Positions 1 through 64,000 of a stretch of 64,000 bases of DNA are shown here, one piece after another. Positions within the stretch are counted from its first letter, which is position 1. Each line of letters starts with the position of its first letter. The DNA is from Luteibacter sp. (GTDB taxonomy: Bacteria; Pseudomonadota; Gammaproteobacteria; Xanthomonadales; Rhodanobacteraceae): NCBI RefSeq assembly GCF_009912395.1, contig NZ_WNDO01000026.1, positions 1-64,000 on the forward strand, in the 5' to 3' direction. The notes beneath the pieces were generated by a model, which searched no databases, had not been told where the DNA came from, and saw only the letters and a list, made by a program, of their open reading frames with translations. The translations under genes were made by a program, and so were the position numbers.

Positions 1-204
1 GGCAACTGCTACGACAACGCAGCAATGGAGAGTTGGAACCACAGTCTGAAGGTCGAGGCCATCCATGGTGAACACCTCGCCACACGGGAGCAGGCCAAGG
101 CTCATGTGTTTGACTACATTGAGGTTGACTACAATCGGATCCGGCTGCACTCGACCCTGGGCTACCTCAGCCCAGAGCAGTACGAGCTGGCCAATGTCGC
201 TTAG
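1..204 (+). CDS. IS3-family transposase OrfB, C-terminal fragment (partial)
   Basis: The frame from base 1 to the TAG at 202-204 reads as the end of a DDE integrase (rve) domain. It begins with [12 protein letters not shown], which contains the catalytic glutamate region, and ends with the family hallmark [15 protein letters not shown]. It would join the insertion sequence in cut-and-paste or circle transposition. The gene is cut by the window edge, not by mutation, so its activity cannot be judged. It reads in the same direction, and in the same frame, as the CD-NTase fragment downstream. Confidence 0.9.
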
Positions 205-234
205 ATAGGTGTCCGTAAATCAGGGGCAAGATCA
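1..234 (+). mobile_element. Right end of an IS3-family insertion sequence
   Basis: The segment carries the C-terminal end of an IS3-type transposase followed by a terminal repeat. Read on the minus strand the right end begins TGATCTTGCCCCTGATTTAC, the TG-starting inverted repeat usual for this family, so the element should end at 234. The left end lies outside the window. Immediately after 234 the reading frame is that of a CD-NTase, so the element sits inside that gene. The three bases after the end (cgg) could be the target duplication, which cannot be checked without the left side. Confidence 0.85.
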
Positions 235-1158
235 CGGTTCGAAGGAGGTACACGTGTGAACGCGCCTATACAGCCGCTGCGTCGAGGCATTCGTATCGTT
301 TACGCAGATGAAAATCCGGGTTTCCACATCGATGTGACTCCCGCTCGGAACGTTCATGGCAATAGCGGAAAACACGGTCACGGCGCCCTTCAAGTTCCTG
401 ATCGGACAGCAGGGTGGAAGGCGAGCAGCCCGATTGCTTATTGCGACTGGCTGGACGAAGTGGCCAACATGACGCTGCCCGTGTTTGCAATGGAGTCGCT
501 TACCGCTCGAGCGATGACGTTCGACGCCTCTCAGGAGGACATGCCAGCTTATGGCGAATATGTGGACGCGAACGTCCTGCGAGCGACCATCAAGTTGTTG
601 AAGCGCCACCGGGATATGTGGGCTCTTGAAAATCCGCTGCGAGACTATCGGCCGATTTCCGCAGTACTCACGACGCTCGCGGGACGGGCCTACGAGCACA
701 TGTCGCATGGATCCGCTCTGATCGTTCGTCGTCCGATCGAGGCGATCATGGAACTGGTGGAGATCATGCCGCAATTCATCAACGGCAATTTGGACCACTG
801 GCAGGTCTGTAATCCTGTGGACGATGGGGAAAACTTCGCCGAGAAATGGAACAGGCCCGACGGTCATAAATACCGGACTGCTTTCTTCGATTGGCACCGG
901 AGCGCGAAAGAATCGTTCCATCTGGGTCTTCGCGAGACTGCGTCGCTTGAATCGTTCCAGGAAGACATGAGCCGATCGTTCGGGACTAATCGAACCTTGC
1001 TTGACAGTGTGTTGAAGGATATTCCCGCGAATTGGAGCATTCCCGGTCTGGCCCCCGGAGTAACGCGGGCATCGCTTGCATTGAGCGCGCTGAGCGGGGA
1101 GGCTGTGGCCAGTCGAGCCTCTCAGCGCCACGTGGGTTCGGTCGATCGCCTTGGCTGA
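235..1158 (+). pseudogene. CD-NTase (CBASS cyclic-nucleotide synthase), 5' part displaced by IS
   Basis: This is the C-terminal two thirds of a cGAS/DncV-like nucleotidyltransferase, which makes the cyclic oligonucleotide alarm signal of CBASS. The family third catalytic aspartate is visible in FHIDVTPA (Asp codon 331-333), followed by the typical GALQVPDR..GWKASSPIAYCDWL stretch. The N-terminal GS and DxD motifs needed for catalysis are missing and would lie left of the inserted IS3 element. The frame is open from 205; a GTG at 256 could restart translation, but the product would lack the active site. The chain ends in Leu-Gly, fitting a C-terminus that Cap2 conjugates. The stop (1156-1158) is one base from the Cap2 ATG, so the genes are coupled. 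The CD-NTase clade cannot be named from this fragment. Confidence 0.8.
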
Positions 1159-1159
1159 G

Positions 1160-2896
1160 ATGGCGGTGGGTCCGGCAATTCAGCGCGGCGTCCAACAACT
1201 CAGGCGTTGCTTTGGTGATGCCGCGCTTTATCTCGAAGAAACGAAGGCAGTGGGCGGTGAAGCCGCTGCCTTCTGTTTTGCTCTTCCGCCAGATTACCTT
1301 GGAATAAAACGTCGCCTAAGAATTGGATTTCCGACAGCATTTCCCTATCTTCCGTTGGATTTTTCGATAACGCCTTCTCCACGTGTGGATTGGCCGCATT
1401 GTATGGAGGGCGGGCTCTGCCTTTACACCGATGGTGAGCAGCCCGTTACATCGACGCCCGAAGCGGCGGTGGATGAGGCGATCGAAAAGGCTTTTGCGCT
1501 GATTCGGTTTTCCCTCGCCGAAGCTGACCAAGGCCGACGCGATGCGGAATTTTCCAGGGAAATTCGATCCTACTGGATGATGCAGCAGGCAGTCACGCCA
1601 TACCGATTGACGTTGGTGGGAGTGCCGGCATGCAGTGGGCCCCTCTATGTGGTTAGTGATCGATCGGACTTGCAGCGAAGAAATTTTCGATACGTTGCCG
1701 CATCGAGTTACGAAGAAATCTCGTCGTTCGAGCAGCGATTCGATAGGCGCGTCTTGTCGCAGCGTTCGACGGCCCAGGCCGGTTTTTTTGCGCGACTGAG
1801 CAGTTCGCCGCCTCCGCGGCTGCCAGCAGCCGACTTCATTCCGTGGTTGATACCTCACATGGTCGAGGAAGATGTCCCCGCATTCATGCGGTGGACGAAA
1901 GACAGCGTTGATCTCGCCTCGCGTTGGCTCGTCGTTAGTCTTCCCGTGGAAGGCCTCGCGATTCATACTTTTCACCTTCGTAGCTCGGAAATTGACCGCA
2001 GACGGGCCCGTGTATACGGGCGTCGTTCAACCCGGCGAGCATCAATTCAGGCGTCAAATAGAAGTTACGCCGCAGAGTTCACGCCGACTGACGTCATGGA
2101 TCCGATAGTGATTCATCATCGCGCCGGACCCGGGGTCCAAGCTCTTATGGGAAAGCGCACGGTATTGGTCGGCGCCGGCTCTCTGGGAGGGGAGACCGCG
2201 GTGCTATTGGCGCGGTCAGGCGTGGGCCACTTGACGCTTGTGGATGCGGATCGGTTTGAAGACGTCAACATAGGTCGGCACGTTCTGGGCACGCAAGCGC
2301 TTGGCGAAATCAAAGTGCAAGCTTTGCGTGCCCGTATTCTTAGGGACGTGCCAAGTGTCTCCGTGACGGCTATTCCATGTCCCGTTCAGGCCGGCGGCGC
2401 TGCGCTTAAATCAGAGCTTGAAAGGGCAGACGTTGTTATCGTTACCACTGCGAACTGGCCATCGGAAGAATATCTATGGAGCTTGAAGTCGGCCGGGGCA
2501 AATTGGTCGTTAATTCATGCGTGGAGTGAGCCACATGGTTTTGTTGGCCACGCCCTGGTTGCCCCGTCGGGTAGCTATGATGCCCGTAGGCTGTTTGACC
2601 GAGGGAGGTTCACCTCTCGGTTCTCGAATTGGCCGAACAATGGCGTGTATGCCTTGCCCGCGTGCGGGGCAAGTTACATTCCGGGGGCGCCGGTTGCGCT
2701 GTCCCGCATCGCGGGAATGACGGCTCAGTTGGCATTAGCTACGTTGATGGGGCAGCCTGCCAATCCTAGGTGGCATTCGACGGTAGGAAATCTGGATCAG
2801 CTATTCAAATATGGAGGCTCTTACGAAGGTCCCGGTTTGCCTGAGGGAGCCCATTTTCTTGAACGTGAGATGCCTTGGCCCGAGGCAATGGTTTGA
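1160..2896 (+). CDS. cap2: Cap2: E1-E2 fusion of type II CBASS (ThiF domain)
   Basis: Cap2 is a ubiquitin-transfer-like enzyme that attaches the CD-NTase C-terminus to a target and so primes the synthase. Numbered from the TTG at 1151, residues about 1-150 are an E2-like domain with the active-site pattern WPHCMEGGLCLY (Cys90 likely catalytic). Residues about 330-575 are an E1/ThiF adenylation domain with the nucleotide loop VLVGAGSLGG and Asp/Arg positions in LVDADRFEDVNIGRHVLG. A Cys in ALPACGAS (about 505) is the probable E1 thioester residue. I prefer the ATG at 1160, directly after the CD-NTase stop. The gene appears intact and overlaps cap3. Confidence 0.9.
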   Translation: MAVGPAIQRGVQQLRRCFGDAALYLEETKAVGGEAAAFCFALPPDYLGIKRRLRIGFPTAFPYLPLDFSITPSPRVDWPHCMEGGLCLYTDGEQPVTSTPEAAVDEAIEKAFALIRFSLAEADQGRRDAEFSREIRSYWMMQQAVTPYRLTLVGVPACSGPLYVVSDRSDLQRRNFRYVAASSYEEISSFEQRFDRRVLSQRSTAQAGFFARLSSSPPPRLPAADFIPWLIPHMVEEDVPAFMRWTKDSVDLASRWLVVSLPVEGLAIHTFHLRSSEIDRRRARVYGRRSTRRASIQASNRSYAAEFTPTDVMDPIVIHHRAGPGVQALMGKRTVLVGAGSLGGETAVLLARSGVGHLTLVDADRFEDVNIGRHVLGTQALGEIKVQALRARILRDVPSVSVTAIPCPVQAGGAALKSELERADVVIVTTANWPSEEYLWSLKSAGANWSLIHAWSEPHGFVGHALVAPSGSYDARRLFDRGRFTSRFSNWPNNGVYALPACGASYIPGAPVALSRIAGMTAQLALATLMGQPANPRWHSTVGNLDQLFKYGGSYEGPGLPEGAHFLEREMPWPEAMV

Positions 2897-3417
2897 ACGG
2901 GTCACCGGTTTCGTGGACTTGGTCATGGCCGGACTTTGGCGTGGATCTCCTCGTGAGTAATGCGGCGCGCGATGTGTTGCATGCGGGCCGTCAAGCTCTC
3001 GGCGGTATCGAGCGAGGAGGGCTTCTCTTCGTTGATAGCGGCGACGCTCGGGGGCTGATCTTATCCCTGGTGACGCCTTCGCACCCAGATGATAAAGCCG
3101 ACTCATATGCGCTTCTGCTCAGCGATACTCGCTGCCGGTTAGAGATTGAAGCAGCCAATGAGCGTGGGCTGAGGTTGATCGGCTTTTGGCATTCGCATCC
3201 CGAGACGGTTCCTCATCTTTCTGGAAAAGACATCGCAAGCTTCAAATCATTTGGTCGTCGAAACCACGTGGATATGCCCTGGCCAGTAGCAGTCATTGTC
3301 GGGCGCAGCAACTCGGTCGACGGTGTAAAGGCGTGGTCTATACGACCTTCTGGCATATATGCTGCGCAGTTAGTTGCCCCTCTTTACACGTACGTCGAAG
3401 AGTCGCCAGAGAACTAG
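2875..3417 (+). CDS. cap3: Cap3: JAB/MPN+ isopeptidase of type II CBASS
   Basis: Cap3 is a zinc isopeptidase that removes the conjugates made by Cap2 and tunes the defence response. The complete JAMM motif is present: Glu46 in GGIERGG, then WHSHPETVPHLSGKD with His106, His108, Ser116 and Asp119, using the TTG at 2875 as residue 1. No ATG fits. The TTG overlaps the end of cap2 by 22 bases, and a GTG at 2941 is an alternative, so the exact start is uncertain. Length (about 180) is normal for the family. Together with cap2 it marks a type II CBASS operon although the synthase gene is interrupted. Confidence 0.9.
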   Translation: MARGNGLNGSPVSWTWSWPDFGVDLLVSNAARDVLHAGRQALGGIERGGLLFVDSGDARGLILSLVTPSHPDDKADSYALLLSDTRCRLEIEAANERGLRLIGFWHSHPETVPHLSGKDIASFKSFGRRNHVDMPWPVAVIVGRSNSVDGVKAWSIRPSGIYAAQLVAPLYTYVEESPEN

Positions 3418-3580
3418 GCCTGGCGGGGACAATTCTTGCGGCCAGATAGATCCAGACCGGTAGACCTCCCCGGCAAGATTTATCCAGCGTTGTCAAGGTT
3501 TGCTTTGGGTGGGTCAGTCTGATTTGATAGGTGATGACGACCTGAAAGTTTCGGGCTTTCGGGCGAGTCGGGTCGCTGTA

Positions 3581-4219
3581 TCACCGTTGGATGGTACGAA
3601 TCGTGATTCCTGGTAAGACTGGCTCATAAGTGGGAGGGAACCCATTGGCCACCAAGAGTGCGTTCTTGGTGTTCAGAGGAGTTTGCAACCAAATGAGATA
3701 GGCCTGCTCAACGCAAAGACCAGGAAAGTGGGTGAACGGATCGAAGCCCTGAAACATCTTGAACTTGCTGAGAACCAGATCACTCAGGAAGTAGTAATCA
3801 TCACCGAGTAGGTTACGCTCCGTCGCATCCCGGCAAAGTTCACCATACAAGTCCGTCATGATTTCAATCTTCTCTCCACCTTGTGCATCCATGGGGAGTT
3901 GAAGGTTAGGGCGGCCGTTGAATCCTTCATGGGCTTCCTTGTGGCAATCTGGGCATAGGGAAATTCCATTCCCTGTCATCAATTGCATCTCTGGCATGAA
4001 GCTCTTTCGACAGATGTGGTGTGCCGATATGCCTTTGGTTTCTTTACATAGGACGCATCGATTGCCATCCCGTGTCCGAATGAATTCGCTCCAGAGTTTT
4101 AGGCAGGTTCTGAGCCTTCGGCGTTTATGAACTGCCGTGTGCAGCCGAGCAAGTGCGGCATCGATTTCTTTGATTCTTTCCACTGAATCTCCGGTGGCGT
4201 GATTTAGATAGCTGGCCAA
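3581..4219 (-). CDS. HNH endonuclease domain protein
   Basis: The 212-residue protein carries a zinc-supported HNH nuclease fold. Cys55 and Cys58 (NRCVLC) pair with Cys89 and Cys92 (LCPDC), with His67-His68, Asn84 and His93/His97 as likely metal and catalytic residues. The C-terminal 110 residues are not recognised and there is no SAVED sensor domain, so it is not the usual Cap5 effector. It faces the CBASS genes tail to tail with about 160 bases between. The start is a TTG at 4219 with a poor ribosome site; a GTG at 4183 is possible. It could be a defence-linked nuclease or an unrelated island gene. Confidence 0.75.
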   Translation of the reverse strand: MASYLNHATGDSVERIKEIDAALARLHTAVHKRRRLRTCLKLWSEFIRTRDGNRCVLCKETKGISAHHICRKSFMPEMQLMTGNGISLCPDCHKEAHEGFNGRPNLQLPMDAQGGEKIEIMTDLYGELCRDATERNLLGDDYYFLSDLVLSKFKMFQGFDPFTHFPGLCVEQAYLIWLQTPLNTKNALLVANGFPPTYEPVLPGITIRTIQR

Positions 4220-4342
4220 GGATATCTATTTATCCCTCTGACGATGTCACTGCGTGGTTTTAAGAAGAGAGAGCGGATATGACGTATCAGGATGATAGTT
4301 ATATTTGGTGATGACGTTTCAGAGGTGCAAAAAGGGGGCAGT

Positions 4343-4486
4343 ATGCAAAAACTAACGTTCACGCCGTCTGGGCATGTTCCAGACAAGGAGGAGTCGCCCA
4401 TTGTCTGGGGATGCCACATCTACTTAAGGGAGGATGGCACTTTCGAGTCGGACATGAAGGGGTGGCGTACCCCCAGACTTGAGTAG
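4343..4486 (+). CDS. Small hypothetical protein (47 residues)
   Basis: A short open frame starts at ATG 4343, preceded by an AAGGGGG ribosome site, and ends at TAG 4484-4486. The product contains DKEESPIVWGCHIYL and ends in RTPRLE. It has no membrane segment and no motif I recognise. It stops about 30 bases before an insertion-sequence remnant, so the reading could be a shortened version of a longer gene. The good ribosome site argues that it is translated. Confidence 0.4.
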   Translation: MQKLTFTPSGHVPDKEESPIVWGCHIYLREDGTFESDMKGWRTPRLE

Positions 4487-4513
4487 TAGCCGGTTTCGAA
4501 TCCAATTCTCCGT

Positions 4514-4640
4514 TGAACCTGTCCCCAAATCGTTAGCACCTTAAATTGGAGCTGTCGGCGGGTTTGATCCCTTGCGGAATGCTTCCGCGAACTGCGCTGG
4601 CGTCCTATCCGCGAGGGAAGAGTGTGGTCGTGGGGTTAAC
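4514..4640 (-). mobile_element. IS3-family element remnant (end plus transposase C-terminus)
   Basis: On the minus strand the sequence from about 4630 to the TAA at 4541-4543 reads RPHSSLADRTPAQFAEAFRK and so on, the very end of an IS3-type transposase, followed by an end-like repeat containing TGTCCCCAAATCGTTAGCAC. Nothing upstream of about 4640 matches, so only one end of the element survives. It is a different element from the one at 1-234 and points the other way. The two pieces flank the defence genes, which suggests the island was shaped by transposition. Confidence 0.75.
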
Positions 4641-4658
4641 ACCAGCTTGTGTACGTAA

Positions 4659-5215
4659 CTAACTAGCTGCTAGAAGCACGCTGATCTCGTTGTTGGACAT
4701 TCCAATGCCCAGCTTTCCATCCATGTATCGCCAAGTGATCTCATGGTGCTCAATATCGTGTGATCCGATACAGTCTTTAGCCAAAATTATCTTGTAGTCT
4801 CGCTGATAAGCGTCAACAACAGTCGTACGTATGCATGCATGGGTATTGACGCCGGCAACGATGAGCTGCGAGCAATCTAATCGAGATAGCCGGTCATCCA
4901 GGTCGGTTCGAAAGAAAGTGCTGTAGCGTTTCTTCACAACGACTTGGTCATGGTCTTGCATATCCAACTCAGGAAGAATTTTCGCTCCCGCTGTGCCCGC
5001 AATGACCACGTTGATTTTCGCTGTTTTACCTCAAGCGAGGCATCGCTCAGATCCGGTGAAAATTCCTGTTTCACCCAAATCACGCTGACGCTTGCGCGCC
5101 GTGCACGAGAGATCAAGTCATTTGTGCTTGCGATAAGCTTGCTTCGTCGCTTGAAAAGCTCGTCATGGACGAAGAAGTCCGATTGCATGTCGACAATCAG
5201 AAGGGCAGTAGTCAT
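4659..5215 (-). pseudogene. Isochorismatase-family cysteine hydrolase, frameshifted
   Basis: Two overlapping minus frames together make one complete isochorismatase-like hydrolase. The first starts at ATG 5215 (MTTALLIVDMQSDFF, catalytic Asp). The second continues with the Lys region KKRYSTFF and the nucleophile Cys in GVNTHACIRTTVVDAY. The join falls at an A run (T run 5015-5018 on the plus strand): adding one A restores KQRKINVVIAG. The gene therefore carries a one-base deletion, or the sequence has an error there. The natural substrate cannot be named. It lies at the right edge of the island. Confidence 0.75.
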
Positions 5216-5257
5216 CCTTTTCCCCAGGGGCCTTAGCCAAATGCGGCGCTGGATCAA

Positions 5258-5516
5258 TCTTGTGCTAGCAGTCCCATTCTACTGTCCAAAACGTTCAAGG
5301 ATGCGATTCTGGTAGGTGGATCCGCCGTGGTCGCCACACGTTTGAGTTCATCTGCAAGAACGGGCGATTACGCACGTACGGACCTCCTTCGTGCTAACAA
5401 CGAATGGACACTTTCCGTTATTTTGTCCCATTGCTTTGCCGTTTCGTTCAAGCGGGGTGATGGATGGGTAGTTGATCACCTTTTGAATGATTCGCTTGCT
5501 TTCATGAAGGCCTGTC
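5258..5516. other. Intergenic stretch with no recognisable gene
   Basis: No frame here has a convincing ribosome site or recognisable motif. A plus frame of 84 codons overlaps the next gene but its translation looks like random sequence. I see no repeat or terminator. It probably holds the promoter of the Sel1 gene and the promoter of the disrupted isochorismatase. Confidence 0.4.
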
Positions 5517-5915
5517 ATGTCCCATCACACATCGCCAAAAAGCGTTTCCTCACCGGTAGCCAACCCGAGACAATGGCTTGAAGAGGCATGCGCTCTCTTT
5601 GAAGCCGGTGATCGCACCCGATCCATCGAGCTCTTCCAGAAAGCAGCTTCCGAAGGCAATCCTCAGGCACAGGTCAACCTCGCCAACATCTACGACAATG
5701 GGGATGGTATTGCGCGCGACTTTGATAAGGCGCGTTACTGGTACAAGCGCGCCGTCAGGAACGGTATGCCCGAGGCCGCATACAACCTCGGGGTCAGCTA
5801 TATGGCCAGGGGAGACAAACGCTGGGCCATCCATTGGCTGAAGGTAGCCCTTGCGATGGGTGATATCGACGCTGCCGAACTCCTCCATCGCACCATGTCC
5901 GAACACCATGGATGA
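5517..5915 (+). CDS. Sel1-like (TPR) repeat protein
   Basis: The 132-residue protein consists of short alpha-helical repeats. One Sel1 unit is clear (GNPQAQVNLANIYDNGDGI then DKARYWYKRAVRNG) and a second follows (PEAAYNLGVSYMARG then WAIHWLKVALAMG). Such repeats bind partner proteins. There is no signal peptide, so it should act in the cytoplasm. A GAAGG element lies just upstream of the ATG. It is a single-gene unit closed by a terminator. The partner is unknown. Confidence 0.85.
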   Translation: MSHHTSPKSVSSPVANPRQWLEEACALFEAGDRTRSIELFQKAASEGNPQAQVNLANIYDNGDGIARDFDKARYWYKRAVRNGMPEAAYNLGVSYMARGDKRWAIHWLKVALAMGDIDAAELLHRTMSEHHG

Positions 5916-5919
5916 CATT

Positions 5920-5943
5920 CGAGGGCTAGGCGCCCTCGTTTGT
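5920..5943 (+). terminator. Rho-independent terminator after the Sel1 gene
   Basis: CGAGGGC (5920-5926) pairs with GCCCTCG (5932-5938) around a five-base loop and is followed by TTTGT. It lies directly after the stop of the Sel1 gene. Confidence 0.7.
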
Positions 5944-5972
5944 CGCGCGCAGCAGATGTCTCCAGCGACGAC

Positions 5973-6716
5973 TTACCAGCCGTAAGGCGCCAACCGCGGC
6001 CCATCCCCATCATGGAAGAACCCACCCGTAGGTCCCATCCACCCAAGCGTCGCCAGGCGAACTGCAATCACCGCACCTTGCTCCACCGTCCTGGGCGCCC
6101 ACTCACCACCCATGTCAGTGGCGACCGACCCCGGGCAGGCGGCGTTGACCTTGATGCCTTCGTTCAGAAGCTCCTTCGCCAGCTTCACGGTGAACATGTT
6201 CAGCGCGGTCTTCGACGCCGAGTAGCCGGTGGCGTGGAGGCTCCAGATGGGGGCGGTCATGTCGGCGGTGAGTGAGATCGAGCCCAGTCCGCTGCTGATC
6301 ATGACGATACGTGCTTCCTTTGACTTGCGTAGCAAGGGCAGGAATGCCTGGGTGACGCGCATGGTGCCGAAGAAATTGACCTCGAAGACGGCGGCGATGC
6401 TGCCCAGGTCTTCCTCGCTGGGCGGTGACTGCAAGCCGCTGCCGATGCCCGCATTGTTGACCAGGACATCCAGCCGCCCGGACTGTGCCTCGACATGCGC
6501 CACGGCCGCGCCAACACTGGCCTCGTCGGTGATGTCGAGTTGCACGAAGTGCGCCTGGATGCCGGCCGCACGCAGCTCGTCCGCAGCGCGGGTGCCGCGA
6601 TCTACATCGCGACATCCCAGCCAAACGGTATGGCCCAGCACGCCAAGCTGGCGTGCGGTTTCACGTCCGATTCCTTTGTTCGCGCCCGTGATCAGGGCGA
6701 TGCGTTCAGCCGTCAT
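5973..6716 (-). CDS. SDR-family NAD(P)-dependent oxidoreductase
   Basis: This is a classical short-chain dehydrogenase of 247 residues. The cofactor motif TGANKGIG is at the N-terminus, NNAG lies in the middle, the catalytic Ser is in MISSGLGS, and the active-site pair is in GYSASK (YxxxK). The late PGSVATDMGG segment also fits. It reduces or oxidises a carbonyl/alcohol group in the cytosol; the substrate is unknown. A divergent AraC regulator begins about 110 bases away and probably controls it. The ATG at 6716 has a GAAGG ribosome site. Confidence 0.9.
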   Translation of the reverse strand: MTAERIALITGANKGIGRETARQLGVLGHTVWLGCRDVDRGTRAADELRAAGIQAHFVQLDITDEASVGAAVAHVEAQSGRLDVLVNNAGIGSGLQSPPSEEDLGSIAAVFEVNFFGTMRVTQAFLPLLRKSKEARIVMISSGLGSISLTADMTAPIWSLHATGYSASKTALNMFTVKLAKELLNEGIKVNAACPGSVATDMGGEWAPRTVEQGAVIAVRLATLGWMGPTGGFFHDGDGPRLAPYGW

Positions 6717-6825
6717 GAGAGTGCCTTCGTGGGAGGAGGCTCATCGTAGGAAGACGGGTCGGAAGCGGCATTCCCGATCGTGCCGGACATTTGCCTAATT
6801 CTTCCATTCCATCTACCGTGCGCCC

Positions 6826-7722
6826 ATGAGCCCTCGGACCAACATGGCCAGCCGCGTATTGGCGGAAGTCGCCCCTTTCGTGGCTTACCAGCCCGATGCA
6901 CCGGGGCTGGCCACGCCCATTCCTCGTTTGACGGTGTGGTCCAGCACGCGCCCGACGCCACCGGCCCAGGCCACGTTCTGCCCGGTGTTCTATGCTGTTT
7001 TACAGGGCACCAAGGCGCTGACGGTCGGTGGCAATCGTTTCGAGCTGACCTCGGGCGACTGCGCGGCCGCTTCGTTCGGCCTGCCTTTTACCAGCCAGTT
7101 GGTCGAGGTGAGCCATACGGCGCCTTATGTGGCGACATGTCTCCAACTCGACACCGCCCTCCTTATCCGGGTCATGCTCGATATGCCCAAGCGGGAAGAC
7201 CGCTGGGTGTGTTCTGCGGCCGGGGGGAAACTGGACGGCGCCGTGGGAGAAGCCTTCATTCGCCTGGTGGGGCTTTTGTCATCACCCGACGATATCCCGG
7301 TGCTCGGCGCCCATCATGAGGCCGAGCTGTATTACAGGCTTCTGCAGAGTTCGATGGGCGATACGTTGAGGCAGCTCGGCCAGGGCAACGGTCGGATACG
7401 CCAGATTCAGACCGCCGCCAACTGGCTTTGCGCAAACCTGGATAGTCCGTTCGTCGGCGCCGACCTGGCCGCGTCGGTGGGCATGAGCCTCACGTCGTTC
7501 CATCGTCATTTCAAGGTGGTCACCGGCTACAGCCCGATTGCCTTCCAGCGTCATGTACGCCTTCTGGAAGCGAGGAAAATGCTGATGTCGGGAAGCATCA
7601 ACGTATCGGGCGCGGCCTATGCCGTGGGCTATCTCAGCACGTCCCAGTTCAGTCGCGAATACAAGCGCATGTTCGGTACGCCGCCGCTGGCCGATCTCGC
7701 GAGCGCCCACGCGGCGGTGTGA
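6826..7722 (+). CDS. AraC-family transcriptional regulator (cupin N-terminus)
   Basis: The 298-residue protein has an N-terminal AraC ligand domain (TPIPRLTVWSSTRPTPPAQ, then VFYAVLQGTKALTVGG) and a C-terminal double helix-turn-helix (AASVGMSLTSFHRHFK and AAYAVGYLSTSQFSREYKR). Regulators of this type control a neighbouring dehydrogenase in response to a small molecule. It is divergent from the SDR gene at 5973-6716, which is the likely target. Its end abuts the convergent epimerase gene by one base. The ligand is unknown. Confidence 0.88.
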   Translation: MSPRTNMASRVLAEVAPFVAYQPDAPGLATPIPRLTVWSSTRPTPPAQATFCPVFYAVLQGTKALTVGGNRFELTSGDCAAASFGLPFTSQLVEVSHTAPYVATCLQLDTALLIRVMLDMPKREDRWVCSAAGGKLDGAVGEAFIRLVGLLSSPDDIPVLGAHHEAELYYRLLQSSMGDTLRQLGQGNGRIRQIQTAANWLCANLDSPFVGADLAASVGMSLTSFHRHFKVVTGYSPIAFQRHVRLLEARKMLMSGSINVSGAAYAVGYLSTSQFSREYKRMFGTPPLADLASAHAAV

Positions 7723-7723
7723 T

Positions 7724-8779
7724 TCAGCGTGGCGCGGAGACCTGCGTGTCATCGAAAGCACGCATCGCCGCGAGACTACGTCCGGCCGCGGCAATGGCGA
7801 TGCGCGCGTTGCGGGGATGCCATCCCAGGAGCTGCGTCGCCTTGGCGTTGTTGGTTCGCTTGGCATAGCCAAGGTCATGCACGAACGGTCGGACTTCCGC
7901 TTTGAAGATCGCCATGATCCGCATCACCCAGTCCGGAATGAGGCGGTGGGGTACCTGATACGCGGCCTGCCCGAGTTCGGCGCGCAGGATGTCGGCGATC
8001 TCCCGCATCGGCAGGGTGGGGCCATTCGATAGCAGGAAGCGTTCGCCGGCTGCCGCAGGGATGCTCATGGCCAGCACGTGCGCTCGCGCGACATCGCGGA
8101 CGTCGACGATGGGCAGGTGAAGGTTCGGTAGCCCTGGCATATCGCCCATGAGCATGCGCAGGATCACGCGGTTGGCGCCCGAGATGTCCGGTCCCATGAT
8201 CGGGCCGACGACGGCGACCGGCAAAAGCGTGGCCAACTGCATGCCATCGCCCTCCCTCGCGATGAAGTCCCAGGCGGCACGCTCGGCCAGGGTCTTGGCC
8301 TTGGTGTAGGCATCCACGCCCGGACCTTGCAGGTTGGACCAGTCGGCCTCGGTGAACGCGTGGCTATGGCGCGGATGACCCCAGCTCACGGCATGGAACG
8401 CCGATGTCAGCACGACGCGCCGGACGCCGGCCCGGCGAGCGGCGCGCAGCACGCGCAGTGTTCCGTCGTGGGCCGGTACGATCGCATCGTCTTCATGGTC
8501 CACATGTCCGGGAAGTACGGGCGACGCGACATGCATGACGGTATCCACGCCGTGGGTGGCCTCGGCCCATCCCTCGTCGCGGAGCAGGTCCGCCGTCACG
8601 AAGCTCAGGTTGCTGCCGTGAGGTACGCCGGCGTCGGTGAGTGACCGGCGAACGCGGGCTTCCTGATCGGGAGACCGAAGGGTGGCACGCACCCGGTACC
8701 CTTCCTGCAGTAGTTGAAGAAGGCAATGCCCGGCAATGAAGCCGGAGCCGCCCGTGACCAGCACGTGGACGTGACTCAT
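7724..8779 (-). CDS. NAD-dependent epimerase/dehydratase (extended SDR, reductase-like)
   Basis: The 351-residue protein is an extended SDR similar to dihydroflavonol 4-reductases and aldehyde reductases. It opens with VLVTGGSGFIAGHCLLQLL (NAD(P)-binding loop) and has the catalytic YTKAK (YxxxK) and a substrate-side segment TLLPVAVVGPIMGPD. I chose ATG 8779 because it has a GAGGAA ribosome site and starts right at the Rossmann strand, although the frame extends 37 codons upstream. The upstream AraC gene on the same strand ends 16 bases before this ATG, so the two form an operon. Confidence 0.85.
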   Translation of the reverse strand: MSHVHVLVTGGSGFIAGHCLLQLLQEGYRVRATLRSPDQEARVRRSLTDAGVPHGSNLSFVTADLLRDEGWAEATHGVDTVMHVASPVLPGHVDHEDDAIVPAHDGTLRVLRAARRAGVRRVVLTSAFHAVSWGHPRHSHAFTEADWSNLQGPGVDAYTKAKTLAERAAWDFIAREGDGMQLATLLPVAVVGPIMGPDISGANRVILRMLMGDMPGLPNLHLPIVDVRDVARAHVLAMSIPAAAGERFLLSNGPTLPMREIADILRAELGQAAYQVPHRLIPDWVMRIMAIFKAEVRPFVHDLGYAKRTNNAKATQLLGWHPRNARIAIAAAGRSLAAMRAFDDTQVSAPR

Positions 8780-8795
8780 GGGGTTCCTCAAGGGT

Positions 8796-9782
8796 TCAAC
8801 GAAAACCGGCGCCGTGCCGTGCACGCCATCGCAGTGGTGTCGTCCGCTCCCATGCTCGAAACGCTCGCGCGAAAGAGTTGGGTTCGACAAAGCCCACCAG
8901 CATGGCGATCGCGATCGGGTCCAGGTCGGTGTTGACGAGCAGACGGCTGGCCGTGATGCGGCGTACCTGGTCCAGTTGCGCCTGGAAGCTGGTACCGCAG
9001 GCGATCAGTCGTCGCTGGAGCGTGCGAGCGCTCATGCCCATGCGCGTCGCGACGTGGGCGAGGCTGGTGCGGCGACCTTCACTGAGTTGCCGCGCGATGG
9101 TCACGCGCAGGTCGTCGACCAGCGCGTCCGCATCGCGAGACTCGACGAGCTGGCGCTCAAGCCCGTCGATGATGCGGGTGAAGGCGTGCTCGTCGGCGCC
9201 GACGAACGGCGCATACAGCACGTCGATAGGCAGGATCATCGCATCGACCATCGCTCCGAACGTTACGGTGCATCCGAAGTGTTGTTGGAGAAGAGCGGCG
9301 TCGGCTGCCGGTCGCGCCAACTCGATACGGATCGGCGCCACCCGTCCTTCCGATCCCTGCCGGATCATCGCGGCCAGGGAGGCCATCGTGGTATCGACCA
9401 GAAGGCGCGGTACGCGCTCTTTGGCGTGTAGCCAGCGGTAACGCACGCGTATCTCGGTGCCTGCGGCCTCCACGTCCACCACTTCTGGGCAGGTAAGGCG
9501 CTTGTAGCGGGCCAGTGCCAGCAAGGCGCGCCGAAGGTCGGGGGCGTGGGTTGCCACGATGGCGGCGTGGCTGAAGCCTTCGGCGACCGCCCTTTCGCCA
9601 AAACGCAGCCCGGCCGAACGATCGTCAAGGAGCTCTTCGGCCGTGGTCCAGAGGCGGAAGAAATCCTCGGTGCCCAGCGACGGTGCCGGGACGACGCCGG
9701 CCTGTGCGCATAGCGCATCGAACGCGATGCCGGTACGCGCGAGGGCGAGGGGGGAGACCGGGAACGTCGAGGGCGATGCCAT
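8796..9782 (-). CDS. AraC-family regulator with arabinose-binding-like N-terminal domain
   Basis: The 328-residue protein has the long N-terminal domain found in OruR/ArgR-type AraC regulators (GIAFDALCAQAGV, FGERAVAEGFSHAAIVATHAPDL) and a C-terminal HTH_18 (VATRMGMSARTLQRRL and IAMLVGFVEPNSFARAFRAW). It lies just upstream of the epimerase on the same strand and probably activates it, a common arrangement for these reductases. The ligand cannot be deduced. Confidence 0.87.
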   Translation of the reverse strand: MASPSTFPVSPLALARTGIAFDALCAQAGVVPAPSLGTEDFFRLWTTAEELLDDRSAGLRFGERAVAEGFSHAAIVATHAPDLRRALLALARYKRLTCPEVVDVEAAGTEIRVRYRWLHAKERVPRLLVDTTMASLAAMIRQGSEGRVAPIRIELARPAADAALLQQHFGCTVTFGAMVDAMILPIDVLYAPFVGADEHAFTRIIDGLERQLVESRDADALVDDLRVTIARQLSEGRRTSLAHVATRMGMSARTLQRRLIACGTSFQAQLDQVRRITASRLLVNTDLDPIAIAMLVGFVEPNSFARAFRAWERTTPLRWRARHGAGFR

Positions 9783-9987
9783 GGGGCCAGCATAGGTAAC
9801 CTCATGGGGCGGAACAAATCCGATCGCGCCAACCTGCCTGGGGTGGCCGGCGTTGCCTTCAGGAGGACGTTACGGCCCTATGGACGCGGTGGATCCCCGG
9901 ACGCGGATGCTGGCGCTATAGTGAGGACAGGCGCCTCTCCGGTTAAAAGTCCGGGCTCTCACCCACAGAAGTGCAAGGGACTTGCTC

Positions 9988-10911
9988 ATGCTGGCTAAAG
10001 GTCGACGGTTGGTCATGCTCGCCTGTATCGCTCTTACTGGCGTGCATCAGGATGTATTCGGGCAAGGCGTAAGTCGGTTCGATCAGCTGATAGCGATAGA
10101 GCGCGCAGCGTCCACGGCGGAGGCTACAGACCGGTCATCGGGTTTGAAAATCACCCAGGCATACGAGAGGCTCTATCCCTTCGATCGAAAATCGGTCTCC
10201 CGCATGGATGGGGCGACCGCGCGGGAGGGTTTCGATGCCGCCGAGGTGGCGGCCTTCTACGGTAGCGATTCGTCTTACGTCGACCAGATGCATGCCTATC
10301 TGACTCGGCTCGAAACGCTGCATGCCGCCAGCGATCGACAGTACGCCAAAATGCAAGGCATCGATGTGATGCATCGGCGATTCAAGGACGCCATCGCGAT
10401 AGCCCGAAGCCATCCGGTCGAAGGCATGCAGTCCGTGCCGCGCGTTGAGGGCTGGGTGGATCAGGGTACCTCGCCATCGTACCTGGTGCCCTCCGATGAT
10501 CGTCTCTCCCTCCATTATGCGAATGCATCGCTGCACGGTCGGCAGGTCATCGTCATCGCTCACCCGCTCTGCCACTTCTCCGTCAATGCCATGCATGCCA
10601 TGGAAGCGCGAGGCAAAGCGACGGTCGAGGCATTAAAGCGCATGCGCTGGATGACGCCGCCAGAGATGAATCTGTCCCTCACTGCCATCACCGGGTGGAA
10701 TCGCGACCATCCTGAAGCGGCCATGGCCTTGGCTACACGGTTGTCGGATTGGCCCATACTCGACGACTGGAAGACCCCGACGTTTTACTTCATGGAAGAC
10801 GGCAAGGTCGTTGAGAAGATTTCGGGATGGCCGCCTGTCGGTGGAGAGGAACGCTTTTACGCTACCTTCGACCAATGGACGGCCGGGGGCTCTGGCCAGA
10901 AACATCCATGA
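9988..10911 (+). CDS. Exported protein with a thioredoxin-like C-terminal half
   Basis: The N-terminus has a short hydrophobic segment (LVMLACIALTGVHQDVFG) consistent with a signal peptide. The middle is helical and unrecognised. The C-terminal part has a thioredoxin-like pattern: GRQVIVIAHPLCHFSVNAM, where a CxxC would be expected, and the later strand TFYFMEDGKVVEKISGWP. Only one Cys is at the active-site position (CHFS), so it is not a normal disulfide reductase. An AAGGGA ribosome site fits ATG 9988 rather than the TTG at 9982. The function is unknown. Confidence 0.65.
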   Translation: MLAKGRRLVMLACIALTGVHQDVFGQGVSRFDQLIAIERAASTAEATDRSSGLKITQAYERLYPFDRKSVSRMDGATAREGFDAAEVAAFYGSDSSYVDQMHAYLTRLETLHAASDRQYAKMQGIDVMHRRFKDAIAIARSHPVEGMQSVPRVEGWVDQGTSPSYLVPSDDRLSLHYANASLHGRQVIVIAHPLCHFSVNAMHAMEARGKATVEALKRMRWMTPPEMNLSLTAITGWNRDHPEAAMALATRLSDWPILDDWKTPTFYFMEDGKVVEKISGWPPVGGEERFYATFDQWTAGGSGQKHP

Positions 10912-10943
10912 TCGAGACGCCTAGCCGAACGTGTCCTCCCTGA

Positions 10944-12002
10944 TCACTTTGCGCCATGTGCTTGTATAAGAACGGACTGCCCTTTCGGGGCATCGAGTAT
11001 GCCGTTGATGGCATCCGCAATGGCATAGACATCGTTCCGGTTCTGGCTGGTCATGAGGATGATGGTTCGCCCCTTTGCGGGGAAAACCATCAGCAGCGCC
11101 TCGAAGTTGTGATCGTTCCCGTCATGCACATGTTTCACCAGCCGGTCGCCATCCATCTCGCCGTGGCCCAGGCCGGTCTGTCGCTTGGGGTCAGGGCTGG
11201 CCAGGATCTGACGCGTGCTTTCGGGTGTTATCAGGCAAAACATCGTGATGCAGTTGGACCAATGGAAAAGGTCATCCACGGTCAGCGCCGGCCAGCCCGA
11301 GAGATAGACCTTCAGGGTGTCCTGCGTGAGGTTAGCGCTGAACCCGCGCGCTACGCGCGGCGTGCCCTCGACGGGGTCGATGACGGCATCGGTGACCTTG
11401 GCCTTCGGAAAGACACGGCTTCTGACAAAGTCGTTGAAGCCCATGCCGCTGACCTTCTCGATGATCCGGCGACGCAAGAAGGTATTGTTATTGTTGTACG
11501 CGTAATGGGTCCTGGGCGGAAAATCGAGCTTCTCCAGCGCGCGAAGATTTCGAAAGGCATCGGCGTCGTTGTTCACCGTATTCCAGTCGATGTCAGGCAG
11601 GCCGCTCGTGTAGTGAAGAAGGTCGTTGATCGTGACGCTCTTCGACCAGGACGGAAGGTCGGGTATGAACCGGGACACGGGGTCGGAGAGCGACAGTTTG
11701 TGCTCCTGGGCGAGCATCAGTATCCCGACAACATCGAACTCCTTGGCGATGGAACCTATATCGAACCGGTCCGACAGGGAGAGCGGCACCTTGCGTGTAG
11801 CGTCCGCATAGCCAACCGCCCTGCGCAGGATCACCTTTCCCCGGTCGGCGACCAGGACATTACCGTTGAGGGTGCCGGTATCGCGTGCATGGTCGAGATA
11901 AGCATTCAGGGAGACCACCTGAGGCTCGGTGGCCATGGCCGTGCCGGAAAAGGTGGCAGTACATAAGGCCCCGAGGGCCACGCACGAGAGGATGAATTTC
12001 AC
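10944..12002 (-). CDS. Secreted serine hydrolase, beta-lactamase class C/PBP-like
   Basis: The protein has a signal peptide (ILSCVALGALCTATFSGTAMA) and then a class C beta-lactamase-type domain. The SxxK nucleophile motif is in DIGSIAKEF, and the tyrosine motif is in HYAYNNNN. Conserved blocks such as LLHYTSGLPD are present. The third KTG-like motif is not clear. Members are esterases, peptidases or transpeptidases in the periplasm. The GTG at 12002 starts just before the signal peptide; its ribosome site is weak, and the frame stays open to 12110. Confidence 0.8.
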   Translation of the reverse strand: MKFILSCVALGALCTATFSGTAMATEPQVVSLNAYLDHARDTGTLNGNVLVADRGKVILRRAVGYADATRKVPLSLSDRFDIGSIAKEFDVVGILMLAQEHKLSLSDPVSRFIPDLPSWSKSVTINDLLHYTSGLPDIDWNTVNNDADAFRNLRALEKLDFPPRTHYAYNNNNTFLRRRIIEKVSGMGFNDFVRSRVFPKAKVTDAVIDPVEGTPRVARGFSANLTQDTLKVYLSGWPALTVDDLFHWSNCITMFCLITPESTRQILASPDPKRQTGLGHGEMDGDRLVKHVHDGNDHNFEALLMVFPAKGRTIILMTSQNRNDVYAIADAINGILDAPKGQSVLIQAHGAK

Positions 12003-12079
12003 GATCGGAGCCCGGGCGGTTCGAGAAGCCCATTCGATGCGAACGGCCCGGGAAGGGTTTACATGAAAGATAGTGCGAT

Positions 12080-12412
12080 TTAGGGCTTGCTGGTATCCAC
12101 TGGCACGCACTTGGGCGGCGTGTAGATCGTTTCATCGCCAGCCATGCCAGGAATCTTGAGGTCCGAGCAGGTAAAGGTGCGGCCATCGCGCTTGATGGTG
12201 GTGCGATAGGTGAGCGTCTGCGGCCGTATGCTGCCCGGCGCGGTGCTCTCCAGGCTGTCGAAGGTCAGTTCGGAGGACGAGTGAACGCCGAGCGCGTCGA
12301 CGGTCTTGATCATCAAGGGGCCGGGGATCGGATCAAGGGACGTGTTCGTGGCGCATCCCGTCAGGGAAAGCGGTAGGCAAAGAAAGAGCCACTTGCTCTG
12401 CGTGGCGATCAT
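12080..12412 (-). CDS. Small predicted lipoprotein
   Basis: From ATG 12412 the product begins MIATQSKWLFLCLPLSLTGC, a signal peptide with the lipobox LTGC, so the Cys should be lipidated. The remaining roughly 90 residues have a Cys pair (FTCSDLK and PPKCVPVD) that might form a disulfide. No family is recognised. An ATG at 12436 in the same frame is also possible. It lies upstream of the serine hydrolase on the same strand. Confidence 0.65.
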   Translation of the reverse strand: MIATQSKWLFLCLPLSLTGCATNTSLDPIPGPLMIKTVDALGVHSSSELTFDSLESTAPGSIRPQTLTYRTTIKRDGRTFTCSDLKIPGMAGDETIYTPPKCVPVDTSKP

Positions 12413-12631
12413 TCGGGACAGTGGTGTCGAAGGCATGCGGCATGACCCTGATAAGAATGAGATTTTGTACATGGAGCTACATCAAGACATTGTCATGATG
12501 ATAATCGATGGGCGGGGTGGGCATATCTGGTTTTCGAGTATGCGCGCCATGCGGTCATTGCTATCCTTGGCAGCGCGACGGTGAGGCGTCGAACCCCAAG
12601 CACACGTCAAACCATGGAATCGGATTTACCT

Positions 12632-13228
12632 ATGAATAGAGGGTGTTGGATTCTTCATGGCGTTATAGGCGTGGCTGCTGCCACATGCGGTTCACCTGCT
12701 TCGGCCCAGTGGATATCGACTGCACCGCAGCCGCCGATAGAGAACATTTCCAGCATCATCCAGGAAAGGAAAAACACCCAAGTCTTCCAGGAGGCGGTGA
12801 CCAAAGCCGGAGGATGGAGGATCTTCGAAAAGCTTGGTGATATCACGGTCATGGTCCCCGACGACGATGCGTGTCGTATCGCGCAGGTCAACGGAAGCTT
12901 CAGTGGGCTTCACACCGAAACGGAAGCTCGTGACTTCGTATTTCGCCATGTCGTCAAGGGCCAGGTCAACCTGCAAAGTGTCGATCGGCCCAGGACCCTC
13001 GGCGTCATTGAGGGCGAACGCGTGATAGCGAACTGGGTGCCGGTCAGCAGTCCCGTGCAGTCGGTAAGGGAAGGGCAGGTTGCCTATGCGACCGCACTTT
13101 CGGGAGCGCCGCTTCCCCTCAGGGTCGAGAAAGGAAGCGCCTATATCGGCCGTGCCCGGATTCAGGGCGCGACGGGTTTTGTCGTATTGGGCGGTAGTGT
13201 CTTCGTCGTGGACGGGTGCGTTATTTGA
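12632..13228 (+). CDS. Exported fasciclin-like domain protein
   Basis: A signal peptide (ILHGVIGVAAATCGSPASA) is followed by a region resembling a FAS1 fold: NTQVFQEAVTKAGGWRIFEKLGDITVMVPDDDA matches the first box, and AYIGRARIQGATGFVVLGGSVFVVD matches the usual end of the fold (new-alternate text about a derived product). FAS1 proteins mediate adhesion or surface interactions. ATG 12614 is an in-frame alternative, but 12632 starts at the signal peptide. The last 8 bases overlap the convergent gene. Confidence 0.65.
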   Translation: MNRGCWILHGVIGVAAATCGSPASAQWISTAPQPPIENISSIIQERKNTQVFQEAVTKAGGWRIFEKLGDITVMVPDDDACRIAQVNGSFSGLHTETEARDFVFRHVVKGQVNLQSVDRPRTLGVIEGERVIANWVPVSSPVQSVREGQVAYATALSGAPLPLRVEKGSAYIGRARIQGATGFVVLGGSVFVVDGCVI

Positions 13229-13586
13229 ACTGAGCGAAGTCCACGGGCTCCTTGACGAAGTGGCCCGTGCCGGTCAGCACGCGTTCGACATCTGCGATCA
13301 CGGCGGTGTTGTTGACCTTCGCCGAGATGAAAAGACCCCAGATATCGTCGTCGATCTCGTAGTGGCCGCCAGGGTAGCGCCAGTAACCGAAGTAACGATC
13401 CTGGGACATTGCGATATGGGGATCGTCGAGGCCTTCCGGATGGCGGAGCTGGGTTGCGCCCAGCGCATCGCGCAGTATCAAGCCGATGTTGGGAAAGCCT
13501 TCTTCCCGGTGATCGTCCATGATCTCAACAAGCAACTCGCTACCGTGATACACCGGGCGAATCCTGAAACGGATGGCTTTGGACAT
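13221..13586 (-). CDS. Hypothetical protein (121 residues)
   Basis: The protein is acidic and soluble, with no signal peptide or membrane helix. It contains LLVEIMDDHREEGFPNIGLIL and DRYFGYWRYPGGHYEIDDDIWGLF. Its size, acidity and position just behind a short gene fragment (stop at 13595-13597) are like immunity genes behind toxin tails, but no family is recognised. It converges with the fasciclin-like gene and overlaps it by 8 bases. Confidence 0.55.
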   Translation of the reverse strand: MSKAIRFRIRPVYHGSELLVEIMDDHREEGFPNIGLILRDALGATQLRHPEGLDDPHIAMSQDRYFGYWRYPGGHYEIDDDIWGLFISAKVNNTAVIADVERVLTGTGHFVKEPVDFAQFK

Positions 13587-13594
13587 GGCTGCGC

Positions 13595-13702
13595 TCAGAT
13601 GTTGCGGTGATAGAACCGGTTGTCCACGGCCATGCGTGGAAACGTTTCAGACAGGGCATTCGGATCGATGGATACGACGCCGTGCTTTTCATGGAAGCGA
13701 CA
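13595..13702 (-). other. Short coding-like fragment upstream of the 121-residue gene
   Basis: The last 35 codons before the stop at 13595-13597 read FHEKHGVVSIDPNALSETFP then RMAVDNRFYHRNI, which looks like genuine protein sequence. The frame further upstream looks random and no good start is present. The stop lies 8 bases from the next ATG. It may be the surviving C-terminal tail of a lost gene. The assignment is weak. Confidence 0.3.
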
Positions 13703-14220
13703 CCCATCGGTATGCGTCGAAGCAAAAAAAGATGCAACGATAAGTTGCAAATTCCCCACGCACCTACAGACATGACGAAAGCGATCTGATACTTTCGCCT
13801 CGTTGCCTGTGGATCGGATGCAAAGAAGAAGCACAGGCAACCTCGCTCACCCCATGGGTGATAAGCGCAGCCGCCCGGGTGCTTGCAACACCCGAACGGC
13901 CACTTCCTCAACCTTTCACAACAAGGCTGAAGCAATGTCGAAGTCTACGTCATTCCCGTGTCCACCGCTTGGACGCGGCATTCCCCCCGACGATCATCGC
14001 CCGGCCCTGAGTCCTTCCGGACGCAGCTGACGCGCCTCGGCGCCCTGGCGATCACCTGCCTGTTTGCCTTGCCGATCCTGCCCGGCGCGTTGCCGTGTGG
14101 GCGGAAGGGGTCGCCTGACGCCGAATCACTGCGCTGGACGCCGGCTTCCCGATGGGGGAGGCACGGGAGCCAGCGCTTGTCACCCGAGCGATGAGGGGCG
14201 CGTCGAGAGGCGCGCTCCGG
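13703..14220. other. Long intergenic stretch with no supported gene
   Basis: Several overlapping frames of 60-80 codons exist on both strands but none has a recognisable motif, a good ribosome site and a sensible start together. A plus frame from about 13935 (MSKSTSFPCPPLGRG) ends after 31 codons, and another frame shows a hydrophobic stretch (ALAITCLFALPILPGAL). This could be a decayed gene, but I cannot support one. Confidence 0.35.
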
Positions 14221-14250
14221 GGTGTGGCACGGCTACAAACGTGCCGCACC
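14221..14250 (+). promoter_or_regulatory. Hairpin in the leader of the 14282 gene
   Basis: GGTGTGGCACG (14221-14231) pairs with CGTGCCGCACC (14240-14250) with one mismatch around an eight-base loop. It ends 31 bases before ATG 14282. There is no T run, so it is more likely a leader structure than a terminator. Its role is unknown. Confidence 0.4.
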
Positions 14251-14281
14251 TCGGGTCCGGGTACCCTGGGGAGATATCTCA

Positions 14282-14569
14282 ATGAACGCACCGAACGACG
14301 CCGAGCGGCTTGGCGAGGGCAGTTACGTGCTCGATCCGGAGGTCGGCCTGGATACCTTACTGGACGACGCGGGCGAATGGCTGGCGTATGCGGAAGGCAT
14401 CAACGAAGTGTTGGCCGAGTGCTTTGCCGATCTCGATGTACCGAACAGGCGCCATCTGATTCGACTTCTGGGTGCGAGTACGTTGCTGACGCGCATGGGT
14501 ATGCAATGCGTGGCGCAAGCAAAGGTGCGGCGTATCTGGGATGCGAAGGCCGTGCTGGGTGCGCAATGA
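14282..14569 (+). CDS. Hypothetical protein (95 residues), first of a coupled pair
   Basis: Starting at ATG 14282, the product is a soluble acidic helical protein (GLDTLLDDAGEWLAYAEGIN, then LIRLLGASTLLTRMGMQC). No catalytic motif is seen. The upstream GGGGAGATATCTCA may supply the ribosome site. Its TGA stop (14567-14569) overlaps the ATG of the next gene, so both are translated together. The family is not recognised. Confidence 0.6.
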   Translation: MNAPNDAERLGEGSYVLDPEVGLDTLLDDAGEWLAYAEGINEVLAECFADLDVPNRRHLIRLLGASTLLTRMGMQCVAQAKVRRIWDAKAVLGAQ

Positions 14570-14871
14570 TGGATCTACCTGTTGTTCCGATTCTCACCGG
14601 CGGTGTGGTGCTGCTCGCGGTGAACGTGATGGTCTACCTCGACCGCATGAACGGTCGTTCCCGGGCCTGCCAGAGCGCGCGGGATTTTTGCTATGTGTCG
14701 TTTGCTTTCTTTCTCGCCGGAACGTTCGCGTTGCTCGATCTCACGACGCATGCGTGGATCGATCCGATGACGAACGTGGCATTGGCCGTGCTCAAGGCAA
14801 CGGGCGTGGGCCTGGCATTGACGACAGCCTCGGCGCTCGGCTTCTGCATCGCCTCCCGCACACACCTGTAG
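14566..14871 (+). CDS. Small membrane protein (101 residues)
   Basis: Three hydrophobic segments are visible (PILTGGVVLLAVNVMVYL, CYVSFAFFLAGTFALLDL, VGLALTTASALGFCIA), so the protein is an inner-membrane protein. The ATG at 14566 overlaps the previous stop by four bases (ATGA). The TAG stop at 14869-14871 lies inside the first palindromic repeat of the array that follows. No family is recognised. Confidence 0.6.
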   Translation: MMDLPVVPILTGGVVLLAVNVMVYLDRMNGRSRACQSARDFCYVSFAFFLAGTFALLDLTTHAWIDPMTNVALAVLKATGVGLALTTASALGFCIASRTHL

Positions 14872-15263
14872 GAGCGCGCTTGCGCGCGATGGGGCTTGCG
14901 GTGGCCTGCATCGCGCGCAAGCGCGCTCCTACAAGAGCTGGCATGGGCAGCCTGCGAGGCTTGTCGTGCCAAAAACATCTGTAGGAGCGCACTTGCGCGC
15001 GATGGGGCTTGCGGCGGCCTGCATCGCGCGCAAGCGCGCTCCTACAAGAGCTGGCACGAGCAGTCCGCGAGGCTTGTCGTGCCAAAAACATCTGTAGGAG
15101 CGCGCTTGCGCGCGACGGGGCTTGCGGCGGCCTGCATCGCGCGCAAGCGCGCTCCTACAAGAGCTGGCATGGGCAGTCTGCGAGGCTTGTCGTGCCAAAA
15201 ACATCTGTAGGAGCGCGCTTGCGCGCGATGGGGCTTGCGGCGGCCTGCATCGAGCGCAAGCTG
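14867..15263. repeat. Tandem array of a 113-bp REP-palindrome unit (three and a half copies)
   Basis: Copies start at TGTAGGAGCG at 14867, 14980, 15093 and 15206, an exact period of 113 bases; the last copy is cut at about 15263. Each unit holds an inverted pair, TGTAGGAGCGCGCTTGCGCG and its complement ending TCCTACA, around a short centre (GATGGGGCTTGCGG..), then a 45-base linker. Copies differ at only a few positions, so the array is young. The same palindrome occurs at 16558 and 49127. Confidence 0.92.
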
Positions 15264-15267
15264 TAGT

Positions 15268-15524
15268 GGCCCCGGGGAGGCGACGAATCCTTTAGTTAAA
15301 GAGGCACTGGACGCGGTACCGAAAATATTCGTCCGCTGTTTCACGGTTGTTTCGGGGAAATCAACGCTTACAGCAACCTTCTCAATACCGGGACGAAGAT
15401 CCAGGGGGGGGCTGCGGCCGCCGTACGAGTGCCAGGAGGCTACGCGCTCAAGATATGGGAGGCGTGTCCTTCGTTCCGTTCCGTATCGGAGTATCTTGGT
15501 GTCAACCTTGTATCGCCAAAATGA
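15268..15524 (+). pseudogene. Remnant of a YwqJ-like deaminase toxin C-terminal domain
   Basis: Joined directly to the REP array, one frame reads SGPGEATNPLVKEALDAVP, and after a frameshift near 15330-15340 another reads PLFHGCFGEINAYSNLLNTG, then GGAAAAVRVPGGYALKIWEACPSF and SEYLGVNLVSPK with a stop at 15522-15524. This order (HG..E, GG..AVRV, ACPS) is that of the YwqJ-type nucleic-acid or nucleotide deaminase toxins found at the tips of polymorphic toxins. Two zinc-ligand positions appear changed from Cys to Phe. The delivery part of the toxin is absent. The stop overlaps the ATG of the next gene, as in toxin-immunity pairs. Confidence 0.6.
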
Positions 15525-16468
15525 CTCGGATCAAATCGATGTACGCCGATCCTACCAATGCTGTGCAACTCGTAGCCTGTATCTATGAGGCAATCGATCG
15601 AATCGACGTATCCCGCGACTTCCGGACCATTCCGCTTGTTGCCGCGAGTTTTTGCGACGCAATTCACGACTCCTTTTGCGATTCCCATAAGAATGCATTG
15701 GCGGCCGCCCATCGGTATCTATCGTCGGGGGAAATCACTGAAGCCGACCAGTGGATACATGTATTAGCAGGGCGAGTCGGAAGCAGCTATCCATCAGGGA
15801 CCGACGCATCATTCATAGCGAGGGAACGCCTTGTGTGGGGGGAGCTCAACAGAAACACCGTGCCTACTGTAGAGGCCATTGAGTTCCTTCTTCGGAGTGG
15901 AAAGATCGCTGGTGTGCCTTTCGAGCGAATGCTCGAAGCGGTCAAACGATCCATGGGCGGATTTTTTCCGGATCCGTTGCATGCGGAAGGCGATTCGCCT
16001 GAGCCAACGTGTCCGTCGAAGGGGAAAACCTCAATGAACATCGCCATCCAGTCCGATCCGCTTCCCGACATATGTCAGCTTGTCCGAGCCATGGGCTCTT
16101 CGCTGGAAGATTTCGACTGGCATGTTGGGAATATGGAGGCCGTGCCTTGGCCTGTTGACAACCGAGAGGGTTGGCTGAGCGGTCGCGAGTTGTCGGAGCG
16201 CCTTCTCGTGGAGCCCGTACAAATTTTCTGGGGCGTGCTCGATGCATTCCCTGTAGGGATGCGGACGGATGTCGAGATTCTGCCATGGGCCGATGGAAAT
16301 CTCTCGGTCTGGGAGCCCGGCGCAAAACCACAGATCGACGGCGCCCGTTTCGAGATTGTTTTCTGGGATAGCGGAGAAGTCTTGTTGATAGGACTTTCCG
16401 AGGCGGAGCGTGTCCGGGTGAAGGACGCCTTTCCTGAAGCGCGCTTCGTCGGTCATTCGACAGGCTAG
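15521..16468 (+). CDS. Putative immunity protein (possibly two fused immunity units)
   Basis: I place the start at ATG 15521, which overlaps the toxin-remnant stop in an ATGA junction; ATG 15539 is an alternative. The 315-residue product is soluble. Residues about 1-160 are helical (AVQLVACIYEAIDRIDV, then ALAAAHRYLSSGEITEADQW). An in-frame ATG at 16034 with an AAGGGGAA ribosome site opens a second unit containing FDWHVGNMEAVPWPVDN and ARFEIVFWDSGEVLLIG. It could be a fusion of two immunity proteins or a gene with an internal start. The immunity role is inferred from position only. Confidence 0.55.
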   Translation: MTRIKSMYADPTNAVQLVACIYEAIDRIDVSRDFRTIPLVAASFCDAIHDSFCDSHKNALAAAHRYLSSGEITEADQWIHVLAGRVGSSYPSGTDASFIARERLVWGELNRNTVPTVEAIEFLLRSGKIAGVPFERMLEAVKRSMGGFFPDPLHAEGDSPEPTCPSKGKTSMNIAIQSDPLPDICQLVRAMGSSLEDFDWHVGNMEAVPWPVDNREGWLSGRELSERLLVEPVQIFWGVLDAFPVGMRTDVEILPWADGNLSVWEPGAKPQIDGARFEIVFWDSGEVLLIGLSEAERVRVKDAFPEARFVGHSTG

Positions 16469-16557
16469 TCTGAACGCATCCAGAGAGGACTGCTCGAAGC
16501 GATTCAGGCACGGGATGTTGCGTGTGCGTAGTGCTGAGCTCTGCACCCCGCTGACCA

Positions 16558-16637
16558 GTAGGAGCGCGCTTGCGCGCGACCCGCGGCAGCGGGCCAGATT
16601 GCCGCTGCCGCGGGTCGCGCGCGAGCGCGCTCCTACA
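16558..16637. repeat. REP palindrome forming an 80-base hairpin between convergent genes
   Basis: The outer arms GTAGGAGCGCGCTTGCGCG and CGCGCGAGCGCGCTCCTAC match the array at 14867. The inner part is also self-complementary: GACCCGCGGCAGCGG pairs with CCGCTGCCGCGGGTC. The whole element can fold into one hairpin. It lies between the ends of two convergent genes, where it could stop transcription from both sides. Confidence 0.88.
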
Positions 16638-16647
16638 GGGTGTTACG

Positions 16648-19600
16648 TCAGAACGAGTAGCGGGCTGTCAGCTGCAGCGACCAGCGCGACTGTGCACGAT
16701 CGTCTTCCGTGACGTACGTGCCCGGGTTGTAGTTGCCCTTCGCATCCACCGGTAGCGCGTACACGTACTTTCCCGTCGCCGGATCCACGCCCACGAAGTT
16801 GGCCAGGCTGCGCATGTACGGGTAACCGATATCGCGCACCTGACCCCACCGCTTGTTGATCAGGTTGGTGACGTTGAAGATATCCAGGCGAAGCTCGCCC
16901 TTGTTGCCCTTGAACAGGCCCGGGATCTCCTGGCGGATGGAGAGATCCACCTCGTTCACCCACGGCGAGTGCGCGGCGTTGCGCTGGGCTACGCGGCCCT
17001 GGCTGTCCTTCAGGTAGCTGTCGCGGCCGATGTAGCTGTAGAACTGGTCGATCGTGCCCTGCTTGGTACCCGCCTGGAACAGCACGTCACCCGGCTTGGG
17101 GATGTACGCCAGGCCCAGCGGCGAGGACGTGCCGGTGGCGGCGATGCCACTGACGTCGTTGCCGAACACCCAGCTGTATGGCTGGCCGGTGTGGCCGTCG
17201 TAGAACGCCGAGACGCTGGTGTTGTAGTCGCCGAAGAAGCGGTGCTGCCAGCTCAGCGACGCGATGATGCGGCGCTGAACCTCGAAGTTGCTATGGCCCG
17301 TGGCATCCGCATTGGGATTGAACACGGCATCGTTCGCCCAGGTGCTGGCGGCCACCTTCTCATTGCCCGAGCTCACATCCTTCGAGCTGCCGAACACGAA
17401 GCCCAGCGAGCCGGACCAGTCGGAGTCGGACGTGAACGGCTTGGACAGCTGCAAGGTGCCGTAGGTGGCCTGGCCCTTGCTGGTGTTGCTCAGGTAGATC
17501 ACGTTGCCGAAGCGCGGATCGCGGTTGGCGCGCGGCGCGGCGCAGATGCCGCCCTGCGTGGCGCAGATCGCCTGGCCGGTGGCCGTCTTGCCCACCGTGC
17601 GGAAGGCGTTGGGATCGGTCGTGGTCCAGTAGCTCTGGCGACCGTCCGGCAGCACGCCGGTAGCAGCGCCCAGGTTCAGGTCCTGGAAGCGCACGCCGTT
17701 CTTCGTCTCCAGGTGCTCCACCTCGGCGGTGAACACGAGGTTCGACCACGGCAGCTGGTGATCGAAGCCGAGGCTGGCCTTCCACACTGTGGGCATCTTG
17801 AAATTACGGTCGGTGACGTCGACTTCGGGCGAGCCGCCCTTGCGCACGTTGTTCGGAATCAGCGGGTTCATTGGGTCGGCCGTGAAGCCGGTGCCGTTGG
17901 ACGACGAATAGCTGGTGAGCGACAGGCCGTTGTTCGTGTACGGGTTGGAGAGCCACACGCCCGGAGGTGCGCCTTCCGACAGACCGATGCCGCCGCGCAG
18001 CTGGGTGGCGCGCTCGCTGTCGAACGCGTAGTTGAACGACGCGCGCGGTTCCAGCACGCCGTTGCCGTCGATCGTCGCGTTGTTCGGGTAGCCCGGGAAC
18101 GCGGCGTTGAAGGTCGGGTTGGCCATCGGCGAGCCGCTGACCTTGGGCAGGTCGTAGCGCAGGCCGTACTGCAGCGAGAGGTTGCCGAGCTGCCAGGTGT
18201 CCTGGGCGAAGAAGCCCCACTGGGTCAGGTCCCACTTCGCGGCGATGCTCGACAGATCGCCGTCGGTCGGACGATAGACCGAGTAGCTGAAGTAGTTCTT
18301 GTTGGCGAAGGCGTCGATGCTCGGGAACACGTACGCGCCGAACTCGGTGCGACCGAACAGGTTGTAGAACTCGTCGCGCTGGTAATCCAGGCCGGCCTTG
18401 ATCGAGTGGTCGCCCACGTTCCAGGTGCCGGCGAAGAAGCCATTGTAGGAACGGATGCCGAGGATGTTGTAGTGGCGGAATTCTTCCTCGCCCAGGTTCA
18501 CCGACGGACCGGTGATGGTGTTACCGGTGATGGTGCCGTTGGTGTAGACGCGCACCTGCGGCTGACGCGTGGCGACGGTCGGCGAGGCATCGTACTTGGA
18601 ATACGAGAACGAACCTTCGGTGGAGAACGAATCATTCCATTCGTCGTAGGTATTCAGCACCCACTGTGAGTCTTCGCGGTGCTTGGTGAACCAGTAGCTG
18701 GACAGGCTCAGGCTGGGCGAGGTTGACGAGGTGCTGTAGCCGTTGAGGTTGGGCTGCTCGCTCTTGGTCTTGTCGTAGCGCAGGCTCAGGCGGTGGCCGT
18801 CGGCGATGTTCCAGTCGATCTTGAACAGGCCGCGCTTTTCTTCCTGGTTGGCGCCGCTGGCCGTGGCCGTGCCCGGGTTCATGCCCAGCTGGCTGGCGAT
18901 GGACGAGATGCGGTCGATGTCGCCCTGGCTGATGGGGACGATATTGCCCTTGCCGGAGCCGAGCGGGCCGAAGTTCGGCGCGGAGGCGACCGTCTTGGAC
19001 TTCTCGACGCTGGCGAAGAAGAACAGCTTGTCCTTGATGATCGGGCCGCCGAACGTGGCGCCGCCGGTCCACTGGCGGGTATAGCCCTTGAACTCGTTGC
19101 CCGCGCGGTCGTCGCCGACCATGTTCGAGGCGTTGCGGTACACGTAGTAGGTAGAGCCGTGGAAATCGTTCGTGCCGCTCTTGGTCACGATGTTGATGTT
19201 CGCGCCCACGGCACGCTTGTTCACCACGTCGTAGTCGGCGGTGTTGATGTTGTACGCCTCGATGGCGTCCAGCGACACGGGCTGGTTCAGCGCGGGCAGG
19301 CCGTTGTCTTCCAGGCCGAACGAGTCGTTGGTGGGCACCGAGTCGATCGTGATATTGTTGTAGCGGCTGTTCTGGCCGAGTGCCGAAATCTCGCCCTTGC
19401 TCTTGTTGGTGATGGTGATCGCCGGATTGAGGCGGGCGATGTCCTGGATAGAGCGATTCGGCACCGGCAGCACGTCGAGCTGCTGGCGCGATACGCGCAC
19501 ACCCATGCCCTTGTTGTCGGCGTTGAAGGTCTGCGCCATCGCCACGTCGGAGGCGTTGGCGTGCACCTGCACGTTCTCGAGGTTCGTCGCGGTGGAGGCC

Positions 19601-19941
19601 GGGGTGGCCAGCGACAGATCGAGGTTGGTGTCCTGGGCCAGCTGGAGGTAGACGCCGTCGCGCTCCGCCGTGCCGGCGGGCGTGGTGGCGATCACCTCGA
19701 AGGGGCCGCCCAGGCGCAGGCCCTGCGCGCGGTAGCGGCCATCGGCGTCGGTCGTCACTTCCCGGGTGGTGCCGGAGGGGACATGGACGATCTTCACGGT
19801 GCCGCCCGAGACGGGGGCGCCGCTGGCGTCCAGCACGCGGCCGCTCATGGAGGAGGAGGTGTTCTGGGCCTGGACGGCGCCCACGGCGAACAGAGCAGCG
19901 ATGGCCACGCACAGCGTGCGGCGCCGGACAAGAAGTTCCAT
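16648..19941 (-). CDS. Oar-like TonB-dependent receptor with carboxypeptidase regulatory-like domain
   Basis: The 1097-residue outer-membrane protein has a signal peptide (TLCVAIAALFAVGAVQA), a CarboxypepD_reg-like domain (MSGRVLDASGAPVSGGTVKI, then TTDADGRYRAQGL), a plug (NRSIQDIARLNPAITI) and a large beta-barrel ending in ARYSF, the terminal Phe typical of barrels. Such Oar-like proteins transport unknown large substrates with TonB energy. ATG 19941 has an AGGGAA ribosome site and opens the signal peptide; the frame runs 19 codons further upstream. It is a single gene and no regulator is adjacent. Confidence 0.92.
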   Translation of the reverse strand: MELLVRRRTLCVAIAALFAVGAVQAQNTSSSMSGRVLDASGAPVSGGTVKIVHVPSGTTREVTTDADGRYRAQGLRLGGPFEVIATTPAGTAERDGVYLQLAQDTNLDLSLATPASTATNLENVQVHANASDVAMAQTFNADNKGMGVRVSRQQLDVLPVPNRSIQDIARLNPAITITNKSKGEISALGQNSRYNNITIDSVPTNDSFGLEDNGLPALNQPVSLDAIEAYNINTADYDVVNKRAVGANINIVTKSGTNDFHGSTYYVYRNASNMVGDDRAGNEFKGYTRQWTGGATFGGPIIKDKLFFFASVEKSKTVASAPNFGPLGSGKGNIVPISQGDIDRISSIASQLGMNPGTATASGANQEEKRGLFKIDWNIADGHRLSLRYDKTKSEQPNLNGYSTSSTSPSLSLSSYWFTKHREDSQWVLNTYDEWNDSFSTEGSFSYSKYDASPTVATRQPQVRVYTNGTITGNTITGPSVNLGEEEFRHYNILGIRSYNGFFAGTWNVGDHSIKAGLDYQRDEFYNLFGRTEFGAYVFPSIDAFANKNYFSYSVYRPTDGDLSSIAAKWDLTQWGFFAQDTWQLGNLSLQYGLRYDLPKVSGSPMANPTFNAAFPGYPNNATIDGNGVLEPRASFNYAFDSERATQLRGGIGLSEGAPPGVWLSNPYTNNGLSLTSYSSSNGTGFTADPMNPLIPNNVRKGGSPEVDVTDRNFKMPTVWKASLGFDHQLPWSNLVFTAEVEHLETKNGVRFQDLNLGAATGVLPDGRQSYWTTTDPNAFRTVGKTATGQAICATQGGICAAPRANRDPRFGNVIYLSNTSKGQATYGTLQLSKPFTSDSDWSGSLGFVFGSSKDVSSGNEKVAASTWANDAVFNPNADATGHSNFEVQRRIIASLSWQHRFFGDYNTSVSAFYDGHTGQPYSWVFGNDVSGIAATGTSSPLGLAYIPKPGDVLFQAGTKQGTIDQFYSYIGRDSYLKDSQGRVAQRNAAHSPWVNEVDLSIRQEIPGLFKGNKGELRLDIFNVTNLINKRWGQVRDIGYPYMRSLANFVGVDPATGKYVYALPVDAKGNYNPGTYVTEDDRAQSRWSLQLTARYSF

Positions 19942-20099
19942 GTTGTTCCCTGACGATGGTGCGGAGTGGTTTCCGCGTGTGAGGCTGCGGCCGCGCACGG
20001 TACGTCAGGATAATTTACGATCCGCTGCAAAATTCTTGCGGACCGGTGACGGGCACCCGCCAGATGTCCGTTCTGTGAGGCAGGTGGCACTCCGCGACC

Positions 20100-20128
20100 A
20101 TGCGCCGGGCCGGTCGGGCCCGGCGCAT
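20100..20128 (-). terminator. GC-rich hairpin after the 20139-20591 gene
   Basis: ATGCGCCGGGCC (20100-20111) and GGCCCGGCGCAT (20117-20128) form a perfect 12-bp stem with a five-base loop, ten bases past the stop of the minus-strand gene. There is no T run, so it may act as a transcript 3' end stabiliser or a weak terminator. Confidence 0.55.
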
Positions 20129-20138
20129 GGGGGCGAGG

Positions 20139-20591
20139 TCACTCTACGTGATAGAGCACCGCGGCACCCGGCTTGGCCTCGAAGGCTGGCACGGTACGCT
20201 GCTTCAGCGGCTGGCCCTTGGCGTCCCAGACCAGGGTATCCTGCGGGTAGTCGTCCTTGCGGGTCATGGCGTCGATCTGCTTCACGATCACCGCCGTGCT
20301 TTCCTTCACTTCGGGGTTCCATTCGAACACGCCCACCCGGCCGTAGAAGGCCGCCGGTGCATCGGCGTCGAGGCGACGATCCGGGCACATCACGAGACCG
20401 CGTTCCAGCATCACACGTAGCGCACCCACGGGAACGGCCTTCACGGTCGGCGTGGTGCGTTCGGTACTGTGGCCCGGGCAGACGTTGGCAGAACGGGTCA
20501 CCATGTTCTCCACCACTTCGCGGTCGGATTCCGCGAGGGCAGGCATGGAGGCGAGTAGCGCGAGCAGGACGAGCGGGGACTTCCAAGACAT
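20139..20591 (-). CDS. Exported hypothetical protein (150 residues)
   Basis: A signal peptide (SPLVLLALLASMPALA) is followed by a mature protein with two Cys residues (ANVCPGHST and LVMCPDRRL), which might form a disulfide in the periplasm. It contains DADAPAAFYGRVGVFEWNPE. No known domain is recognised. The ATG at 20591 is preceded by CAGAGGAG, a good ribosome site. It lies upstream of the Oar-like gene on the same strand but is separated from it by about 200 bases and a hairpin. Confidence 0.65.
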   Translation of the reverse strand: MSWKSPLVLLALLASMPALAESDREVVENMVTRSANVCPGHSTERTTPTVKAVPVGALRVMLERGLVMCPDRRLDADAPAAFYGRVGVFEWNPEVKESTAVIVKQIDAMTRKDDYPQDTLVWDAKGQPLKQRTVPAFEAKPGAAVLYHVE

Positions 20592-20750
20592 GGACCAACT
20601 CCTCTGAAGGTAATACGGATCCCGATGATTCCCCGGGCCTATTATCTACAACTGGCTTCAAGGTGGGGAATGTAGGATTCGCAGGCGCGCACTGGTCCGT
20701 TGTTTGTCGATCGGGTACCTTCGCCCCGATAGGGGCACTGGGGTGAAAGC

Positions 20751-21182
20751 GTGGGAGTGACGAGTACATGGACGCATCGCATCGGACTGCTTGCCATGGC
20801 CTTGGTGAGCACGACCTGTTTTGCAGCGAATGACATGACCGTGTGCCAGTTGTACGAAAGTCGGAATAACGCGCCATCGGGTCGCATACGCGTTGTCGCG
20901 ACTGCATGGATGGATCGCGGTCATGGGGCCATGTTGAAGTCTTCTACCTGTCGCGCGGGAGAAACGATCGACTTTCGATTCGCCGGCGATGTACCAGAGG
21001 GCACGCGAATGAAGGCGTTCGACCAAGCCTTGACCGGAGACGTCATGGATCGATCCTTGCGCGCTTTCGATGTCCGGGTCATAGGCCACTTCACCGGTGC
21101 TTCTGTCGCGAACTCCCATGGAATGTTTCATATCGAGGACGTGGAATGGTTCCGTCGTACCTCGGAAGAGCATGGCCACTGA
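20751..21182 (+). CDS. Exported hypothetical protein (143 residues)
   Basis: The N-terminus has a signal peptide (GLLAMALVSTTCFA). The mature part resembles a small OB-fold-like exported protein: MTVCQLYESRNNAPSGRIRV, then RVIGHFTGASVANSHGMFHI. Two Cys residues may pair. The start is a GTG at 20751 with an upstream GGGGTGAAAG. It is divergent from the 20139-20591 gene. No function can be given. Confidence 0.6.
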   Translation: MGVTSTWTHRIGLLAMALVSTTCFAANDMTVCQLYESRNNAPSGRIRVVATAWMDRGHGAMLKSSTCRAGETIDFRFAGDVPEGTRMKAFDQALTGDVMDRSLRAFDVRVIGHFTGASVANSHGMFHIEDVEWFRRTSEEHGH

Positions 21183-21208
21183 TGGCGAGCCCGCCATCCT
21201 GTCGATGT

Positions 21209-21233
21209 AAGAATGTTCTTAATCTGTTAAGAT
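21209..21233 (+). promoter_or_regulatory. Two nested palindromes upstream of the TonB receptor
   Basis: TAAGAATGTTCTTA (21209-21222) has perfect six-base arms, and TCTTAATCTGTTAAGA (21218-21233) overlaps it with perfect six-base arms. They lie about 105 bases before the receptor ATG in an otherwise GC-rich stretch. This is a plausible operator for a repressor or metal-responsive regulator; it does not match the classical Fur box well enough to name it. Confidence 0.45.
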
Positions 21234-21335
21234 CGCCGTCCAAACGATGAGCCAGCCCGTGAGCAAGCCCCAGTCGTGACACGAACGAGGGCGCCACGCG
21301 TGGGCGCCCGGGGTCTCTATCTCGGGGTTTTCATC

Positions 21336-23504
21336 ATGTCTCATCGTATCCAGGGCCGACCACGGCTCTCCCTGCTTTGCCTTGCCTTGATCGTCGCGGT
21401 TCCCACCATGGCGCACGCGTATGTCGATCCGGATGTCGACGACAAGGACAAGAAGGCCACGACGCTCGACGCCGTGAAGGTGCAGGGTGAATCCGCGCCG
21501 ACGTATACCGTGAACCGTTCCGCTGCCACGACGCGCCTGCCGCTCACGTTGCAGGACACGCCGCAGTCCATCAGCGTCATCACCGAGCAGCGCATCAAGG
21601 ACCAGAACCTCACCAGCCTGCGCGCGGTGCTGGACAACACGACAGGCGTGAATTCCACCGCCTACGATTCGGAACGAGTGGTGTTCTGGTCGCGCGGTTT
21701 CCAGATCGAGAACATGTCGTACGACGGCGTACCCATCGCGTCGAGCCTCAACATCAGCTCGGCGGATTCGTCGCTCGATCCGTCCATCTACGAACGCATC
21801 GAGGTGGTCCGTGGCGCGACGGGCCTGTTGAGCGGCGCCGGCAGTCCGTCGGCCATGATCAACTTCGTGCGCAAGCATGCGGACAGCCGCACGCCCGAGG
21901 CCGAGGTGTCGGTCAGCTATGGCTCGTGGAACACCCAGCGCGAGACGGTGGATGCGTCCGTGCCGCTGAATGCGTCGGGTAGCGTGCGCGGCCGTTTCGT
22001 GGCGGCGCACCAGGATGGCGATTCGTATATCGACCGCTACCACAGCCAGAAGAACGTGGCGTATGGCGTCATCGATGCGGACCTGGACGACAACACCACG
22101 CTGAGCGTGGGCTACGACTGGCAGAAGACCCGTCCTACCGGCGTCACCTGGGGTTCCTATCCGGTGTTGTTCTCGGATGGCGGTTTCATCCACTGGCCGC
22201 GCGGCTTTTCGTCGGCTGCGGATTGGACGCACTGGAACAACACCACGCAGACGGCCTTCGTCGACCTGAAGCACGCGTTCGCCAATGGCTGCCAGGTGCA
22301 CGCGATGGCCAGTCATCGCAAGACCGATGCGGACTCCACACTGTTTTACGTCTTCGGCGCACCGGATCGCCAGACGGGTGGGGGCCTCACGCCGTATGCG
22401 TACAAGAGCTTCCAGCGCGGTAGCCAGAATAACCTCGATCTCTACGCGTCCGGTCCGTTCAGCGCGTTCGGAAGGGAGCATGAGCTGGTGGTTGGCCTGA
22501 CCGGATCGCATTACCGGAACGATTACTTCAATCACCCGCATGGCGATCTTCCGGATATCGGCAATTTCCTGGATTGGACGGGCAACTATCCGTATCCAGA
22601 TTTCTCGGCGGCGAGCGAGCGGGTATCCATTGCCCGTACCGAACAGAGCGGTGCGTATGCGGCGGCCCGGCTATCGCTGGCCGATCCATTGAAGCTGATC
22701 GTAGGTGCGCGCTACGCCCGCTGGAAGAACGACACCAACGACAGCACGGCCGGCATCTACCATGAGAAGGCCAGCAAGACGATTCCCTATGCCGGCCTGA
22801 TCTACGACATCACGCCCCAGTATTCGGCCTTCGTGAGCTACACGCAGATCTTCGATCCGCAGACCAACCGCAAGGCGGACGGAAGCTATCTCCAGCCGGT
22901 GCTTGGCACCAGCCGGGAAGCCGGTATCAAGGGACGGCATTTCGATGGCGCACTCAACACCTCGCTGGTGTTCTTCGATACCCGCCAGGATCACGTGGCG
23001 GACGCGCTGCCGGGTGTCTTCCTGCCCGACGGCACCACGCAGGCGTATCGCTCGGTAGACGGTACACGCTCACGTGGCTACGAATTCGAGGCGTCGGGTG
23101 CGCTGTCCAGCAGCTGGAACGCGACGCTGGGCTGGTCGCATTTCAACGTGAAGTCGCCGGACGGTGGCGCGCTGCGGCCTTCGTTGCCCCGCACCCTGGT
23201 GCGCGTCTTCACCACCTATACGCTGCCCGGCTCGTGGAGCGGCCTGACGGTGGGCGGTGGCGTGAACTGGCAGGGTCCGTCCAAGGCCGATATCGACGAC
23301 GGGCACGGCGTGGTTCGCCTGCATCAGGCTTCGCAGACCTTGCTGGGCGCGATGGCCCGTTATGCGATCGACGACCACGCATCCGTCCAGTTCAACGGCG
23401 ACAACCTGTTGAACAGGAAATACTTCGTGCTGGATGACGCCAGCAACCTGTACTACGCGCCCGGATCGACCTGGACGGTGTCGTTCAACTACAAGTTCTT
23501 CTGA
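21336..23504 (+). CDS. TonB-dependent siderophore receptor (FhuE/FoxA-like)
   Basis: The 722-residue outer-membrane receptor has a signal peptide (LSLLCLALIVAVPTMAHA), a TonB-box-like stretch (TTLDAVKVQGE), the plug sequence TPQSISVITEQRIKDQNLTSL cut into two segments of the classic PQSI motif, the conserved RGFQIENMSYDGVP, and a barrel ending VSFNYKFF. The family takes up ferric hydroxamate-type siderophores. ATG 21336 opens the signal peptide. The palindromes about 105 bases upstream may regulate it. There is no siderophore biosynthesis gene nearby, so the ligand is probably made elsewhere. Confidence 0.9.
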   Translation: MSHRIQGRPRLSLLCLALIVAVPTMAHAYVDPDVDDKDKKATTLDAVKVQGESAPTYTVNRSAATTRLPLTLQDTPQSISVITEQRIKDQNLTSLRAVLDNTTGVNSTAYDSERVVFWSRGFQIENMSYDGVPIASSLNISSADSSLDPSIYERIEVVRGATGLLSGAGSPSAMINFVRKHADSRTPEAEVSVSYGSWNTQRETVDASVPLNASGSVRGRFVAAHQDGDSYIDRYHSQKNVAYGVIDADLDDNTTLSVGYDWQKTRPTGVTWGSYPVLFSDGGFIHWPRGFSSAADWTHWNNTTQTAFVDLKHAFANGCQVHAMASHRKTDADSTLFYVFGAPDRQTGGGLTPYAYKSFQRGSQNNLDLYASGPFSAFGREHELVVGLTGSHYRNDYFNHPHGDLPDIGNFLDWTGNYPYPDFSAASERVSIARTEQSGAYAAARLSLADPLKLIVGARYARWKNDTNDSTAGIYHEKASKTIPYAGLIYDITPQYSAFVSYTQIFDPQTNRKADGSYLQPVLGTSREAGIKGRHFDGALNTSLVFFDTRQDHVADALPGVFLPDGTTQAYRSVDGTRSRGYEFEASGALSSSWNATLGWSHFNVKSPDGGALRPSLPRTLVRVFTTYTLPGSWSGLTVGGGVNWQGPSKADIDDGHGVVRLHQASQTLLGAMARYAIDDHASVQFNGDNLLNRKYFVLDDASNLYYAPGSTWTVSFNYKFF

Positions 23505-23525
23505 CCGACACCACCGGTGCCCAGC

Positions 23526-23849
23526 TCAGGGCGGAGGCGGCTGGATCGTCTTCGCCTTGAGCTGCTGGTTCAGCACCAGCCAGCCGATGAAGCTGCCCAC
23601 GGTAAGCAGCGTGGTGACCCACAGGTGGACCGCCATGGAGGTCTGCATGTCGCCGAAGCCGAACAGGTTGTAGCCGAATCGCATGCTGATGAAATGCAAT
23701 TCACCCAGCGTGGTGGCGACGGCCAGCCAGACAAAGCCCTGGTTGCGGGTTCTCTGCCAGGCGTTCAGCATCAAAAGCAGGATGCCGATGGACGCCAGGA
23801 AGCCGACGATCTGCGGAAGCGCGATGACGATGTCCCCGTAAAAACCCAT
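23526..23849 (-). CDS. Small inner-membrane protein (107 residues)
   Basis: From ATG 23849 (ribosome site GGGGAGGA) the product has three hydrophobic segments: VIALPQIVGFLASIGILLLML, FVWLAVATTLGELHFI and LWVTTLLTVGSFIGWLVL (shown in part). It ends in a proline run. No motif reveals its role. It converges with the siderophore receptor. The frame is open another 47 codons upstream but that part reads as random sequence. Confidence 0.65.
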   Translation of the reverse strand: MGFYGDIVIALPQIVGFLASIGILLLMLNAWQRTRNQGFVWLAVATTLGELHFISMRFGYNLFGFGDMQTSMAVHLWVTTLLTVGSFIGWLVLNQQLKAKTIQPPPP

Positions 23850-24043
23850 GTGTCCTCCCCTGGAAACGTATCTGACGAGTCGTGGACCAGCGCGCAGCGC
23901 CGGGCGTGGCGAGTATGGGGTGGGATACCGGCGGGGTAAAGGGATCGCATTACATCGATGGGCGAATTGGGCATTTTGCCGGCTTACCACACGCTGGTGC
24001 GATAGCTTCTTGCCGATTGCCCACTATCGTCCGGAGTTCCGTC

Positions 24044-24511
24044 ATGCGCGTACGTCTTTCCATCTCTCTTGGGCTCGCCGTATGGCTTGCCGCGGGTTCC
24101 GCCACGGCGTCCACGCCGCCCGTCACCGGGCTCGGCCAGTCCTGGCCGAACACCACCGACGCCAGTGCGAATCCTGGTTATCACGTCTACGTGTTCCAGC
24201 GTCTCGGCGTGCGCTATGTCCAGGTCAACGACGCATCGGGCGGTGTGCGCGGCGCTATCGCCTACGATGGCAAGAGCATCGGGGGCCTGCCGGTCGGTAC
24301 GGATGCCAGCCATTGGGTAACCCCCACGGAAGGTACCTACGTGCCCTCGCGGATGGCGAACGGCGTGACGGTCTATAGCGACGATGTCATGACGATCACC
24401 GTGGCGGTCCAGCCCGACGGTTCGATGCTCATGTCTGCCGCTCCGGTGGACTGCCATGGAGATCCGGCGGAGTGCAGCCTCAAGAACCCGCTGGTGCCGT
24501 CCTCACCCTGA
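24044..24511 (+). CDS. Exported hypothetical protein (155 residues)
   Basis: From ATG 24044 a signal peptide (SISLGLAVWLAAGSATA) leads a beta-rich mature domain (GYHVYVFQRLGVRYVQVND, then TVYSDDVMTITVAVQPDGS). One Cys pair near the C-terminus (VDCHGDPAECS) may form a disulfide. A GGAG site precedes the start by about eight bases. It converges with the MASE1 gene. No family is recognised. Confidence 0.65.
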   Translation: MRVRLSISLGLAVWLAAGSATASTPPVTGLGQSWPNTTDASANPGYHVYVFQRLGVRYVQVNDASGGVRGAIAYDGKSIGGLPVGTDASHWVTPTEGTYVPSRMANGVTVYSDDVMTITVAVQPDGSMLMSAAPVDCHGDPAECSLKNPLVPSSP

Positions 24512-24518
24512 TCGAACG

Positions 24519-25427
24519 TCACGCGGTGAGGTGATGTGCCGCTCGGTACGAACGCGCGCCGACCAGCAGGGCGCCAGAGATCAATAGCGCCAGCACGACC
24601 TGGCTTCGGATCATGTCGGGGTCGCGCAGAGCCGACCCGGTGGCGGCGAGCGCGACGCTCGCCGCCATGCCGACGATGGCACTTCCGTGCCATCCATGGC
24701 GCCATCCCACAAAGACGATGGGCAGCATCATCGCCATGCGTGCCACCTGGCGTATCGTCTCGTCCTGTGTGGTCGTGGCGATCCACGCCAGTCCGGCGAG
24801 TAGGGGCAACGCCACCAGGACGAAGTCGCGGAAGAGGGGGCTGTGCCAGAGCGTTTCGATATTCGCGCCCGGTGCGCGACGTATCCGCTCGTGCAAGGCA
24901 AGCACGGTGGGTGTGACCGTGAGTGCACCAAGATAGGCGCCAAGCACAAAAATCCAGAAATAGGCTGGCACCGACATGTCGGGCCATTTGCCTGGCGATT
25001 CGAGCAGCGCCGCGAGCATGGTGAGCGAGGTCGACGCGGCGGTGATGAGCGAGCATCCCAGCGTGGCGGCAAGGAGCACGCCCATGCGTAGCTGACCGTT
25101 GCGGTTGAACAAGGGGCGATGGCGAAGCAGCGGTTTTACCCACGCCATGCACAACACGACCATCGGGACGGAGGCCGAGATCGCCCAGGGTGTTCCGAAG
25201 CGTGGCGCGCATAGCACGGCGTTTTCGATCAAGGGCAATGTTTCGCCGAGTATCAGTGCAGGCCAGTAGCGCACAGGTAAGAGGAGCAGGCAGGCCAGGC
25301 GCAATCCGGCGGTCAGTATCCAATGGGAAAACGACACATACCGAGCGAGTTCATAGCACGCAGCATAGGCACCGGCGATCGCCAAGTGCTGACCCCAGCG
25401 GTTCCAGTGAGTCGCACTTGCGTTCAC
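24519..25427 (-). CDS. MASE1-domain membrane protein without output domain
   Basis: The 302-residue protein is a polytopic membrane protein of the MASE1 sensor type, with about eight hydrophobic segments such as ILTAGLRLACLLLLPVRYWP, LIENAVLCAPRFGTPWAISA and PAYFWIFVLGAYLGALTVTP. MASE1 normally precedes GGDEF, EAL or histidine kinase modules. Here the protein ends soon after the last helix (SYRAAHHLTA), so no signalling module is present. The start is a GTG at 25427 with an AAGGAACAG ribosome site; the open frame upstream overlaps the divergent lyase and is not coding. It could regulate a partner or act as a transporter-like sensor. Confidence 0.8.
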   Translation of the reverse strand: MNASATHWNRWGQHLAIAGAYAACYELARYVSFSHWILTAGLRLACLLLLPVRYWPALILGETLPLIENAVLCAPRFGTPWAISASVPMVVLCMAWVKPLLRHRPLFNRNGQLRMGVLLAATLGCSLITAASTSLTMLAALLESPGKWPDMSVPAYFWIFVLGAYLGALTVTPTVLALHERIRRAPGANIETLWHSPLFRDFVLVALPLLAGLAWIATTTQDETIRQVARMAMMLPIVFVGWRHGWHGSAIVGMAASVALAATGSALRDPDMIRSQVVLALLISGALLVGARSYRAAHHLTA

Positions 25428-25621
25428 GCCTGTTCCTTCGTCGGTGGGGTGTGGCTCAAGAGTGCCACGATCCAAACAGGGTTTTTTTTGACGTAGTACC
25501 TTCCGGGCAAACGTCGTGGACACTCTTGCCGAATAGGCGTCGCGACGAGGTAGACGGTGCGCTTGCGGTGGTCGCGACGTGCGCGATGAAGGTTGCAGAC
25601 GAAACGAGTTCGCGCCAAACA

Positions 25622-25636
25622 TGTTATGTTGTAACA
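25622..25636 (+). promoter_or_regulatory. Palindrome in the lyase promoter
   Basis: TGTTATGTTGTAACA has matching arms TGTTA and TAACA around five bases and lies 17 bases upstream of the lyase ATG, over the probable promoter or leader. The arrangement suits a repressor operator. No regulator gene is adjacent to support it. Confidence 0.4.
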
Positions 25637-25652
25637 ATATTGGAGTGCGCAT

Positions 25653-27215
25653 ATGACTGCTCGTTTTCGTTTCGTCGCGACGGCGACCTTGCTGGCGATG
25701 GTGCCTTTCGCTTATGCCGGGACGTCGAACGACGCCACGCGCATCGGTCGGACCAGCGTGCCCAAGGCAGCGGAATTCCAGGAGCTCTACGATTTCGACG
25801 CAGCGGCCCAGACGTTGCCGGACGCCACGTTTCCCTATGAGGTGCGCGTCCACCGTGCCCATGTCGTGATGCTGGCGGAGCGCGGCATCATCGGGCACAC
25901 CGACGCCGCGAAGATCCTCCGCGGCCTCGACGTCGTGGATGCGCGGGCGAAAACGGATGCGTCGCTGCGCACGTACCTGCCTTTCGAAGCCGCATTGATC
26001 AAGGCGATTGGCCCGGTGGCCGGGCGCATGCACACCGGGCGCAGCCGGAACGACCTGGCCAACACGGTGAATCGCATGTACTACCGTGAACGCCTCGACG
26101 AGGTCATCACCGCGTTGATCGCACTGCGTGCCACGGTGGTGGACAAGGCGGCGGATCACCTCGATACGGTGATGGTGGTCTACACGCACCGCAAGGAGGC
26201 CCAGCCGATCACCCTGGCGCATTACCTCATGGCGATATCGGAGAGTCTCGGCAAGAGCATCGACCGTTACGAGCAGTTGTATGCGCGGATGAACCAGAGT
26301 CCCCTGGGCGCGGCGGCATCGGCGGGTACGGGGTGGCCATTGGACCGCAAGCGCACGGCCGATTTGCTCGGCTTCGATGGCCTGGTCGTCGATACCATCG
26401 AAGGCACGGCGGGTTGGGACCATATCGCGGAGTTCGCCTCGGACAACGCGATCTACCTCAGTGGTCTGGGTCGATTGGCTTCCGAGATCCAGCTATGGTC
26501 GACGGACGAGTACCGTTCGGCCGAGCTCGACCCTGCCTTCGCGGGTATCAGCTCCATCATGCCGCAGAAGAAGAACCCCGATTCGCTGGAACGCACCCGG
26601 CAGATCGCCGCCAACAGCGTCGGCGCGTTGACCTCGGTGCTCACCTCGCTCAACGCCATCGAGTACCAGCACAGCGTCGTGCGCGTGCCGCTGGAGCCGC
26701 GCTCGATCGATGCGCTGATGGCGGCCACGCATGCCATGACCGGTGTCGTGCGAACGCTGCAACCGGACAAGGCGCGCATGCTGCGCTACGCGGCGGAGAA
26801 CTTTTCTACCATGACGGATTTGGCGGATGCTCTGGTCCGGGAAACGGGCATCGATTTCCGCGAGGCGCACGAGGTGATCGCGCGGGTGGTCAACGAAGCG
26901 ATCGACAAGGGTGTCACTGCGAACCGTATCGACAACGCGATGATCCAGCGTGCCGCCAAGGCCCAGCTTGGCCACGGCCTGACGATATCCGATGCCGCTA
27001 TCCGCGATGCCCTCGATCCCGTTCGTGGCGTGGCCAGGCGAAATGGCGAGGGCGGCCCCGCGCCGGATGCCGTGCGCCGCATGATCGCCACGGCGAGGAC
27101 CGAGATCGCAGCGGAGCGTGAACGCGAGGGCCGGCGCCGCGATGCGCAGGCCGTGGCATCGCGGCGACTCGATGCCGCGGTGTCGTCGGTGGAGGCGTCC
27201 GGCAAGCCTCAGTAG
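25653..27215 (+). CDS. Exported argininosuccinate-lyase-like enzyme (fumarase/aspartase superfamily)
   Basis: A signal peptide (VATATLLAMVPFAYA) precedes a full lyase of the argininosuccinate lyase type. Visible landmarks are GRMHTGRSRND (125-134), the His of YTHRKEAQPITLAH (Thr178-His179), SPLGAAASAGTGWPLDR and the superfamily signature SSIMPQKKNP (300-309) with the loop Ser. The usual S-D-R-D stretch is replaced by TAGWDH, so substrate binding may differ from ArgH. The C-terminus is extended and basic. Cytoplasmic ArgH makes arginine; a secreted version cannot do that. The gene is convergent with lanM and overlaps it by seven bases, so a role in the lanthipeptide locus is inferred. It could instead be a stand-alone periplasmic lyase. 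Confidence 0.8.
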   Translation: MTARFRFVATATLLAMVPFAYAGTSNDATRIGRTSVPKAAEFQELYDFDAAAQTLPDATFPYEVRVHRAHVVMLAERGIIGHTDAAKILRGLDVVDARAKTDASLRTYLPFEAALIKAIGPVAGRMHTGRSRNDLANTVNRMYYRERLDEVITALIALRATVVDKAADHLDTVMVVYTHRKEAQPITLAHYLMAISESLGKSIDRYEQLYARMNQSPLGAAASAGTGWPLDRKRTADLLGFDGLVVDTIEGTAGWDHIAEFASDNAIYLSGLGRLASEIQLWSTDEYRSAELDPAFAGISSIMPQKKNPDSLERTRQIAANSVGALTSVLTSLNAIEYQHSVVRVPLEPRSIDALMAATHAMTGVVRTLQPDKARMLRYAAENFSTMTDLADALVRETGIDFREAHEVIARVVNEAIDKGVTANRIDNAMIQRAAKAQLGHGLTISDAAIRDALDPVRGVARRNGEGGPAPDAVRRMIATARTEIAAEREREGRRRDAQAVASRRLDAAVSSVEASGKPQ

Positions 27216-30082
27216 GCGATGGCCTCGTCACGCTCGCCGATCGATGTCACGGCCGCCGTGCGCAGCCGGTATTCCATCAGCAAGGGTGAGGGGAAGCGGC
27301 ACTCCGGATGCATGCGGCCCAACTGGAGGATCGAACCGGAGACGCCGCTCATCAGGCCGGGATTGTAGGCGTCGCGGGCCAGGCCGCCGACCATGCCGTG
27401 CTCTTCGATGCTGGAGAGCACGAGGGCCACACCGGGCATCTCAACAGGCGGCACCAGAGCCGGATCGATGCGCGCGGCGCGATCCATGAGTTCCCATACG
27501 CTGAGGTCGCCGTGGCACAGCGTATGGTTGTGCCCCCAGGCACCGGCCGCCGCCGCGCGAACGGCGCGACGAAGCGTATGCAGATGGCGGGGATCGCCGG
27601 TGCGTTCGTACAGATCGCAGGCGGCGAAACCGATGCCTACGCTGCCGTGGCACCAGCTGTCGGCGAAGTCGCGGCTTTCGGGCTTGCGTACGTCGATCCA
27701 GTTGCCCGACGCGTCATGCCACAGCGATTCCTCGAAGTCGAAGGCGCGCTCGGCGAGGGACAGCCAGCGCCGCCGGTCATCATCGTCACCCGCGCGACTG
27801 AGGCCCAGGCGTGCAAGGGCCCAGCCGGTTCCCGTGGCGCCATGGGCGAACCCACCCAGCGGCTCGTCGAAGACGGAAGCGGGCCAGCGTGCGCCCTGCG
27901 CATCGACGATCGCGGTGGCTTCCAGATGGTGTCCCGCACGCGCCGCCAGCGACAGCCAGCGTCGGTCGCGCGTGGCTTCCGCGAGATTGAGCAGGGGCAC
28001 GATCATGCCGCTGACGCCTTCGAGGATATCGAGGACAGTTTCGTTCTCGATGTCCTTGCGTTCCAGACGAACGGCCTGCCGTATCGCTTCGTCCAGCCAT
28101 CCCTCGTTCGGGCGGACCTGGTCGAGGGTAAGCCATGTCTGGATTTGCGATCCCAGGCCAATGAAACCGCCGACCGCGTCGGCATCGTCGATCCGCTCGG
28201 AGGCGCGGAGCACGCGCAGCGCACCCTCAAGGGCCTCGTCGACGCCCTCGATGGCATCGGCGCGGCCGTGCCGTACCTCTTCCGCGTAGCTGGCGAGCGT
28301 CAGGACGATACCGCCCAGGCCTACGTAGAGGTTTGGCTGCAAGGTGCGCATGGTCCAGCCGCTGCGGCCGAGGATGGGGCTGATCCAGGTGATCGTGCCG
28401 TCGTCGCCACGTACGGACAGGCGCAGCAATTGTTCCAGGGTCCGTCGCAGCAGCGCCCGCCGACGCCGGTCGAGGTCGGCGGCATACGGATGCCGGGCGG
28501 CAAGATCGTAGGGGAGGCGTTTGTCGTCGTTGAGGCGCACGTTGAGATGCGCGGTCACGAGCGCGCCACGAATGGTCAGTTCCTCCAGTTCGAGGCGCAT
28601 GTCCAGCCAGGCCTGGAACACCTCGCCCAGTTGGGCCGGATCGAGGGCATTGGCGAAGACGGGGACATCGCCGTAGCGCATGTCGTCGATCTCGCCAGCG
28701 ATGATGGTCGGATCGGACGGGGCGATAGGAATGGCGGCGGCGTTGAGCGAGAGCAGCTCGGTGGCCCGCGCTACCGCGGCGGCTTCATCGTGCAGCGATG
28801 CGGGGTGCCAGAGCATGCGCATCACTTCTACGTAGGCCTGGGTGGGTCGCAGGATCTGCCGGATGCGGCAGCCGACGAAGGCGTGCAGAAGCGGCTTGAG
28901 TGCGCCTTGGCGATGCATTTCCGACAGCGTTGCCGTGACGCTCAGGAAACCATCGACGATCCGTTCCCAGAAGCGCGAAATGTCCGGATCCGCGCAGGGA
29001 TGGTTCTTGGCCGCGTCCAGGTCGATGCTGACCAGCCCGACACGCGCGTCGGTGGTGCCGCCGTTGACGATTTCCGGCACGCGGATCTTCGGCTGTTCGC
29101 CGCGTAGGGCGCCGATGGCGGAAATATCCACGCCGTCCAGGCCGAGGGTGGGCGAGCGGAAGGGGACAAGTCCCGTGCGCAATACCGACGAGCGGATCAG
29201 TGCCTGGGCGAGATCCACGGCCTGCCCCTTGCCCGAGGGAGGTAGCGGCACCTCGGTGACGAACAAGCTTTCGACGTCCACCACGTGCGGGACGATCGAC
29301 GTAGCGATGAGGTTTTCGTAGTGGATATCGGTACCGCCGAGCAAGCGCATGACGGCGAGCCAGTGCCCGACGTTGCGATAGAAGATGTCCAGCTCGGCAT
29401 CGTCGCGGCAGTGGACGTGCTCTACGTGATGGGCCCATCCGTACGCTCCCCGATCGAACACGGCGGGAACGCGGATGCGCGAGGGATCGCCCGGGAATAC
29501 GGTATCGAGGAAGCGTTCCAGCGCCGCGTCCACGCGGAGCGAGCGCGGCTTGTACATGAGCGTGCCACCGGCAAAGTCCAGCTTCGCGACGGATTGGCCT
29601 GCGTCGTGGACATCGCCTTCGCCGAGATGGATCGCGCGCAGCGCGCCAAGCGTGTGTCCACTGAACGTCGACAGGGCCTCACGGTCGATGGCGATCCGGT
29701 CCAGCATCGTCACGATGGCCTGGCGCTGCTGTTCAAGTACGCGGGTCAATCGTGGTGCAAGCGCGGGATAGCGTCGCTCGATCGCTTCGATGAACTCGCT
29801 CGTGGTGGCCCGGGCGATGAAGGCGGCGAAGCGGATGTCGTCGGAACCTTCCGGCAGCTCGCCGCCAAGCTTGGCGGCATGCAGTTCGAGTAGGAGGACG
29901 CGATTGAGCTTGCGCTCGGCATTGAGCAGCAACGCACGATCCGCCATATCGGAGACGAGGCGTCGTTCGTCGTCGTCGAGGCCGGGTTGGGAGGCGATGT
30001 CCGCCGCGAGTTGCCGACGCACGTCGGTCGTGAGGAAGGCGATGACAGGAGCGAATGCGTTCTGCGGCGCGGAAGCGTCCAT
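27209..30082 (-). CDS. lanM: LanM class II lanthipeptide synthetase
   Basis: LanM dehydrates Ser/Thr of a precursor and joins them to Cys as (methyl)lanthionine. The N-terminal DUF4135 dehydratase shows GDVHDAGQSVAKLDF, LMYKPRSLRVD and GGTDIHYENLIA, with VDVESLF. The C-terminal LanC cyclase has GFAHGATGTGWAL (about 744) and two zinc motifs, WCHGSVGIGF (about 809) and LCHGDLSVWEL (about 855). All key parts appear intact; 957 residues is normal. I chose ATG 30082, since the frame upstream runs into the hairpin that follows the precursor gene. The ribosome site is weak. It acts in the cytoplasm before export. Confidence 0.92.
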   Translation of the reverse strand: MDASAPQNAFAPVIAFLTTDVRRQLAADIASQPGLDDDERRLVSDMADRALLLNAERKLNRVLLLELHAAKLGGELPEGSDDIRFAAFIARATTSEFIEAIERRYPALAPRLTRVLEQQRQAIVTMLDRIAIDREALSTFSGHTLGALRAIHLGEGDVHDAGQSVAKLDFAGGTLMYKPRSLRVDAALERFLDTVFPGDPSRIRVPAVFDRGAYGWAHHVEHVHCRDDAELDIFYRNVGHWLAVMRLLGGTDIHYENLIATSIVPHVVDVESLFVTEVPLPPSGKGQAVDLAQALIRSSVLRTGLVPFRSPTLGLDGVDISAIGALRGEQPKIRVPEIVNGGTTDARVGLVSIDLDAAKNHPCADPDISRFWERIVDGFLSVTATLSEMHRQGALKPLLHAFVGCRIRQILRPTQAYVEVMRMLWHPASLHDEAAAVARATELLSLNAAAIPIAPSDPTIIAGEIDDMRYGDVPVFANALDPAQLGEVFQAWLDMRLELEELTIRGALVTAHLNVRLNDDKRLPYDLAARHPYAADLDRRRRALLRRTLEQLLRLSVRGDDGTITWISPILGRSGWTMRTLQPNLYVGLGGIVLTLASYAEEVRHGRADAIEGVDEALEGALRVLRASERIDDADAVGGFIGLGSQIQTWLTLDQVRPNEGWLDEAIRQAVRLERKDIENETVLDILEGVSGMIVPLLNLAEATRDRRWLSLAARAGHHLEATAIVDAQGARWPASVFDEPLGGFAHGATGTGWALARLGLSRAGDDDDRRRWLSLAERAFDFEESLWHDASGNWIDVRKPESRDFADSWCHGSVGIGFAACDLYERTGDPRHLHTLRRAVRAAAAGAWGHNHTLCHGDLSVWELMDRAARIDPALVPPVEMPGVALVLSSIEEHGMVGGLARDAYNPGLMSGVSGSILQLGRMHPECRFPSPLLMEYRLRTAAVTSIGERDEAIAY

Positions 30083-30123
30083 GGACCGTCCCGGATATCC
30101 CGTGGTAAGACCGAAGGAGAAGG

Positions 30124-30152
30124 GATAGCCGTGGCGGCCTGCCACGGCTATC
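30124..30152 (-). terminator. Perfect hairpin between precursor and lanM
   Basis: GATAGCCGTGGC (30124-30135) pairs fully with GCCACGGCTATC (30141-30152) around five bases. It lies 18 bases after the precursor stop and 42 bases before the lanM ATG. On the minus strand it is followed by CCTTCTCC, not a clear T run, so it is probably a partial terminator that lowers lanM expression relative to the precursor, or an RNA 3' end. Confidence 0.7.
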
Positions 30153-30169
30153 GGTGCTACGGCTGCTTG

Positions 30170-30358
30170 TTAGCAGCAGGCACCCGGCCGGGAGGCCGTA
30201 CAGGAGCTACAGCGGGAGTCCAGCGCCACTTCGGCGTTGGTCATCGCGATCATCGTGTTGGTCAGGCCCTCGGTGTAAAGCGAGCCCGCCGGATTGTCAT
30301 ACCCACCTACGCTATCGGCACCACTCAACCAACCCACAAGGATCTTGTCGGTCTGCAT
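30170..30358 (-). CDS. lanA: Lanthipeptide precursor (62 residues)
   Basis: A short gene from ATG 30358, preceded by a GGGAG ribosome site, encodes a 62-residue peptide directly upstream of lanM on the same strand. The leader-like part (MQTDKILVGWLSGADS, then YDNPAGSLYTEG) resembles class II leaders with an I..GW and NPAG pattern. The tail from about Ser48 to Cys62 holds four Cys (50, 53, 61, 62) and Ser/Thr at 48, 51, 52, 54 and 56, which can form up to four rings. Thr35 and Thr40 could also be modified. The cleavage site is not obvious; Gly18-Gly19 is the only double glycine. The gene is easily missed because a longer random frame runs through it. Confidence 0.85.
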   Translation of the reverse strand: MQTDKILVGWLSGADSVGGYDNPAGSLYTEGLTNTMIAMTNAEVALDSRCSSCTASRPGACC

Positions 30359-30575
30359 TGGAGTACTCCCTGGTGTTATGGGTCTGCGCCCGGAATGAGA
30401 AGGACGTGCATCGCAGCGGGCGCTTCCGCGACGACGCCATCGGATCATTCTGCAGAGTCGCGGACAAGGACTTGGCGTTACGTGCCGAATTTGCATGGCG
30501 AACGCGACAGGTATCCGCACGGCCTCTCTGGCAGGATGCACGTTACCGGCCAGCGAAGGAGGGAAGGACACCTCG
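30359..30575. promoter_or_regulatory. Divergent promoter region of precursor and exporter
   Basis: These 217 bases separate the precursor (minus) from the exporter (plus) and must hold both promoters. I see no convincing palindrome or -35/-10 pair. The exporter ribosome site AGGAGGGAAGG lies at 30557-30567. Confidence 0.45.
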
Positions 30576-32240
30576 ATGATCCTGAAACGCTTCATCATGC
30601 GGCACCGCGGCCTGGTGCTGGCTGCGGTGGGTCTATCGGCGGCGAGCGCGCTGTCGACGATGATGCTGCTCTCGCGCATCAACGACCTCGCCGCCCACGG
30701 TATCGGTACCGATCGTGTCGGCCCGCTGCTGGCCGGCGCCGGGTGGCTGCTGGCTGTGCTGGCAGCCAGCACGACCTCGCAATTTATTCTCGCTCGCCTG
30801 GGCGGCGATCTGGTGGCGCAACTGCGCCTGGACCTTTCGCGCCGTTTCATCGACCTGGAATACGAGAAGCTCGCCAATGAGAAGCACACGGTCTTCGGTT
30901 CGCTCATCGAGGACGTGGCCAGCATCGCGCCGCTGGTGCTCGTGGCGCCGTTGCTTGCCTACAACGGCCTGCTGCTGGTTCTCTACGTCGTCTACCTTGG
31001 CAGCGTCTCGTTGCCACTGCTTGGCGTCATGCTGGTGTTCCTCGGCGCGACGGCGCTGACCTCGATCGTGTTCGAACGTCTACTTCGTCATCGCTTCGAC
31101 GGCGTGCGCGCGGCTAATGAAAAACTGTATGAGTACTTTCGCTTCATCAGCGAGGGGAAAAAGGAAATGTCCCTCAACACCGCGAGGGCGCGGCATGTCG
31201 AACGGGAACTGATCCGTCCGGCGATCTTCCATGCCCGCCGCCTGACGGTACAGGTGCATACGGGGCTCGGCTTCAACGAGGCCTGGTCGGCGGTGATGCT
31301 GTACGCGTCGGTGTTCGTGATCGTCTATCTGGGAAGCGCCGCGCTTTCGCTGCCCCAGGCGACCATCCTCCGCTTCGTGATCGGTGCCCTGTTCCTGAGC
31401 GGACCGGTCGCCTTCATCGTCAGCGCGGCGCGACAGGTTGGCGTGGGTACCGCGGCCCTGCGGCACCTCCAGAAGGTCGGTCTGGACCTCGATAGCGATG
31501 CGATTCCGATTCAGGAGGAGAGCCTCGCGGCGGATAGCTGCTCGTGGCATCGAATCGCGTTGCGTGATGTCAGCTACGCCTATCCCGGTGACCAGGAAGA
31601 CCGTGTCGCCTTAGGGCCCGTGGACCTGGAAGTGCGGCGTGGGGAGCTGCTGTTCATCGTGGGGGGGAACGGCAGCGGCAAGTCGACCCTCCTTCTTCTG
31701 CTGGCGTCGCTCATCGCACCGCGTTCCGGCGAACTCCTGGTCGATGGTGCGCCCGTGGCAGCCGATATCGATCACCATCGGCGCCGTTTTACCGGTGTGT
31801 TCGGTGATTTCTTCCTATTTCCGCATGTGCTCGACGATAAGGGCGATCCGTTGCCGGACGAGCGCATCCGCGAACTGCTGGCGACGCTGGGTCTGGGCTC
31901 GCTGGTGAGCGTGGAAGGCGGAGAGCTATCGAAGCTCACCTTGTCCACCGGGCAACGCAAGCGCCTGGCGCTTCTCCAGTGTTATGCGGAAGACCGCGAT
32001 ATCTTCTTCTTCGACGAATGGGCGGCCGACCAGGACGTCCACTTCCGCGACTACTTCTACCGCTCGCTCCTGCCGGACCTGAAGGCGCGCGGGAAGACCG
32101 TGGTGGCGATCAGTCACGACGACCGTTATTTCCACCTCGCCGACCGCGTCGTGAAGCTGGACGCCGGTCGTATCGTGTCCGATACCCGACAGCGTGCGAA
32201 TGCCGGGGCTATGGCGGAGTCCTCGACGCTTTTGTCCTGA
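30576..32240 (+). CDS. Cyclic-peptide-export-type ABC transporter (SyrD/PvdE-like)
   Basis: The 554-residue half transporter has six hydrophobic segments in residues 1-300 and an ATPase domain after about 340. Walker A is GGNGSGKST, the signature region LSTGQRKRLALL, and Walker B DIFFFDEWAADQD, the last two closely matching the SyrD/PvdE cyclic-peptide exporters. It probably moves the modified peptide across the inner membrane. There is no N-terminal C39 peptidase domain, so it cannot cut a leader as LanT does. ATG 30576 has a strong AGGAGGGAAGG ribosome site. It is divergent from the precursor. Confidence 0.88.
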   Translation: MILKRFIMRHRGLVLAAVGLSAASALSTMMLLSRINDLAAHGIGTDRVGPLLAGAGWLLAVLAASTTSQFILARLGGDLVAQLRLDLSRRFIDLEYEKLANEKHTVFGSLIEDVASIAPLVLVAPLLAYNGLLLVLYVVYLGSVSLPLLGVMLVFLGATALTSIVFERLLRHRFDGVRAANEKLYEYFRFISEGKKEMSLNTARARHVERELIRPAIFHARRLTVQVHTGLGFNEAWSAVMLYASVFVIVYLGSAALSLPQATILRFVIGALFLSGPVAFIVSAARQVGVGTAALRHLQKVGLDLDSDAIPIQEESLAADSCSWHRIALRDVSYAYPGDQEDRVALGPVDLEVRRGELLFIVGGNGSGKSTLLLLLASLIAPRSGELLVDGAPVAADIDHHRRRFTGVFGDFFLFPHVLDDKGDPLPDERIRELLATLGLGSLVSVEGGELSKLTLSTGQRKRLALLQCYAEDRDIFFFDEWAADQDVHFRDYFYRSLLPDLKARGKTVVAISHDDRYFHLADRVVKLDAGRIVSDTRQRANAGAMAESSTLLS

Positions 32241-32334
32241 AACAGCGGCCGGCCGGGGCCATGTCAATCCGGATCAAATCCCCGTCCAGGCGGAACCGGT
32301 AGGATCGTTCCCGTAGAGCGAACCGGGGGCGGGC

Positions 32335-33156
32335 ATGGCGGTGGTGCAGAAGGCGGTCTGGTACATCGAAAGCCACTCCGGCGAGGCGCTGGCGTTGGCG
32401 GATGTCGCCCGGGCGGTGGGGGTGTCGCCTTACCATCTGGCCCGGGTGTTCCAGTCCGTCACGGGATGTCCGGTGGTGCGGTATCTGCGCGCTCGTCGAT
32501 TGAGCGAAGCCGCGCGCCAACTTGCCGATGGCGCGCGTGACATCCTCTCGGTGGCACTGGCGGCGGGGTATGGCTCGCACGAGGCGTTCACGCGGGCATT
32601 CCGCGAGCAGTTCGGGCGTACGCCCGAGGACGTGCGGCAGCACGGGTTGGGCAACGTGACGTTGGTCGAGGCGATCCGCGTGATGCAGGATGCGCCACCC
32701 GAGGCCCAGGTGCCTCGGGTGGTCGATGCCGGGCCACTTTTGCTCGCAGGCCTGGCGGCGCGCTATCGAGGCACCGATACAGCGGGCATTCCGGCTCAGT
32801 GGCAGCGTTTCGAGATGGGTCTGTCGCCGTCCCGCCGAACTCGGTATGCCTATGGCGTGTGCTTTAACAACGACGACGACGGCAACTTTGATTATCTGGC
32901 AGCCTACGAAGTGGCCAGTTTTACCGGCGCGCGCACGGATGACACGCGACTTCGATTGCCAAGGCGCCGTTACGCCGTCGTCCGTCATCACGGCCATGTC
33001 GGCTCCATTCCGCAGACCTGGCGGGCACTTATGCAGTCATGGTTGCCGGCCGCCGGCCTGATCGCAGCGGATGCGCCGGAATTCGAACGCTATGACGAAG
33101 CCTTTGATCCGGCCACGGGACGGGGCGGCGTCGAGATATGGGTGCCGCTCGACTGA
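32335..33156 (+). CDS. AraC-family regulator with GyrI-like ligand domain
   Basis: The N-terminal half carries two helix-turn-helix motifs (LADVARAVGVSPYHLARVFQ and LSVALAAGYGSHEAFTRAFR). The C-terminal half (from about 120) is a GyrI-like binding fold ending RGGVEIWVPLD. Such proteins resemble Rob/SoxS-like activators that sense hydrophobic compounds. It begins 95 bases after the exporter on the same strand and may be cotranscribed, but there is no proof that it controls the lanthipeptide locus. Confidence 0.85.
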   Translation: MAVVQKAVWYIESHSGEALALADVARAVGVSPYHLARVFQSVTGCPVVRYLRARRLSEAARQLADGARDILSVALAAGYGSHEAFTRAFREQFGRTPEDVRQHGLGNVTLVEAIRVMQDAPPEAQVPRVVDAGPLLLAGLAARYRGTDTAGIPAQWQRFEMGLSPSRRTRYAYGVCFNNDDDGNFDYLAAYEVASFTGARTDDTRLRLPRRRYAVVRHHGHVGSIPQTWRALMQSWLPAAGLIAADAPEFERYDEAFDPATGRGGVEIWVPLD

Positions 33157-33184
33157 GCGTCAGTCTTCACCACGGGGAACTACC

Positions 33185-34249
33185 ATGCGAATCACGATTC
33201 TCGCCTTACTGGCGATATCGTCCCTCGGCGTCCATGCGGCGACCGTGGGAGAGCTGCACCGAACGACCACGACAGCGACGGCGGCCCTGCGGGACGCCGG
33301 TCATTCGGACCGCCTGGCGATCACCGTCTGGTATCCCGCCGTGGATGGTGTACAGGAAATGCCACTGGATATCGGGCCGCCTGGCAAGCCGCTGTTTCTT
33401 CCCGGGCACGCGGCACCCGATGCGCCGTTTGCCGCCGGCCGCTATCCGGTGGTGTTGCTGTCGCACGGCTTCGGCGGCACGGCGCGGATGATGGGATGGT
33501 TCGGGACGGCGCTCGCACGACGTGGTTATGTCGTGGTGGCGGTGGATCATCCTGGCAATAATGGACGGGGCGACATCACCCTGACCGGTGCCGCATTGTG
33601 GTGGGAACGCGCGGAAGATCTGAAGGCGGCCTGGCGGGCCGTGCAAGACGATGCCACGGTATCTGCGCATCTGGATACGCATCGCCTGGGTGTCGCGGGG
33701 TTCTCGGCGGGTGGATTCACCGCGCTGGTGGCGGGTGGTGCGCGAGTGAATGTCCCTCATTTCGTCGCTTTCTGCGACAGGCATCCCGACGATGGCGTGT
33801 GTCGTCCGCAGATGGAAGCACCCCAACTGGCCCAGGTGGATCGGCACAGGCTGGCCGGCGATCCCGTGCTCGGCCCCCAACTGCCGAACGCCGGCAAGGA
33901 CCATTCGATTCCTGGCGTGAAAGCGGTTTTCGCGATGGCACCCGCGATCGTGCAGGGGATCGATCCCGCTTCGTTTGCCCGTCTAAGGATGCCGGTAGGC
34001 ATCGTGGCAGGAGAGAGCGACGATGTCGCGCCGCCGGCCACCAATGCCGATGTCGCGGCGTCCGCTATTCCTGGCGCACGGATCGATCGTCTGGTGGGCG
34101 TAGGGCATTACGACTTTCTCGCCGATTGCACCGAGGCGGGCCGGTCGGTGGTTCCGCAATGTACGAAGGCGAAGGCTCAGACCCTGGCTCATGAGCGAGC
34201 CATCGCCGATGCGCTGCGCTTGTTCGCGACGATGCCGGGAGCGCGATAG
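33185..34249 (+). CDS. Exported alpha/beta hydrolase (PAF-acetylhydrolase-like)
   Basis: A signal peptide (ITILALLAISSLGVHA) leads an alpha/beta hydrolase with the oxyanion strand PVVLLSHGFGGT, the nucleophile elbow GFSAGG and a late His in GVGHYDFLADC. The blocks resemble predicted dienelactone hydrolase or platelet-activating-factor acetylhydrolase proteins. It should work in the periplasm as an esterase. ATG 33185 follows a GGGGAA ribosome site, 28 bases after the AraC gene, so the two likely share a transcript. The substrate is unknown. Confidence 0.82.
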   Translation: MRITILALLAISSLGVHAATVGELHRTTTTATAALRDAGHSDRLAITVWYPAVDGVQEMPLDIGPPGKPLFLPGHAAPDAPFAAGRYPVVLLSHGFGGTARMMGWFGTALARRGYVVVAVDHPGNNGRGDITLTGAALWWERAEDLKAAWRAVQDDATVSAHLDTHRLGVAGFSAGGFTALVAGGARVNVPHFVAFCDRHPDDGVCRPQMEAPQLAQVDRHRLAGDPVLGPQLPNAGKDHSIPGVKAVFAMAPAIVQGIDPASFARLRMPVGIVAGESDDVAPPATNADVAASAIPGARIDRLVGVGHYDFLADCTEAGRSVVPQCTKAKAQTLAHERAIADALRLFATMPGAR

Positions 34250-34346
34250 ACGCGGCGGGGGACGACGCCATTCAGGGAAAGATGCGATGTCCGCAATCCT
34301 GGCGTCTGCGTAGGATGGACGGAGATCAACGGACGATCGTCGCCTT

Positions 34347-36164
34347 ATGCCCTTCGAGCTTCCCATGCCACCTCCTCCGCCAGCCATCGTGGCGTTGGCG
34401 TCGAGGGTGGAGGCTTCCCATATAACGCCCGTAGACGCCGAGAACGTTGTTGCGGCGGCGTGGCTCGAACTACGCAGGGATGCGACGTTCGGGCGTTTCT
34501 GTCGGCGCTATCACGCTGATCCCGAAAGCCTGGTCGCGCATCCGGATGGAACCTTCTCCCTTCGTTCGGTAGATGACGACGGGATCACCGAGATTCATTT
34601 CAGGCCATTCGATAGCCAGGGACGCTTCACAGGGCCTTTTGCCCTGGAAACGGACGCAGCGAAATGGAAGTCATCGCTCGATATCCTCCTTAGTTACACC
34701 TATGCTCTCGCACGCGATATCGGCAATGACGCGGTCGGTATTTCCAGGATGAATGGCATGCTGCTGGACCGTATGCTGGAACGTATCGACGGGGAGGGCG
34801 TGGAGAGGACGCGGACAGCGTCAGTGGTGCGCGCGCTCGAGTTGTTTGCCTCGCTGTATCGAAATGACGATGGTCACGTCATACCTGGGGCAGATATCGG
34901 GGGGTACCGGTATGCAATCGATCAAGACGCGTTCGCGCGCCGCTTCGATGCGGATCACCGCATGTCGTATCTCACGGGGTGGGTGACGGCGCTTCCGCGG
35001 GAGGAAATATCGTCGCGCGTGGCGATGCGGGTATTGGGAAAGCTAGCCGGCCATCTGAAGTCCTTGTACGCCGATGATGTCATGCTGCCGATGAGCCCTG
35101 ATGAGGAGGGCAAGCGATGGTTCGTCGAATCGATGCGAAGCCGGGTGGTTTCGGGCGCTGCATCGCGAGGTGTCGCCATCGATGGCGGCACGGCGGATTT
35201 CGCGGCCAATGTGCTTTGGTGCATTCACATGGATGATCTGGCGGTGCGGAACGCGTTGCCGTCATTGCCTAACGTAGCGATTCCGACGGTCGGCAACTCG
35301 GCAACATCTTCTTTTCCGTCCTCGTCCGTTGGGTCGGGTGCCTCTCCTTCGATCACCTATTCCCCCGACACGACGTTTCCTCCACGTTCCGTTGAGTCCG
35401 ACAGGCCCTCCTCGCCGGTCGGAAAGGAGCCGCCTGCGATCGATGACGGCATGGCCTATCGGCCATGGACCATGGTGGTAAAGGTCGCCACGGTGGTGGG
35501 TGCCGTGCTCGTCTTCGGCGCTGGCGTGGTCACCGCGCTTACGGCGTCGCAGAAAGCCGCCGTGGTCCTGCTGGGAAATGCTGCGGCGGCTGCGGGCGCG
35601 ACCTTGCTTGCGATCATGGTGCCGGGTGTCGAGAACGTGGCAAGTGCGGTTGGTACCTCGGGCCTGCTCTATGCCAGTGCCGTCGACTCCCTGGTAGCCA
35701 ACGGCGTCGCACCGCAGCTCGCAAAGAGCGCGGCGATGGTTGAGGTATCCGGCGTCTATATTCTCGTCGGTGTCGGCGTGGCGCAGAGCGGCGAGGCGCT
35801 GGAAGCGTTGAAGCATCATCCGGGATGGCGAGCGGCACTGAAGGCAGCAGCCAGCATCCTCGCGACGATCGGTACCGCGGCGGCGGGTACGCCTGCGGCC
35901 GACAAGGCTGACCAGGCCAGTATCGCGGATCCGCAATACCGCTTTTTCAACAAACATCCCGATGTGCCCGAGCGCCTGGGGCACACGGGTAATGGTGCGG
36001 TCCTCGTGGGTGTCGGTGTCTTGCATACCGTGGACGAGATTCCTGGGGAAAACGAGACGCCACCCGATGACAACACGGCACCGGAAGACGAATCCATGTC
36101 ATGGTGGCAGGTGTTGTTGTCGTTCTTCGATCCGTCCGGACTTCCCTCCCGTCGATCGCCCTAG
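34347..36164 (+). CDS. Uncharacterised 605-residue protein with hydrophobic C-terminal domain
   Basis: I do not recognise the family. Residues about 1-310 are soluble (FGRFCRRYHADPESLVAHPD, GITEIHFRPFDSQGRFTGPF). A Ser/Pro-rich linker lies at about 315-370. After it come hydrophobic segments (MVVKVATVVGAVLVFGAGVV, AAVVLLGNAAAAAGATLLAI) and a helical stretch ending about 500, then an acidic tail. There is no signal peptide. The layout (soluble head, linker, hydrophobic insertion domain) would suit a membrane-active toxin or effector, but no catalytic motif or immunity gene is seen. It is a single gene with ordinary codon use. Confidence 0.6.
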   Translation: MPFELPMPPPPPAIVALASRVEASHITPVDAENVVAAAWLELRRDATFGRFCRRYHADPESLVAHPDGTFSLRSVDDDGITEIHFRPFDSQGRFTGPFALETDAAKWKSSLDILLSYTYALARDIGNDAVGISRMNGMLLDRMLERIDGEGVERTRTASVVRALELFASLYRNDDGHVIPGADIGGYRYAIDQDAFARRFDADHRMSYLTGWVTALPREEISSRVAMRVLGKLAGHLKSLYADDVMLPMSPDEEGKRWFVESMRSRVVSGAASRGVAIDGGTADFAANVLWCIHMDDLAVRNALPSLPNVAIPTVGNSATSSFPSSSVGSGASPSITYSPDTTFPPRSVESDRPSSPVGKEPPAIDDGMAYRPWTMVVKVATVVGAVLVFGAGVVTALTASQKAAVVLLGNAAAAAGATLLAIMVPGVENVASAVGTSGLLYASAVDSLVANGVAPQLAKSAAMVEVSGVYILVGVGVAQSGEALEALKHHPGWRAALKAAASILATIGTAAAGTPAADKADQASIADPQYRFFNKHPDVPERLGHTGNGAVLVGVGVLHTVDEIPGENETPPDDNTAPEDESMSWWQVLLSFFDPSGLPSRRSP

Positions 36165-36177
36165 TGAAGGAGAACCC

Positions 36178-36220
36178 AAAAAGACCTGGCCATCCCCTTG
36201 CCCCGTAGGATGACCAGGTT
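36178..36220 (-). terminator. Terminator for the omptin gene (possibly bidirectional)
   Basis: GACCTGGCCATCC (36183-36195) and GGATGACCAGGTT (36208-36220) form a stem with one mismatch. On the minus strand the hairpin is followed by CTTTTTGGG, giving the T run expected after the omptin stop at 36250. It lies between two convergent genes and may act on the other side too. Confidence 0.75.
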
Positions 36221-36249
36221 CCGCACGTGAGCGGACAAGGGTGGTGGGA

Positions 36250-37209
36250 TCAGAACCGGTAGGTGGCGCCGACGTTGAACATCATGCTGCGGTTGGCGGC
36301 GCTCGCGCCGAGGGCGATAGGTTCGCCTTCGAGGGTTCCCCGACCGGTGCCTCTTGTTTCGTAGTACTTCTCGTAGCTGGTTCGTGCGGATAGCGACCAA
36401 CGGCTATCGATGGCGTAGTCCGCCTTGACCGATGCGCCGATCATCTTCGAGTTGCCGCCGCGAAGGCTGGAAATGTAGTTGCGCGGGATATGGTTGTCCC
36501 GATCTGTTCCGCGAGCCCACAACGAACCCGTGAGTTCCCCGGACACGGTCCATTTGCCGCGTTGGAAATCCGTGGCGATACCCAGGTAAGGCGCGCGCCA
36601 GCGCTGGGTATAGGTGATGCCCTTGCCGTCGAATGCCTCGACGGTGTCGCGAAAGCCGTCGGCTTCTTGATACTGGCTGGAATAGACACCGCTTCCGCCG
36701 TTGCCGTCCCAACTCAGCTCCTTGTAGCGATAGCCGGCCAGTCCACGGAACGAGAAGTCGCCTGTCGAGGCAAAGGTGTAGCCGACGCGGGTATCGATAC
36801 CGGAGGCTTTGCGCAATGTCGTCTGGGGGTGCGTTGAACGATCGGTCCAGTCGGCCAGGCCTTCGTCGATACCTTCAAAATCATAGTCCCTCATGCGTGT
36901 TCCGCCGGAGGCGACCTTCGTCCATGCCTGGGTATCCCAGGTCCAGCGCTCGTCGATGCGGAATCGGAAGTCGGCACCGATTACCGGTGCGGAGGCCGTA
37001 CGCCAGTTCAGCTGGCTTAGCCGGTTGCCATCGGGCGTGAACACCCTTTCCTGCGACTTGTTATGCAGCGTGCCGGTAAACAGGCTGCCGCTGAAACGTT
37101 GGTTGTCCACGACGGTACGACGGCTGTCCGTATCGACATCGGCTGCCTGGGCGAGGGGCGCTGCGAGCGCAGCAAGGGAAAGGAAGGCGGCTGTGTGGGA
37201 GGCTTTCAT
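36250..37209 (-). CDS. Omptin-family outer-membrane protease
   Basis: The 319-residue protein has a signal peptide (AAFLSLAALAAPLAQA) and a ten-strand barrel ending in GATYRF. The omptin active site is complete: the Asp pair is in MRDYDFEG (OmpT Asp83/Asp85 region) and the His-Asp dyad in DRDNHIPRNY (OmpT Asp210/His212 region). WTDRSTHPQT and GFRDTVEAF also match family blocks. It would cleave peptides, including antimicrobial peptides, at the cell surface. ATG 37209 follows an AGGAG ribosome site. It lies a few kilobases from the lanthipeptide locus; a link is only a suggestion. Confidence 0.88.
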   Translation of the reverse strand: MKASHTAAFLSLAALAAPLAQAADVDTDSRRTVVDNQRFSGSLFTGTLHNKSQERVFTPDGNRLSQLNWRTASAPVIGADFRFRIDERWTWDTQAWTKVASGGTRMRDYDFEGIDEGLADWTDRSTHPQTTLRKASGIDTRVGYTFASTGDFSFRGLAGYRYKELSWDGNGGSGVYSSQYQEADGFRDTVEAFDGKGITYTQRWRAPYLGIATDFQRGKWTVSGELTGSLWARGTDRDNHIPRNYISSLRGGNSKMIGASVKADYAIDSRWSLSARTSYEKYYETRGTGRGTLEGEPIALGASAANRSMMFNVGATYRF

Positions 37210-37527
37210 TTCTGTATCACTCCTGATGGATAAGCGCGACGACTGGGGATTCGCCGCGCCCCCCAAGCTATCGGCGCGTGCCGTATGCGCCTATCGGATT
37301 CGTCCTAGAAACGCGTGTTTACGGCGCCATGTCGCGCATTGGAGACGATCGCTACATGAGCGGAACGATTCCGGCGCGAAGGGATCACCCGGCCTCGTGC
37401 CCTATCCGCTGCGATGTATTTCGCCATTCATGACCAATGGCACGGGGGCAATGAAGCTGACTGGGCGTTAATGAAAGGGATGCCCCGCATCGGGCAGATG
37501 CTGTCGAATGCTCAATCCGGATATGCC

Positions 37528-39057
37528 ATGACGTTCCCGATGTTGCCGTCCAGCCGCCGCGCGCGCTGGTTTGCGGTCCTCTGCTCCGCATCGCTGCTGC
37601 TTTCGCCGCATGTTCTTGCGGAAGAAAAGAAGGCCGATGCCTCCTCCCACGAAGACAAGAAGAGCGAGTCCGATCTCCCTCCGTTGCCTGCGGACAAGAC
37701 GATCCACCAGAGCGTCCGCGTGGACGGCCGTATGCTGTCGTACGACGCCACGGTGGGCACCATCGTCGTGCGCAACGACAAGGGCAAGAAGATCGCCGAG
37801 GTGGTCTATACCGCCTATGTCGTGCCACACAAGGGCCCGGGTCGGCCGGTGACGTTCGCCTTCAACGGTGGTCCCGGTGCGTCGTCGGTGTACCTCAACA
37901 TGGGCGCGATCGGTCCGAAGCGCGTGCAGTTCGGCATGGATGGCAACGCGCCGTCCGACGCCGCGGTGACCAAGGACAATCCCTCCACCTGGCTGGACAT
38001 GACCGACCTAGTCTTCATCGATCCGGTGGGTACGGGGTTCTCGCGTTCGCTGGAAGACGACGATGCGACGAAGAAGGATTTCTACGAGACCGAGGCGGAC
38101 ATCAAATACCTCTCGCGCGTGGTCTACGACTGGCTGGTGAAGTCGGGCCGCCTGCGCGATCCGAAGTACGTCGTCGGTGAAAGCTACGGCGGCTACCGCG
38201 CGCCGCGCATCGCCTACACCCTGCAAACCGGCATGGGCGTGGGCGTGAACGGGCTGGTGATGGTTTCGCCGTACATCGACCCGGCCGCGATTGGCGATGG
38301 CGATTCGCTGTCGCCGTTGCCCTGGATGATCAACCTGCCGTCCATGGCCGCCGGCCACCTGGAAGAGCAGGGGCGGTTCTCGCCGCAGGCCGTCCAGGAG
38401 GTCGAGAACTACGTGCGCAAGGACTTCGTCGTCGATTTCCTTGCCGGTCGTTCCGATCCGGGCGCCGTGGCGCGCATGGTGCAGAAAGTTTCCGGCTATA
38501 CCGGCCTGGATCCCGCGCTGGTGGCGAAGCTCGACGGCCGCGTGGGTATCAGTACCTTCCTGCGCGAGGCGCATCGCTCGGAGAAGAAGATCGGCAGCGT
38601 CTACGACTCCAACGTCACCGCATGGGATCCGTTCCCGGGTGCCGCGCGGCAGCAGTCCGGTGACCCGATCCTCGAGGCGATCATCGCGCCGGCTACCAGT
38701 GCCGTGGTGGACTTCATCACCCGCGAGGTGGGCTGGAAGCCCGATGCGCATTACGAAGCGCTGTCGTTCAAGGTCAACGAAGCGTGGGATCGTGGTTCGC
38801 CCGACGACAAGCCCGTCGCCGACCTGCGCAAGGCCATTGCCAACGACCCGAACATGCATGTGTTGATCGCGCACGGCTACAACGACCTGTCGTGTCCGTT
38901 CTTCGCGTCACGCTTGATCCTCGACCAGATGCCGGCCTTCGGGCAGGCCGAACGGGTGAAGTTGGCGATCTATCCCGGCGGTCACATGTTCTACGGGCGC
39001 CCGGATAGCAACCGCGCGTTCAAGGCCGATGTCGGAAAGATGTTCGGCGTGAAGTGA
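37528..39057 (+). CDS. Exported S10-family serine carboxypeptidase-like peptidase
   Basis: A signal peptide (ARWFAVLCSASLLLSPHVLA) precedes an S10 peptidase with FNGGPGASSVYLNMGAIGP (oxyanion strand), the nucleophile in VVGESYGGYRAPRIA (Ser about 219), a late Asp in HGYNDLSCPF and His in YPGGHMFYG. These are the catalytic triad of serine carboxypeptidases. It would trim C-termini of peptides in the periplasm or outside. ATG 37528 sits at the signal peptide; ATGs at 37471 and 37492 in the same frame are possible. A strong hairpin follows the stop. Confidence 0.87.
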   Translation: MTFPMLPSSRRARWFAVLCSASLLLSPHVLAEEKKADASSHEDKKSESDLPPLPADKTIHQSVRVDGRMLSYDATVGTIVVRNDKGKKIAEVVYTAYVVPHKGPGRPVTFAFNGGPGASSVYLNMGAIGPKRVQFGMDGNAPSDAAVTKDNPSTWLDMTDLVFIDPVGTGFSRSLEDDDATKKDFYETEADIKYLSRVVYDWLVKSGRLRDPKYVVGESYGGYRAPRIAYTLQTGMGVGVNGLVMVSPYIDPAAIGDGDSLSPLPWMINLPSMAAGHLEEQGRFSPQAVQEVENYVRKDFVVDFLAGRSDPGAVARMVQKVSGYTGLDPALVAKLDGRVGISTFLREAHRSEKKIGSVYDSNVTAWDPFPGAARQQSGDPILEAIIAPATSAVVDFITREVGWKPDAHYEALSFKVNEAWDRGSPDDKPVADLRKAIANDPNMHVLIAHGYNDLSCPFFASRLILDQMPAFGQAERVKLAIYPGGHMFYGRPDSNRAFKADVGKMFGVK

Positions 39058-39066
39058 TCCATCCGG

Positions 39067-39095
39067 CGATGCGCCGCCCTGTCGGCGGCGCATCG
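39067..39095 (+). terminator. Perfect hairpin after the S10 peptidase
   Basis: CGATGCGCCGCC (39067-39078) pairs fully with GGCGGCGCATCG (39084-39095) around five bases, ten bases after the stop codon. A T run is lacking, so it is a terminator-like or RNA-stabilising hairpin. Confidence 0.6.
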
Positions 39096-39133
39096 ATCCG
39101 CATCCTGGATACCGGTGCAAGCGGCTTAATACA

Positions 39134-39147
39134 CAAGTTATAACTTG
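39134..39147 (+). promoter_or_regulatory. Perfect palindrome upstream of the MerR gene
   Basis: CAAGTTATAACTTG is a perfect 14-base palindrome, close to the SoxR-type core CAAGTTAACTTG. It lies 70 bases upstream of the regulator start, as expected of a MerR-family autoregulatory operator between promoter elements. Confidence 0.6.
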
Positions 39148-39217
39148 CTAAATGGCGTGAGCGAGGAATATCCTAAGTAACCGCTTGGATATTTTTTCCG
39201 TCTTCGGAGCCACCGGG

Positions 39218-39643
39218 ATGCCCATGACGACACTGGATATCGCCGACGTCGCTCGCCTGTCGGGTATTCCCGTCGCGTCGTTGCGCTACTACGAACAACG
39301 TGGACTCATCGCCTCGGTGGGGCGTTCGGGTCTGCGACGCCTGTTCGCGTCGGAGGTGCTGGAGCGCCTGCACCTGATCGGCCTGGCACGGATGGCCGGT
39401 TTTTCGTTGCGGGAGATCGGCTCCGTCTTCGCCTTGCGGGGCGACAGGCCGCTCGAACGGCTGGCGCTCCAGGCACGGGTGGACGCGCTCGACGAGACGA
39501 TTCGACAGTTGAGCGCATTGCGCGATGGCCTGCAGCACGCGTGTACCTGCGACCAGGCGGACTTCACGCGCTGCGACGATTTTCGCGCCATCGTCGACGG
39601 GCGGATCGACGAGCCTCAGGCGGTGGCCGGTGCGATCCGGTAG
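39218..39643 (+). CDS. MerR-family transcriptional regulator
   Basis: The 141-residue protein has the MerR winged helix (IADVARLSGIPVASLRYYEQRGLIAS) then a coiled-coil dimer helix (about 70-110). The C-terminus has Cys residues (ACTCDQADFTRC) that could sense metal or redox state, although they do not match the SoxR CxxCxC cluster. ATG 39218 follows a GGAGCCACCGGG site; 39224 is an alternative. The palindrome upstream is its likely own operator. The last 28 bases overlap the convergent SufR-like gene. Confidence 0.85.
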   Translation: MPMTTLDIADVARLSGIPVASLRYYEQRGLIASVGRSGLRRLFASEVLERLHLIGLARMAGFSLREIGSVFALRGDRPLERLALQARVDALDETIRQLSALRDGLQHACTCDQADFTRCDDFRAIVDGRIDEPQAVAGAIR

Positions 39644-40278
39644 ACACAACGCCCACCCCCCGACAGCAGGTGCTTCTCCCGCGTGACGGTGGCGCCGGTG
39701 CCCACGACGGCGCGGAACAGCTCGAGTTCGCTACGGCAGAAGCCCTGGCAGACCTGCGCGGCCGCGCAGATGGGACAGTGCTGTTCGATGAGTAGCCAGT
39801 CCTTGCCGTCGCGCTCCACGTGGGCCATGTAGCCCTCGTCCGAGCGCAGCACGGCGAGTTGTTTCAGGCGCTGTTCCAACGATTCGCCGCCGCAGGCGCC
39901 GAGGTAGTCGGCGCGCATCCTGGCTTCGCGCCGGGCAATGAGTTCATTCAGGCCGTCCTCGCCGAAAACCTCGCGCACCGCGCCGATCAGCTGGACGCTG
40001 AGCTGCGCATGCGTGTCGGGATAGCGCGTGTTTCCCGCCTCGGTCAGTCGCCACAGTTGCCGCGGCCGGCCTGCGCCGGTCGGCGCTTCCTGCTGGCCTT
40101 CGATCAGGTTCGCGCCGACGAGTTTCTGTACCTGCTGGCGGGCGGCTTCCGCCGTCATGCCCAGTTCGCGCGCCAGGCTGGCCGTGGCGATGGGTCCCTT
40201 CGTCTTGATGAGGAAGAGCAAGCGGTCGGTGGCCGGGGTGAGCACCGTCTTATCGAAGCTTTCGTTCGTTTTCGCCAT
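39616..40278 (-). CDS. SufR-like Fe-S-type transcriptional regulator
   Basis: The 220-residue protein has an N-terminal winged helix (ATASLARELGMTAEAARQQVQKL, in two parts) and a wing with PTGAGRPRQLWRLTEAG. The C-terminus holds Cys residues in HCPICAAAQVCQGFCRSELELF and GGGRCVYRI, the pattern of SufR-type repressors that bind an Fe-S cluster. It would sense iron or oxidative stress. The start is ATG 40278; the frame upstream is not coding. A MEKHLA gene lies 92 bases upstream on the same strand. Confidence 0.82.
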   Translation of the reverse strand: MAKTNESFDKTVLTPATDRLLFLIKTKGPIATASLARELGMTAEAARQQVQKLVGANLIEGQQEAPTGAGRPRQLWRLTEAGNTRYPDTHAQLSVQLIGAVREVFGEDGLNELIARREARMRADYLGACGGESLEQRLKQLAVLRSDEGYMAHVERDGKDWLLIEQHCPICAAAQVCQGFCRSELELFRAVVGTGATVTREKHLLSGGGRCVYRIAPATA

Positions 40279-40370
40279 CGGTGTTGCCGCGGCATTTATC
40301 CAAGTCGTCGTGATCGGCATGGTCGCATCGGGCGTGCGCAAAGCGCAAGAAACGCCATGCCGCTCACGGC

Positions 40371-40835
40371 TCAAGCACTTGGAATATCCACCACCAGGGG
40401 AATCATCGCGGCCTGCCCCCGATAGGTGCCATCGGCATCCGTCAGCTGCCACACCGTGACGTTCTCGATCCAGAAACGTCGGCCGTCCCGGGTGATACGC
40501 ACGCCGCGGTAGTCCTGGACGAAGCCATGGCGATTCACCTGGTCGAGAAAGGCCTGGCGCTCGGACCGTTCCGGCGCTTCGGCGGAGAAGCGCGAAGGCA
40601 GGGCGGTGAGGGTGTCCCAGTCGTAACCGAAGATCGCCTGCACTCGCTTGTTGCCGTACATGAAGACCGGGTCGGCCGTGGTGTCGTGGGCGAGCAGGCC
40701 GAAGGGAGCCGATTCGTACAACCACCGGGCGCCCCGTACGACGCCCAGTCCGGCCGGCACCAGGGACGTACCCAGCAGGCGTTCGTAGCTGTCCGTCAGG
40801 AGGCGGAAGAAGGTGGCGTCCGTTTGCAGCGACAT
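40371..40835 (-). CDS. MEKHLA-domain (PAS-like) protein
   Basis: The 154-residue protein is a single PAS-like sensor domain of the MEKHLA type, with VMYGNKRVQAIFGYDWDTL replaced here by FMYGNKRVQAIFGYDWDTL and the later YRGVRITRDGRRFWIENVTVW. It has no output domain. MEKHLA proteins are small cytoplasmic sensors of unknown signal, often near redox or metal genes. The same strand continues to the SufR-like regulator, so the two may form an operon. ATG 40835 starts at SLQTDATFF. Confidence 0.8.
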   Translation of the reverse strand: MSLQTDATFFRLLTDSYERLLGTSLVPAGLGVVRGARWLYESAPFGLLAHDTTADPVFMYGNKRVQAIFGYDWDTLTALPSRFSAEAPERSERQAFLDQVNRHGFVQDYRGVRITRDGRRFWIENVTVWQLTDADGTYRGQAAMIPLVVDIPSA

Positions 40836-40955
40836 CGGTGGATCTCATGGGTGGGGGCCACTGTGATATCGCGGCGCCTCTCCCTGGTCATGATCGAATC
40901 CATCGCGATTGGCCATTCCAGCGCAGGGGGCGAATTACCATTTGGAAATTTTTGC

Positions 40956-40967
40956 TTGCCATGGCAA
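40956..40967 (+). promoter_or_regulatory. MarR-type operator upstream of the efflux operon
   Basis: TTGCCATGGCAA is a perfect 12-base palindrome in an AT-rich stretch, 25 bases before the marR-like ATG at 40993. Autorepressing MarR proteins usually bind such a palindrome over their own promoter. Confidence 0.65.
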
Positions 40968-40992
40968 TTAGTAGTCTTCTATCATTTTCGCC

Positions 40993-41451
40993 ATGCACCC
41001 CCGGGACAAGCTCTACATGCAGTTGACCACCCTGGTGCCGGCGACGAGCCGGCGCTGGATGCGTCTGGTCGACATGCGCCTGGGCGACCTGGATGTCACT
41101 TCCGCCACCGTGGTGCCGCTGATCTTCATCAGCCGCTCGAAGGGCGGCATCAACCAGGTGACCCTGGCCGAGCAAGTCGGTGTCGTCGGCCCGACCCTGG
41201 TCCGCACACTGGACAAGCTGGTGGAGCTGGGCCTGGTGGTGCGCGAGAACGACCCCGGCGACCGCCGTGCGAAGACCCTCTGGCTCACGGAACGCGGCCA
41301 GGAGATGGCCGACCTGCTCGAGGCGCGGCTGATTGCCGTGCGCCGCGAGGTGTTCGACCGCCTTCCCCCGGACGACATCAAGGCGGCCGTCCGCGTCCTG
41401 CAAGCCCTGATGGACGTGGTCGGCGGCGAGCGCGACGACCCAGAAAGCTGA
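40993..41451 (+). CDS. MarR-family repressor of the efflux operon
   Basis: The 152-residue protein has the MarR winged helix (VTLAEQVGVVGPTLVRTLDK) with the wing LVVRENDPGDRRAKTLWLTERG. Such proteins repress efflux genes until a phenolic or other small ligand binds. It is the first gene of the five-gene operon and starts 3 bases before the stop of nothing else; the next gene follows after 3 bases. The perfect palindrome at 40956 is its likely binding site. Confidence 0.88.
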   Translation: MHPRDKLYMQLTTLVPATSRRWMRLVDMRLGDLDVTSATVVPLIFISRSKGGINQVTLAEQVGVVGPTLVRTLDKLVELGLVVRENDPGDRRAKTLWLTERGQEMADLLEARLIAVRREVFDRLPPDDIKAAVRVLQALMDVVGGERDDPES

Positions 41452-41454
41452 TCC

Positions 41455-43479
41455 ATGAACCTGCCGACGGCATCCGACTGGCTTTATTCGGGGAAGGCCT
41501 TCCTCGCGGCCGTGCTCGCGTTCTATATCGCGCTGCTGATTTCCCTGCCGAACCCGTACTGGTCGTTCGCGACGGTGTACATCGTGTCGCATCCGCTGAC
41601 TGGCGCCACGCGGTCGAAGGCCGCGTATCGGGCCATGGGCACGTTGATCGGCGCGGCGATGGCGCTGGCGATCGTACCGACCTTCGCGTCCAGCCCGATG
41701 ATGCTGGTGCTCGCGGTGGGTATCTGGAGCGCAGTGGCGCTTTACCTTGCGCTGCTCGACAACAAACCGAGCACGTACATCTTCCTGCTCGCCTCGTACA
41801 CCACGCCAATGATCGCCGTGCCCTCGATCCTGGCGCCGGGTAACGTGTTCGATCTGGCCGTGGCGCGTTCGGAGGAGATCCTCCTGGGCATCGTCTGCGC
41901 GAGCGTGGTGAGCACGGTGCTGTTTCCGAGCCGCGTCTCGCCCGTGTTCGGCGAACGCCTCGCCACGTTGATGAACGACGCGGCCCACTGGGTGGCATGG
42001 CGACTGGCCGATCCGAAGCGCCGCGGTCGACCGACCCTTCGCCTGCTCAGCGACATCACCGCGCTCGACGGCCTCATCACCCATCTCGCCTACGATGCGT
42101 CGCGCAAGGCGCAGACGGAGGAGGCGCGGCAGATCCGTTTCCGCATGACGATGCTGGTACCCCAGGTCGCGTCGCTGGGCGATGCCATCCGCGCGATGCC
42201 CGAGTGTGACGACGCACGACGTTGCCGTGCCGTCCTCGACGAGGTGCTGGCCTGGGTCGGCGAGGGCGCCGATGCCACGCCGGAGCAGGGCGATCGTCTG
42301 CGCCTCGCCATCGCCGATCTACGTGCTGGGTTGGGTACGCCGACGCTGGAGACACTGGCGCTCGCCAATGCGGTGGATCGCTTCGGTGATGTTGTCGACC
42401 TCTGGCAGGACTGCGCGGCCCTGCGCATCGCCTTCGGGCGACCCGAGCATGCGCCGACACCACTGGCCTATCGCGCCGTGATGCCCGATGGCCGTCGCCA
42501 TTACGACCATGTGCTGATGGCACATGCCGCCATCGCACCCGCGATGGCCTTCGTGCTCGCCGGCTGGGCATGGCTCTACAGCGGTTGGCCGGGTGGCGGT
42601 GGTGGCGTGGTCATGGTGGCGGTCGCCACCGCCTTCTTCGCGGCCTCCGACACGCCTGCGCCGCTGGTCGGGCGGTTCCTGTTGTGGGAGGCGATCAGCG
42701 TCGCCGTGGCCCTGGTGTATGTGTTCTACATCCTGCCGCAGGTCACCACGTTCACTGGTGTGGCGTTGGCGCTGGCGCCGCCGCTGATCGTCGTCGGCCT
42801 GTATACGGGGCGACCCTCGTTCAACATGGGCGTGCTGTTGCTGACCTCGCAGAGCATCAGCGACATGGTCTTGCGCAACAGTTCTGCCGCCGACTTCGAG
42901 GTGTTCGCGAATTCCAGCCTGGGCATCATCCTGGGCCTGATCTTCGCCGTGGCATGGAGCGCCGTCGCGCGCCCCTTCGGCGTGGAGATCGCGGCGCGTC
43001 GCCTGGCCCGCGCCAACTGGCGCGACCAGCGCCGGCTCGCCAGGCGTGATCGCTCCCCAGCGTCGCGCGCGGCGCTGTCCGCGATGATCGACCGCACCGC
43101 CCAATGGCTGCCGCGACTTGCGTTGCTCTCCGGCGCTGGACCGTTGAATCTCGATGCGCTGCGTGACCTGCGTGTCTGCGTGGCGTTGATCGAACTGCGC
43201 CATCGCGTCACCGCCCATCCGCGCATGACCGCTGCGGTGGATCGTGTGCTCGATGCGAGCGCGACGTACTTCGACGACTGCATCGACGAACACGCCGCGC
43301 TCCTGCCTCCGCGCGAGCTGCTGGCCGCGATCGACGATGGCATGCGGGCCGTCTTGGACGATGCGCCCGGCGTGGCTTCCACCCTCCTGCGTTACCGACT
43401 CGCGTTGCTGGCGCTGCCGCCGGCGGCGCCCAAATCCCCCGTTCCCTCCGACCAACCCCTGACCGTCATCCCCCAGTGA
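41455..43479 (+). CDS. FUSC/AaeB-like efflux pump protein
   Basis: The 674-residue inner-membrane protein belongs to the FUSC (fusaric acid resistance / AaeB) family. It has two clusters of transmembrane helices, an N-terminal one (GKAFLAAVLAFYIALLISLPNPYWSF) and a second near residues 350-490 (TFTGVALALAPPLIVVGLYT), each followed by soluble parts. With the HlyD and OMF proteins it should form a tripartite pump for aromatic acids such as fusaric or p-hydroxybenzoic acid. Its stop overlaps the DUF1656 start by four bases. Confidence 0.88.
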   Translation: MNLPTASDWLYSGKAFLAAVLAFYIALLISLPNPYWSFATVYIVSHPLTGATRSKAAYRAMGTLIGAAMALAIVPTFASSPMMLVLAVGIWSAVALYLALLDNKPSTYIFLLASYTTPMIAVPSILAPGNVFDLAVARSEEILLGIVCASVVSTVLFPSRVSPVFGERLATLMNDAAHWVAWRLADPKRRGRPTLRLLSDITALDGLITHLAYDASRKAQTEEARQIRFRMTMLVPQVASLGDAIRAMPECDDARRCRAVLDEVLAWVGEGADATPEQGDRLRLAIADLRAGLGTPTLETLALANAVDRFGDVVDLWQDCAALRIAFGRPEHAPTPLAYRAVMPDGRRHYDHVLMAHAAIAPAMAFVLAGWAWLYSGWPGGGGGVVMVAVATAFFAASDTPAPLVGRFLLWEAISVAVALVYVFYILPQVTTFTGVALALAPPLIVVGLYTGRPSFNMGVLLLTSQSISDMVLRNSSAADFEVFANSSLGIILGLIFAVAWSAVARPFGVEIAARRLARANWRDQRRLARRDRSPASRAALSAMIDRTAQWLPRLALLSGAGPLNLDALRDLRVCVALIELRHRVTAHPRMTAAVDRVLDASATYFDDCIDEHAALLPPRELLAAIDDGMRAVLDDAPGVASTLLRYRLALLALPPAAPKSPVPSDQPLTVIPQ

Positions 43480-43697
43480 ACACCTCAATCTACGGTGAGT
43501 TCAGCCTGCACGGCGTCTACTTGCCCACGCTCCTGGCCCTGATGGGCCTGGCCTACGTGCTCAAGACCGGCGTCCGTTTCGTCCTTGGCAAGACCCGCTT
43601 CTACGCATGGGTCTGGCATCCGGCGCTATTCAATTTCGCGGTCTATGTGCTCGCCCTTACCGGCGTGATGGCGTACACCTCGGGAGCGCCGCGATGA
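43476..43697 (+). CDS. DUF1656 small membrane protein (AaeX-like)
   Basis: The 73-residue protein has two hydrophobic segments (YLPTLLALMGLAYVLKTGV and FNFAVYVLALTGVMAYTS). Small proteins of this kind (AaeX) regularly accompany AaeA/AaeB pumps. The GTG start at 43476 overlaps the FUSC stop, and its own stop overlaps the next ATG (ATGA), so it is translationally coupled to both neighbours. Its role in the pump is unknown. Confidence 0.85.
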   Translation: MNTSIYGEFSLHGVYLPTLLALMGLAYVLKTGVRFVLGKTRFYAWVWHPALFNFAVYVLALTGVMAYTSGAPR

Positions 43698-44584
43698 GCC
43701 GTTTCCTTCGCAAGACCGGTCCGATGGCCGTGACCGGCATGGTTGTCGCCGTGGCGCTGGTCGCGGGGTGGCACATGTGGCGCCGCTACGACGACGTGCC
43801 GTGGACGCGTGACGCGCATATCCGTGCGGATGTCGTCCAGGTGGCGCCGGACGTGTCCGGCTGGGTCTCCGAGGTCTACGTGCACGACAACCAGCACGTA
43901 AAGCAGGGCGAGCCGCTGTTCGTCGTCGACCGTGCTCGCTTCGAACTGGCCGTGCGTCGCGCGGATGCCGCGGTGGAAGAGCAGCGCGCGGTGGTGGATC
44001 AACTGCGTCGCGAGGCGGCGCGCAATCGCGAGCTGAGCGACCTCGTCGCGCGTGAGGCGGCAGAGCAGGTCACCGCGAAACTCGCGGCGGGCGAAGCACG
44101 TCTGCATGCCGACGAAGCGGCGGCGGACAGCGCCCGGCTGGATCTCGAACGCACCGTGGTGAAGGCACCCGTCGATGGCATCCTGAATGATCGCGTGGTG
44201 CGCGTGGGTGACTACATGACCGCGGGGCATGCACCATTCGCGATGGTCGATGCCCATTCGTTTCATGTGGATGGCTACTTCGAGGAAACGCGTCTGCATG
44301 GCGTCAAACCGGGACAGTCGGTGACCATTCACGTGATGGGCGAGCCGGACGATCTGCACGGTACGGTGCAGAGCGTCGCCGCCGGCATCGCGGATCGCGA
44401 GCGCGCGGCCGGTCCGCACGAATTACCCGACATCAATCCCACGTTTAACTGGGTACGTCTCGCCCAGCGCATCCCGGTACGGATCAGCATCGACCATGCG
44501 TCCGACGACCTGCTGCTGATCGCGGGCCGCACGGCGACCGTCACCATCCGCACCGACAGCACGAAGACGGCGTCGCGTTCATGA
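43694..44584 (+). CDS. HlyD-family membrane-fusion protein (AaeA-like)
   Basis: The 296-residue adaptor has one N-terminal anchor helix (GMVVAVALVAGWHMW), a biotinyl-lipoyl-like half (QVAPDVSGWVSEVYVHDNQHVKQGEPLF), a coiled-coil hairpin (about 95-160) and the mirror half (VKAPVDGILNDRVVRVGDYM). It links the FUSC pump with the outer-membrane factor in the periplasm. ATG 43694 overlaps the DUF1656 stop; the stop overlaps the outer-membrane gene by four bases. Confidence 0.9.
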   Translation: MSRFLRKTGPMAVTGMVVAVALVAGWHMWRRYDDVPWTRDAHIRADVVQVAPDVSGWVSEVYVHDNQHVKQGEPLFVVDRARFELAVRRADAAVEEQRAVVDQLRREAARNRELSDLVAREAAEQVTAKLAAGEARLHADEAAADSARLDLERTVVKAPVDGILNDRVVRVGDYMTAGHAPFAMVDAHSFHVDGYFEETRLHGVKPGQSVTIHVMGEPDDLHGTVQSVAAGIADRERAAGPHELPDINPTFNWVRLAQRIPVRISIDHASDDLLLIAGRTATVTIRTDSTKTASRS

Positions 44585-45996
44585 ATCGCCTTGCCTGCCT
44601 GGTGGGTGCGATGACGGCCATGCTGGCCGGTTGTGCGAGCGTCGGTCCGGATTACAAACTGCCGGACGAAGCCATGGTCAACGACTCGCGCGCCAATGGC
44701 GCGTTCGTCGATACGGACGCGAGCGCCGTGGATGGTTCCCATACGGCACGCGACGACTGGTGGAAGCTGTACGACGATCCTGTGCTCGATGGCCTCGTAA
44801 GCCAGGCGCTGTCGGCCAACATCGCCCTGCGTGCCGCCGATGCGAACCTGCGTCGGGCGTATACCGCGCTGGATATCGCAGACGACGAGGGCGGGTTTTC
44901 ATCCGAGGCCTCGGCCAGCGTGAGTCGTGCGCAGATCTCGGCGGAATCGCTGCTGCACACCGAGAAGCTGCCCGTATACAACCTCGCGGTCGGCGGTGTG
45001 CAGGCGTCTTACGAGTTCGACCTGTTCGGCAAGCTGCGGCGGGGGGCGGAAGCCGCCTCAGCCGACGCCGAAGCCGTGAAGGCTGCGCGCGACCTTGTTC
45101 GTATCACCGTGGCGGCGCGAACCGCCGAGAGCTACATCGGGATGTGCGACGCGTCGCATGATATCGATGTCGCCGAGCGTACGGTCGGTATCCAGGAGGG
45201 GGCGGCCAACGTCGCACAGCGCATGTTCGCTGCAGGCCTGGGCAACAAGCTCGATGTGACGCGTGCTGCAACCCAGGTGGATCTCGCGCGAGCGGCATTG
45301 CCGCCGCTGCGCAAGCGTCGCGATTCGGCGGAGTACGCGCTTGCCGCGTTGTTGGGTCATACACCGGGCGATATCCCCGATGCCGCGAAGTCCTGCCATC
45401 GCGCGCCCACGATCGACAAGCCGATTCCGGTCGGCGACGGCATGGCCTTGCTGCGTCGGCGGCCGGACATCCGCGCCGCCGAACGTCGTCTCGCCGCCGC
45501 GACGGCGCGCATCGGCGTCGCGATCGGCGATATGTATCCGACGGTCAGCCTCGGCGCGGGCCTGGGCACCAATGGCCTGATGGACGACTACGCCAAGGCG
45601 CCAGCACATTACTGGTCGCTGGGGCCTTTGATCAGCTGGTCCATTCCGGATCATTCGTCGAAGCTGCGCGTGCAGCTGGCGCGCGATGGCGCGGATGTCG
45701 CGCTGGCGAACTTAGACGAGACCGTCCTGCAGGCGTTGAAGGAAACGCAGACGGCGCTCAGCACGTATACGCATGCGCTGGACCGCGAGGACACGTTGCG
45801 CCAGGCCTTCGACGAGGCGACGACCGCCTCCGCGCAGGCGCGCGAGCTTTATAGAAATGGGCGCACGCCTTACCTCAGCGCGCTGGACGCGGAACGTTCG
45901 CGCGTGGCCGCCGAAGCCGCATTGACCGATGCAGAATCCAGCGTGTCCGAATCCCGCGTACGGTTGTTCCTGGCGCTGGGTGGTGGTTGGCAGTAG
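44581..45996 (+). CDS. NodT-family outer-membrane efflux lipoprotein
   Basis: The 471-residue protein has a lipoprotein signal (CLVGAMTAMLAGC) and the repeated outer-membrane-factor fold: DPVLDGLVSQALSANIALRAADANL, then AAARTAESYIG and LLRRRPDIRAAERRLAAATARIGVAIGDMYP. It forms the trimeric exit channel for the FUSC/HlyD pump. It is the last gene of the operon; no clear terminator follows, but an LysR gene converges from 46046. Confidence 0.92.
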   Translation: MNRLACLVGAMTAMLAGCASVGPDYKLPDEAMVNDSRANGAFVDTDASAVDGSHTARDDWWKLYDDPVLDGLVSQALSANIALRAADANLRRAYTALDIADDEGGFSSEASASVSRAQISAESLLHTEKLPVYNLAVGGVQASYEFDLFGKLRRGAEAASADAEAVKAARDLVRITVAARTAESYIGMCDASHDIDVAERTVGIQEGAANVAQRMFAAGLGNKLDVTRAATQVDLARAALPPLRKRRDSAEYALAALLGHTPGDIPDAAKSCHRAPTIDKPIPVGDGMALLRRRPDIRAAERRLAAATARIGVAIGDMYPTVSLGAGLGTNGLMDDYAKAPAHYWSLGPLISWSIPDHSSKLRVQLARDGADVALANLDETVLQALKETQTALSTYTHALDREDTLRQAFDEATTASAQARELYRNGRTPYLSALDAERSRVAAEAALTDAESSVSESRVRLFLALGGGWQ

Positions 45997-46045
45997 GCTC
46001 CGGCGTCGACGGCCGCGACGCCTGCCAGGTTGGCGCCCTGAGCTT

Positions 46046-46951
46046 CTAGCCGATATCGACCCGCTCGGCGAGGAAATCGAGGAAGACACGCACGCGTGGC
46101 GGGACGTATCCACCCTGGCCGATGTAGACGGCGTGCACTTCCTCGAGATCGCCGGGGTTGCAGTCTTCCAGCACGGCGATCAAGCGACCGGCGGCGATGT
46201 CGTCGCGCACCTGGAACGCGGCCAGGCGGGCGAGACCCAGGCCGGCCAGGGCGAGTCGTCGCAGCGCTTCGCCGTCGCTGGCCTGCGCGTTTCCTTCCGG
46301 CGGCAGGGTGGTGTCCTCACCGCGATATCGCAGCGGCCAGCCCGAACGCGACCGTGTGTAGTTGAAGCCGAGGCGATTGTGCGCGAGCAGTGCCGCAGGC
46401 GTGTCGGGGACACCGTGGCGGTGGAGATAGTGCGGTGAGCCGACGATCATCATCCGCGTGCTGCCGAGTCGACGGGCCACGAGGCTCGAATCCTTGAGCG
46501 GTCCCGCGCGCACGGCCACGTCGGCGCGTTGTTCGAGGATGTCCACCACTTCGTCGGTGAGCACGATATCCAGGCTTACGCCGGGATGGCGCTCCAGGAA
46601 CTCTGGCACCAGGGGTAGCAGGAAATGATGGCCGAAGGGGACGTTGGCATTGATGCGCAGGCGTCCCTGCGGAGTCGCTTGGTCGCCTGCGCCACGCTCG
46701 GCGTCGTCCAGGTCCGCGAGGATGCGGACACCGCGTTCGTAAAGCGCGCAGCCTTCGGGGGTCAGCTGGAGTTGCCGGGTCGAACGGTTCACCAGCCGTG
46801 CGCCCAGACGCTGCTCCATGCGCGCGACGAGCTTGCTGACCGCCGAGGGCGTCATGCCGAAGGCCCGGGCGGCGGCGGAAAAGCCACCGAGCTCGATGAC
46901 CCGCACGAACACTTCCAGCTCGCCCGATCGATTGACTTCCAGACGCGCCAC
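46046..46951 (-). CDS. LysR-family transcriptional regulator
   Basis: The 301-residue protein has the LysR helix-turn-helix (GGFSAAARAFGMTPSAVSKLVARMEQRLG) at the N-terminus and a substrate-binding domain ending PPRVRVFLDFLAERV. It is the typical CrgA-like, QseA-like regulator of the group that acts on divergent genes. It is divergent from the SGNH hydrolase (gap about 110 bases), which is its probable target. It converges with the efflux operon. Confidence 0.88.
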   Translation of the reverse strand: MARLEVNRSGELEVFVRVIELGGFSAAARAFGMTPSAVSKLVARMEQRLGARLVNRSTRQLQLTPEGCALYERGVRILADLDDAERGAGDQATPQGRLRINANVPFGHHFLLPLVPEFLERHPGVSLDIVLTDEVVDILEQRADVAVRAGPLKDSSLVARRLGSTRMMIVGSPHYLHRHGVPDTPAALLAHNRLGFNYTRSRSGWPLRYRGEDTTLPPEGNAQASDGEALRRLALAGLGLARLAAFQVRDDIAAGRLIAVLEDCNPGDLEEVHAVYIGQGGYVPPRVRVFLDFLAERVDIG

Positions 46952-47061
46952 GCGTTGCTCCTTGGTGAATTCATTTCACAAATGCTGTGCCTTCGGCCAG
47001 TCTAGTTGAAAGTGAGCCATGAACCCATGATGGGTGGAAGATCGGTCATGAGCCCTTGGAT

Positions 47062-48318
47062 ATGAGCAAGCACGTCCTTTCCCGTTTGTCCACCCTGGCC
47101 CTGTTCTTCACCGCGCCTGCGATGGCGGCCGGGCCCGCGTGGGTGGCGACGTGGCAGGCCAGTCCGCAGCCGGTGTGGGGCACGGAGTTTCCGTTTCCCA
47201 CGTATCTTCCGGGTAGCCTCGACAACCGGACGATTCGTCAGGTGGCGCGTGTGAGTCTCGGCGGGACGCGTCTGCGAATCGTGCTGTCGAACACGTACGG
47301 CGGACAGCCGGTGCGCGTCGGCAAGGCGACCGTCGCGATACCGGGGGCGAAGGGTGCCGTGGTGGCCGATAGTCTTCGCGTCGTCACGTTTGGCGGAAGC
47401 GCCGAGACGAGCCTTCCGCCCGGCGCCTCCCTGGTCAGCAATCCCATCGCGCTCACGTTGCCGGCGTTGTCGCAAGTCGCAGTCAGCGTCTATCTACCGG
47501 AGGCGACGCCGGTGACGGGCTTCCATTGGGATGGCAAGCAGACGGCATGGATCGCCCAGGGCGACCAGGTCGCGGCATCCGGGCTGCATGACGCGACGGA
47601 AACGACGGCCCGCCCGTTGCTCTCGGGTATCCAGGTCGAGACGATCAGTACGCCAAGAGCCGTAGTGGTACTGGGCGACTCCATCACGGACGGCGCGAGC
47701 GCCAGTCTCGACAAGGATCGTCGCTGGCCGGATTTTTTGGCTGCGCGTTTTGCGCCGCGCGGGATCGCTGTCGTCAACGCGGGCATTTCCGGCGGCCGCT
47801 TGCTCAGCGATGGGATGGGCGTCAACGCGCTTGCCCGCCTCGATCGCGACGTGTTCGCTCAGCCGGGTGTGCGCGACCTCGTCGTGATGATCGGCATCAA
47901 CGACATCGCATGGCCCGGCACGATCTTCGCGCGAGGGGAGCGTCGGCCGACGCTGGAAGCACTGCAAGCTGGCTACCGCCAACTGGTCGCGCAAGCGCAT
48001 CTTCACGGTATCCGCGTGACCGGCGCCACGCTCACGCCTTTCGAAGGCGCGCTACCCGGTACACCGATGGCCGACTACTACGACGCGGACAAGGATGCAC
48101 TGCGAAAGCGGTTGAATGAATGGATCCGCAAAAGTGATTTGTTCGATGCCGTGATCGACTTCGATGCGTTGCTTCGCGATCCTAGCCATCCCGACCATCT
48201 TCGCGATATCTATGATTCGGGAGACCATCTCCATCCCGGCGACGAAGGGAACAAGGCCATGGCGAACGCGGTGAATGTCGAAGGCTTTCTGAAAAACGTA
48301 GGTTCCTTAGCGCGATGA
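47062..48318 (+). CDS. Exported SGNH/GDSL-family hydrolase
   Basis: A signal peptide (LSRLSTLALFFTAPAMA) precedes a long N-terminal region and an SGNH hydrolase with block I VVLGDSITDGASAS (Ser about 207), block II NAGISGGRLLSD, block III GINDIA and block V DSGDHLHPGDEGNKAMA with the catalytic Asp and His. Such enzymes are esterases on sugar esters, lipids or polysaccharides. ATG 47062 is preferred; 47056 is an alternative. It is divergent from the LysR gene. Confidence 0.87.
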   Translation: MSKHVLSRLSTLALFFTAPAMAAGPAWVATWQASPQPVWGTEFPFPTYLPGSLDNRTIRQVARVSLGGTRLRIVLSNTYGGQPVRVGKATVAIPGAKGAVVADSLRVVTFGGSAETSLPPGASLVSNPIALTLPALSQVAVSVYLPEATPVTGFHWDGKQTAWIAQGDQVAASGLHDATETTARPLLSGIQVETISTPRAVVVLGDSITDGASASLDKDRRWPDFLAARFAPRGIAVVNAGISGGRLLSDGMGVNALARLDRDVFAQPGVRDLVVMIGINDIAWPGTIFARGERRPTLEALQAGYRQLVAQAHLHGIRVTGATLTPFEGALPGTPMADYYDADKDALRKRLNEWIRKSDLFDAVIDFDALLRDPSHPDHLRDIYDSGDHLHPGDEGNKAMANAVNVEGFLKNVGSLAR

Positions 48319-48329
48319 CCTTAAGTTCC

Positions 48330-48617
48330 GTCGTTCCAGCGAACGCTGGAACCCAGCGCGGGGCGATCTGTTATCGCGTCGCGACCTCCTACGCAAAAGC
48401 CGATGCGACGCCCCCGCGGTGCTGGTGAACTGAGGCGCTGGGTTCCTGTTTTCACAGGAACGACGAGCTGGCGAACCGTCGTTCCAGCGCACGCTGGAAC
48501 CCAGCGCGGGGCAATCGGTTATCGCGTCGAGTCCTCCTACGCAAAGGCCGATGCGACGTTCTCGCGGTGCTGGTGAACCGGGGCGCTGGGTTCCTGTTTT
48601 CACAGGAACGACGAGCT
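48330..48617. repeat. Two tandem copies of a 148-bp palindromic intergenic repeat
   Basis: Copies begin with GTCGTTCCAGCG at 48330 and 48478. Each starts with an inverted half-site (GTTCCAGCG..CGCTGGAACCC), has a middle containing TCCTACGCAAA.GCCGATGCGAC, and ends GCGCTGGGTTCCTGTTTTC and ACAGGAACGACGAGCTGG. The arms can pair, so each copy can form a long hairpin. The copies differ at scattered positions. They fill most of the 396-base gap, and no gene is seen there. Confidence 0.88.
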
Positions 48618-48714
48618 GGAGGTAGCGGCACCCCGCCTATCGTCTTCTCAGCTGCACAGGAACGACAGGGCCGGCGTACACTGCGCGTCCATCGATCACG
48701 TGTCCGGAATCGCC

Positions 48715-49131
48715 ATGTTATTTCGTACCACATGCCTGTGCGGAAAGGTTTCCATCGAACTGCATGGCGAACCTTCCGCCCGCGCGAACTGCCACTGTTC
48801 GTCGTGCCGGGATTTCTACGGCGTGCCGCTTTTCTCGGCGACGGCCTGGCAGGCCGATAACGTACGGATCGACAGCGGTGCGACGCGTTCGTTCAAGCAC
48901 CCCGAAAAGGACATGACCAAGACCTTCTGCGAAAACTGTGGCGAGGTCGTGTTCGGGACGAATCGCCTCGGCATGCGCGTGGTGCCCAATGCCATGGTCG
49001 CCAGAGCCACGGACGGCAGCATCCAGGAACACTGGGCGCCGACCATGCACCTGTTCTATCGCCAGCGCCTGACCGATATCCAGGACAACCTTCCGAAGTA
49101 CCTCGAAGGTTGGGACGGCCCGCTGTTGTAG
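48715..49131 (+). CDS. GFA-family (Gfa-like zinc) protein
   Basis: The 138-residue protein has the GFA zinc pattern: CLCGKVSIELHGE, then CHCSSCRDFYGVPLFSA and CENCGEVVFG. GFA domains are related to glutathione-dependent formaldehyde-activating enzyme, but most members have unknown substrates and would work in the cytoplasm. ATG 48715 is preceded by a GGAA element; a GTG at 48700 is in frame. The TAG stop lies inside a REP palindrome. Confidence 0.85.
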   Translation: MLFRTTCLCGKVSIELHGEPSARANCHCSSCRDFYGVPLFSATAWQADNVRIDSGATRSFKHPEKDMTKTFCENCGEVVFGTNRLGMRVVPNAMVARATDGSIQEHWAPTMHLFYRQRLTDIQDNLPKYLEGWDGPLL

Positions 49132-49194
49132 GAGCGCGCTTGCGCGCGATGCGAGGTATCGGCAGCACCCATCGCGCGCAAGCGCGCTCCTACA
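49127..49194. repeat. REP palindrome after the GFA gene
   Basis: TGTAGGAGCGCGCTTGCGCG and CGCGCAAGCGCGCTCCTACA enclose a 28-base centre unlike the centre at 14867. The first bases include the stop codon of the GFA gene. This is the same palindrome family as at 14867 and 16558. Confidence 0.9.
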
Positions 49195-49219
49195 GGTGTA
49201 GTAGGGGCGTATAAACAAA

Positions 49220-49254
49220 AAAAGCCACCCCGACCATAAGCCGGGGTGGCTTTT
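49220..49254 (-). terminator. Strong rho-independent terminator after katG
   Basis: AAAAGCCACCCCG (49220-49232) pairs fully with CGGGGTGGCTTTT (49242-49254). The A/T ends give U runs on both strands. It lies just downstream of the katG stop and may also end transcripts of the GFA gene. Confidence 0.92.
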
Positions 49255-49265
49255 CAACAACACGC

Positions 49266-51542
<2,277 letters not shown>

Positions 51543-51803
51543 TCACTGGTTTGGCCGGGACGAATGATCGATCGCCGGAGGGACGTGGCTAGGGCACTTC
51601 CCCAGGATCATAAGTAACGTATCACCGTAGAGAAAATTGATTGATTCAATAATGGCAAGAGGCACCGTCTATCGATGTAAGCCCTTGTTGCGGCGCACGA
51701 TGGCACGGGCCTGTCCAGACTACATTGAACGCACCATGTGTCGACTGAAGCATCGTGAGGCAAAATCCCTACGACGACCAAGGTGTGAAATGAGGCGGGT
51801 CTT

Positions 51804-52313
51804 GTGTTTGTGATCATCTCGGGATGTTCAGGAGGCGGCAAGTCGACCCTCATCGCTGAACTTGCGCGTCGGGGACAGGGTGTTGTCGAAGAACCTGCCC
51901 GGTGCATCCTGGCAGAGGACAAACGTAGAGATGGGAATGCCTTGCCCCTGGCAAACGCGCAGGCGTTCGCGCGCCGCACCCTGGCGATGTCGATAGCGGA
52001 TCATAAGGAGGCGCGGGGGCTCACCTTCTTTGATCGAGGTATCGTGGATGCGGCGGTCGCGATGACGGCGTCCGGCGACGAACGCCCGGCGCAGGAGATT
52101 GCGAGTTATCGATACGATCTCGTCGTTCTCGCGCCACCCTGGCCCGAAATCTATGAGAACGACGAAGATCGTCGGCATAGTTTCGAAAAAGCCCTGCGCG
52201 ACTATGAGAGGGTGCGATCCGCCTATGTGAGCGCAGGATACGCACCCATCGTGTTGCCTCGCGCTAGCGTTGCAGATCGTGCGGACTTCCTTCTCACGAA
52301 AGCGCTAGGTTAA
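51804..52313 (+). CDS. P-loop kinase-like ATPase (169 residues)
   Basis: The protein opens with a Walker A loop (ISGCSGGGKSTLIAELAR) and has the pattern of small AAA/kinase-like proteins (VEEPARCILAEDKRR, GLTFFDRGIVDAAVAM, DLVVLAPPWPEIYEND). Similar proteins are annotated as ATP-binding or predicted kinases of unknown substrate. The start is a GTG at 51804, downstream of a GGCGGG ribosome-like site. It is a single gene divergent from katG. Confidence 0.75.
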   Translation: MFVIISGCSGGGKSTLIAELARRGQGVVEEPARCILAEDKRRDGNALPLANAQAFARRTLAMSIADHKEARGLTFFDRGIVDAAVAMTASGDERPAQEIASYRYDLVVLAPPWPEIYENDEDRRHSFEKALRDYERVRSAYVSAGYAPIVLPRASVADRADFLLTKALG

Positions 52314-52365
52314 CGGGGCGGGTGGATGTTTGTAGTCGAAGCGATGGAAAGACCGCGTTGAAGCC

Positions 52366-54201
52366 TTAGATCAAGTCTCGCAACGTAAGCTGCACTTGGT
52401 TGACGGCATTTTTCCGGAGGAACCTCAGCTGGACTTTTGTGCCTGGCGACTGATTGCGAAGCATCTTGCGAAAATCGTACAGCTTGATGGATTGAATCGG
52501 TTCACCGTTGACCTCCGTGACGATATCGCCCGCCCGGAGGCCAGCGGCCGCAGCCGGCGTGCCGGGACCTACATCCACGATTTCGAAGCCCTTCCCATTA
52601 TCGTTGACCCACATGCCGGACCGGTCGAATGTATCCAGATCTTCGATCGGGCCCGGGATAGGCTTGAGGTACATGAGCTGGTGATCGTAGTCGAAGGTGA
52701 CAACGAAGCGCTTCAGCACACCACCACCGACGTTGCTCGGAAATGCCTCCATACCTCCTGCGCCTCCCTTGTCCAGGCTGAACTCGGCAAGGGGAGCGGG
52801 TATCGTGAAGCCGTCGAGCTCCAGGTCCTTTCCATGAAATACGAAGCCCCGTGATGGACCGCCGACGCCCCATCCGGTGAGCGCTTCGGCCCCCGAAGGC
52901 TCGCGATCGCGTAGACGGTGCTTCTCGGCGAAAGCGCGGTTCAGCGATAGGGCAGTGCGAGCACCGGTATCTATGCCAAAACGATCCGGAATACCGTCGT
53001 ACGTTCCGAGGACCTCGGGAAACTGATGGTAGAAACGAAAGCGTACTGGCGTGCCGGCCGTCGCGGGGTTGAAGTGCTTCTTGTCGATGAAGGTGATCTG
53101 CTTTTTCCCATAGTCAATGCGGGTAACGAAGCGTGCGAGGAATTCGTAGCCAATCATTCCCTGTTCGTCGATACCTTCCGCCGCGTTGGAGAACTTCAAT
53201 ACGGTAACGACCTGGTGGTTGAGCGTGGCCCCGCCGACAGAGATGGAATCCACTTTCGCAAGTCCGCTTTGCGAGACGTCGTTGCCGGCGCCTCCGGCGG
53301 TCTGGCTACCCTGTGCGTGGACGCCGAGCACCTGAGCGGTCGCCGGCGTGAGAATATCGTGGCCTCCCGTGTCGACGATAAACGTCATCGGTTTGCTTCC
53401 ATTGACCGATGCGTCGACATAGATATGGTTGTTGACCAGTTGAAACGGAACCGTCGTTTCGCCCTTGTCACCCGTTAGCGCATAGTCGTTCATCGCCGTG
53501 ATCGGCAAGGCGTAATAGGCGGCCGACCGCGTCGGTTCGAACCGCGCGGTTGTCAGGGTCATCGTCTGGCGGTTGGCGGCGCCGCTACCATCATCCACGA
53601 CGATCGTATGCGCGATGGGAACACCATCCACATCGGTGTAATCCGCGTACGATGTCGTGATGACCTGGATACTTTGGATCTCCACGGTTCGCGCCAGGCG
53701 ATGCGTCACCGTGTCGAACCATGCGTCGAAGGGCTTGCCATCCCGTGGCGTGACAGTGAGTACATCGAACGTTTTCCTGCCTTCCGTCTTTCGACCGTTG
53801 TTCTGAATCCGTGCGCCGGCTCGATCACCATGCCACCAAAGGTTGCATCCGCGATAGGCCTCGTTGACGGCCAGCTGCCGTACGTCGCCTCCGGCCTGTT
53901 CGGTCGCGATGCCCGAAGTCTCCTTTTCCCAGGCTTTCTGGCCGTCGAAACCGGTGGCGCCGCTACTCGGGCCTATGTGGTAACGATCGACGAACGCACA
54001 TCGCTGAAGATCGATGACGGACGACATCGTGCCAGTGAGACCCTGGCCCGCATACGAAAACTGGCTATCCAGTGTTTCCTTGCCGGACCAGGTATCGGCG
54101 CCCATTGCCTTGCGATTGGCGGCGAGAAGCCTGTCGATATCGTCAGCCTTGCTGATACCCGCGGTGATGACGAGAATGCTTGCCAGGAATGCGTGGCGCA
54201 T
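52366..54201 (-). CDS. Exported retropepsin-like aspartyl protease with PDZ domain
   Basis: A signal peptide (AFLASILVITAGISKA) precedes an unknown N-terminal domain (about 20-240), then a retropepsin-like protease with FIVDTGGHDILT (active Asp) and a second site DRFGIDTGARTAL, and a PDZ domain from about 520 (FEIVDVGPGTPAAAAGLRAGDIV). Two Asp sites suggest a single-chain pepsin-like arrangement. It would act in the periplasm. The ATG at 54201 follows a GGGG element. The AraC gene upstream on the same strand ends about 70 bases away. Confidence 0.8.
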   Translation of the reverse strand: MRHAFLASILVITAGISKADDIDRLLAANRKAMGADTWSGKETLDSQFSYAGQGLTGTMSSVIDLQRCAFVDRYHIGPSSGATGFDGQKAWEKETSGIATEQAGGDVRQLAVNEAYRGCNLWWHGDRAGARIQNNGRKTEGRKTFDVLTVTPRDGKPFDAWFDTVTHRLARTVEIQSIQVITTSYADYTDVDGVPIAHTIVVDDGSGAANRQTMTLTTARFEPTRSAAYYALPITAMNDYALTGDKGETTVPFQLVNNHIYVDASVNGSKPMTFIVDTGGHDILTPATAQVLGVHAQGSQTAGGAGNDVSQSGLAKVDSISVGGATLNHQVVTVLKFSNAAEGIDEQGMIGYEFLARFVTRIDYGKKQITFIDKKHFNPATAGTPVRFRFYHQFPEVLGTYDGIPDRFGIDTGARTALSLNRAFAEKHRLRDREPSGAEALTGWGVGGPSRGFVFHGKDLELDGFTIPAPLAEFSLDKGGAGGMEAFPSNVGGGVLKRFVVTFDYDHQLMYLKPIPGPIEDLDTFDRSGMWVNDNGKGFEIVDVGPGTPAAAAGLRAGDIVTEVNGEPIQSIKLYDFRKMLRNQSPGTKVQLRFLRKNAVNQVQLTLRDLI

Positions 54202-54273
54202 GGATGACCCCGTGAAGAGACGATATGTGATGTGCGCTGCCGCCCTCGGTGGACGCAGCTCGCCTCACGCACG

Positions 54274-55110
54274 CTAGGGGAGTGCCAAGGGTGCGTCTTG
54301 AATCCAGTTGACCGGTGGCGTCCCGGAGGTTTTAGCAGGGGTGGGCGACGACGGGATCGACCGGCGCCAATCGCCGGGTGTAAAGCCCGTCAGTGCCAGG
54401 ACGGACCGGCTCATATGTGCCTGGTCGGCAAATCCGAGCGACGAGGAAATCTCGCACAGCGATTGTCGTGTCTCGCAGAGGCGCTGCAAGGCAGACCGAG
54501 TTCGCGAGCGAGCACGAAACGCCTTCGGTGACGTGCCATAGGCGCGCTGAAATCCGCGACTGACCGACTCGGGTCGCAACCCCGTCTCTTCGGCCCATTG
54601 CCGCAAGGAAAGGTCCGCATCCTGTCGAAGCCGTTCAGCAAGCAGGTCGGGCCAATCCTGGTGCCGTTGCTCGGACGCATCCCAGGTCGCCGCAAGGTGA
54701 TGCCATGCGTCCCGTGGCGAATGTCGTGCGATATGCAGCAGTCCTTCAGGATCTGTCGTCGTTCCAAAGAGCGGGAGGCGATAGTTCGTCGGAACCGGCA
54801 GGACGAGCAGTTCGGCTCCGTGCCGTGAAAAACAATCCGTATGAGAATCATAAGCGCGATGGATCAACACGTGGCCCGCTTCGACCGTGCGCCGACCTTC
54901 ATCGCCCGCTTCCATATAGCCGCCGCTCAAGACTACGGTGGCAAACGCCGCGTCATGGCAATGACGACCAAGTCGCTGGCAAGCGCCATGGCATTGATGG
55001 CCCATATCCGTCTTTGCGAACGATATCATCAAGATACGACTCGTAAGATGTCGGAATGCGTGTTGCACGACCAGAGGAACGTCATCCACGAAACGCGAAC
55101 TGGAATCCAT
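54274..55110 (-). CDS. AraC-family transcriptional regulator
   Basis: The 278-residue protein has a cupin-like N-terminal region (HCHDAAFATVVLSGGYMEAG, then EAGHVLIHRAYDSHTDCF) and a C-terminal HTH_18 (WAEETGLRPESVSRGFQRAYG and ISSSLGFADQAHMSRSVLALTGF). The ATG at 55110 is followed closely by its ribosome site; ATG 55029 is a plausible later start. It is divergent from the esterase, which it may control. The ligand is unknown. Confidence 0.8.
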   Translation of the reverse strand: MDSSSRFVDDVPLVVQHAFRHLTSRILMISFAKTDMGHQCHGACQRLGRHCHDAAFATVVLSGGYMEAGDEGRRTVEAGHVLIHRAYDSHTDCFSRHGAELLVLPVPTNYRLPLFGTTTDPEGLLHIARHSPRDAWHHLAATWDASEQRHQDWPDLLAERLRQDADLSLRQWAEETGLRPESVSRGFQRAYGTSPKAFRARSRTRSALQRLCETRQSLCEISSSLGFADQAHMSRSVLALTGFTPGDWRRSIPSSPTPAKTSGTPPVNWIQDAPLALP

Positions 55111-55283
55111 TCCTCGTGGTGATGGAATGCTTGGAGATGATCGACGTTTTGGCGCCGCTGGCAGTATAGATCGCTGTGAAGGCCCGGCAGTACCGTGCCT
55201 ATTGACCTACTTCTCATCAACACCTTGCAAGAAGACAATGCGGCTATGCCTCGCCCTGGGGCACATGCCTATGAGGGGGTGCC

Positions 55284-56828
55284 ATGCTCAAGTCGCATTG
55301 CTTGGTTGCGCTCACCGCTTTCATCGCGCTGCCCGCCTTTGCGGCAGACATACAGGTGCGTAATGAGGTTTCTTCCGACCAGGTGATGTCGGGGCGGTTG
55401 CTGGTTATCGCACGCCGTGTGGCTCCCTCCGAGAGCACCTTGCCCACGCAGATTGATATCGAATCCTTTTCACCAGAGGATGGTCTCGCCGTGATGGGCA
55501 GGGACGTCGATGGCATGCAGCGTGGAGCGACACGCCGCCTCGACGATGAGGACGCTGCCTGGCCGACATCGCCATGGAAGTTGCCGGCGGGCGATTATTG
55601 GATGCAGGCCCTGCTCGACACACGTCGAGACTATGGTCATTTCGGCCGTGGGGGCGGTGACCTCACCGGACCGGTCCGGCGCATACATGTCGATGGGCGG
55701 CCCTTGAATATTGAATTGACGCTGGACCGCGTATGGCCTGCGGTACAGCCCTGGGTATTCGATCCGCGGACCGCGCGCTTCATCGTCGATGCGATTCCAC
55801 ATGCTCGAGCCAATGCTCGACCCTATGTGTTCAACAGTTCATCGGTTAGCGCATTTTTCGGCCGTCCTGTGGATCAGCGTGGCTGGGTGCTTTTACCGCC
55901 AGGCTACGATGCAAGGAAAAAATACCCTACGGTTTATTCGCTATCGACCTATAGCGGCGACTTGGCACGACGCAGCTTTGACGTGACCTTGATCGATCTC
56001 TTGATGGCGCGTGGCGATTTGCCGGCCATGGTCTGGGTCTTTCCCGACTACTCTGTGCCAGGAGGCACCCATGAGTTCGTGGATTCGGTCAACAACGGTC
56101 CTTGGGACCATGCATTCGTCGACGAACTCATACCCTGGATCGAAGGGCACTATGCTGTCGATACATCCCCCTGCAAGCGGTTATTGACGGGCCATTCTTC
56201 AGGAGGTTGGTCATCGCTCTGGTTGCAGGTGCATCATCCCGAGACGTTTGGAGGCACCTGGTCTACCGGCCCTGATCCCATCGATTTTCACTCCTTCCTC
56301 AATGTTGATATCTATGCAGACGTGGCCAACGCGTACCGCTTCGCCGACGGCACGCCGATTCCCGCAGCCAGGGCGCGAGGCAAAGTGGTGGCGCGCTTTG
56401 AGGACGTCGCACGCATCGAGCGGGTTCTAGGCGGTAGCGGTGGTCAGTTGACCAGCTTCGAATGGACCTATTCACCCCGCGGCGACGATGGTAGGCCCAT
56501 GCCACTATTTGATGACCGCACCGGTGCGGTGGATAAGGCTGTCGCATCGGCGTGGGCTAGCTACGACATCGTGGCGTATTTGCGTGCGCATCCGGATCCT
56601 CGGCTCAGGGGAAAGCTTCATGTCATCGTCGGTGCGGAAGACAATTATTATCTCGATGGGGCGGTTCGACGGTTGGCCGAGCTACCTGACGCAGCAGACG
56701 TGCGGATTCTTCCCGGACGTACCCACAACAACCTGTACCAGATCGGCGACGACCCATTAGGCTTCTTTCGAACGATCGGCCACGAGATGTCGGAAACGAT
56801 CCGTAACCATCAAGGATTGCAAAAGTAA
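55284..56828 (+). CDS. Exported esterase (esterase D/enterochelin-esterase-like)
   Basis: A signal peptide (CLVALTAFIALPAFAA) leads a beta-rich N-terminal part and a putative esterase domain with GWVLLPPGYDARKKYPTVYSL, the nucleophile GHSSGGWSSLW, and a late His in LPGRTHNNLYQ. It resembles enzymes that cleave phosphate or siderophore esters. ATG 55284 has a GAGGGGG ribosome site. The next gene starts about 145 bases later on the same strand. Substrate unknown. Confidence 0.82.
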   Translation: MLKSHCLVALTAFIALPAFAADIQVRNEVSSDQVMSGRLLVIARRVAPSESTLPTQIDIESFSPEDGLAVMGRDVDGMQRGATRRLDDEDAAWPTSPWKLPAGDYWMQALLDTRRDYGHFGRGGGDLTGPVRRIHVDGRPLNIELTLDRVWPAVQPWVFDPRTARFIVDAIPHARANARPYVFNSSSVSAFFGRPVDQRGWVLLPPGYDARKKYPTVYSLSTYSGDLARRSFDVTLIDLLMARGDLPAMVWVFPDYSVPGGTHEFVDSVNNGPWDHAFVDELIPWIEGHYAVDTSPCKRLLTGHSSGGWSSLWLQVHHPETFGGTWSTGPDPIDFHSFLNVDIYADVANAYRFADGTPIPAARARGKVVARFEDVARIERVLGGSGGQLTSFEWTYSPRGDDGRPMPLFDDRTGAVDKAVASAWASYDIVAYLRAHPDPRLRGKLHVIVGAEDNYYLDGAVRRLAELPDAADVRILPGRTHNNLYQIGDDPLGFFRTIGHEMSETIRNHQGLQK

Positions 56829-56973
56829 AGGCTCTCATCGCCGCGAAACATGAAGCCCGCCTCGCCATATGTGATGGACAGCGAGGTGTAACTCATGGAT
56901 GGCGTACTTCAATACCGTATCCAGGCAGCCGCTAATTCGGTATTCGTGCTGCCGCGATAAATGAGGAGAACCC

Positions 56974-58704
56974 ATGCTTAGGTGGCCCATCATCTTTGCG
57001 CTTGCCTTGTCGTCCCTGACAGTAGCGCGAGGCGCATCCGGCGCCGAACAGGTCGACTACGCGCTGGCTCCAGGCATGGCGAATGGCGAGCTGTCGGAGT
57101 TCGTGGTGTCTGTGCGGTTCCCGGCGAACGCATCCGGAACCACGGGTTTCGGATGGCTGGCAAGTTGGCGCGGCGATCACCAGTTGAGCCGATACGTACG
57201 CGATCTCACGGTCGATGGCGCGACGCAGGTGATTCAGGATGCCCCGGGTCACTGGCGCATCGATGCACAGGGCGGCAGGCCGCTGACGGTGCGATACCGG
57301 ATCGTGCCCGGCGCCGATCCTTCGCCAAACCCGGGCCGGTTCGATCGTAGCGCCCCGATCATCCACGGAAATGTCTTTTCGGCGCTGGGTATGGCCGTCT
57401 TCGGCCGGCCCGATGGCAGCGAGAAAAGTCCGGCCACGTTTCTCTGGCAGGCGGGTTCGGCCCATATCCCCCTGGTGTCGGATCTTCAGCACTTGTCTGC
57501 ACCTGGGCAATCCGCTGGCCGTCCGGGAACGACCGAAGACATTCTGATGAGTACCCTGATCGGAGGCGCAGGCATGATCGGCGCGACGGCCGTGGCTAAC
57601 AAGAGTGAGCCGCGAGTGGGCATGCTTCCGGGCAGCGTGGCCAAGCCTGCGGAGTTCGTCGCCGCGGTGCGGCGCATCGTAGCGGCGGAGCGGCATTTCT
57701 GGAACGAAAGCGATCCGGGGCCGTATACGGTGACGACCACGCCGGTACCGGCGAGCTATAACCGATTTATCTCCGGCGCGGGCTTCGACGACAGCTTCGC
57801 GCTTTGGGTCAACACGAAATCAAGCAACGACGATCTCAGCTTCTTCATTGCGCACGAGGACTTCCACAGCTGGAATCCGGGTCAACTGGGTAAGCCTTAT
57901 GCCGATGCCTCGGCCGAGCAAAGCGCCGCCTGGTTCAACGAGGGATTCACCGACTACTTCGGCCAGGCGCTGAGTCTTCGATCCGGAGCGGTGACGGTGG
58001 AGGCCTTCCGCGATATATGGAACGACGCATTGAACGAGTACGCCAACTCGCCATGGCGTAATGCGCCCGAGGCCACGCTCGCGCCGGCCTTCTTCAAGGA
58101 CCAGGGTGCCAAGCGGATGCCCTACCTGCGAGGCGCCATGTTGGCCGCACGGTGGAACGCGCAGCTTCGCCAGAAACAGGTGGGCGCATCCCATGCCGTG
58201 CCCGTCGATCTGCGTTCCGTGTTGATCGAGCAGCGCAGGATGGCCGCGACATCATCCGCACAGCCTACCGATCTCTTCGTCAAGGCAGCCTCTCAGTACG
58301 GCCTTGACGTCAAGGAAGACCTGTCGCGCTTCATCGATAAAGGCGAGACCCTGTCCCTCGAGCCTGACACATTCGGCCCATGCGCGCGGGTGATCACCCA
58401 GCAGCGTCCCAGCCTGGAAGTGGGCTATACCTCTGAGGATCATAAGGTGACCGTTGTCGGTCCCGGCACCAAGGCCTACCTGGCGGGCCTGCGCGTGGGT
58501 ATGGTCATCGTCCAGAAAATCGCGGCGTCCCCCAGCGACTCACGCAAGCCATATCGACTGGATGTGCTCGATGGGAAGACTCGTCGCACCATAACGTTCC
58601 TGCCCCAGGGGCGCGACCAAGTCACCGTACAGCAGCTTCAACTGATTTCGCCGATCTCCAAGGACTGCGCATCAAACCTGGCGGGTATCCGAAGCCTGCC
58701 ATAG
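56974..58704 (+). CDS. Exported M61-family zinc aminopeptidase
   Basis: A signal peptide (IIFALALSSLTVARGASG) precedes a glycyl-aminopeptidase-type M61 peptidase. The zinc site is HEDFH (His294, Glu295, His298) with the third ligand in WFNEGFTDYF (Glu about 323). A PDZ-like part closes the protein (VVGPGTKAYLAGLRVGMVIVQ). It should trim peptides in the periplasm. ATG 56974 follows a GAGGAG ribosome site. It converges with the regulator gene at 58731. Confidence 0.88.
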   Translation: MLRWPIIFALALSSLTVARGASGAEQVDYALAPGMANGELSEFVVSVRFPANASGTTGFGWLASWRGDHQLSRYVRDLTVDGATQVIQDAPGHWRIDAQGGRPLTVRYRIVPGADPSPNPGRFDRSAPIIHGNVFSALGMAVFGRPDGSEKSPATFLWQAGSAHIPLVSDLQHLSAPGQSAGRPGTTEDILMSTLIGGAGMIGATAVANKSEPRVGMLPGSVAKPAEFVAAVRRIVAAERHFWNESDPGPYTVTTTPVPASYNRFISGAGFDDSFALWVNTKSSNDDLSFFIAHEDFHSWNPGQLGKPYADASAEQSAAWFNEGFTDYFGQALSLRSGAVTVEAFRDIWNDALNEYANSPWRNAPEATLAPAFFKDQGAKRMPYLRGAMLAARWNAQLRQKQVGASHAVPVDLRSVLIEQRRMAATSSAQPTDLFVKAASQYGLDVKEDLSRFIDKGETLSLEPDTFGPCARVITQQRPSLEVGYTSEDHKVTVVGPGTKAYLAGLRVGMVIVQKIAASPSDSRKPYRLDVLDGKTRRTITFLPQGRDQVTVQQLQLISPISKDCASNLAGIRSLP

Positions 58705-58730
58705 CGTCCCAAGGTGGTTGAACTTCACCT

Positions 58731-59573
58731 TCAAAGCAATCTTCGAAGTGCGTCCAGGGTTCCGTCCGCTTGCGATGGTGTAAGAACGATGAGTTTCAGA
58801 TCCGGTGAATCCCCAATACCAAGGCTTGAGTATTCGAATGTCATGGGGCCAGCAGTCGGATGATTGATGCGCTTTTCGCCCGATTGGGGGCGCAATACCG
58901 CTTGTTGATCCCACCACTGTGCGAATGCCTCGCTGGCGCGCGACAGGTTCTCGATGAGTCGAATGAAGGATAGGTCGCCTGCGTGGCGCGCGAAGTCGGT
59001 GCGAAACATGGCCATCGCCGCGCGGGCGACGGGTTCCCAATCCGTGAGCATGGCTCGGTGGCCTGGGTTCGCAAAAAGCAGGTGCAGCGCGTTCCGTTGG
59101 TCGCCCTCCAGTGCCTCGTAAGGACCGAAGACGACGTCGGCTGCACGGTTCCACGCGAGAATATCCCACCGTCGGCCACGTACGAATGCCGGTTGGTCCT
59201 GGAGGCTGACGAGCATTCGCCGAATGGGATCCTCTACCCGCTCGGGCTCGACCGCCCGATCGTTGTCCGGAGAGACGCGGAACAGGACGAAGAGATGCTC
59301 CCGCTCCGCGGCATCCAGCCGGAGCGCGGCGGCAATCGCCAATAGCACGTCCCCTGATGGATGGACGTCACGGCCTTGTTCGAGCCACGTGTACCAGGTG
59401 GTTCCTACACCGGCGAGCATCGCCAGCTCTTCACGTCGTAAGCCGGGCGTCCTCCGCCGAGTGCCCGCAGGCAAGCCAACCTCATGCGGGGTGAGGCGCT
59501 CACGGCGGGAGCGGAGAAACGCCCCCGCTTCGCGCTGGCGAAGGGTGTTGCTGGATGAGCTGGGCGTGGTCAT
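58731..59573 (-). CDS. XRE-family regulator with MmyB-like ligand domain
   Basis: The N-terminus has a helix-turn-helix (LRREELAMLAGVGTTWYTWLEQGRD), and the C-terminus from about 110 is the MmyB-like domain (RWDILAWNRAADVVFGPYEAL). Such regulators usually control a divergent oxidoreductase. Here it is divergent from the SDR gene (59684), with about 110 bases between. The ligand is unknown. Confidence 0.87.
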   Translation of the reverse strand: MTTPSSSSNTLRQREAGAFLRSRRERLTPHEVGLPAGTRRRTPGLRREELAMLAGVGTTWYTWLEQGRDVHPSGDVLLAIAAALRLDAAEREHLFVLFRVSPDNDRAVEPERVEDPIRRMLVSLQDQPAFVRGRRWDILAWNRAADVVFGPYEALEGDQRNALHLLFANPGHRAMLTDWEPVARAAMAMFRTDFARHAGDLSFIRLIENLSRASEAFAQWWDQQAVLRPQSGEKRINHPTAGPMTFEYSSLGIGDSPDLKLIVLTPSQADGTLDALRRLL

Positions 59574-59683
59574 GACTTTACCGTAGTACTTTCCATACCA
59601 GGATACGCTGCGAACTGTTTGCCTTGGTGGTTGGAGGAGACACTCGAATAAGGGCGCTTTGTCCTACTTGAGGAACTGTATCC

Positions 59684-60400
59684 ATGTCATCGCAACATAT
59701 CGTAGTCGTTGGTGGGTCATCCGGTATCGGGCTGGAGACGACCAAGCACCTGGTGGGTGCTGGCCATAGCGTCACCATGATCGGACGAAGCAAGGCACGA
59801 TTGGACAGCGCCTTGAATGCCACGAACGGTCAAGCCTCGGCCGTGCAGATGGATGCCACCGACGAAGCCGCGCTGGCCGACGGCTTTGCCGGACTCGCGC
59901 CCATCGACCACATGGTGCTCGCGCTGGGGAGTAGCAAAGGGGTGGGTCCCTTCGGCTCCATCGCCTTGTCGAACATCAAGGCCGGCTTCGAGGAAAAGGT
60001 ATACGCGCATATAGCCTGCGCGCAGGCGGCCCTGCCATATATCCATGCGAACGGCAGTCTGATCTTCGTCTCTGGGCTCGCCGCGCAAACTGCTACACCG
60101 GGGACCGCGGGCATCGCAGCTGCCAATGCGGCGGTCGCGGCGCTTGTGCCGGTACTTGCGGTGGAACTTGCGCCGATTCGGGTCAACGGCGTGTCACCGG
60201 GCGTCATAGATACACCATGGTGGGACGTTGTCCCCGAGGAGCATAAGCAAGCCCTGTTCGCTGAATACGCAGCGAAGACGCCGGTGGGTCGGGTGGGTCG
60301 CGCTAAGGACATCGCCCAGGCCATCGCCTTCCTGATTGGCAACAGCTTCGTGAACGGTCACATGCTCACCTGCGACGGCGGACTCCGTCACACGGCCTGA
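59684..60400 (+). CDS. SDR-family oxidoreductase-like protein lacking YxxxK
   Basis: The 238-residue protein has the SDR nucleotide loop VVVGGSSGIGLETTKHL, the late PGVIDTPWWD and a Ser at LIFVSGLAAQ, but the place of the catalytic YxxxK reads GIAAANAAVAAL. It therefore lacks the standard Tyr and Lys. It may bind NAD(P) without normal catalysis or use a different mechanism. ATG 59684 has a GAGGA ribosome site. It is divergent from the XRE regulator, which probably controls it. It converges with the 60420 gene. Confidence 0.82.
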   Translation: MSSQHIVVVGGSSGIGLETTKHLVGAGHSVTMIGRSKARLDSALNATNGQASAVQMDATDEAALADGFAGLAPIDHMVLALGSSKGVGPFGSIALSNIKAGFEEKVYAHIACAQAALPYIHANGSLIFVSGLAAQTATPGTAGIAAANAAVAALVPVLAVELAPIRVNGVSPGVIDTPWWDVVPEEHKQALFAEYAAKTPVGRVGRAKDIAQAIAFLIGNSFVNGHMLTCDGGLRHTA

Positions 60401-60419
60401 CGCGATCCCATGGCAGGGA

Positions 60420-60815
60420 TCAGTCCGCCGCCTTCTCGACCACCTCGATAGGCTCCTTGCCAGAGCCGAGGCGCTGGGCGAGCTTTTCCAGTTCGGCCGG
60501 GGTCAGGCCGTAGCGGCCCTGGCCGGGATCGATCGTGAGCTTCCCTTCGGTGATGGGGCTTTGCACCGTCACCGTGGTCAGGGTCTTGCCGTTGGCCCGC
60601 AGACTGACTCGTTTGCCGACATGTGATTCCGTGAAGTTAGCGAACGCGTCGCGAGAGGCATCCGCCAGCTCGACGTCGAGTCGTTGGGCGCCGTTAGCAT
60701 CGTCCTTCACCACGGCGGCCTTGGCTACGGTGAGCGATAGGGCCGGCGGACTGGCGATCGCTGCCAGCGGAGAGGCCAGGGCAAGCCCCAGCAGCATGCC
60801 GAAAAACCTGTGCAT
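60420..60815 (-). CDS. Exported hypothetical protein (131 residues), SecD-like P1 head fold
   Basis: A signal peptide (FFGMLLGLALASPLAAIA) leads a compact domain with DGAQRLDVELADASRDAFAN replaced by NGAQRLDVELADASRDAFAN, then FTESHVGKRVSLRANGKTL and VQSPITEGKLTIDPG. This resembles the head subdomain of SecD (P1) found alone in small periplasmic proteins. ATG 60815 has an AAGGAG ribosome site. It follows the pentapeptide gene on the same strand. Confidence 0.7.
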   Translation of the reverse strand: MHRFFGMLLGLALASPLAAIASPPALSLTVAKAAVVKDDANGAQRLDVELADASRDAFANFTESHVGKRVSLRANGKTLTTVTVQSPITEGKLTIDPGQGRYGLTPAELEKLAQRLGSGKEPIEVVEKAAD

Positions 60816-60866
60816 CGGTGACTCCTTCGAGCGGGAAGGATTTCCATCTAAGCACACTATCTGTCG

Positions 60867-61466
60867 CTATTCGACCAGGTCGATGTCGAGTCCGCGCAAC
60901 AGGGAGGCGGCCTCGGGTAGGGAGAATCGCGCGCGGCGCACGTCGTTCTGGCGGATGTCGATGGTGTAGTCGATCGCGTCGACGAAGTTGGCGCCGGTCA
61001 GTCGGGTGTGGCGGAACATCGCGTCGCGAAGCTCGGTCCCCGCGAAATCGGCGTCCGCGCAGTCCGCATCGGTGAAGTCCACGTTCAGCGCGCGGCATGC
61101 GAGCAGGCGTATCCCTTCCAGGCGCAAGCCGAAGAACGAGGAATCGTTGAGCAGGCAACGTTCGAAGCGAAGCGTTTCGGGAAGTTGTACCGAAGGCCAG
61201 TGTCCGCGTGTCCAGTCGATGCCCAGCATGCGGCAATCGGTGAAGCGCGACTCGGCGAAAAGCGTGCCGCCGATTCGAATCAGGTCCAGGTGGCAGTCGA
61301 TGAACTCGCAATCGCGGAACCGGCAGCGGCTGAAGGTCGATCGGTCGAAATGGCACTGACGGAAGGTGCAGCCCTCGAAGCGGATACCTTCGAAGACGGT
61401 GTCCTCGGCCACGATGTCCTTGAATAGCATGTCGGCGTAGTCGCCGCCGTCGATGATCGTATGCAT
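60867..61466 (-). CDS. Pentapeptide-repeat protein (Qnr-like)
   Basis: The 199-residue protein consists of pentapeptide repeats of the A(D/N)LXX type: FEGCTFRQCHFDRSTFSRCR, then LDLIRIGGTLFAESRFTDCR and ADCADADFAGTELRDAMFRH. The right-handed helix of such proteins can mimic DNA; Qnr proteins use it to guard gyrase. ATG 61466 starts at HTIIDGG. The stop is 51 bases from the next gene on the strand. A direct role in quinolone resistance is not shown. Confidence 0.85.
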   Translation of the reverse strand: MHTIIDGGDYADMLFKDIVAEDTVFEGIRFEGCTFRQCHFDRSTFSRCRFRDCEFIDCHLDLIRIGGTLFAESRFTDCRMLGIDWTRGHWPSVQLPETLRFERCLLNDSSFFGLRLEGIRLLACRALNVDFTDADCADADFAGTELRDAMFRHTRLTGANFVDAIDYTIDIRQNDVRRARFSLPEAASLLRGLDIDLVE

Positions 61467-61583
61467 GTCGCCGCTCCGCGATGAGACGGCCATGATAGCC
61501 GCAGTCGCCACTTGACCCGGGTCCGGAAGGAACTAGAATCGCCCAGGTCGAAATGGCAGGCTTGGTCTGGGTAGGCCCAAGCC

Positions 61584-61603
61584 CTTTCCTTACTAAAGGA
61601 AAG
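61584..61603. terminator. Hairpin between two divergent genes
   Basis: CTTTCCTT (61584-61591) and AAGGAAAG (61596-61603) make a perfect 8-bp stem around ACTA. The flanks are CT-rich on the plus strand. It lies in the shared 5' region, so it may be a leader hairpin of the NmrA gene rather than a terminator. Confidence 0.4.
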
Positions 61604-61721
61604 CTCTCTTCACATCGCTCGGATGTGATCCCCGACAGTCCCGCACGCTCGTCGTGCCTATGGGCCTGGTCGGTGACTTGACGCGATGTCGCTCCGGCAG
61701 GCCCCGTTGAAGGAGCTACCC

Positions 61722-62654
61722 ATGTCTGTCATCGATCGATCGAAACCTGTTCTGGTCTTCCTTGCCGCCGGCACGCAGGGCGAAGCCGTTGTGCACGCCG
61801 CGCTGGCGCGTGGCCTAAGCGTTCGCGCACTGGTGCGCAGTCGTACGCGAGCGTCGGCCTTGATGGCACCCAATGTCGAACTGGCCGAGGGCGACCTCGA
61901 CGATCCTGTATCGTTGCGCGCAGCCTGTGCAGGCATCCATCACGCTGTGCTCCAAGTACCGCTTGGTTCGGCGGAGAGGATGCAAGCCCAGGCGGAAAAT
62001 GCGCTGCTCGCCTGCAAGGCTGCAGGCGTGCGCTCCGTCATCCTCAGGCTTGCCAGTGCGAGCCGGCATGCGCCGTGCGACGAACCGAGCTTCGTCGCCA
62101 ATCAGCGGGTGCAGGACGTTGCGCAGGCCTGCGGACTGCCCTTCGCCATCGTGCGTCCCACCATGTATCTGGAGAATCTGCTGAAGCCTTCCGCGCGGGC
62201 GGAGATCCTCACCGAGGGCGTCTTCGCTCCGCCAATACCCTCGTCGCAGCGCATCGCCTGGACATCGGTCGATGATTGCGTCGAGGCGTCGCTGATGCTG
62301 CTGGAGCGTGATGCGATGGGTGGCGATCACCGGATCGCCGGACCGGAGAGCCTGACAGGCGATGAGCTCGTGGCTCGCGTCGGCGCCGGTCTTGGCCGGA
62401 TCGTCCGATATCGCGGTCAATCGCTCGACGCCTTTGAACGCGACGTCGATGCGGCGATGGGGGAGGGCGTGGGTAGGCGAGTGGCCTCCAAGTTTCGCTA
62501 TTTCGCCGCGCATCCCGAGGATGCCGATGCGATCCTTGCGCAACCCTATGCAGGCGAATCGGGCCTGGAAGGTTTCCAGCCCACCGATGTCGAGACATGG
62601 ACGAGGGCCGCCGTCGCGTCGGGGTGGTTCCTTCATGGACACCGTGTCGCGTAG
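61722..62654 (+). CDS. NmrA-like NAD(P)-binding protein
   Basis: The 310-residue Rossmann-fold protein begins VLVFLAAGTQGEAVVHAALARG, where the usual GxxGxxG has become GTQGEAV, and shows the NmrA order AEGDLDDPVSLRAACAG and TMYLENLL. It is an atypical SDR related to NmrA/HSCARG, which may sense NADP(H) or bind a small molecule instead of catalysing. ATG 61722 has an AAGGAG ribosome site. The hairpin at 61584 precedes it. Confidence 0.82.
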   Translation: MSVIDRSKPVLVFLAAGTQGEAVVHAALARGLSVRALVRSRTRASALMAPNVELAEGDLDDPVSLRAACAGIHHAVLQVPLGSAERMQAQAENALLACKAAGVRSVILRLASASRHAPCDEPSFVANQRVQDVAQACGLPFAIVRPTMYLENLLKPSARAEILTEGVFAPPIPSSQRIAWTSVDDCVEASLMLLERDAMGGDHRIAGPESLTGDELVARVGAGLGRIVRYRGQSLDAFERDVDAAMGEGVGRRVASKFRYFAAHPEDADAILAQPYAGESGLEGFQPTDVETWTRAAVASGWFLHGHRVA

Positions 62655-62689
62655 CATGCCTTTCCAGGCCCCTTCGCCGTGGAGCAGTC

Positions 62690-63226
62690 ATGAAACGAAT
62701 CCTTGCCGTTGGCACGCTGGCTTTCGCGATGACCGTCGCCGGGCGATGCGCGGCGACAGATGCGGCTTCGGTCTGGCATGCGAGCCAGGCGTCGCCTGCC
62801 GTCGCGCATGCTCCATCGCACTACATGGCCTATACGCTCGATCTCGATGGGCTGAAACGGCGGTTGGCGGCATCGCCGGCACGGCTTGATCTTCCGGGGC
62901 CGGACGGCGTCATGCATCCGTTCGACATCACGCCGGCCTCCGCGCTTCCCGCTGCACTTGCGGCGAAGTACCCGGATATCCGCAGTTACCAGGGCAGCGA
63001 CGGACAGGGACGGCGCGTCCGTCTCGATCTGTCGCCCAAGGGGCTGAAGGCAGCCGTGTATGGCGATCCCAAGGGCGTATGGCTGGTGCAGCGTGCGACC
63101 ACGCTGGGTGGCGATGCGGGTGGTCCGGCTGCTGATGGGGACGTGTACTGGAGCTTCGCCAGGAATGACCTGCCTTCGTCGCCGGCTAACTTCCGCGAAG
63201 GCGGCGTACACCGCGAAGGCCGTTGA
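62690..63226 (+). CDS. Orphan propeptide-like protein of a reprolysin-type metalloprotease
   Basis: The 178-residue protein starts at ATG 62690 (GGAG site) with a hydrophobic signal-like segment (ILAVGTLAFAMTVAG) and continues with YTLDLDGLKRRLAA, DLPGPDGVMHPFDI and LAAKYPDIRSYQGSDG, the typical propeptide of secreted reprolysin-like metalloproteases of xanthomonads. The frame ends after PASPANFREGG, before any HExxHxxGxxH catalytic domain. It is a truncated gene, or a free propeptide that could chaperone or inhibit a protease in trans. It faces such a protease gene tail to tail. Confidence 0.65.
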   Translation: MKRILAVGTLAFAMTVAGRCAATDAASVWHASQASPAVAHAPSHYMAYTLDLDGLKRRLAASPARLDLPGPDGVMHPFDITPASALPAALAAKYPDIRSYQGSDGQGRRVRLDLSPKGLKAAVYGDPKGVWLVQRATTLGGDAGGPAADGDVYWSFARNDLPSSPANFREGGVHREGR

Positions 63227-63230
63227 AGGG

Positions 63231-63256
63231 ACCACGCTTCCCTTAGGAAGCGTGGT
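63231..63256. terminator. Bidirectional hairpin between two convergent genes
   Basis: ACCACGCTTCC (63231-63241) and GGAAGCGTGGT (63246-63256) form a perfect 11-bp stem with a four-base loop. It lies between two convergent stops and can act on both strands. No T run follows. Confidence 0.7.
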
Positions 63257-63265
63257 CGCGGGTGT

Positions 63266-64000
63266 TTACAGCGAGATGGTCGCGTTCTTCGGCGACACCG
63301 CGAAGAACACGTTGTCAGTGCAGCTGACCTTGACGCGTGCCTTGGTCGAGGCGTTCTTCGGCACGGTGACGTTGGCCGAGCCGTTGTTCGCCACGGAGGC
63401 GGCCAGCGGCGAAGCGAGCCACGTGTGACCACCGTCGACCGAGAGATCGATGCGCACCTTCGCGCAGGAGATCGGCGCGGCGTTCGTCTTGGCGACGTTC
63501 CACTTGACCGTCTGCGCCGAGCCAGCGTTCCACTTCACCGCCGTCGACGGCGCGGTGACCGCGAAGGCGCTGCCGGTGTTGACCACGTTCACCGTGACAT
63601 TGCCGGTGACGGTGGTCGGGCCGCGGCTGTCCGCATCCGACGTGGCGATACCGTCACGCACGGTCACGCGGAAGTTGAGCTTGCGGGCGGTGGCCGGATA
63701 CACCTCGCCCTTGTCCAGCGCCTGCTCGCCGAGCACGCTTTCCAGTTTCGGGAAGATGCGCTCGCCGCTAGTGTTGCCGGGGAACGAGCGGAAAATCGGA
63801 CCGGAGCCGGCGTCGTAGAGCGCCGCGACACGGGTTTCCTCGTGGCCGGTGTCCGCTTCTTCCCAAGTGTAGTTGAGCACGGCCTTGGGGTCGGCATGAC
63901 GTGCGCTCACCTTCAGCGCGAACGGCGTCTTCGCCGGAATGGACTTGGCGTTGGCCTTGAGCGAGGCGTCGTCGATCACGGCCTGGCTGTTGGTGTTGGT
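63266..64000 (-). CDS. Reprolysin-like metalloprotease, C-terminal part (runs off window)
   Basis: The open frame continues to the window edge. The visible 244 residues are the region behind the protease domain: PFALKVSARHADPKAVLNYTWEE, GPIFRSFPGNTSGERIFP, LNFRVTVRDGIATSDADS, and a final beta domain with VKWNAGSAQTVKWNVAKTNAAPI and a Cys pair (SCAKV and SCTDN). This order is found at the end of large secreted metalloproteases of xanthomonads. The catalytic motif should lie beyond 64000. The protein would be exported. Confidence 0.8.
   Translation of the reverse strand, partial: TNTNSQAVIDDASLKANAKSIPAKTPFALKVSARHADPKAVLNYTWEEADTGHEETRVAALYDAGSGPIFRSFPGNTSGERIFPKLESVLGEQALDKGEVYPATARKLNFRVTVRDGIATSDADSRGPTTVTGNVTVNVVNTGSAFAVTAPSTAVKWNAGSAQTVKWNVAKTNAAPISCAKVRIDLSVDGGHTWLASPLAASVANNGSANVTVPKNASTKARVKVSCTDNVFFAVSPKNATISL

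Follow-up and report, generated by a model that had tools for sequence, protein, structure and literature searches.

A Cys-rich DUF6229 peptide of Luteibacter as a variant of the rhodanocin family of lanthipeptide precursors

Judged by its sequence, a 62-residue peptide encoded by Luteibacter is an uncharacterised variant of a known lanthipeptide family and belongs to a separate subfamily, here called type A. We put at roughly 80% the probability that its product is a rhodanocin-related lanthipeptide made by LanM. The specific tail of the peptide, together with a putative fourth ring, is likely to be new as far as we searched. The features of the locus are listed below by their positions in the window, by which we mean the whole 64,000-nucleotide stretch of DNA that was analysed.

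27209..30082, minus strand: lanM, predicted class II lanthipeptide synthetase of 957 amino acids (TIGR03897, DUF4135, LANC_like; conserved ATG at 30082)
30124..30152, minus strand: GC-rich hairpin with a 12 bp stem between the precursor stop and the lanM start (conservation and covariation)
30170..30358, minus strand: predicted lanthipeptide precursor (LanA) of 62 amino acids, DUF6229 (Pfam match, selection, alignment conservation)
30366..30371, minus strand: AGGGAG, ribosome-binding site 7 nt upstream of the precursor's ATG
30576..32240, plus strand: predicted ABC exporter of the cyclic-peptide/YojI type, divergent (TIGR01194; longest reading frame from 30495; ATG at 30576 with a ribosome-binding site, judged by eye)

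The earlier note had placed a 62-residue reading frame at 30170-30358, upstream of lanM, with Cys at positions 50, 53, 61 and 62 and five Ser/Thr residues in a 15-residue tail. All of this holds, the five being S48, S51, S52, T54 and S56; that note lacked the strand, which is minus and is shared with lanM just downstream. The longest frame for lanM, 27209-30145, opens with a GTG at 30145, a start that was rejected because the hairpin contains it and conservation points to the ATG at 30082.

The precursor matches PF19740 (DUF6229) over residues 2-62 with 72.6 bits against a cut-off of 25 (hmmscan, Pfam), and has no match in NCBIfam up to an E value of 1. Expression of the class II cluster of Dyella sp. 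333MFSha, a strain elsewhere treated as Luteibacter mycovicinus (PMC11165876), gave rhodanocin as the LanII product (Ayikpoe et al. 2022, PMC9576775). According to the same authors, their data suggest that DUF6229 members are lanthipeptide precursors, for which they proposed the name “rhodanocins”; orthologues occur in several genera of Rhodanobacteraceae, and the family holds at least two ring patterns (PMC9576775). Assignment to an orphan or unknown family was rejected, since DUF6229 is a known lanthipeptide family. The claim that the peptide is of no recognised kind thus survives in one part only: the precursor family is published and rhodanocin is structurally solved, while no characterised product with exactly this tail appears in the papers searched, although their supplements may list it. 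A concern that gene callers would skip so short a gene carries little weight, as Pfam has a curated model for DUF6229 and NCBI annotates a relative (PMC9576775).

The leader probably spans about residues 1-46 and the core about residues 47-62 (DSRCSSCTASRPGACC), a border placed from rhodanocin and from conservation. Residues I6, G9, W10 and N22-G25 are invariant in 16 aligned sequences (that of the window and 15 relatives), so that the leader-like start with I..GW and NPAG remarked on earlier is a conserved feature. The adjacent LanM scores 527 bits with TIGR03897 (cut-off 304), 306 bits with DUF4135 and 129 bits with LANC_like. Its motifs DIHYEN, YKPR, WCHG and LCHG align with LicM2 and presumably have catalytic and zinc roles. 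A motif count over 53 extracted LanM reading frames was set aside, because at least two rows (L068 and L009) are probably wrongly extracted frames and because several motifs vary across the family.

Matches to PF19740 above the cut-off are present in 42 of 233 genomes of the family to which the window belongs (48 at E <= 0.01) and in none of 14 control genomes. We took the 61 precursors above the Pfam cut-off, at 54 loci counting that of the window, and left out eight weaker matches. Every one of the 61 (54/54 loci) has a LanM homologue downstream on the same strand. The distance is at most about 260 bases, except in tandem pairs, where the second copy stands between the first copy and lanM and puts the first at 313-915 bases. 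At one locus (L050) the LanM is cut by the contig end. At another (L083, G125:C2:212300-228600) the LanM at 8197-11093 is split between two frames, which may reflect gene breakage or an error in sequencing. The proposal that the peptide is a lanthipeptide precursor and a substrate of the adjacent LanM is well supported by the DUF6229 match, the LanM domains and this conserved pairing.

For sorting by core pattern, four precursors from three Luteimonas loci were added to the 61. Among the resulting 65 are 18 of type A, the kind found in the window (C-S-x-C-T-x-S...CC), nine of type B (C-x-x-C-T-x-S followed by a single C), 14 of type C (C-x-[ST]-x-C-[ST]-x-S...CC) and 24 with other patterns. 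The front half [ST]-x-C-x-x-C-[ST]-x-S is common to 27 of the 65, namely the 18 of type A and the nine of type B. When a profile of 16 type A sequences was run against 398 genomes of the order, 31 matched at E <= 1e-6; the 13 matches below 1e-36 comprise the window itself plus 12 Luteibacter/Dyella orthologues. Thirteen matches lie outside the family of the window. Nine precursors from these were read, on eight stretches, all eight of which encode a LanM, and only the two precursors of one genome (G456) are type A-like. These two are arranged in tandem (L124, G456:C95:45000-53000) with the pattern CSSCSASGGG[YQ]CC, which fits type A with Ser in place of Thr54. The type A subfamily is LanM-linked and conserved across Luteibacter, Dyella, Luteimonas and G456, a member of another family of the order.

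In a LanM tree of 55 rows, built by a quick method and omitting the partial LanMs of L050 and L083, 17 type A LanMs form one group with support 99 and four type B LanMs another with support 100, on opposite sides of the midpoint-root split. The LanM of the window is 65-76% identical to other Luteibacter/Dyella type A LanMs and 37-39% identical to type B LanMs.

Rhodanocin provides the structural reference for these types. It carries four dehydrations, with NMR-mapped methyllanthionines 6-11 and 12-23, lanthionine 8-14 and Dhb18 (PMC9576775). The full position pattern, T.C..CT.S...T....C, fits five of the 65 precursors, all of type B, and the first sites of these five correspond to S48/C53, C50/S56 and T54 in the peptide of the window. 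Counted from its GG, one type B peptide (genome G110) has Thr6, Cys8, Cys11, Thr12, Ser14, Thr18 and Cys23, and from the next Asp to its end there are 23 residues, which matches the AspN product of the paper. Because the modified positions, the 23-residue AspN product and a possible double Gly all fit this precursor, characterised rhodanocin (WP_043693394.1) is most likely of type B. It would then resemble a precursor on contig C23 of the same genome as the window, which is one of the five.

That genome holds three DUF6229/LanM loci. The second (L045, G000:C23:10000-28000) has tandem precursors at 8417-8611 and 8918-9115, the former fitting every NMR-mapped rhodanocin position, and no relative of the window's exporter was found there; three neighbouring reading frames that were scanned have lectin or glycosyltransferase domains. 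The third (L044, G000:C35:17000-35000) has a precursor at 8450-8632 with a type C core (CGTACTGSRTRFCC) and an ABC transporter gene downstream. The peptide of the window fits only the front half of the rhodanocin pattern, and its LanM falls outside the clade that, by the probable assignment of rhodanocin to type B, is the rhodanocin-type clade. Identity with rhodanocin itself was rejected on account of the four Cys, the CC end and the unmet full position pattern.

In the maturation that these parallels suggest, LanM would read the DUF6229 leader and dehydrate Ser48, Ser51, Thr54 and Ser56 of the core, to which the four Cys residues would be added. By homology to rhodanocin, ring 1 would join Ser48 to Cys53, ring 2 would join Cys50 to Ser56 with the Cys on the N-terminal side, and ring 3 would run from Thr54 to Cys61 or Cys62. 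Ser51 may then pair with the remaining terminal Cys, which would give four interlocked rings as against three in rhodanocin. The action of LanM on this peptide and its ring pattern are what we infer from the homology, and the shared front-half map could fail, since the LanM of the window has such low identity to rhodanocin-type LanMs and branches far from them.

The residues in question are under evident constraint. Orthologues from 14 “Luteibacter/Dyella” genomes, one per species, were compared: ten are the window genome and members of its genus, and four come from two other genera of the family, a naming that is partly inferred. Positions S/T48, C50, S51, C53, T54, S56, C61 and C62 are kept in all 14. 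The residue at position 52 varies, being Gly in two of the 14 and Leu in one Luteimonas copy. The arrangement [ST].C..CT.S arises in 0.3% of random permutations of the tail. A CC end occurs with a Ser directly after the first core Cys in every type A precursor (18/18), whereas every type B precursor (9/9) ends in one Cys and has Ala, Val, Leu or Ile at that place. This association of Ser51 with the extra Cys is suggestive and is not statistical proof, because few clades are represented, 18 of the 24 precursors sorted under other patterns have a CC end too, and one type B peptide lacks an extra Cys although it has a Thr in the second position of this loop.

On these grounds we tentatively propose that type A peptides carry four rings, with Ser51, inside two overlapping rings, joined to the terminal CC; that this Ser and the extra Cys are gained or lost together; and that two LanM lineages that split very early build the same front-half scaffold. 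Such a peptide would have a topology unseen in rhodanocin. A product with three rings, as in rhodanocin, would instead have rings 48-53, 50-56 and 54-61 or 54-62, the fourth Cys being free or in a disulfide and Ser51 dehydrated without cyclisation or left alone. This outcome has precedents, in that Dhb18 of rhodanocin is dehydrated yet uncyclised and another LanII product left one Cys free (PMC9576775). A ring through Ser51 could also be sterically tight, as this residue would lie inside rings 1 and 2. However, a spare Cys would be expected to drift, and the invariance of Ser51 and both terminal Cys among the 14 orthologues, along with the joint occurrence of Ser51 and the CC end throughout type A, counts against the three-ring product, which we judge somewhat less probable than the four-ring one.

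The divergent exporter scores 322.9 bits with TIGR01194, above the cut-off of 286.2, and its best NCBIfam match is NF007813 (359.8 bits, 2.4e-107, under the cut-off of 604); both are models for YojI/SyrD-type exporters of cyclic peptides. The usual exporters of class II clusters (LanT) carry a C39 peptidase. No such domain was detected in the exporter of the window, where the eight Pfam families matched at E <= 0.1 are all ABC, AAA or SMC-type ATPase models. The exporter is present at all 14 Luteibacter/Dyella type A loci with 62-78% identity, the flanking genes differing, and it is divergent in the genus of the window, whereas the other two genera have it downstream of lanM. It was absent from the fetched stretches of three Luteimonas type A loci, which for one (L007) reach only 3 kb downstream, and from the 8 kb retrieved for the G456 locus L124, and the other 40 DUF6229 loci gave no match above 31% identity. 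One class II lanthipeptide region described for Lysobacter enzymogenes includes a gene named yojI (PMC9410377). The YojI/SyrD-like pump of the window probably exports the peptide, and it may also, or instead, protect the producer.

No dedicated leader protease was found at the locus, and the leader would be removed by a protease encoded outside the cluster. An omptin-family outer membrane protease gene (36250-37266; PF01278, 155.9 bits) and an adjoining S10 carboxypeptidase gene (37414-39057) lie 6-7 kb from the cluster. Relatives of the two occur near the L. anthropi locus, but the stretches fetched for the remaining 15 type A loci contain neither, which makes both weak candidates for this task. 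Twelve other genes of the window were compared with the 16 other type A loci, and none is common to more than two of them. The argininosuccinate-lyase-like, AraC, alpha/beta hydrolase, omptin and S10 genes, each found at none or one of those 16 loci, were accordingly rejected as members of the cluster.

Some of these neighbours have features of their own. The gene at 25653-27215 belongs to the argininosuccinate-lyase family (TIGR00838, 341.7 bits) and has a signal-peptide-like start as judged by eye, so that it perhaps encodes an exported lyase; it was found at none of the 16 other type A loci. The stretch from the TonB receptor gene to lanM (about 23500-27200), which includes this lyase, differs from the corresponding part of the L. 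anthropi locus (L062), which suggests an insertion or replacement. A 605-residue reading frame at 34347-36164 has no Pfam match, and among the 16 loci a relative with 42% identity stands beside the exporter in L. anthropi only.

Taken as a whole, the genes appear to form a compact cluster for a class II lanthipeptide, in a subfamily related to rhodanocin, and the product would likely serve as a narrow-spectrum antibacterial. The product might instead be a signal or surface peptide, exported by the pump for that purpose, which we regard as rather improbable. The core is nearly fixed across the 14 genomes and not diversifying, and besides the pump we recognised no immunity gene at the locus, both of which would suit a peptide that is not an antibiotic. 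Yet pumps of the YojI/SyrD type usually act on bioactive peptides. Rhodanocin, the characterised relative, does have antibacterial activity; its MIC of 126 uM on K. pneumoniae (PMC9576775) is weak and was obtained with a product of AspN cleavage, which probably differs from the native form, a circumstance that leaves room for the signal or surface role.

Among the 14 orthologues, all 62 residues long and aligned without gaps, pN/pS (uncorrected and summed over all pairs) is 0.26 overall, 0.28 in the leader and 0.23 in the tail. Synonymous differences thus far outnumber non-synonymous ones, which indicates that the gene is real and that its tail is constrained. A ribosome-binding site of the GGAG type precedes the ATG in all 14 orthologues shown, window included. 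That the frame is a chance Cys-rich stretch or a decayed precursor, as its shortness and its nesting in a longer open frame (251 residues from the first ATG) might suggest, is contradicted by its conservation and ruled out for practical purposes by the curated PF19740 match and purifying selection, as well as by the ribosome-binding site and conserved operon position. A promoter scan found none, and no relative was found in a viral collection.

The hairpin between the precursor stop and the lanM start is likewise present at all 14 Luteibacter/Dyella type A loci. Over the 75 bases that follow the precursor stop, folding energy is 1.3 to 6.1 SD below that of simple shuffles, and the effect is weakest at L055. 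Of 11 pairs, three show changes in both partners (shuffled mean 1.5; as many in 15 of 500), and such changes occur in eight cells (shuffled mean 2.0; 0 of 500). Further pair types are not above shuffles (258/500), and the innermost pair is unpaired in eight of the 14. The exact core occurs once in the genome, and a dispersed genome repeat was rejected on that basis. Because the window has a weak T-run and some relatives have a strong one, the hairpin is likely a leaky terminator or an mRNA stabiliser. It would allow more precursor than LanM to be made.

Gram-negative lanthipeptides are scarcely characterised, and the ring map predicted for type A differs from that of rhodanocin by one ring, which can be checked. 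Moreover, because one genome holds types A and B with separate LanMs, it offers a natural test of how two distant synthetases impose the same scaffold and of whether either accepts the other's substrate.

Among known systems, the structurally solved LanMs LicM2 and CylM, both from Gram-positive organisms, are of the same enzyme class as the LanM of the window. LicM2 is the best match and CylM the second, although at only 163 and 122 bits, and their substrates have unrelated leaders. Exporters of the LanT type differ from that of the window in the C39 leader peptidase, which was not found in the latter. The DUF6229 lanthipeptides of Lysobacter belong to the same Pfam family and to class II clusters as in the window; of 27 unique class II precursors described there, in six families, 21 are DUF6229 (PMC11451712). 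Their core positions differ from those of rhodanocin, and the part of that report available to us describes none as structurally characterised (PMC11451712).

The nearest comparison is with rhodanocin, one of the first two gammaproteobacterial lanthipeptides to be characterised (PMC9576775). It shares with the window peptide the DUF6229 leader, a class II LanM and the front half T/S-x-C-x-x-C-T-x-S, and its ring positions 6-11 and 8-14 and the start of its third ring at 12 match that front half. Of the three rings of rhodanocin the last is long and encloses a Dhb, and its core is possibly preceded by a GG. The peptide of the window instead carries four Cys and ends in CC, has one more Ser, placed behind its first Cys, and lacks a GG ahead of the core, and rhodanocin-type loci, with LanMs 37-39% identical to that of the window, do without its exporter.
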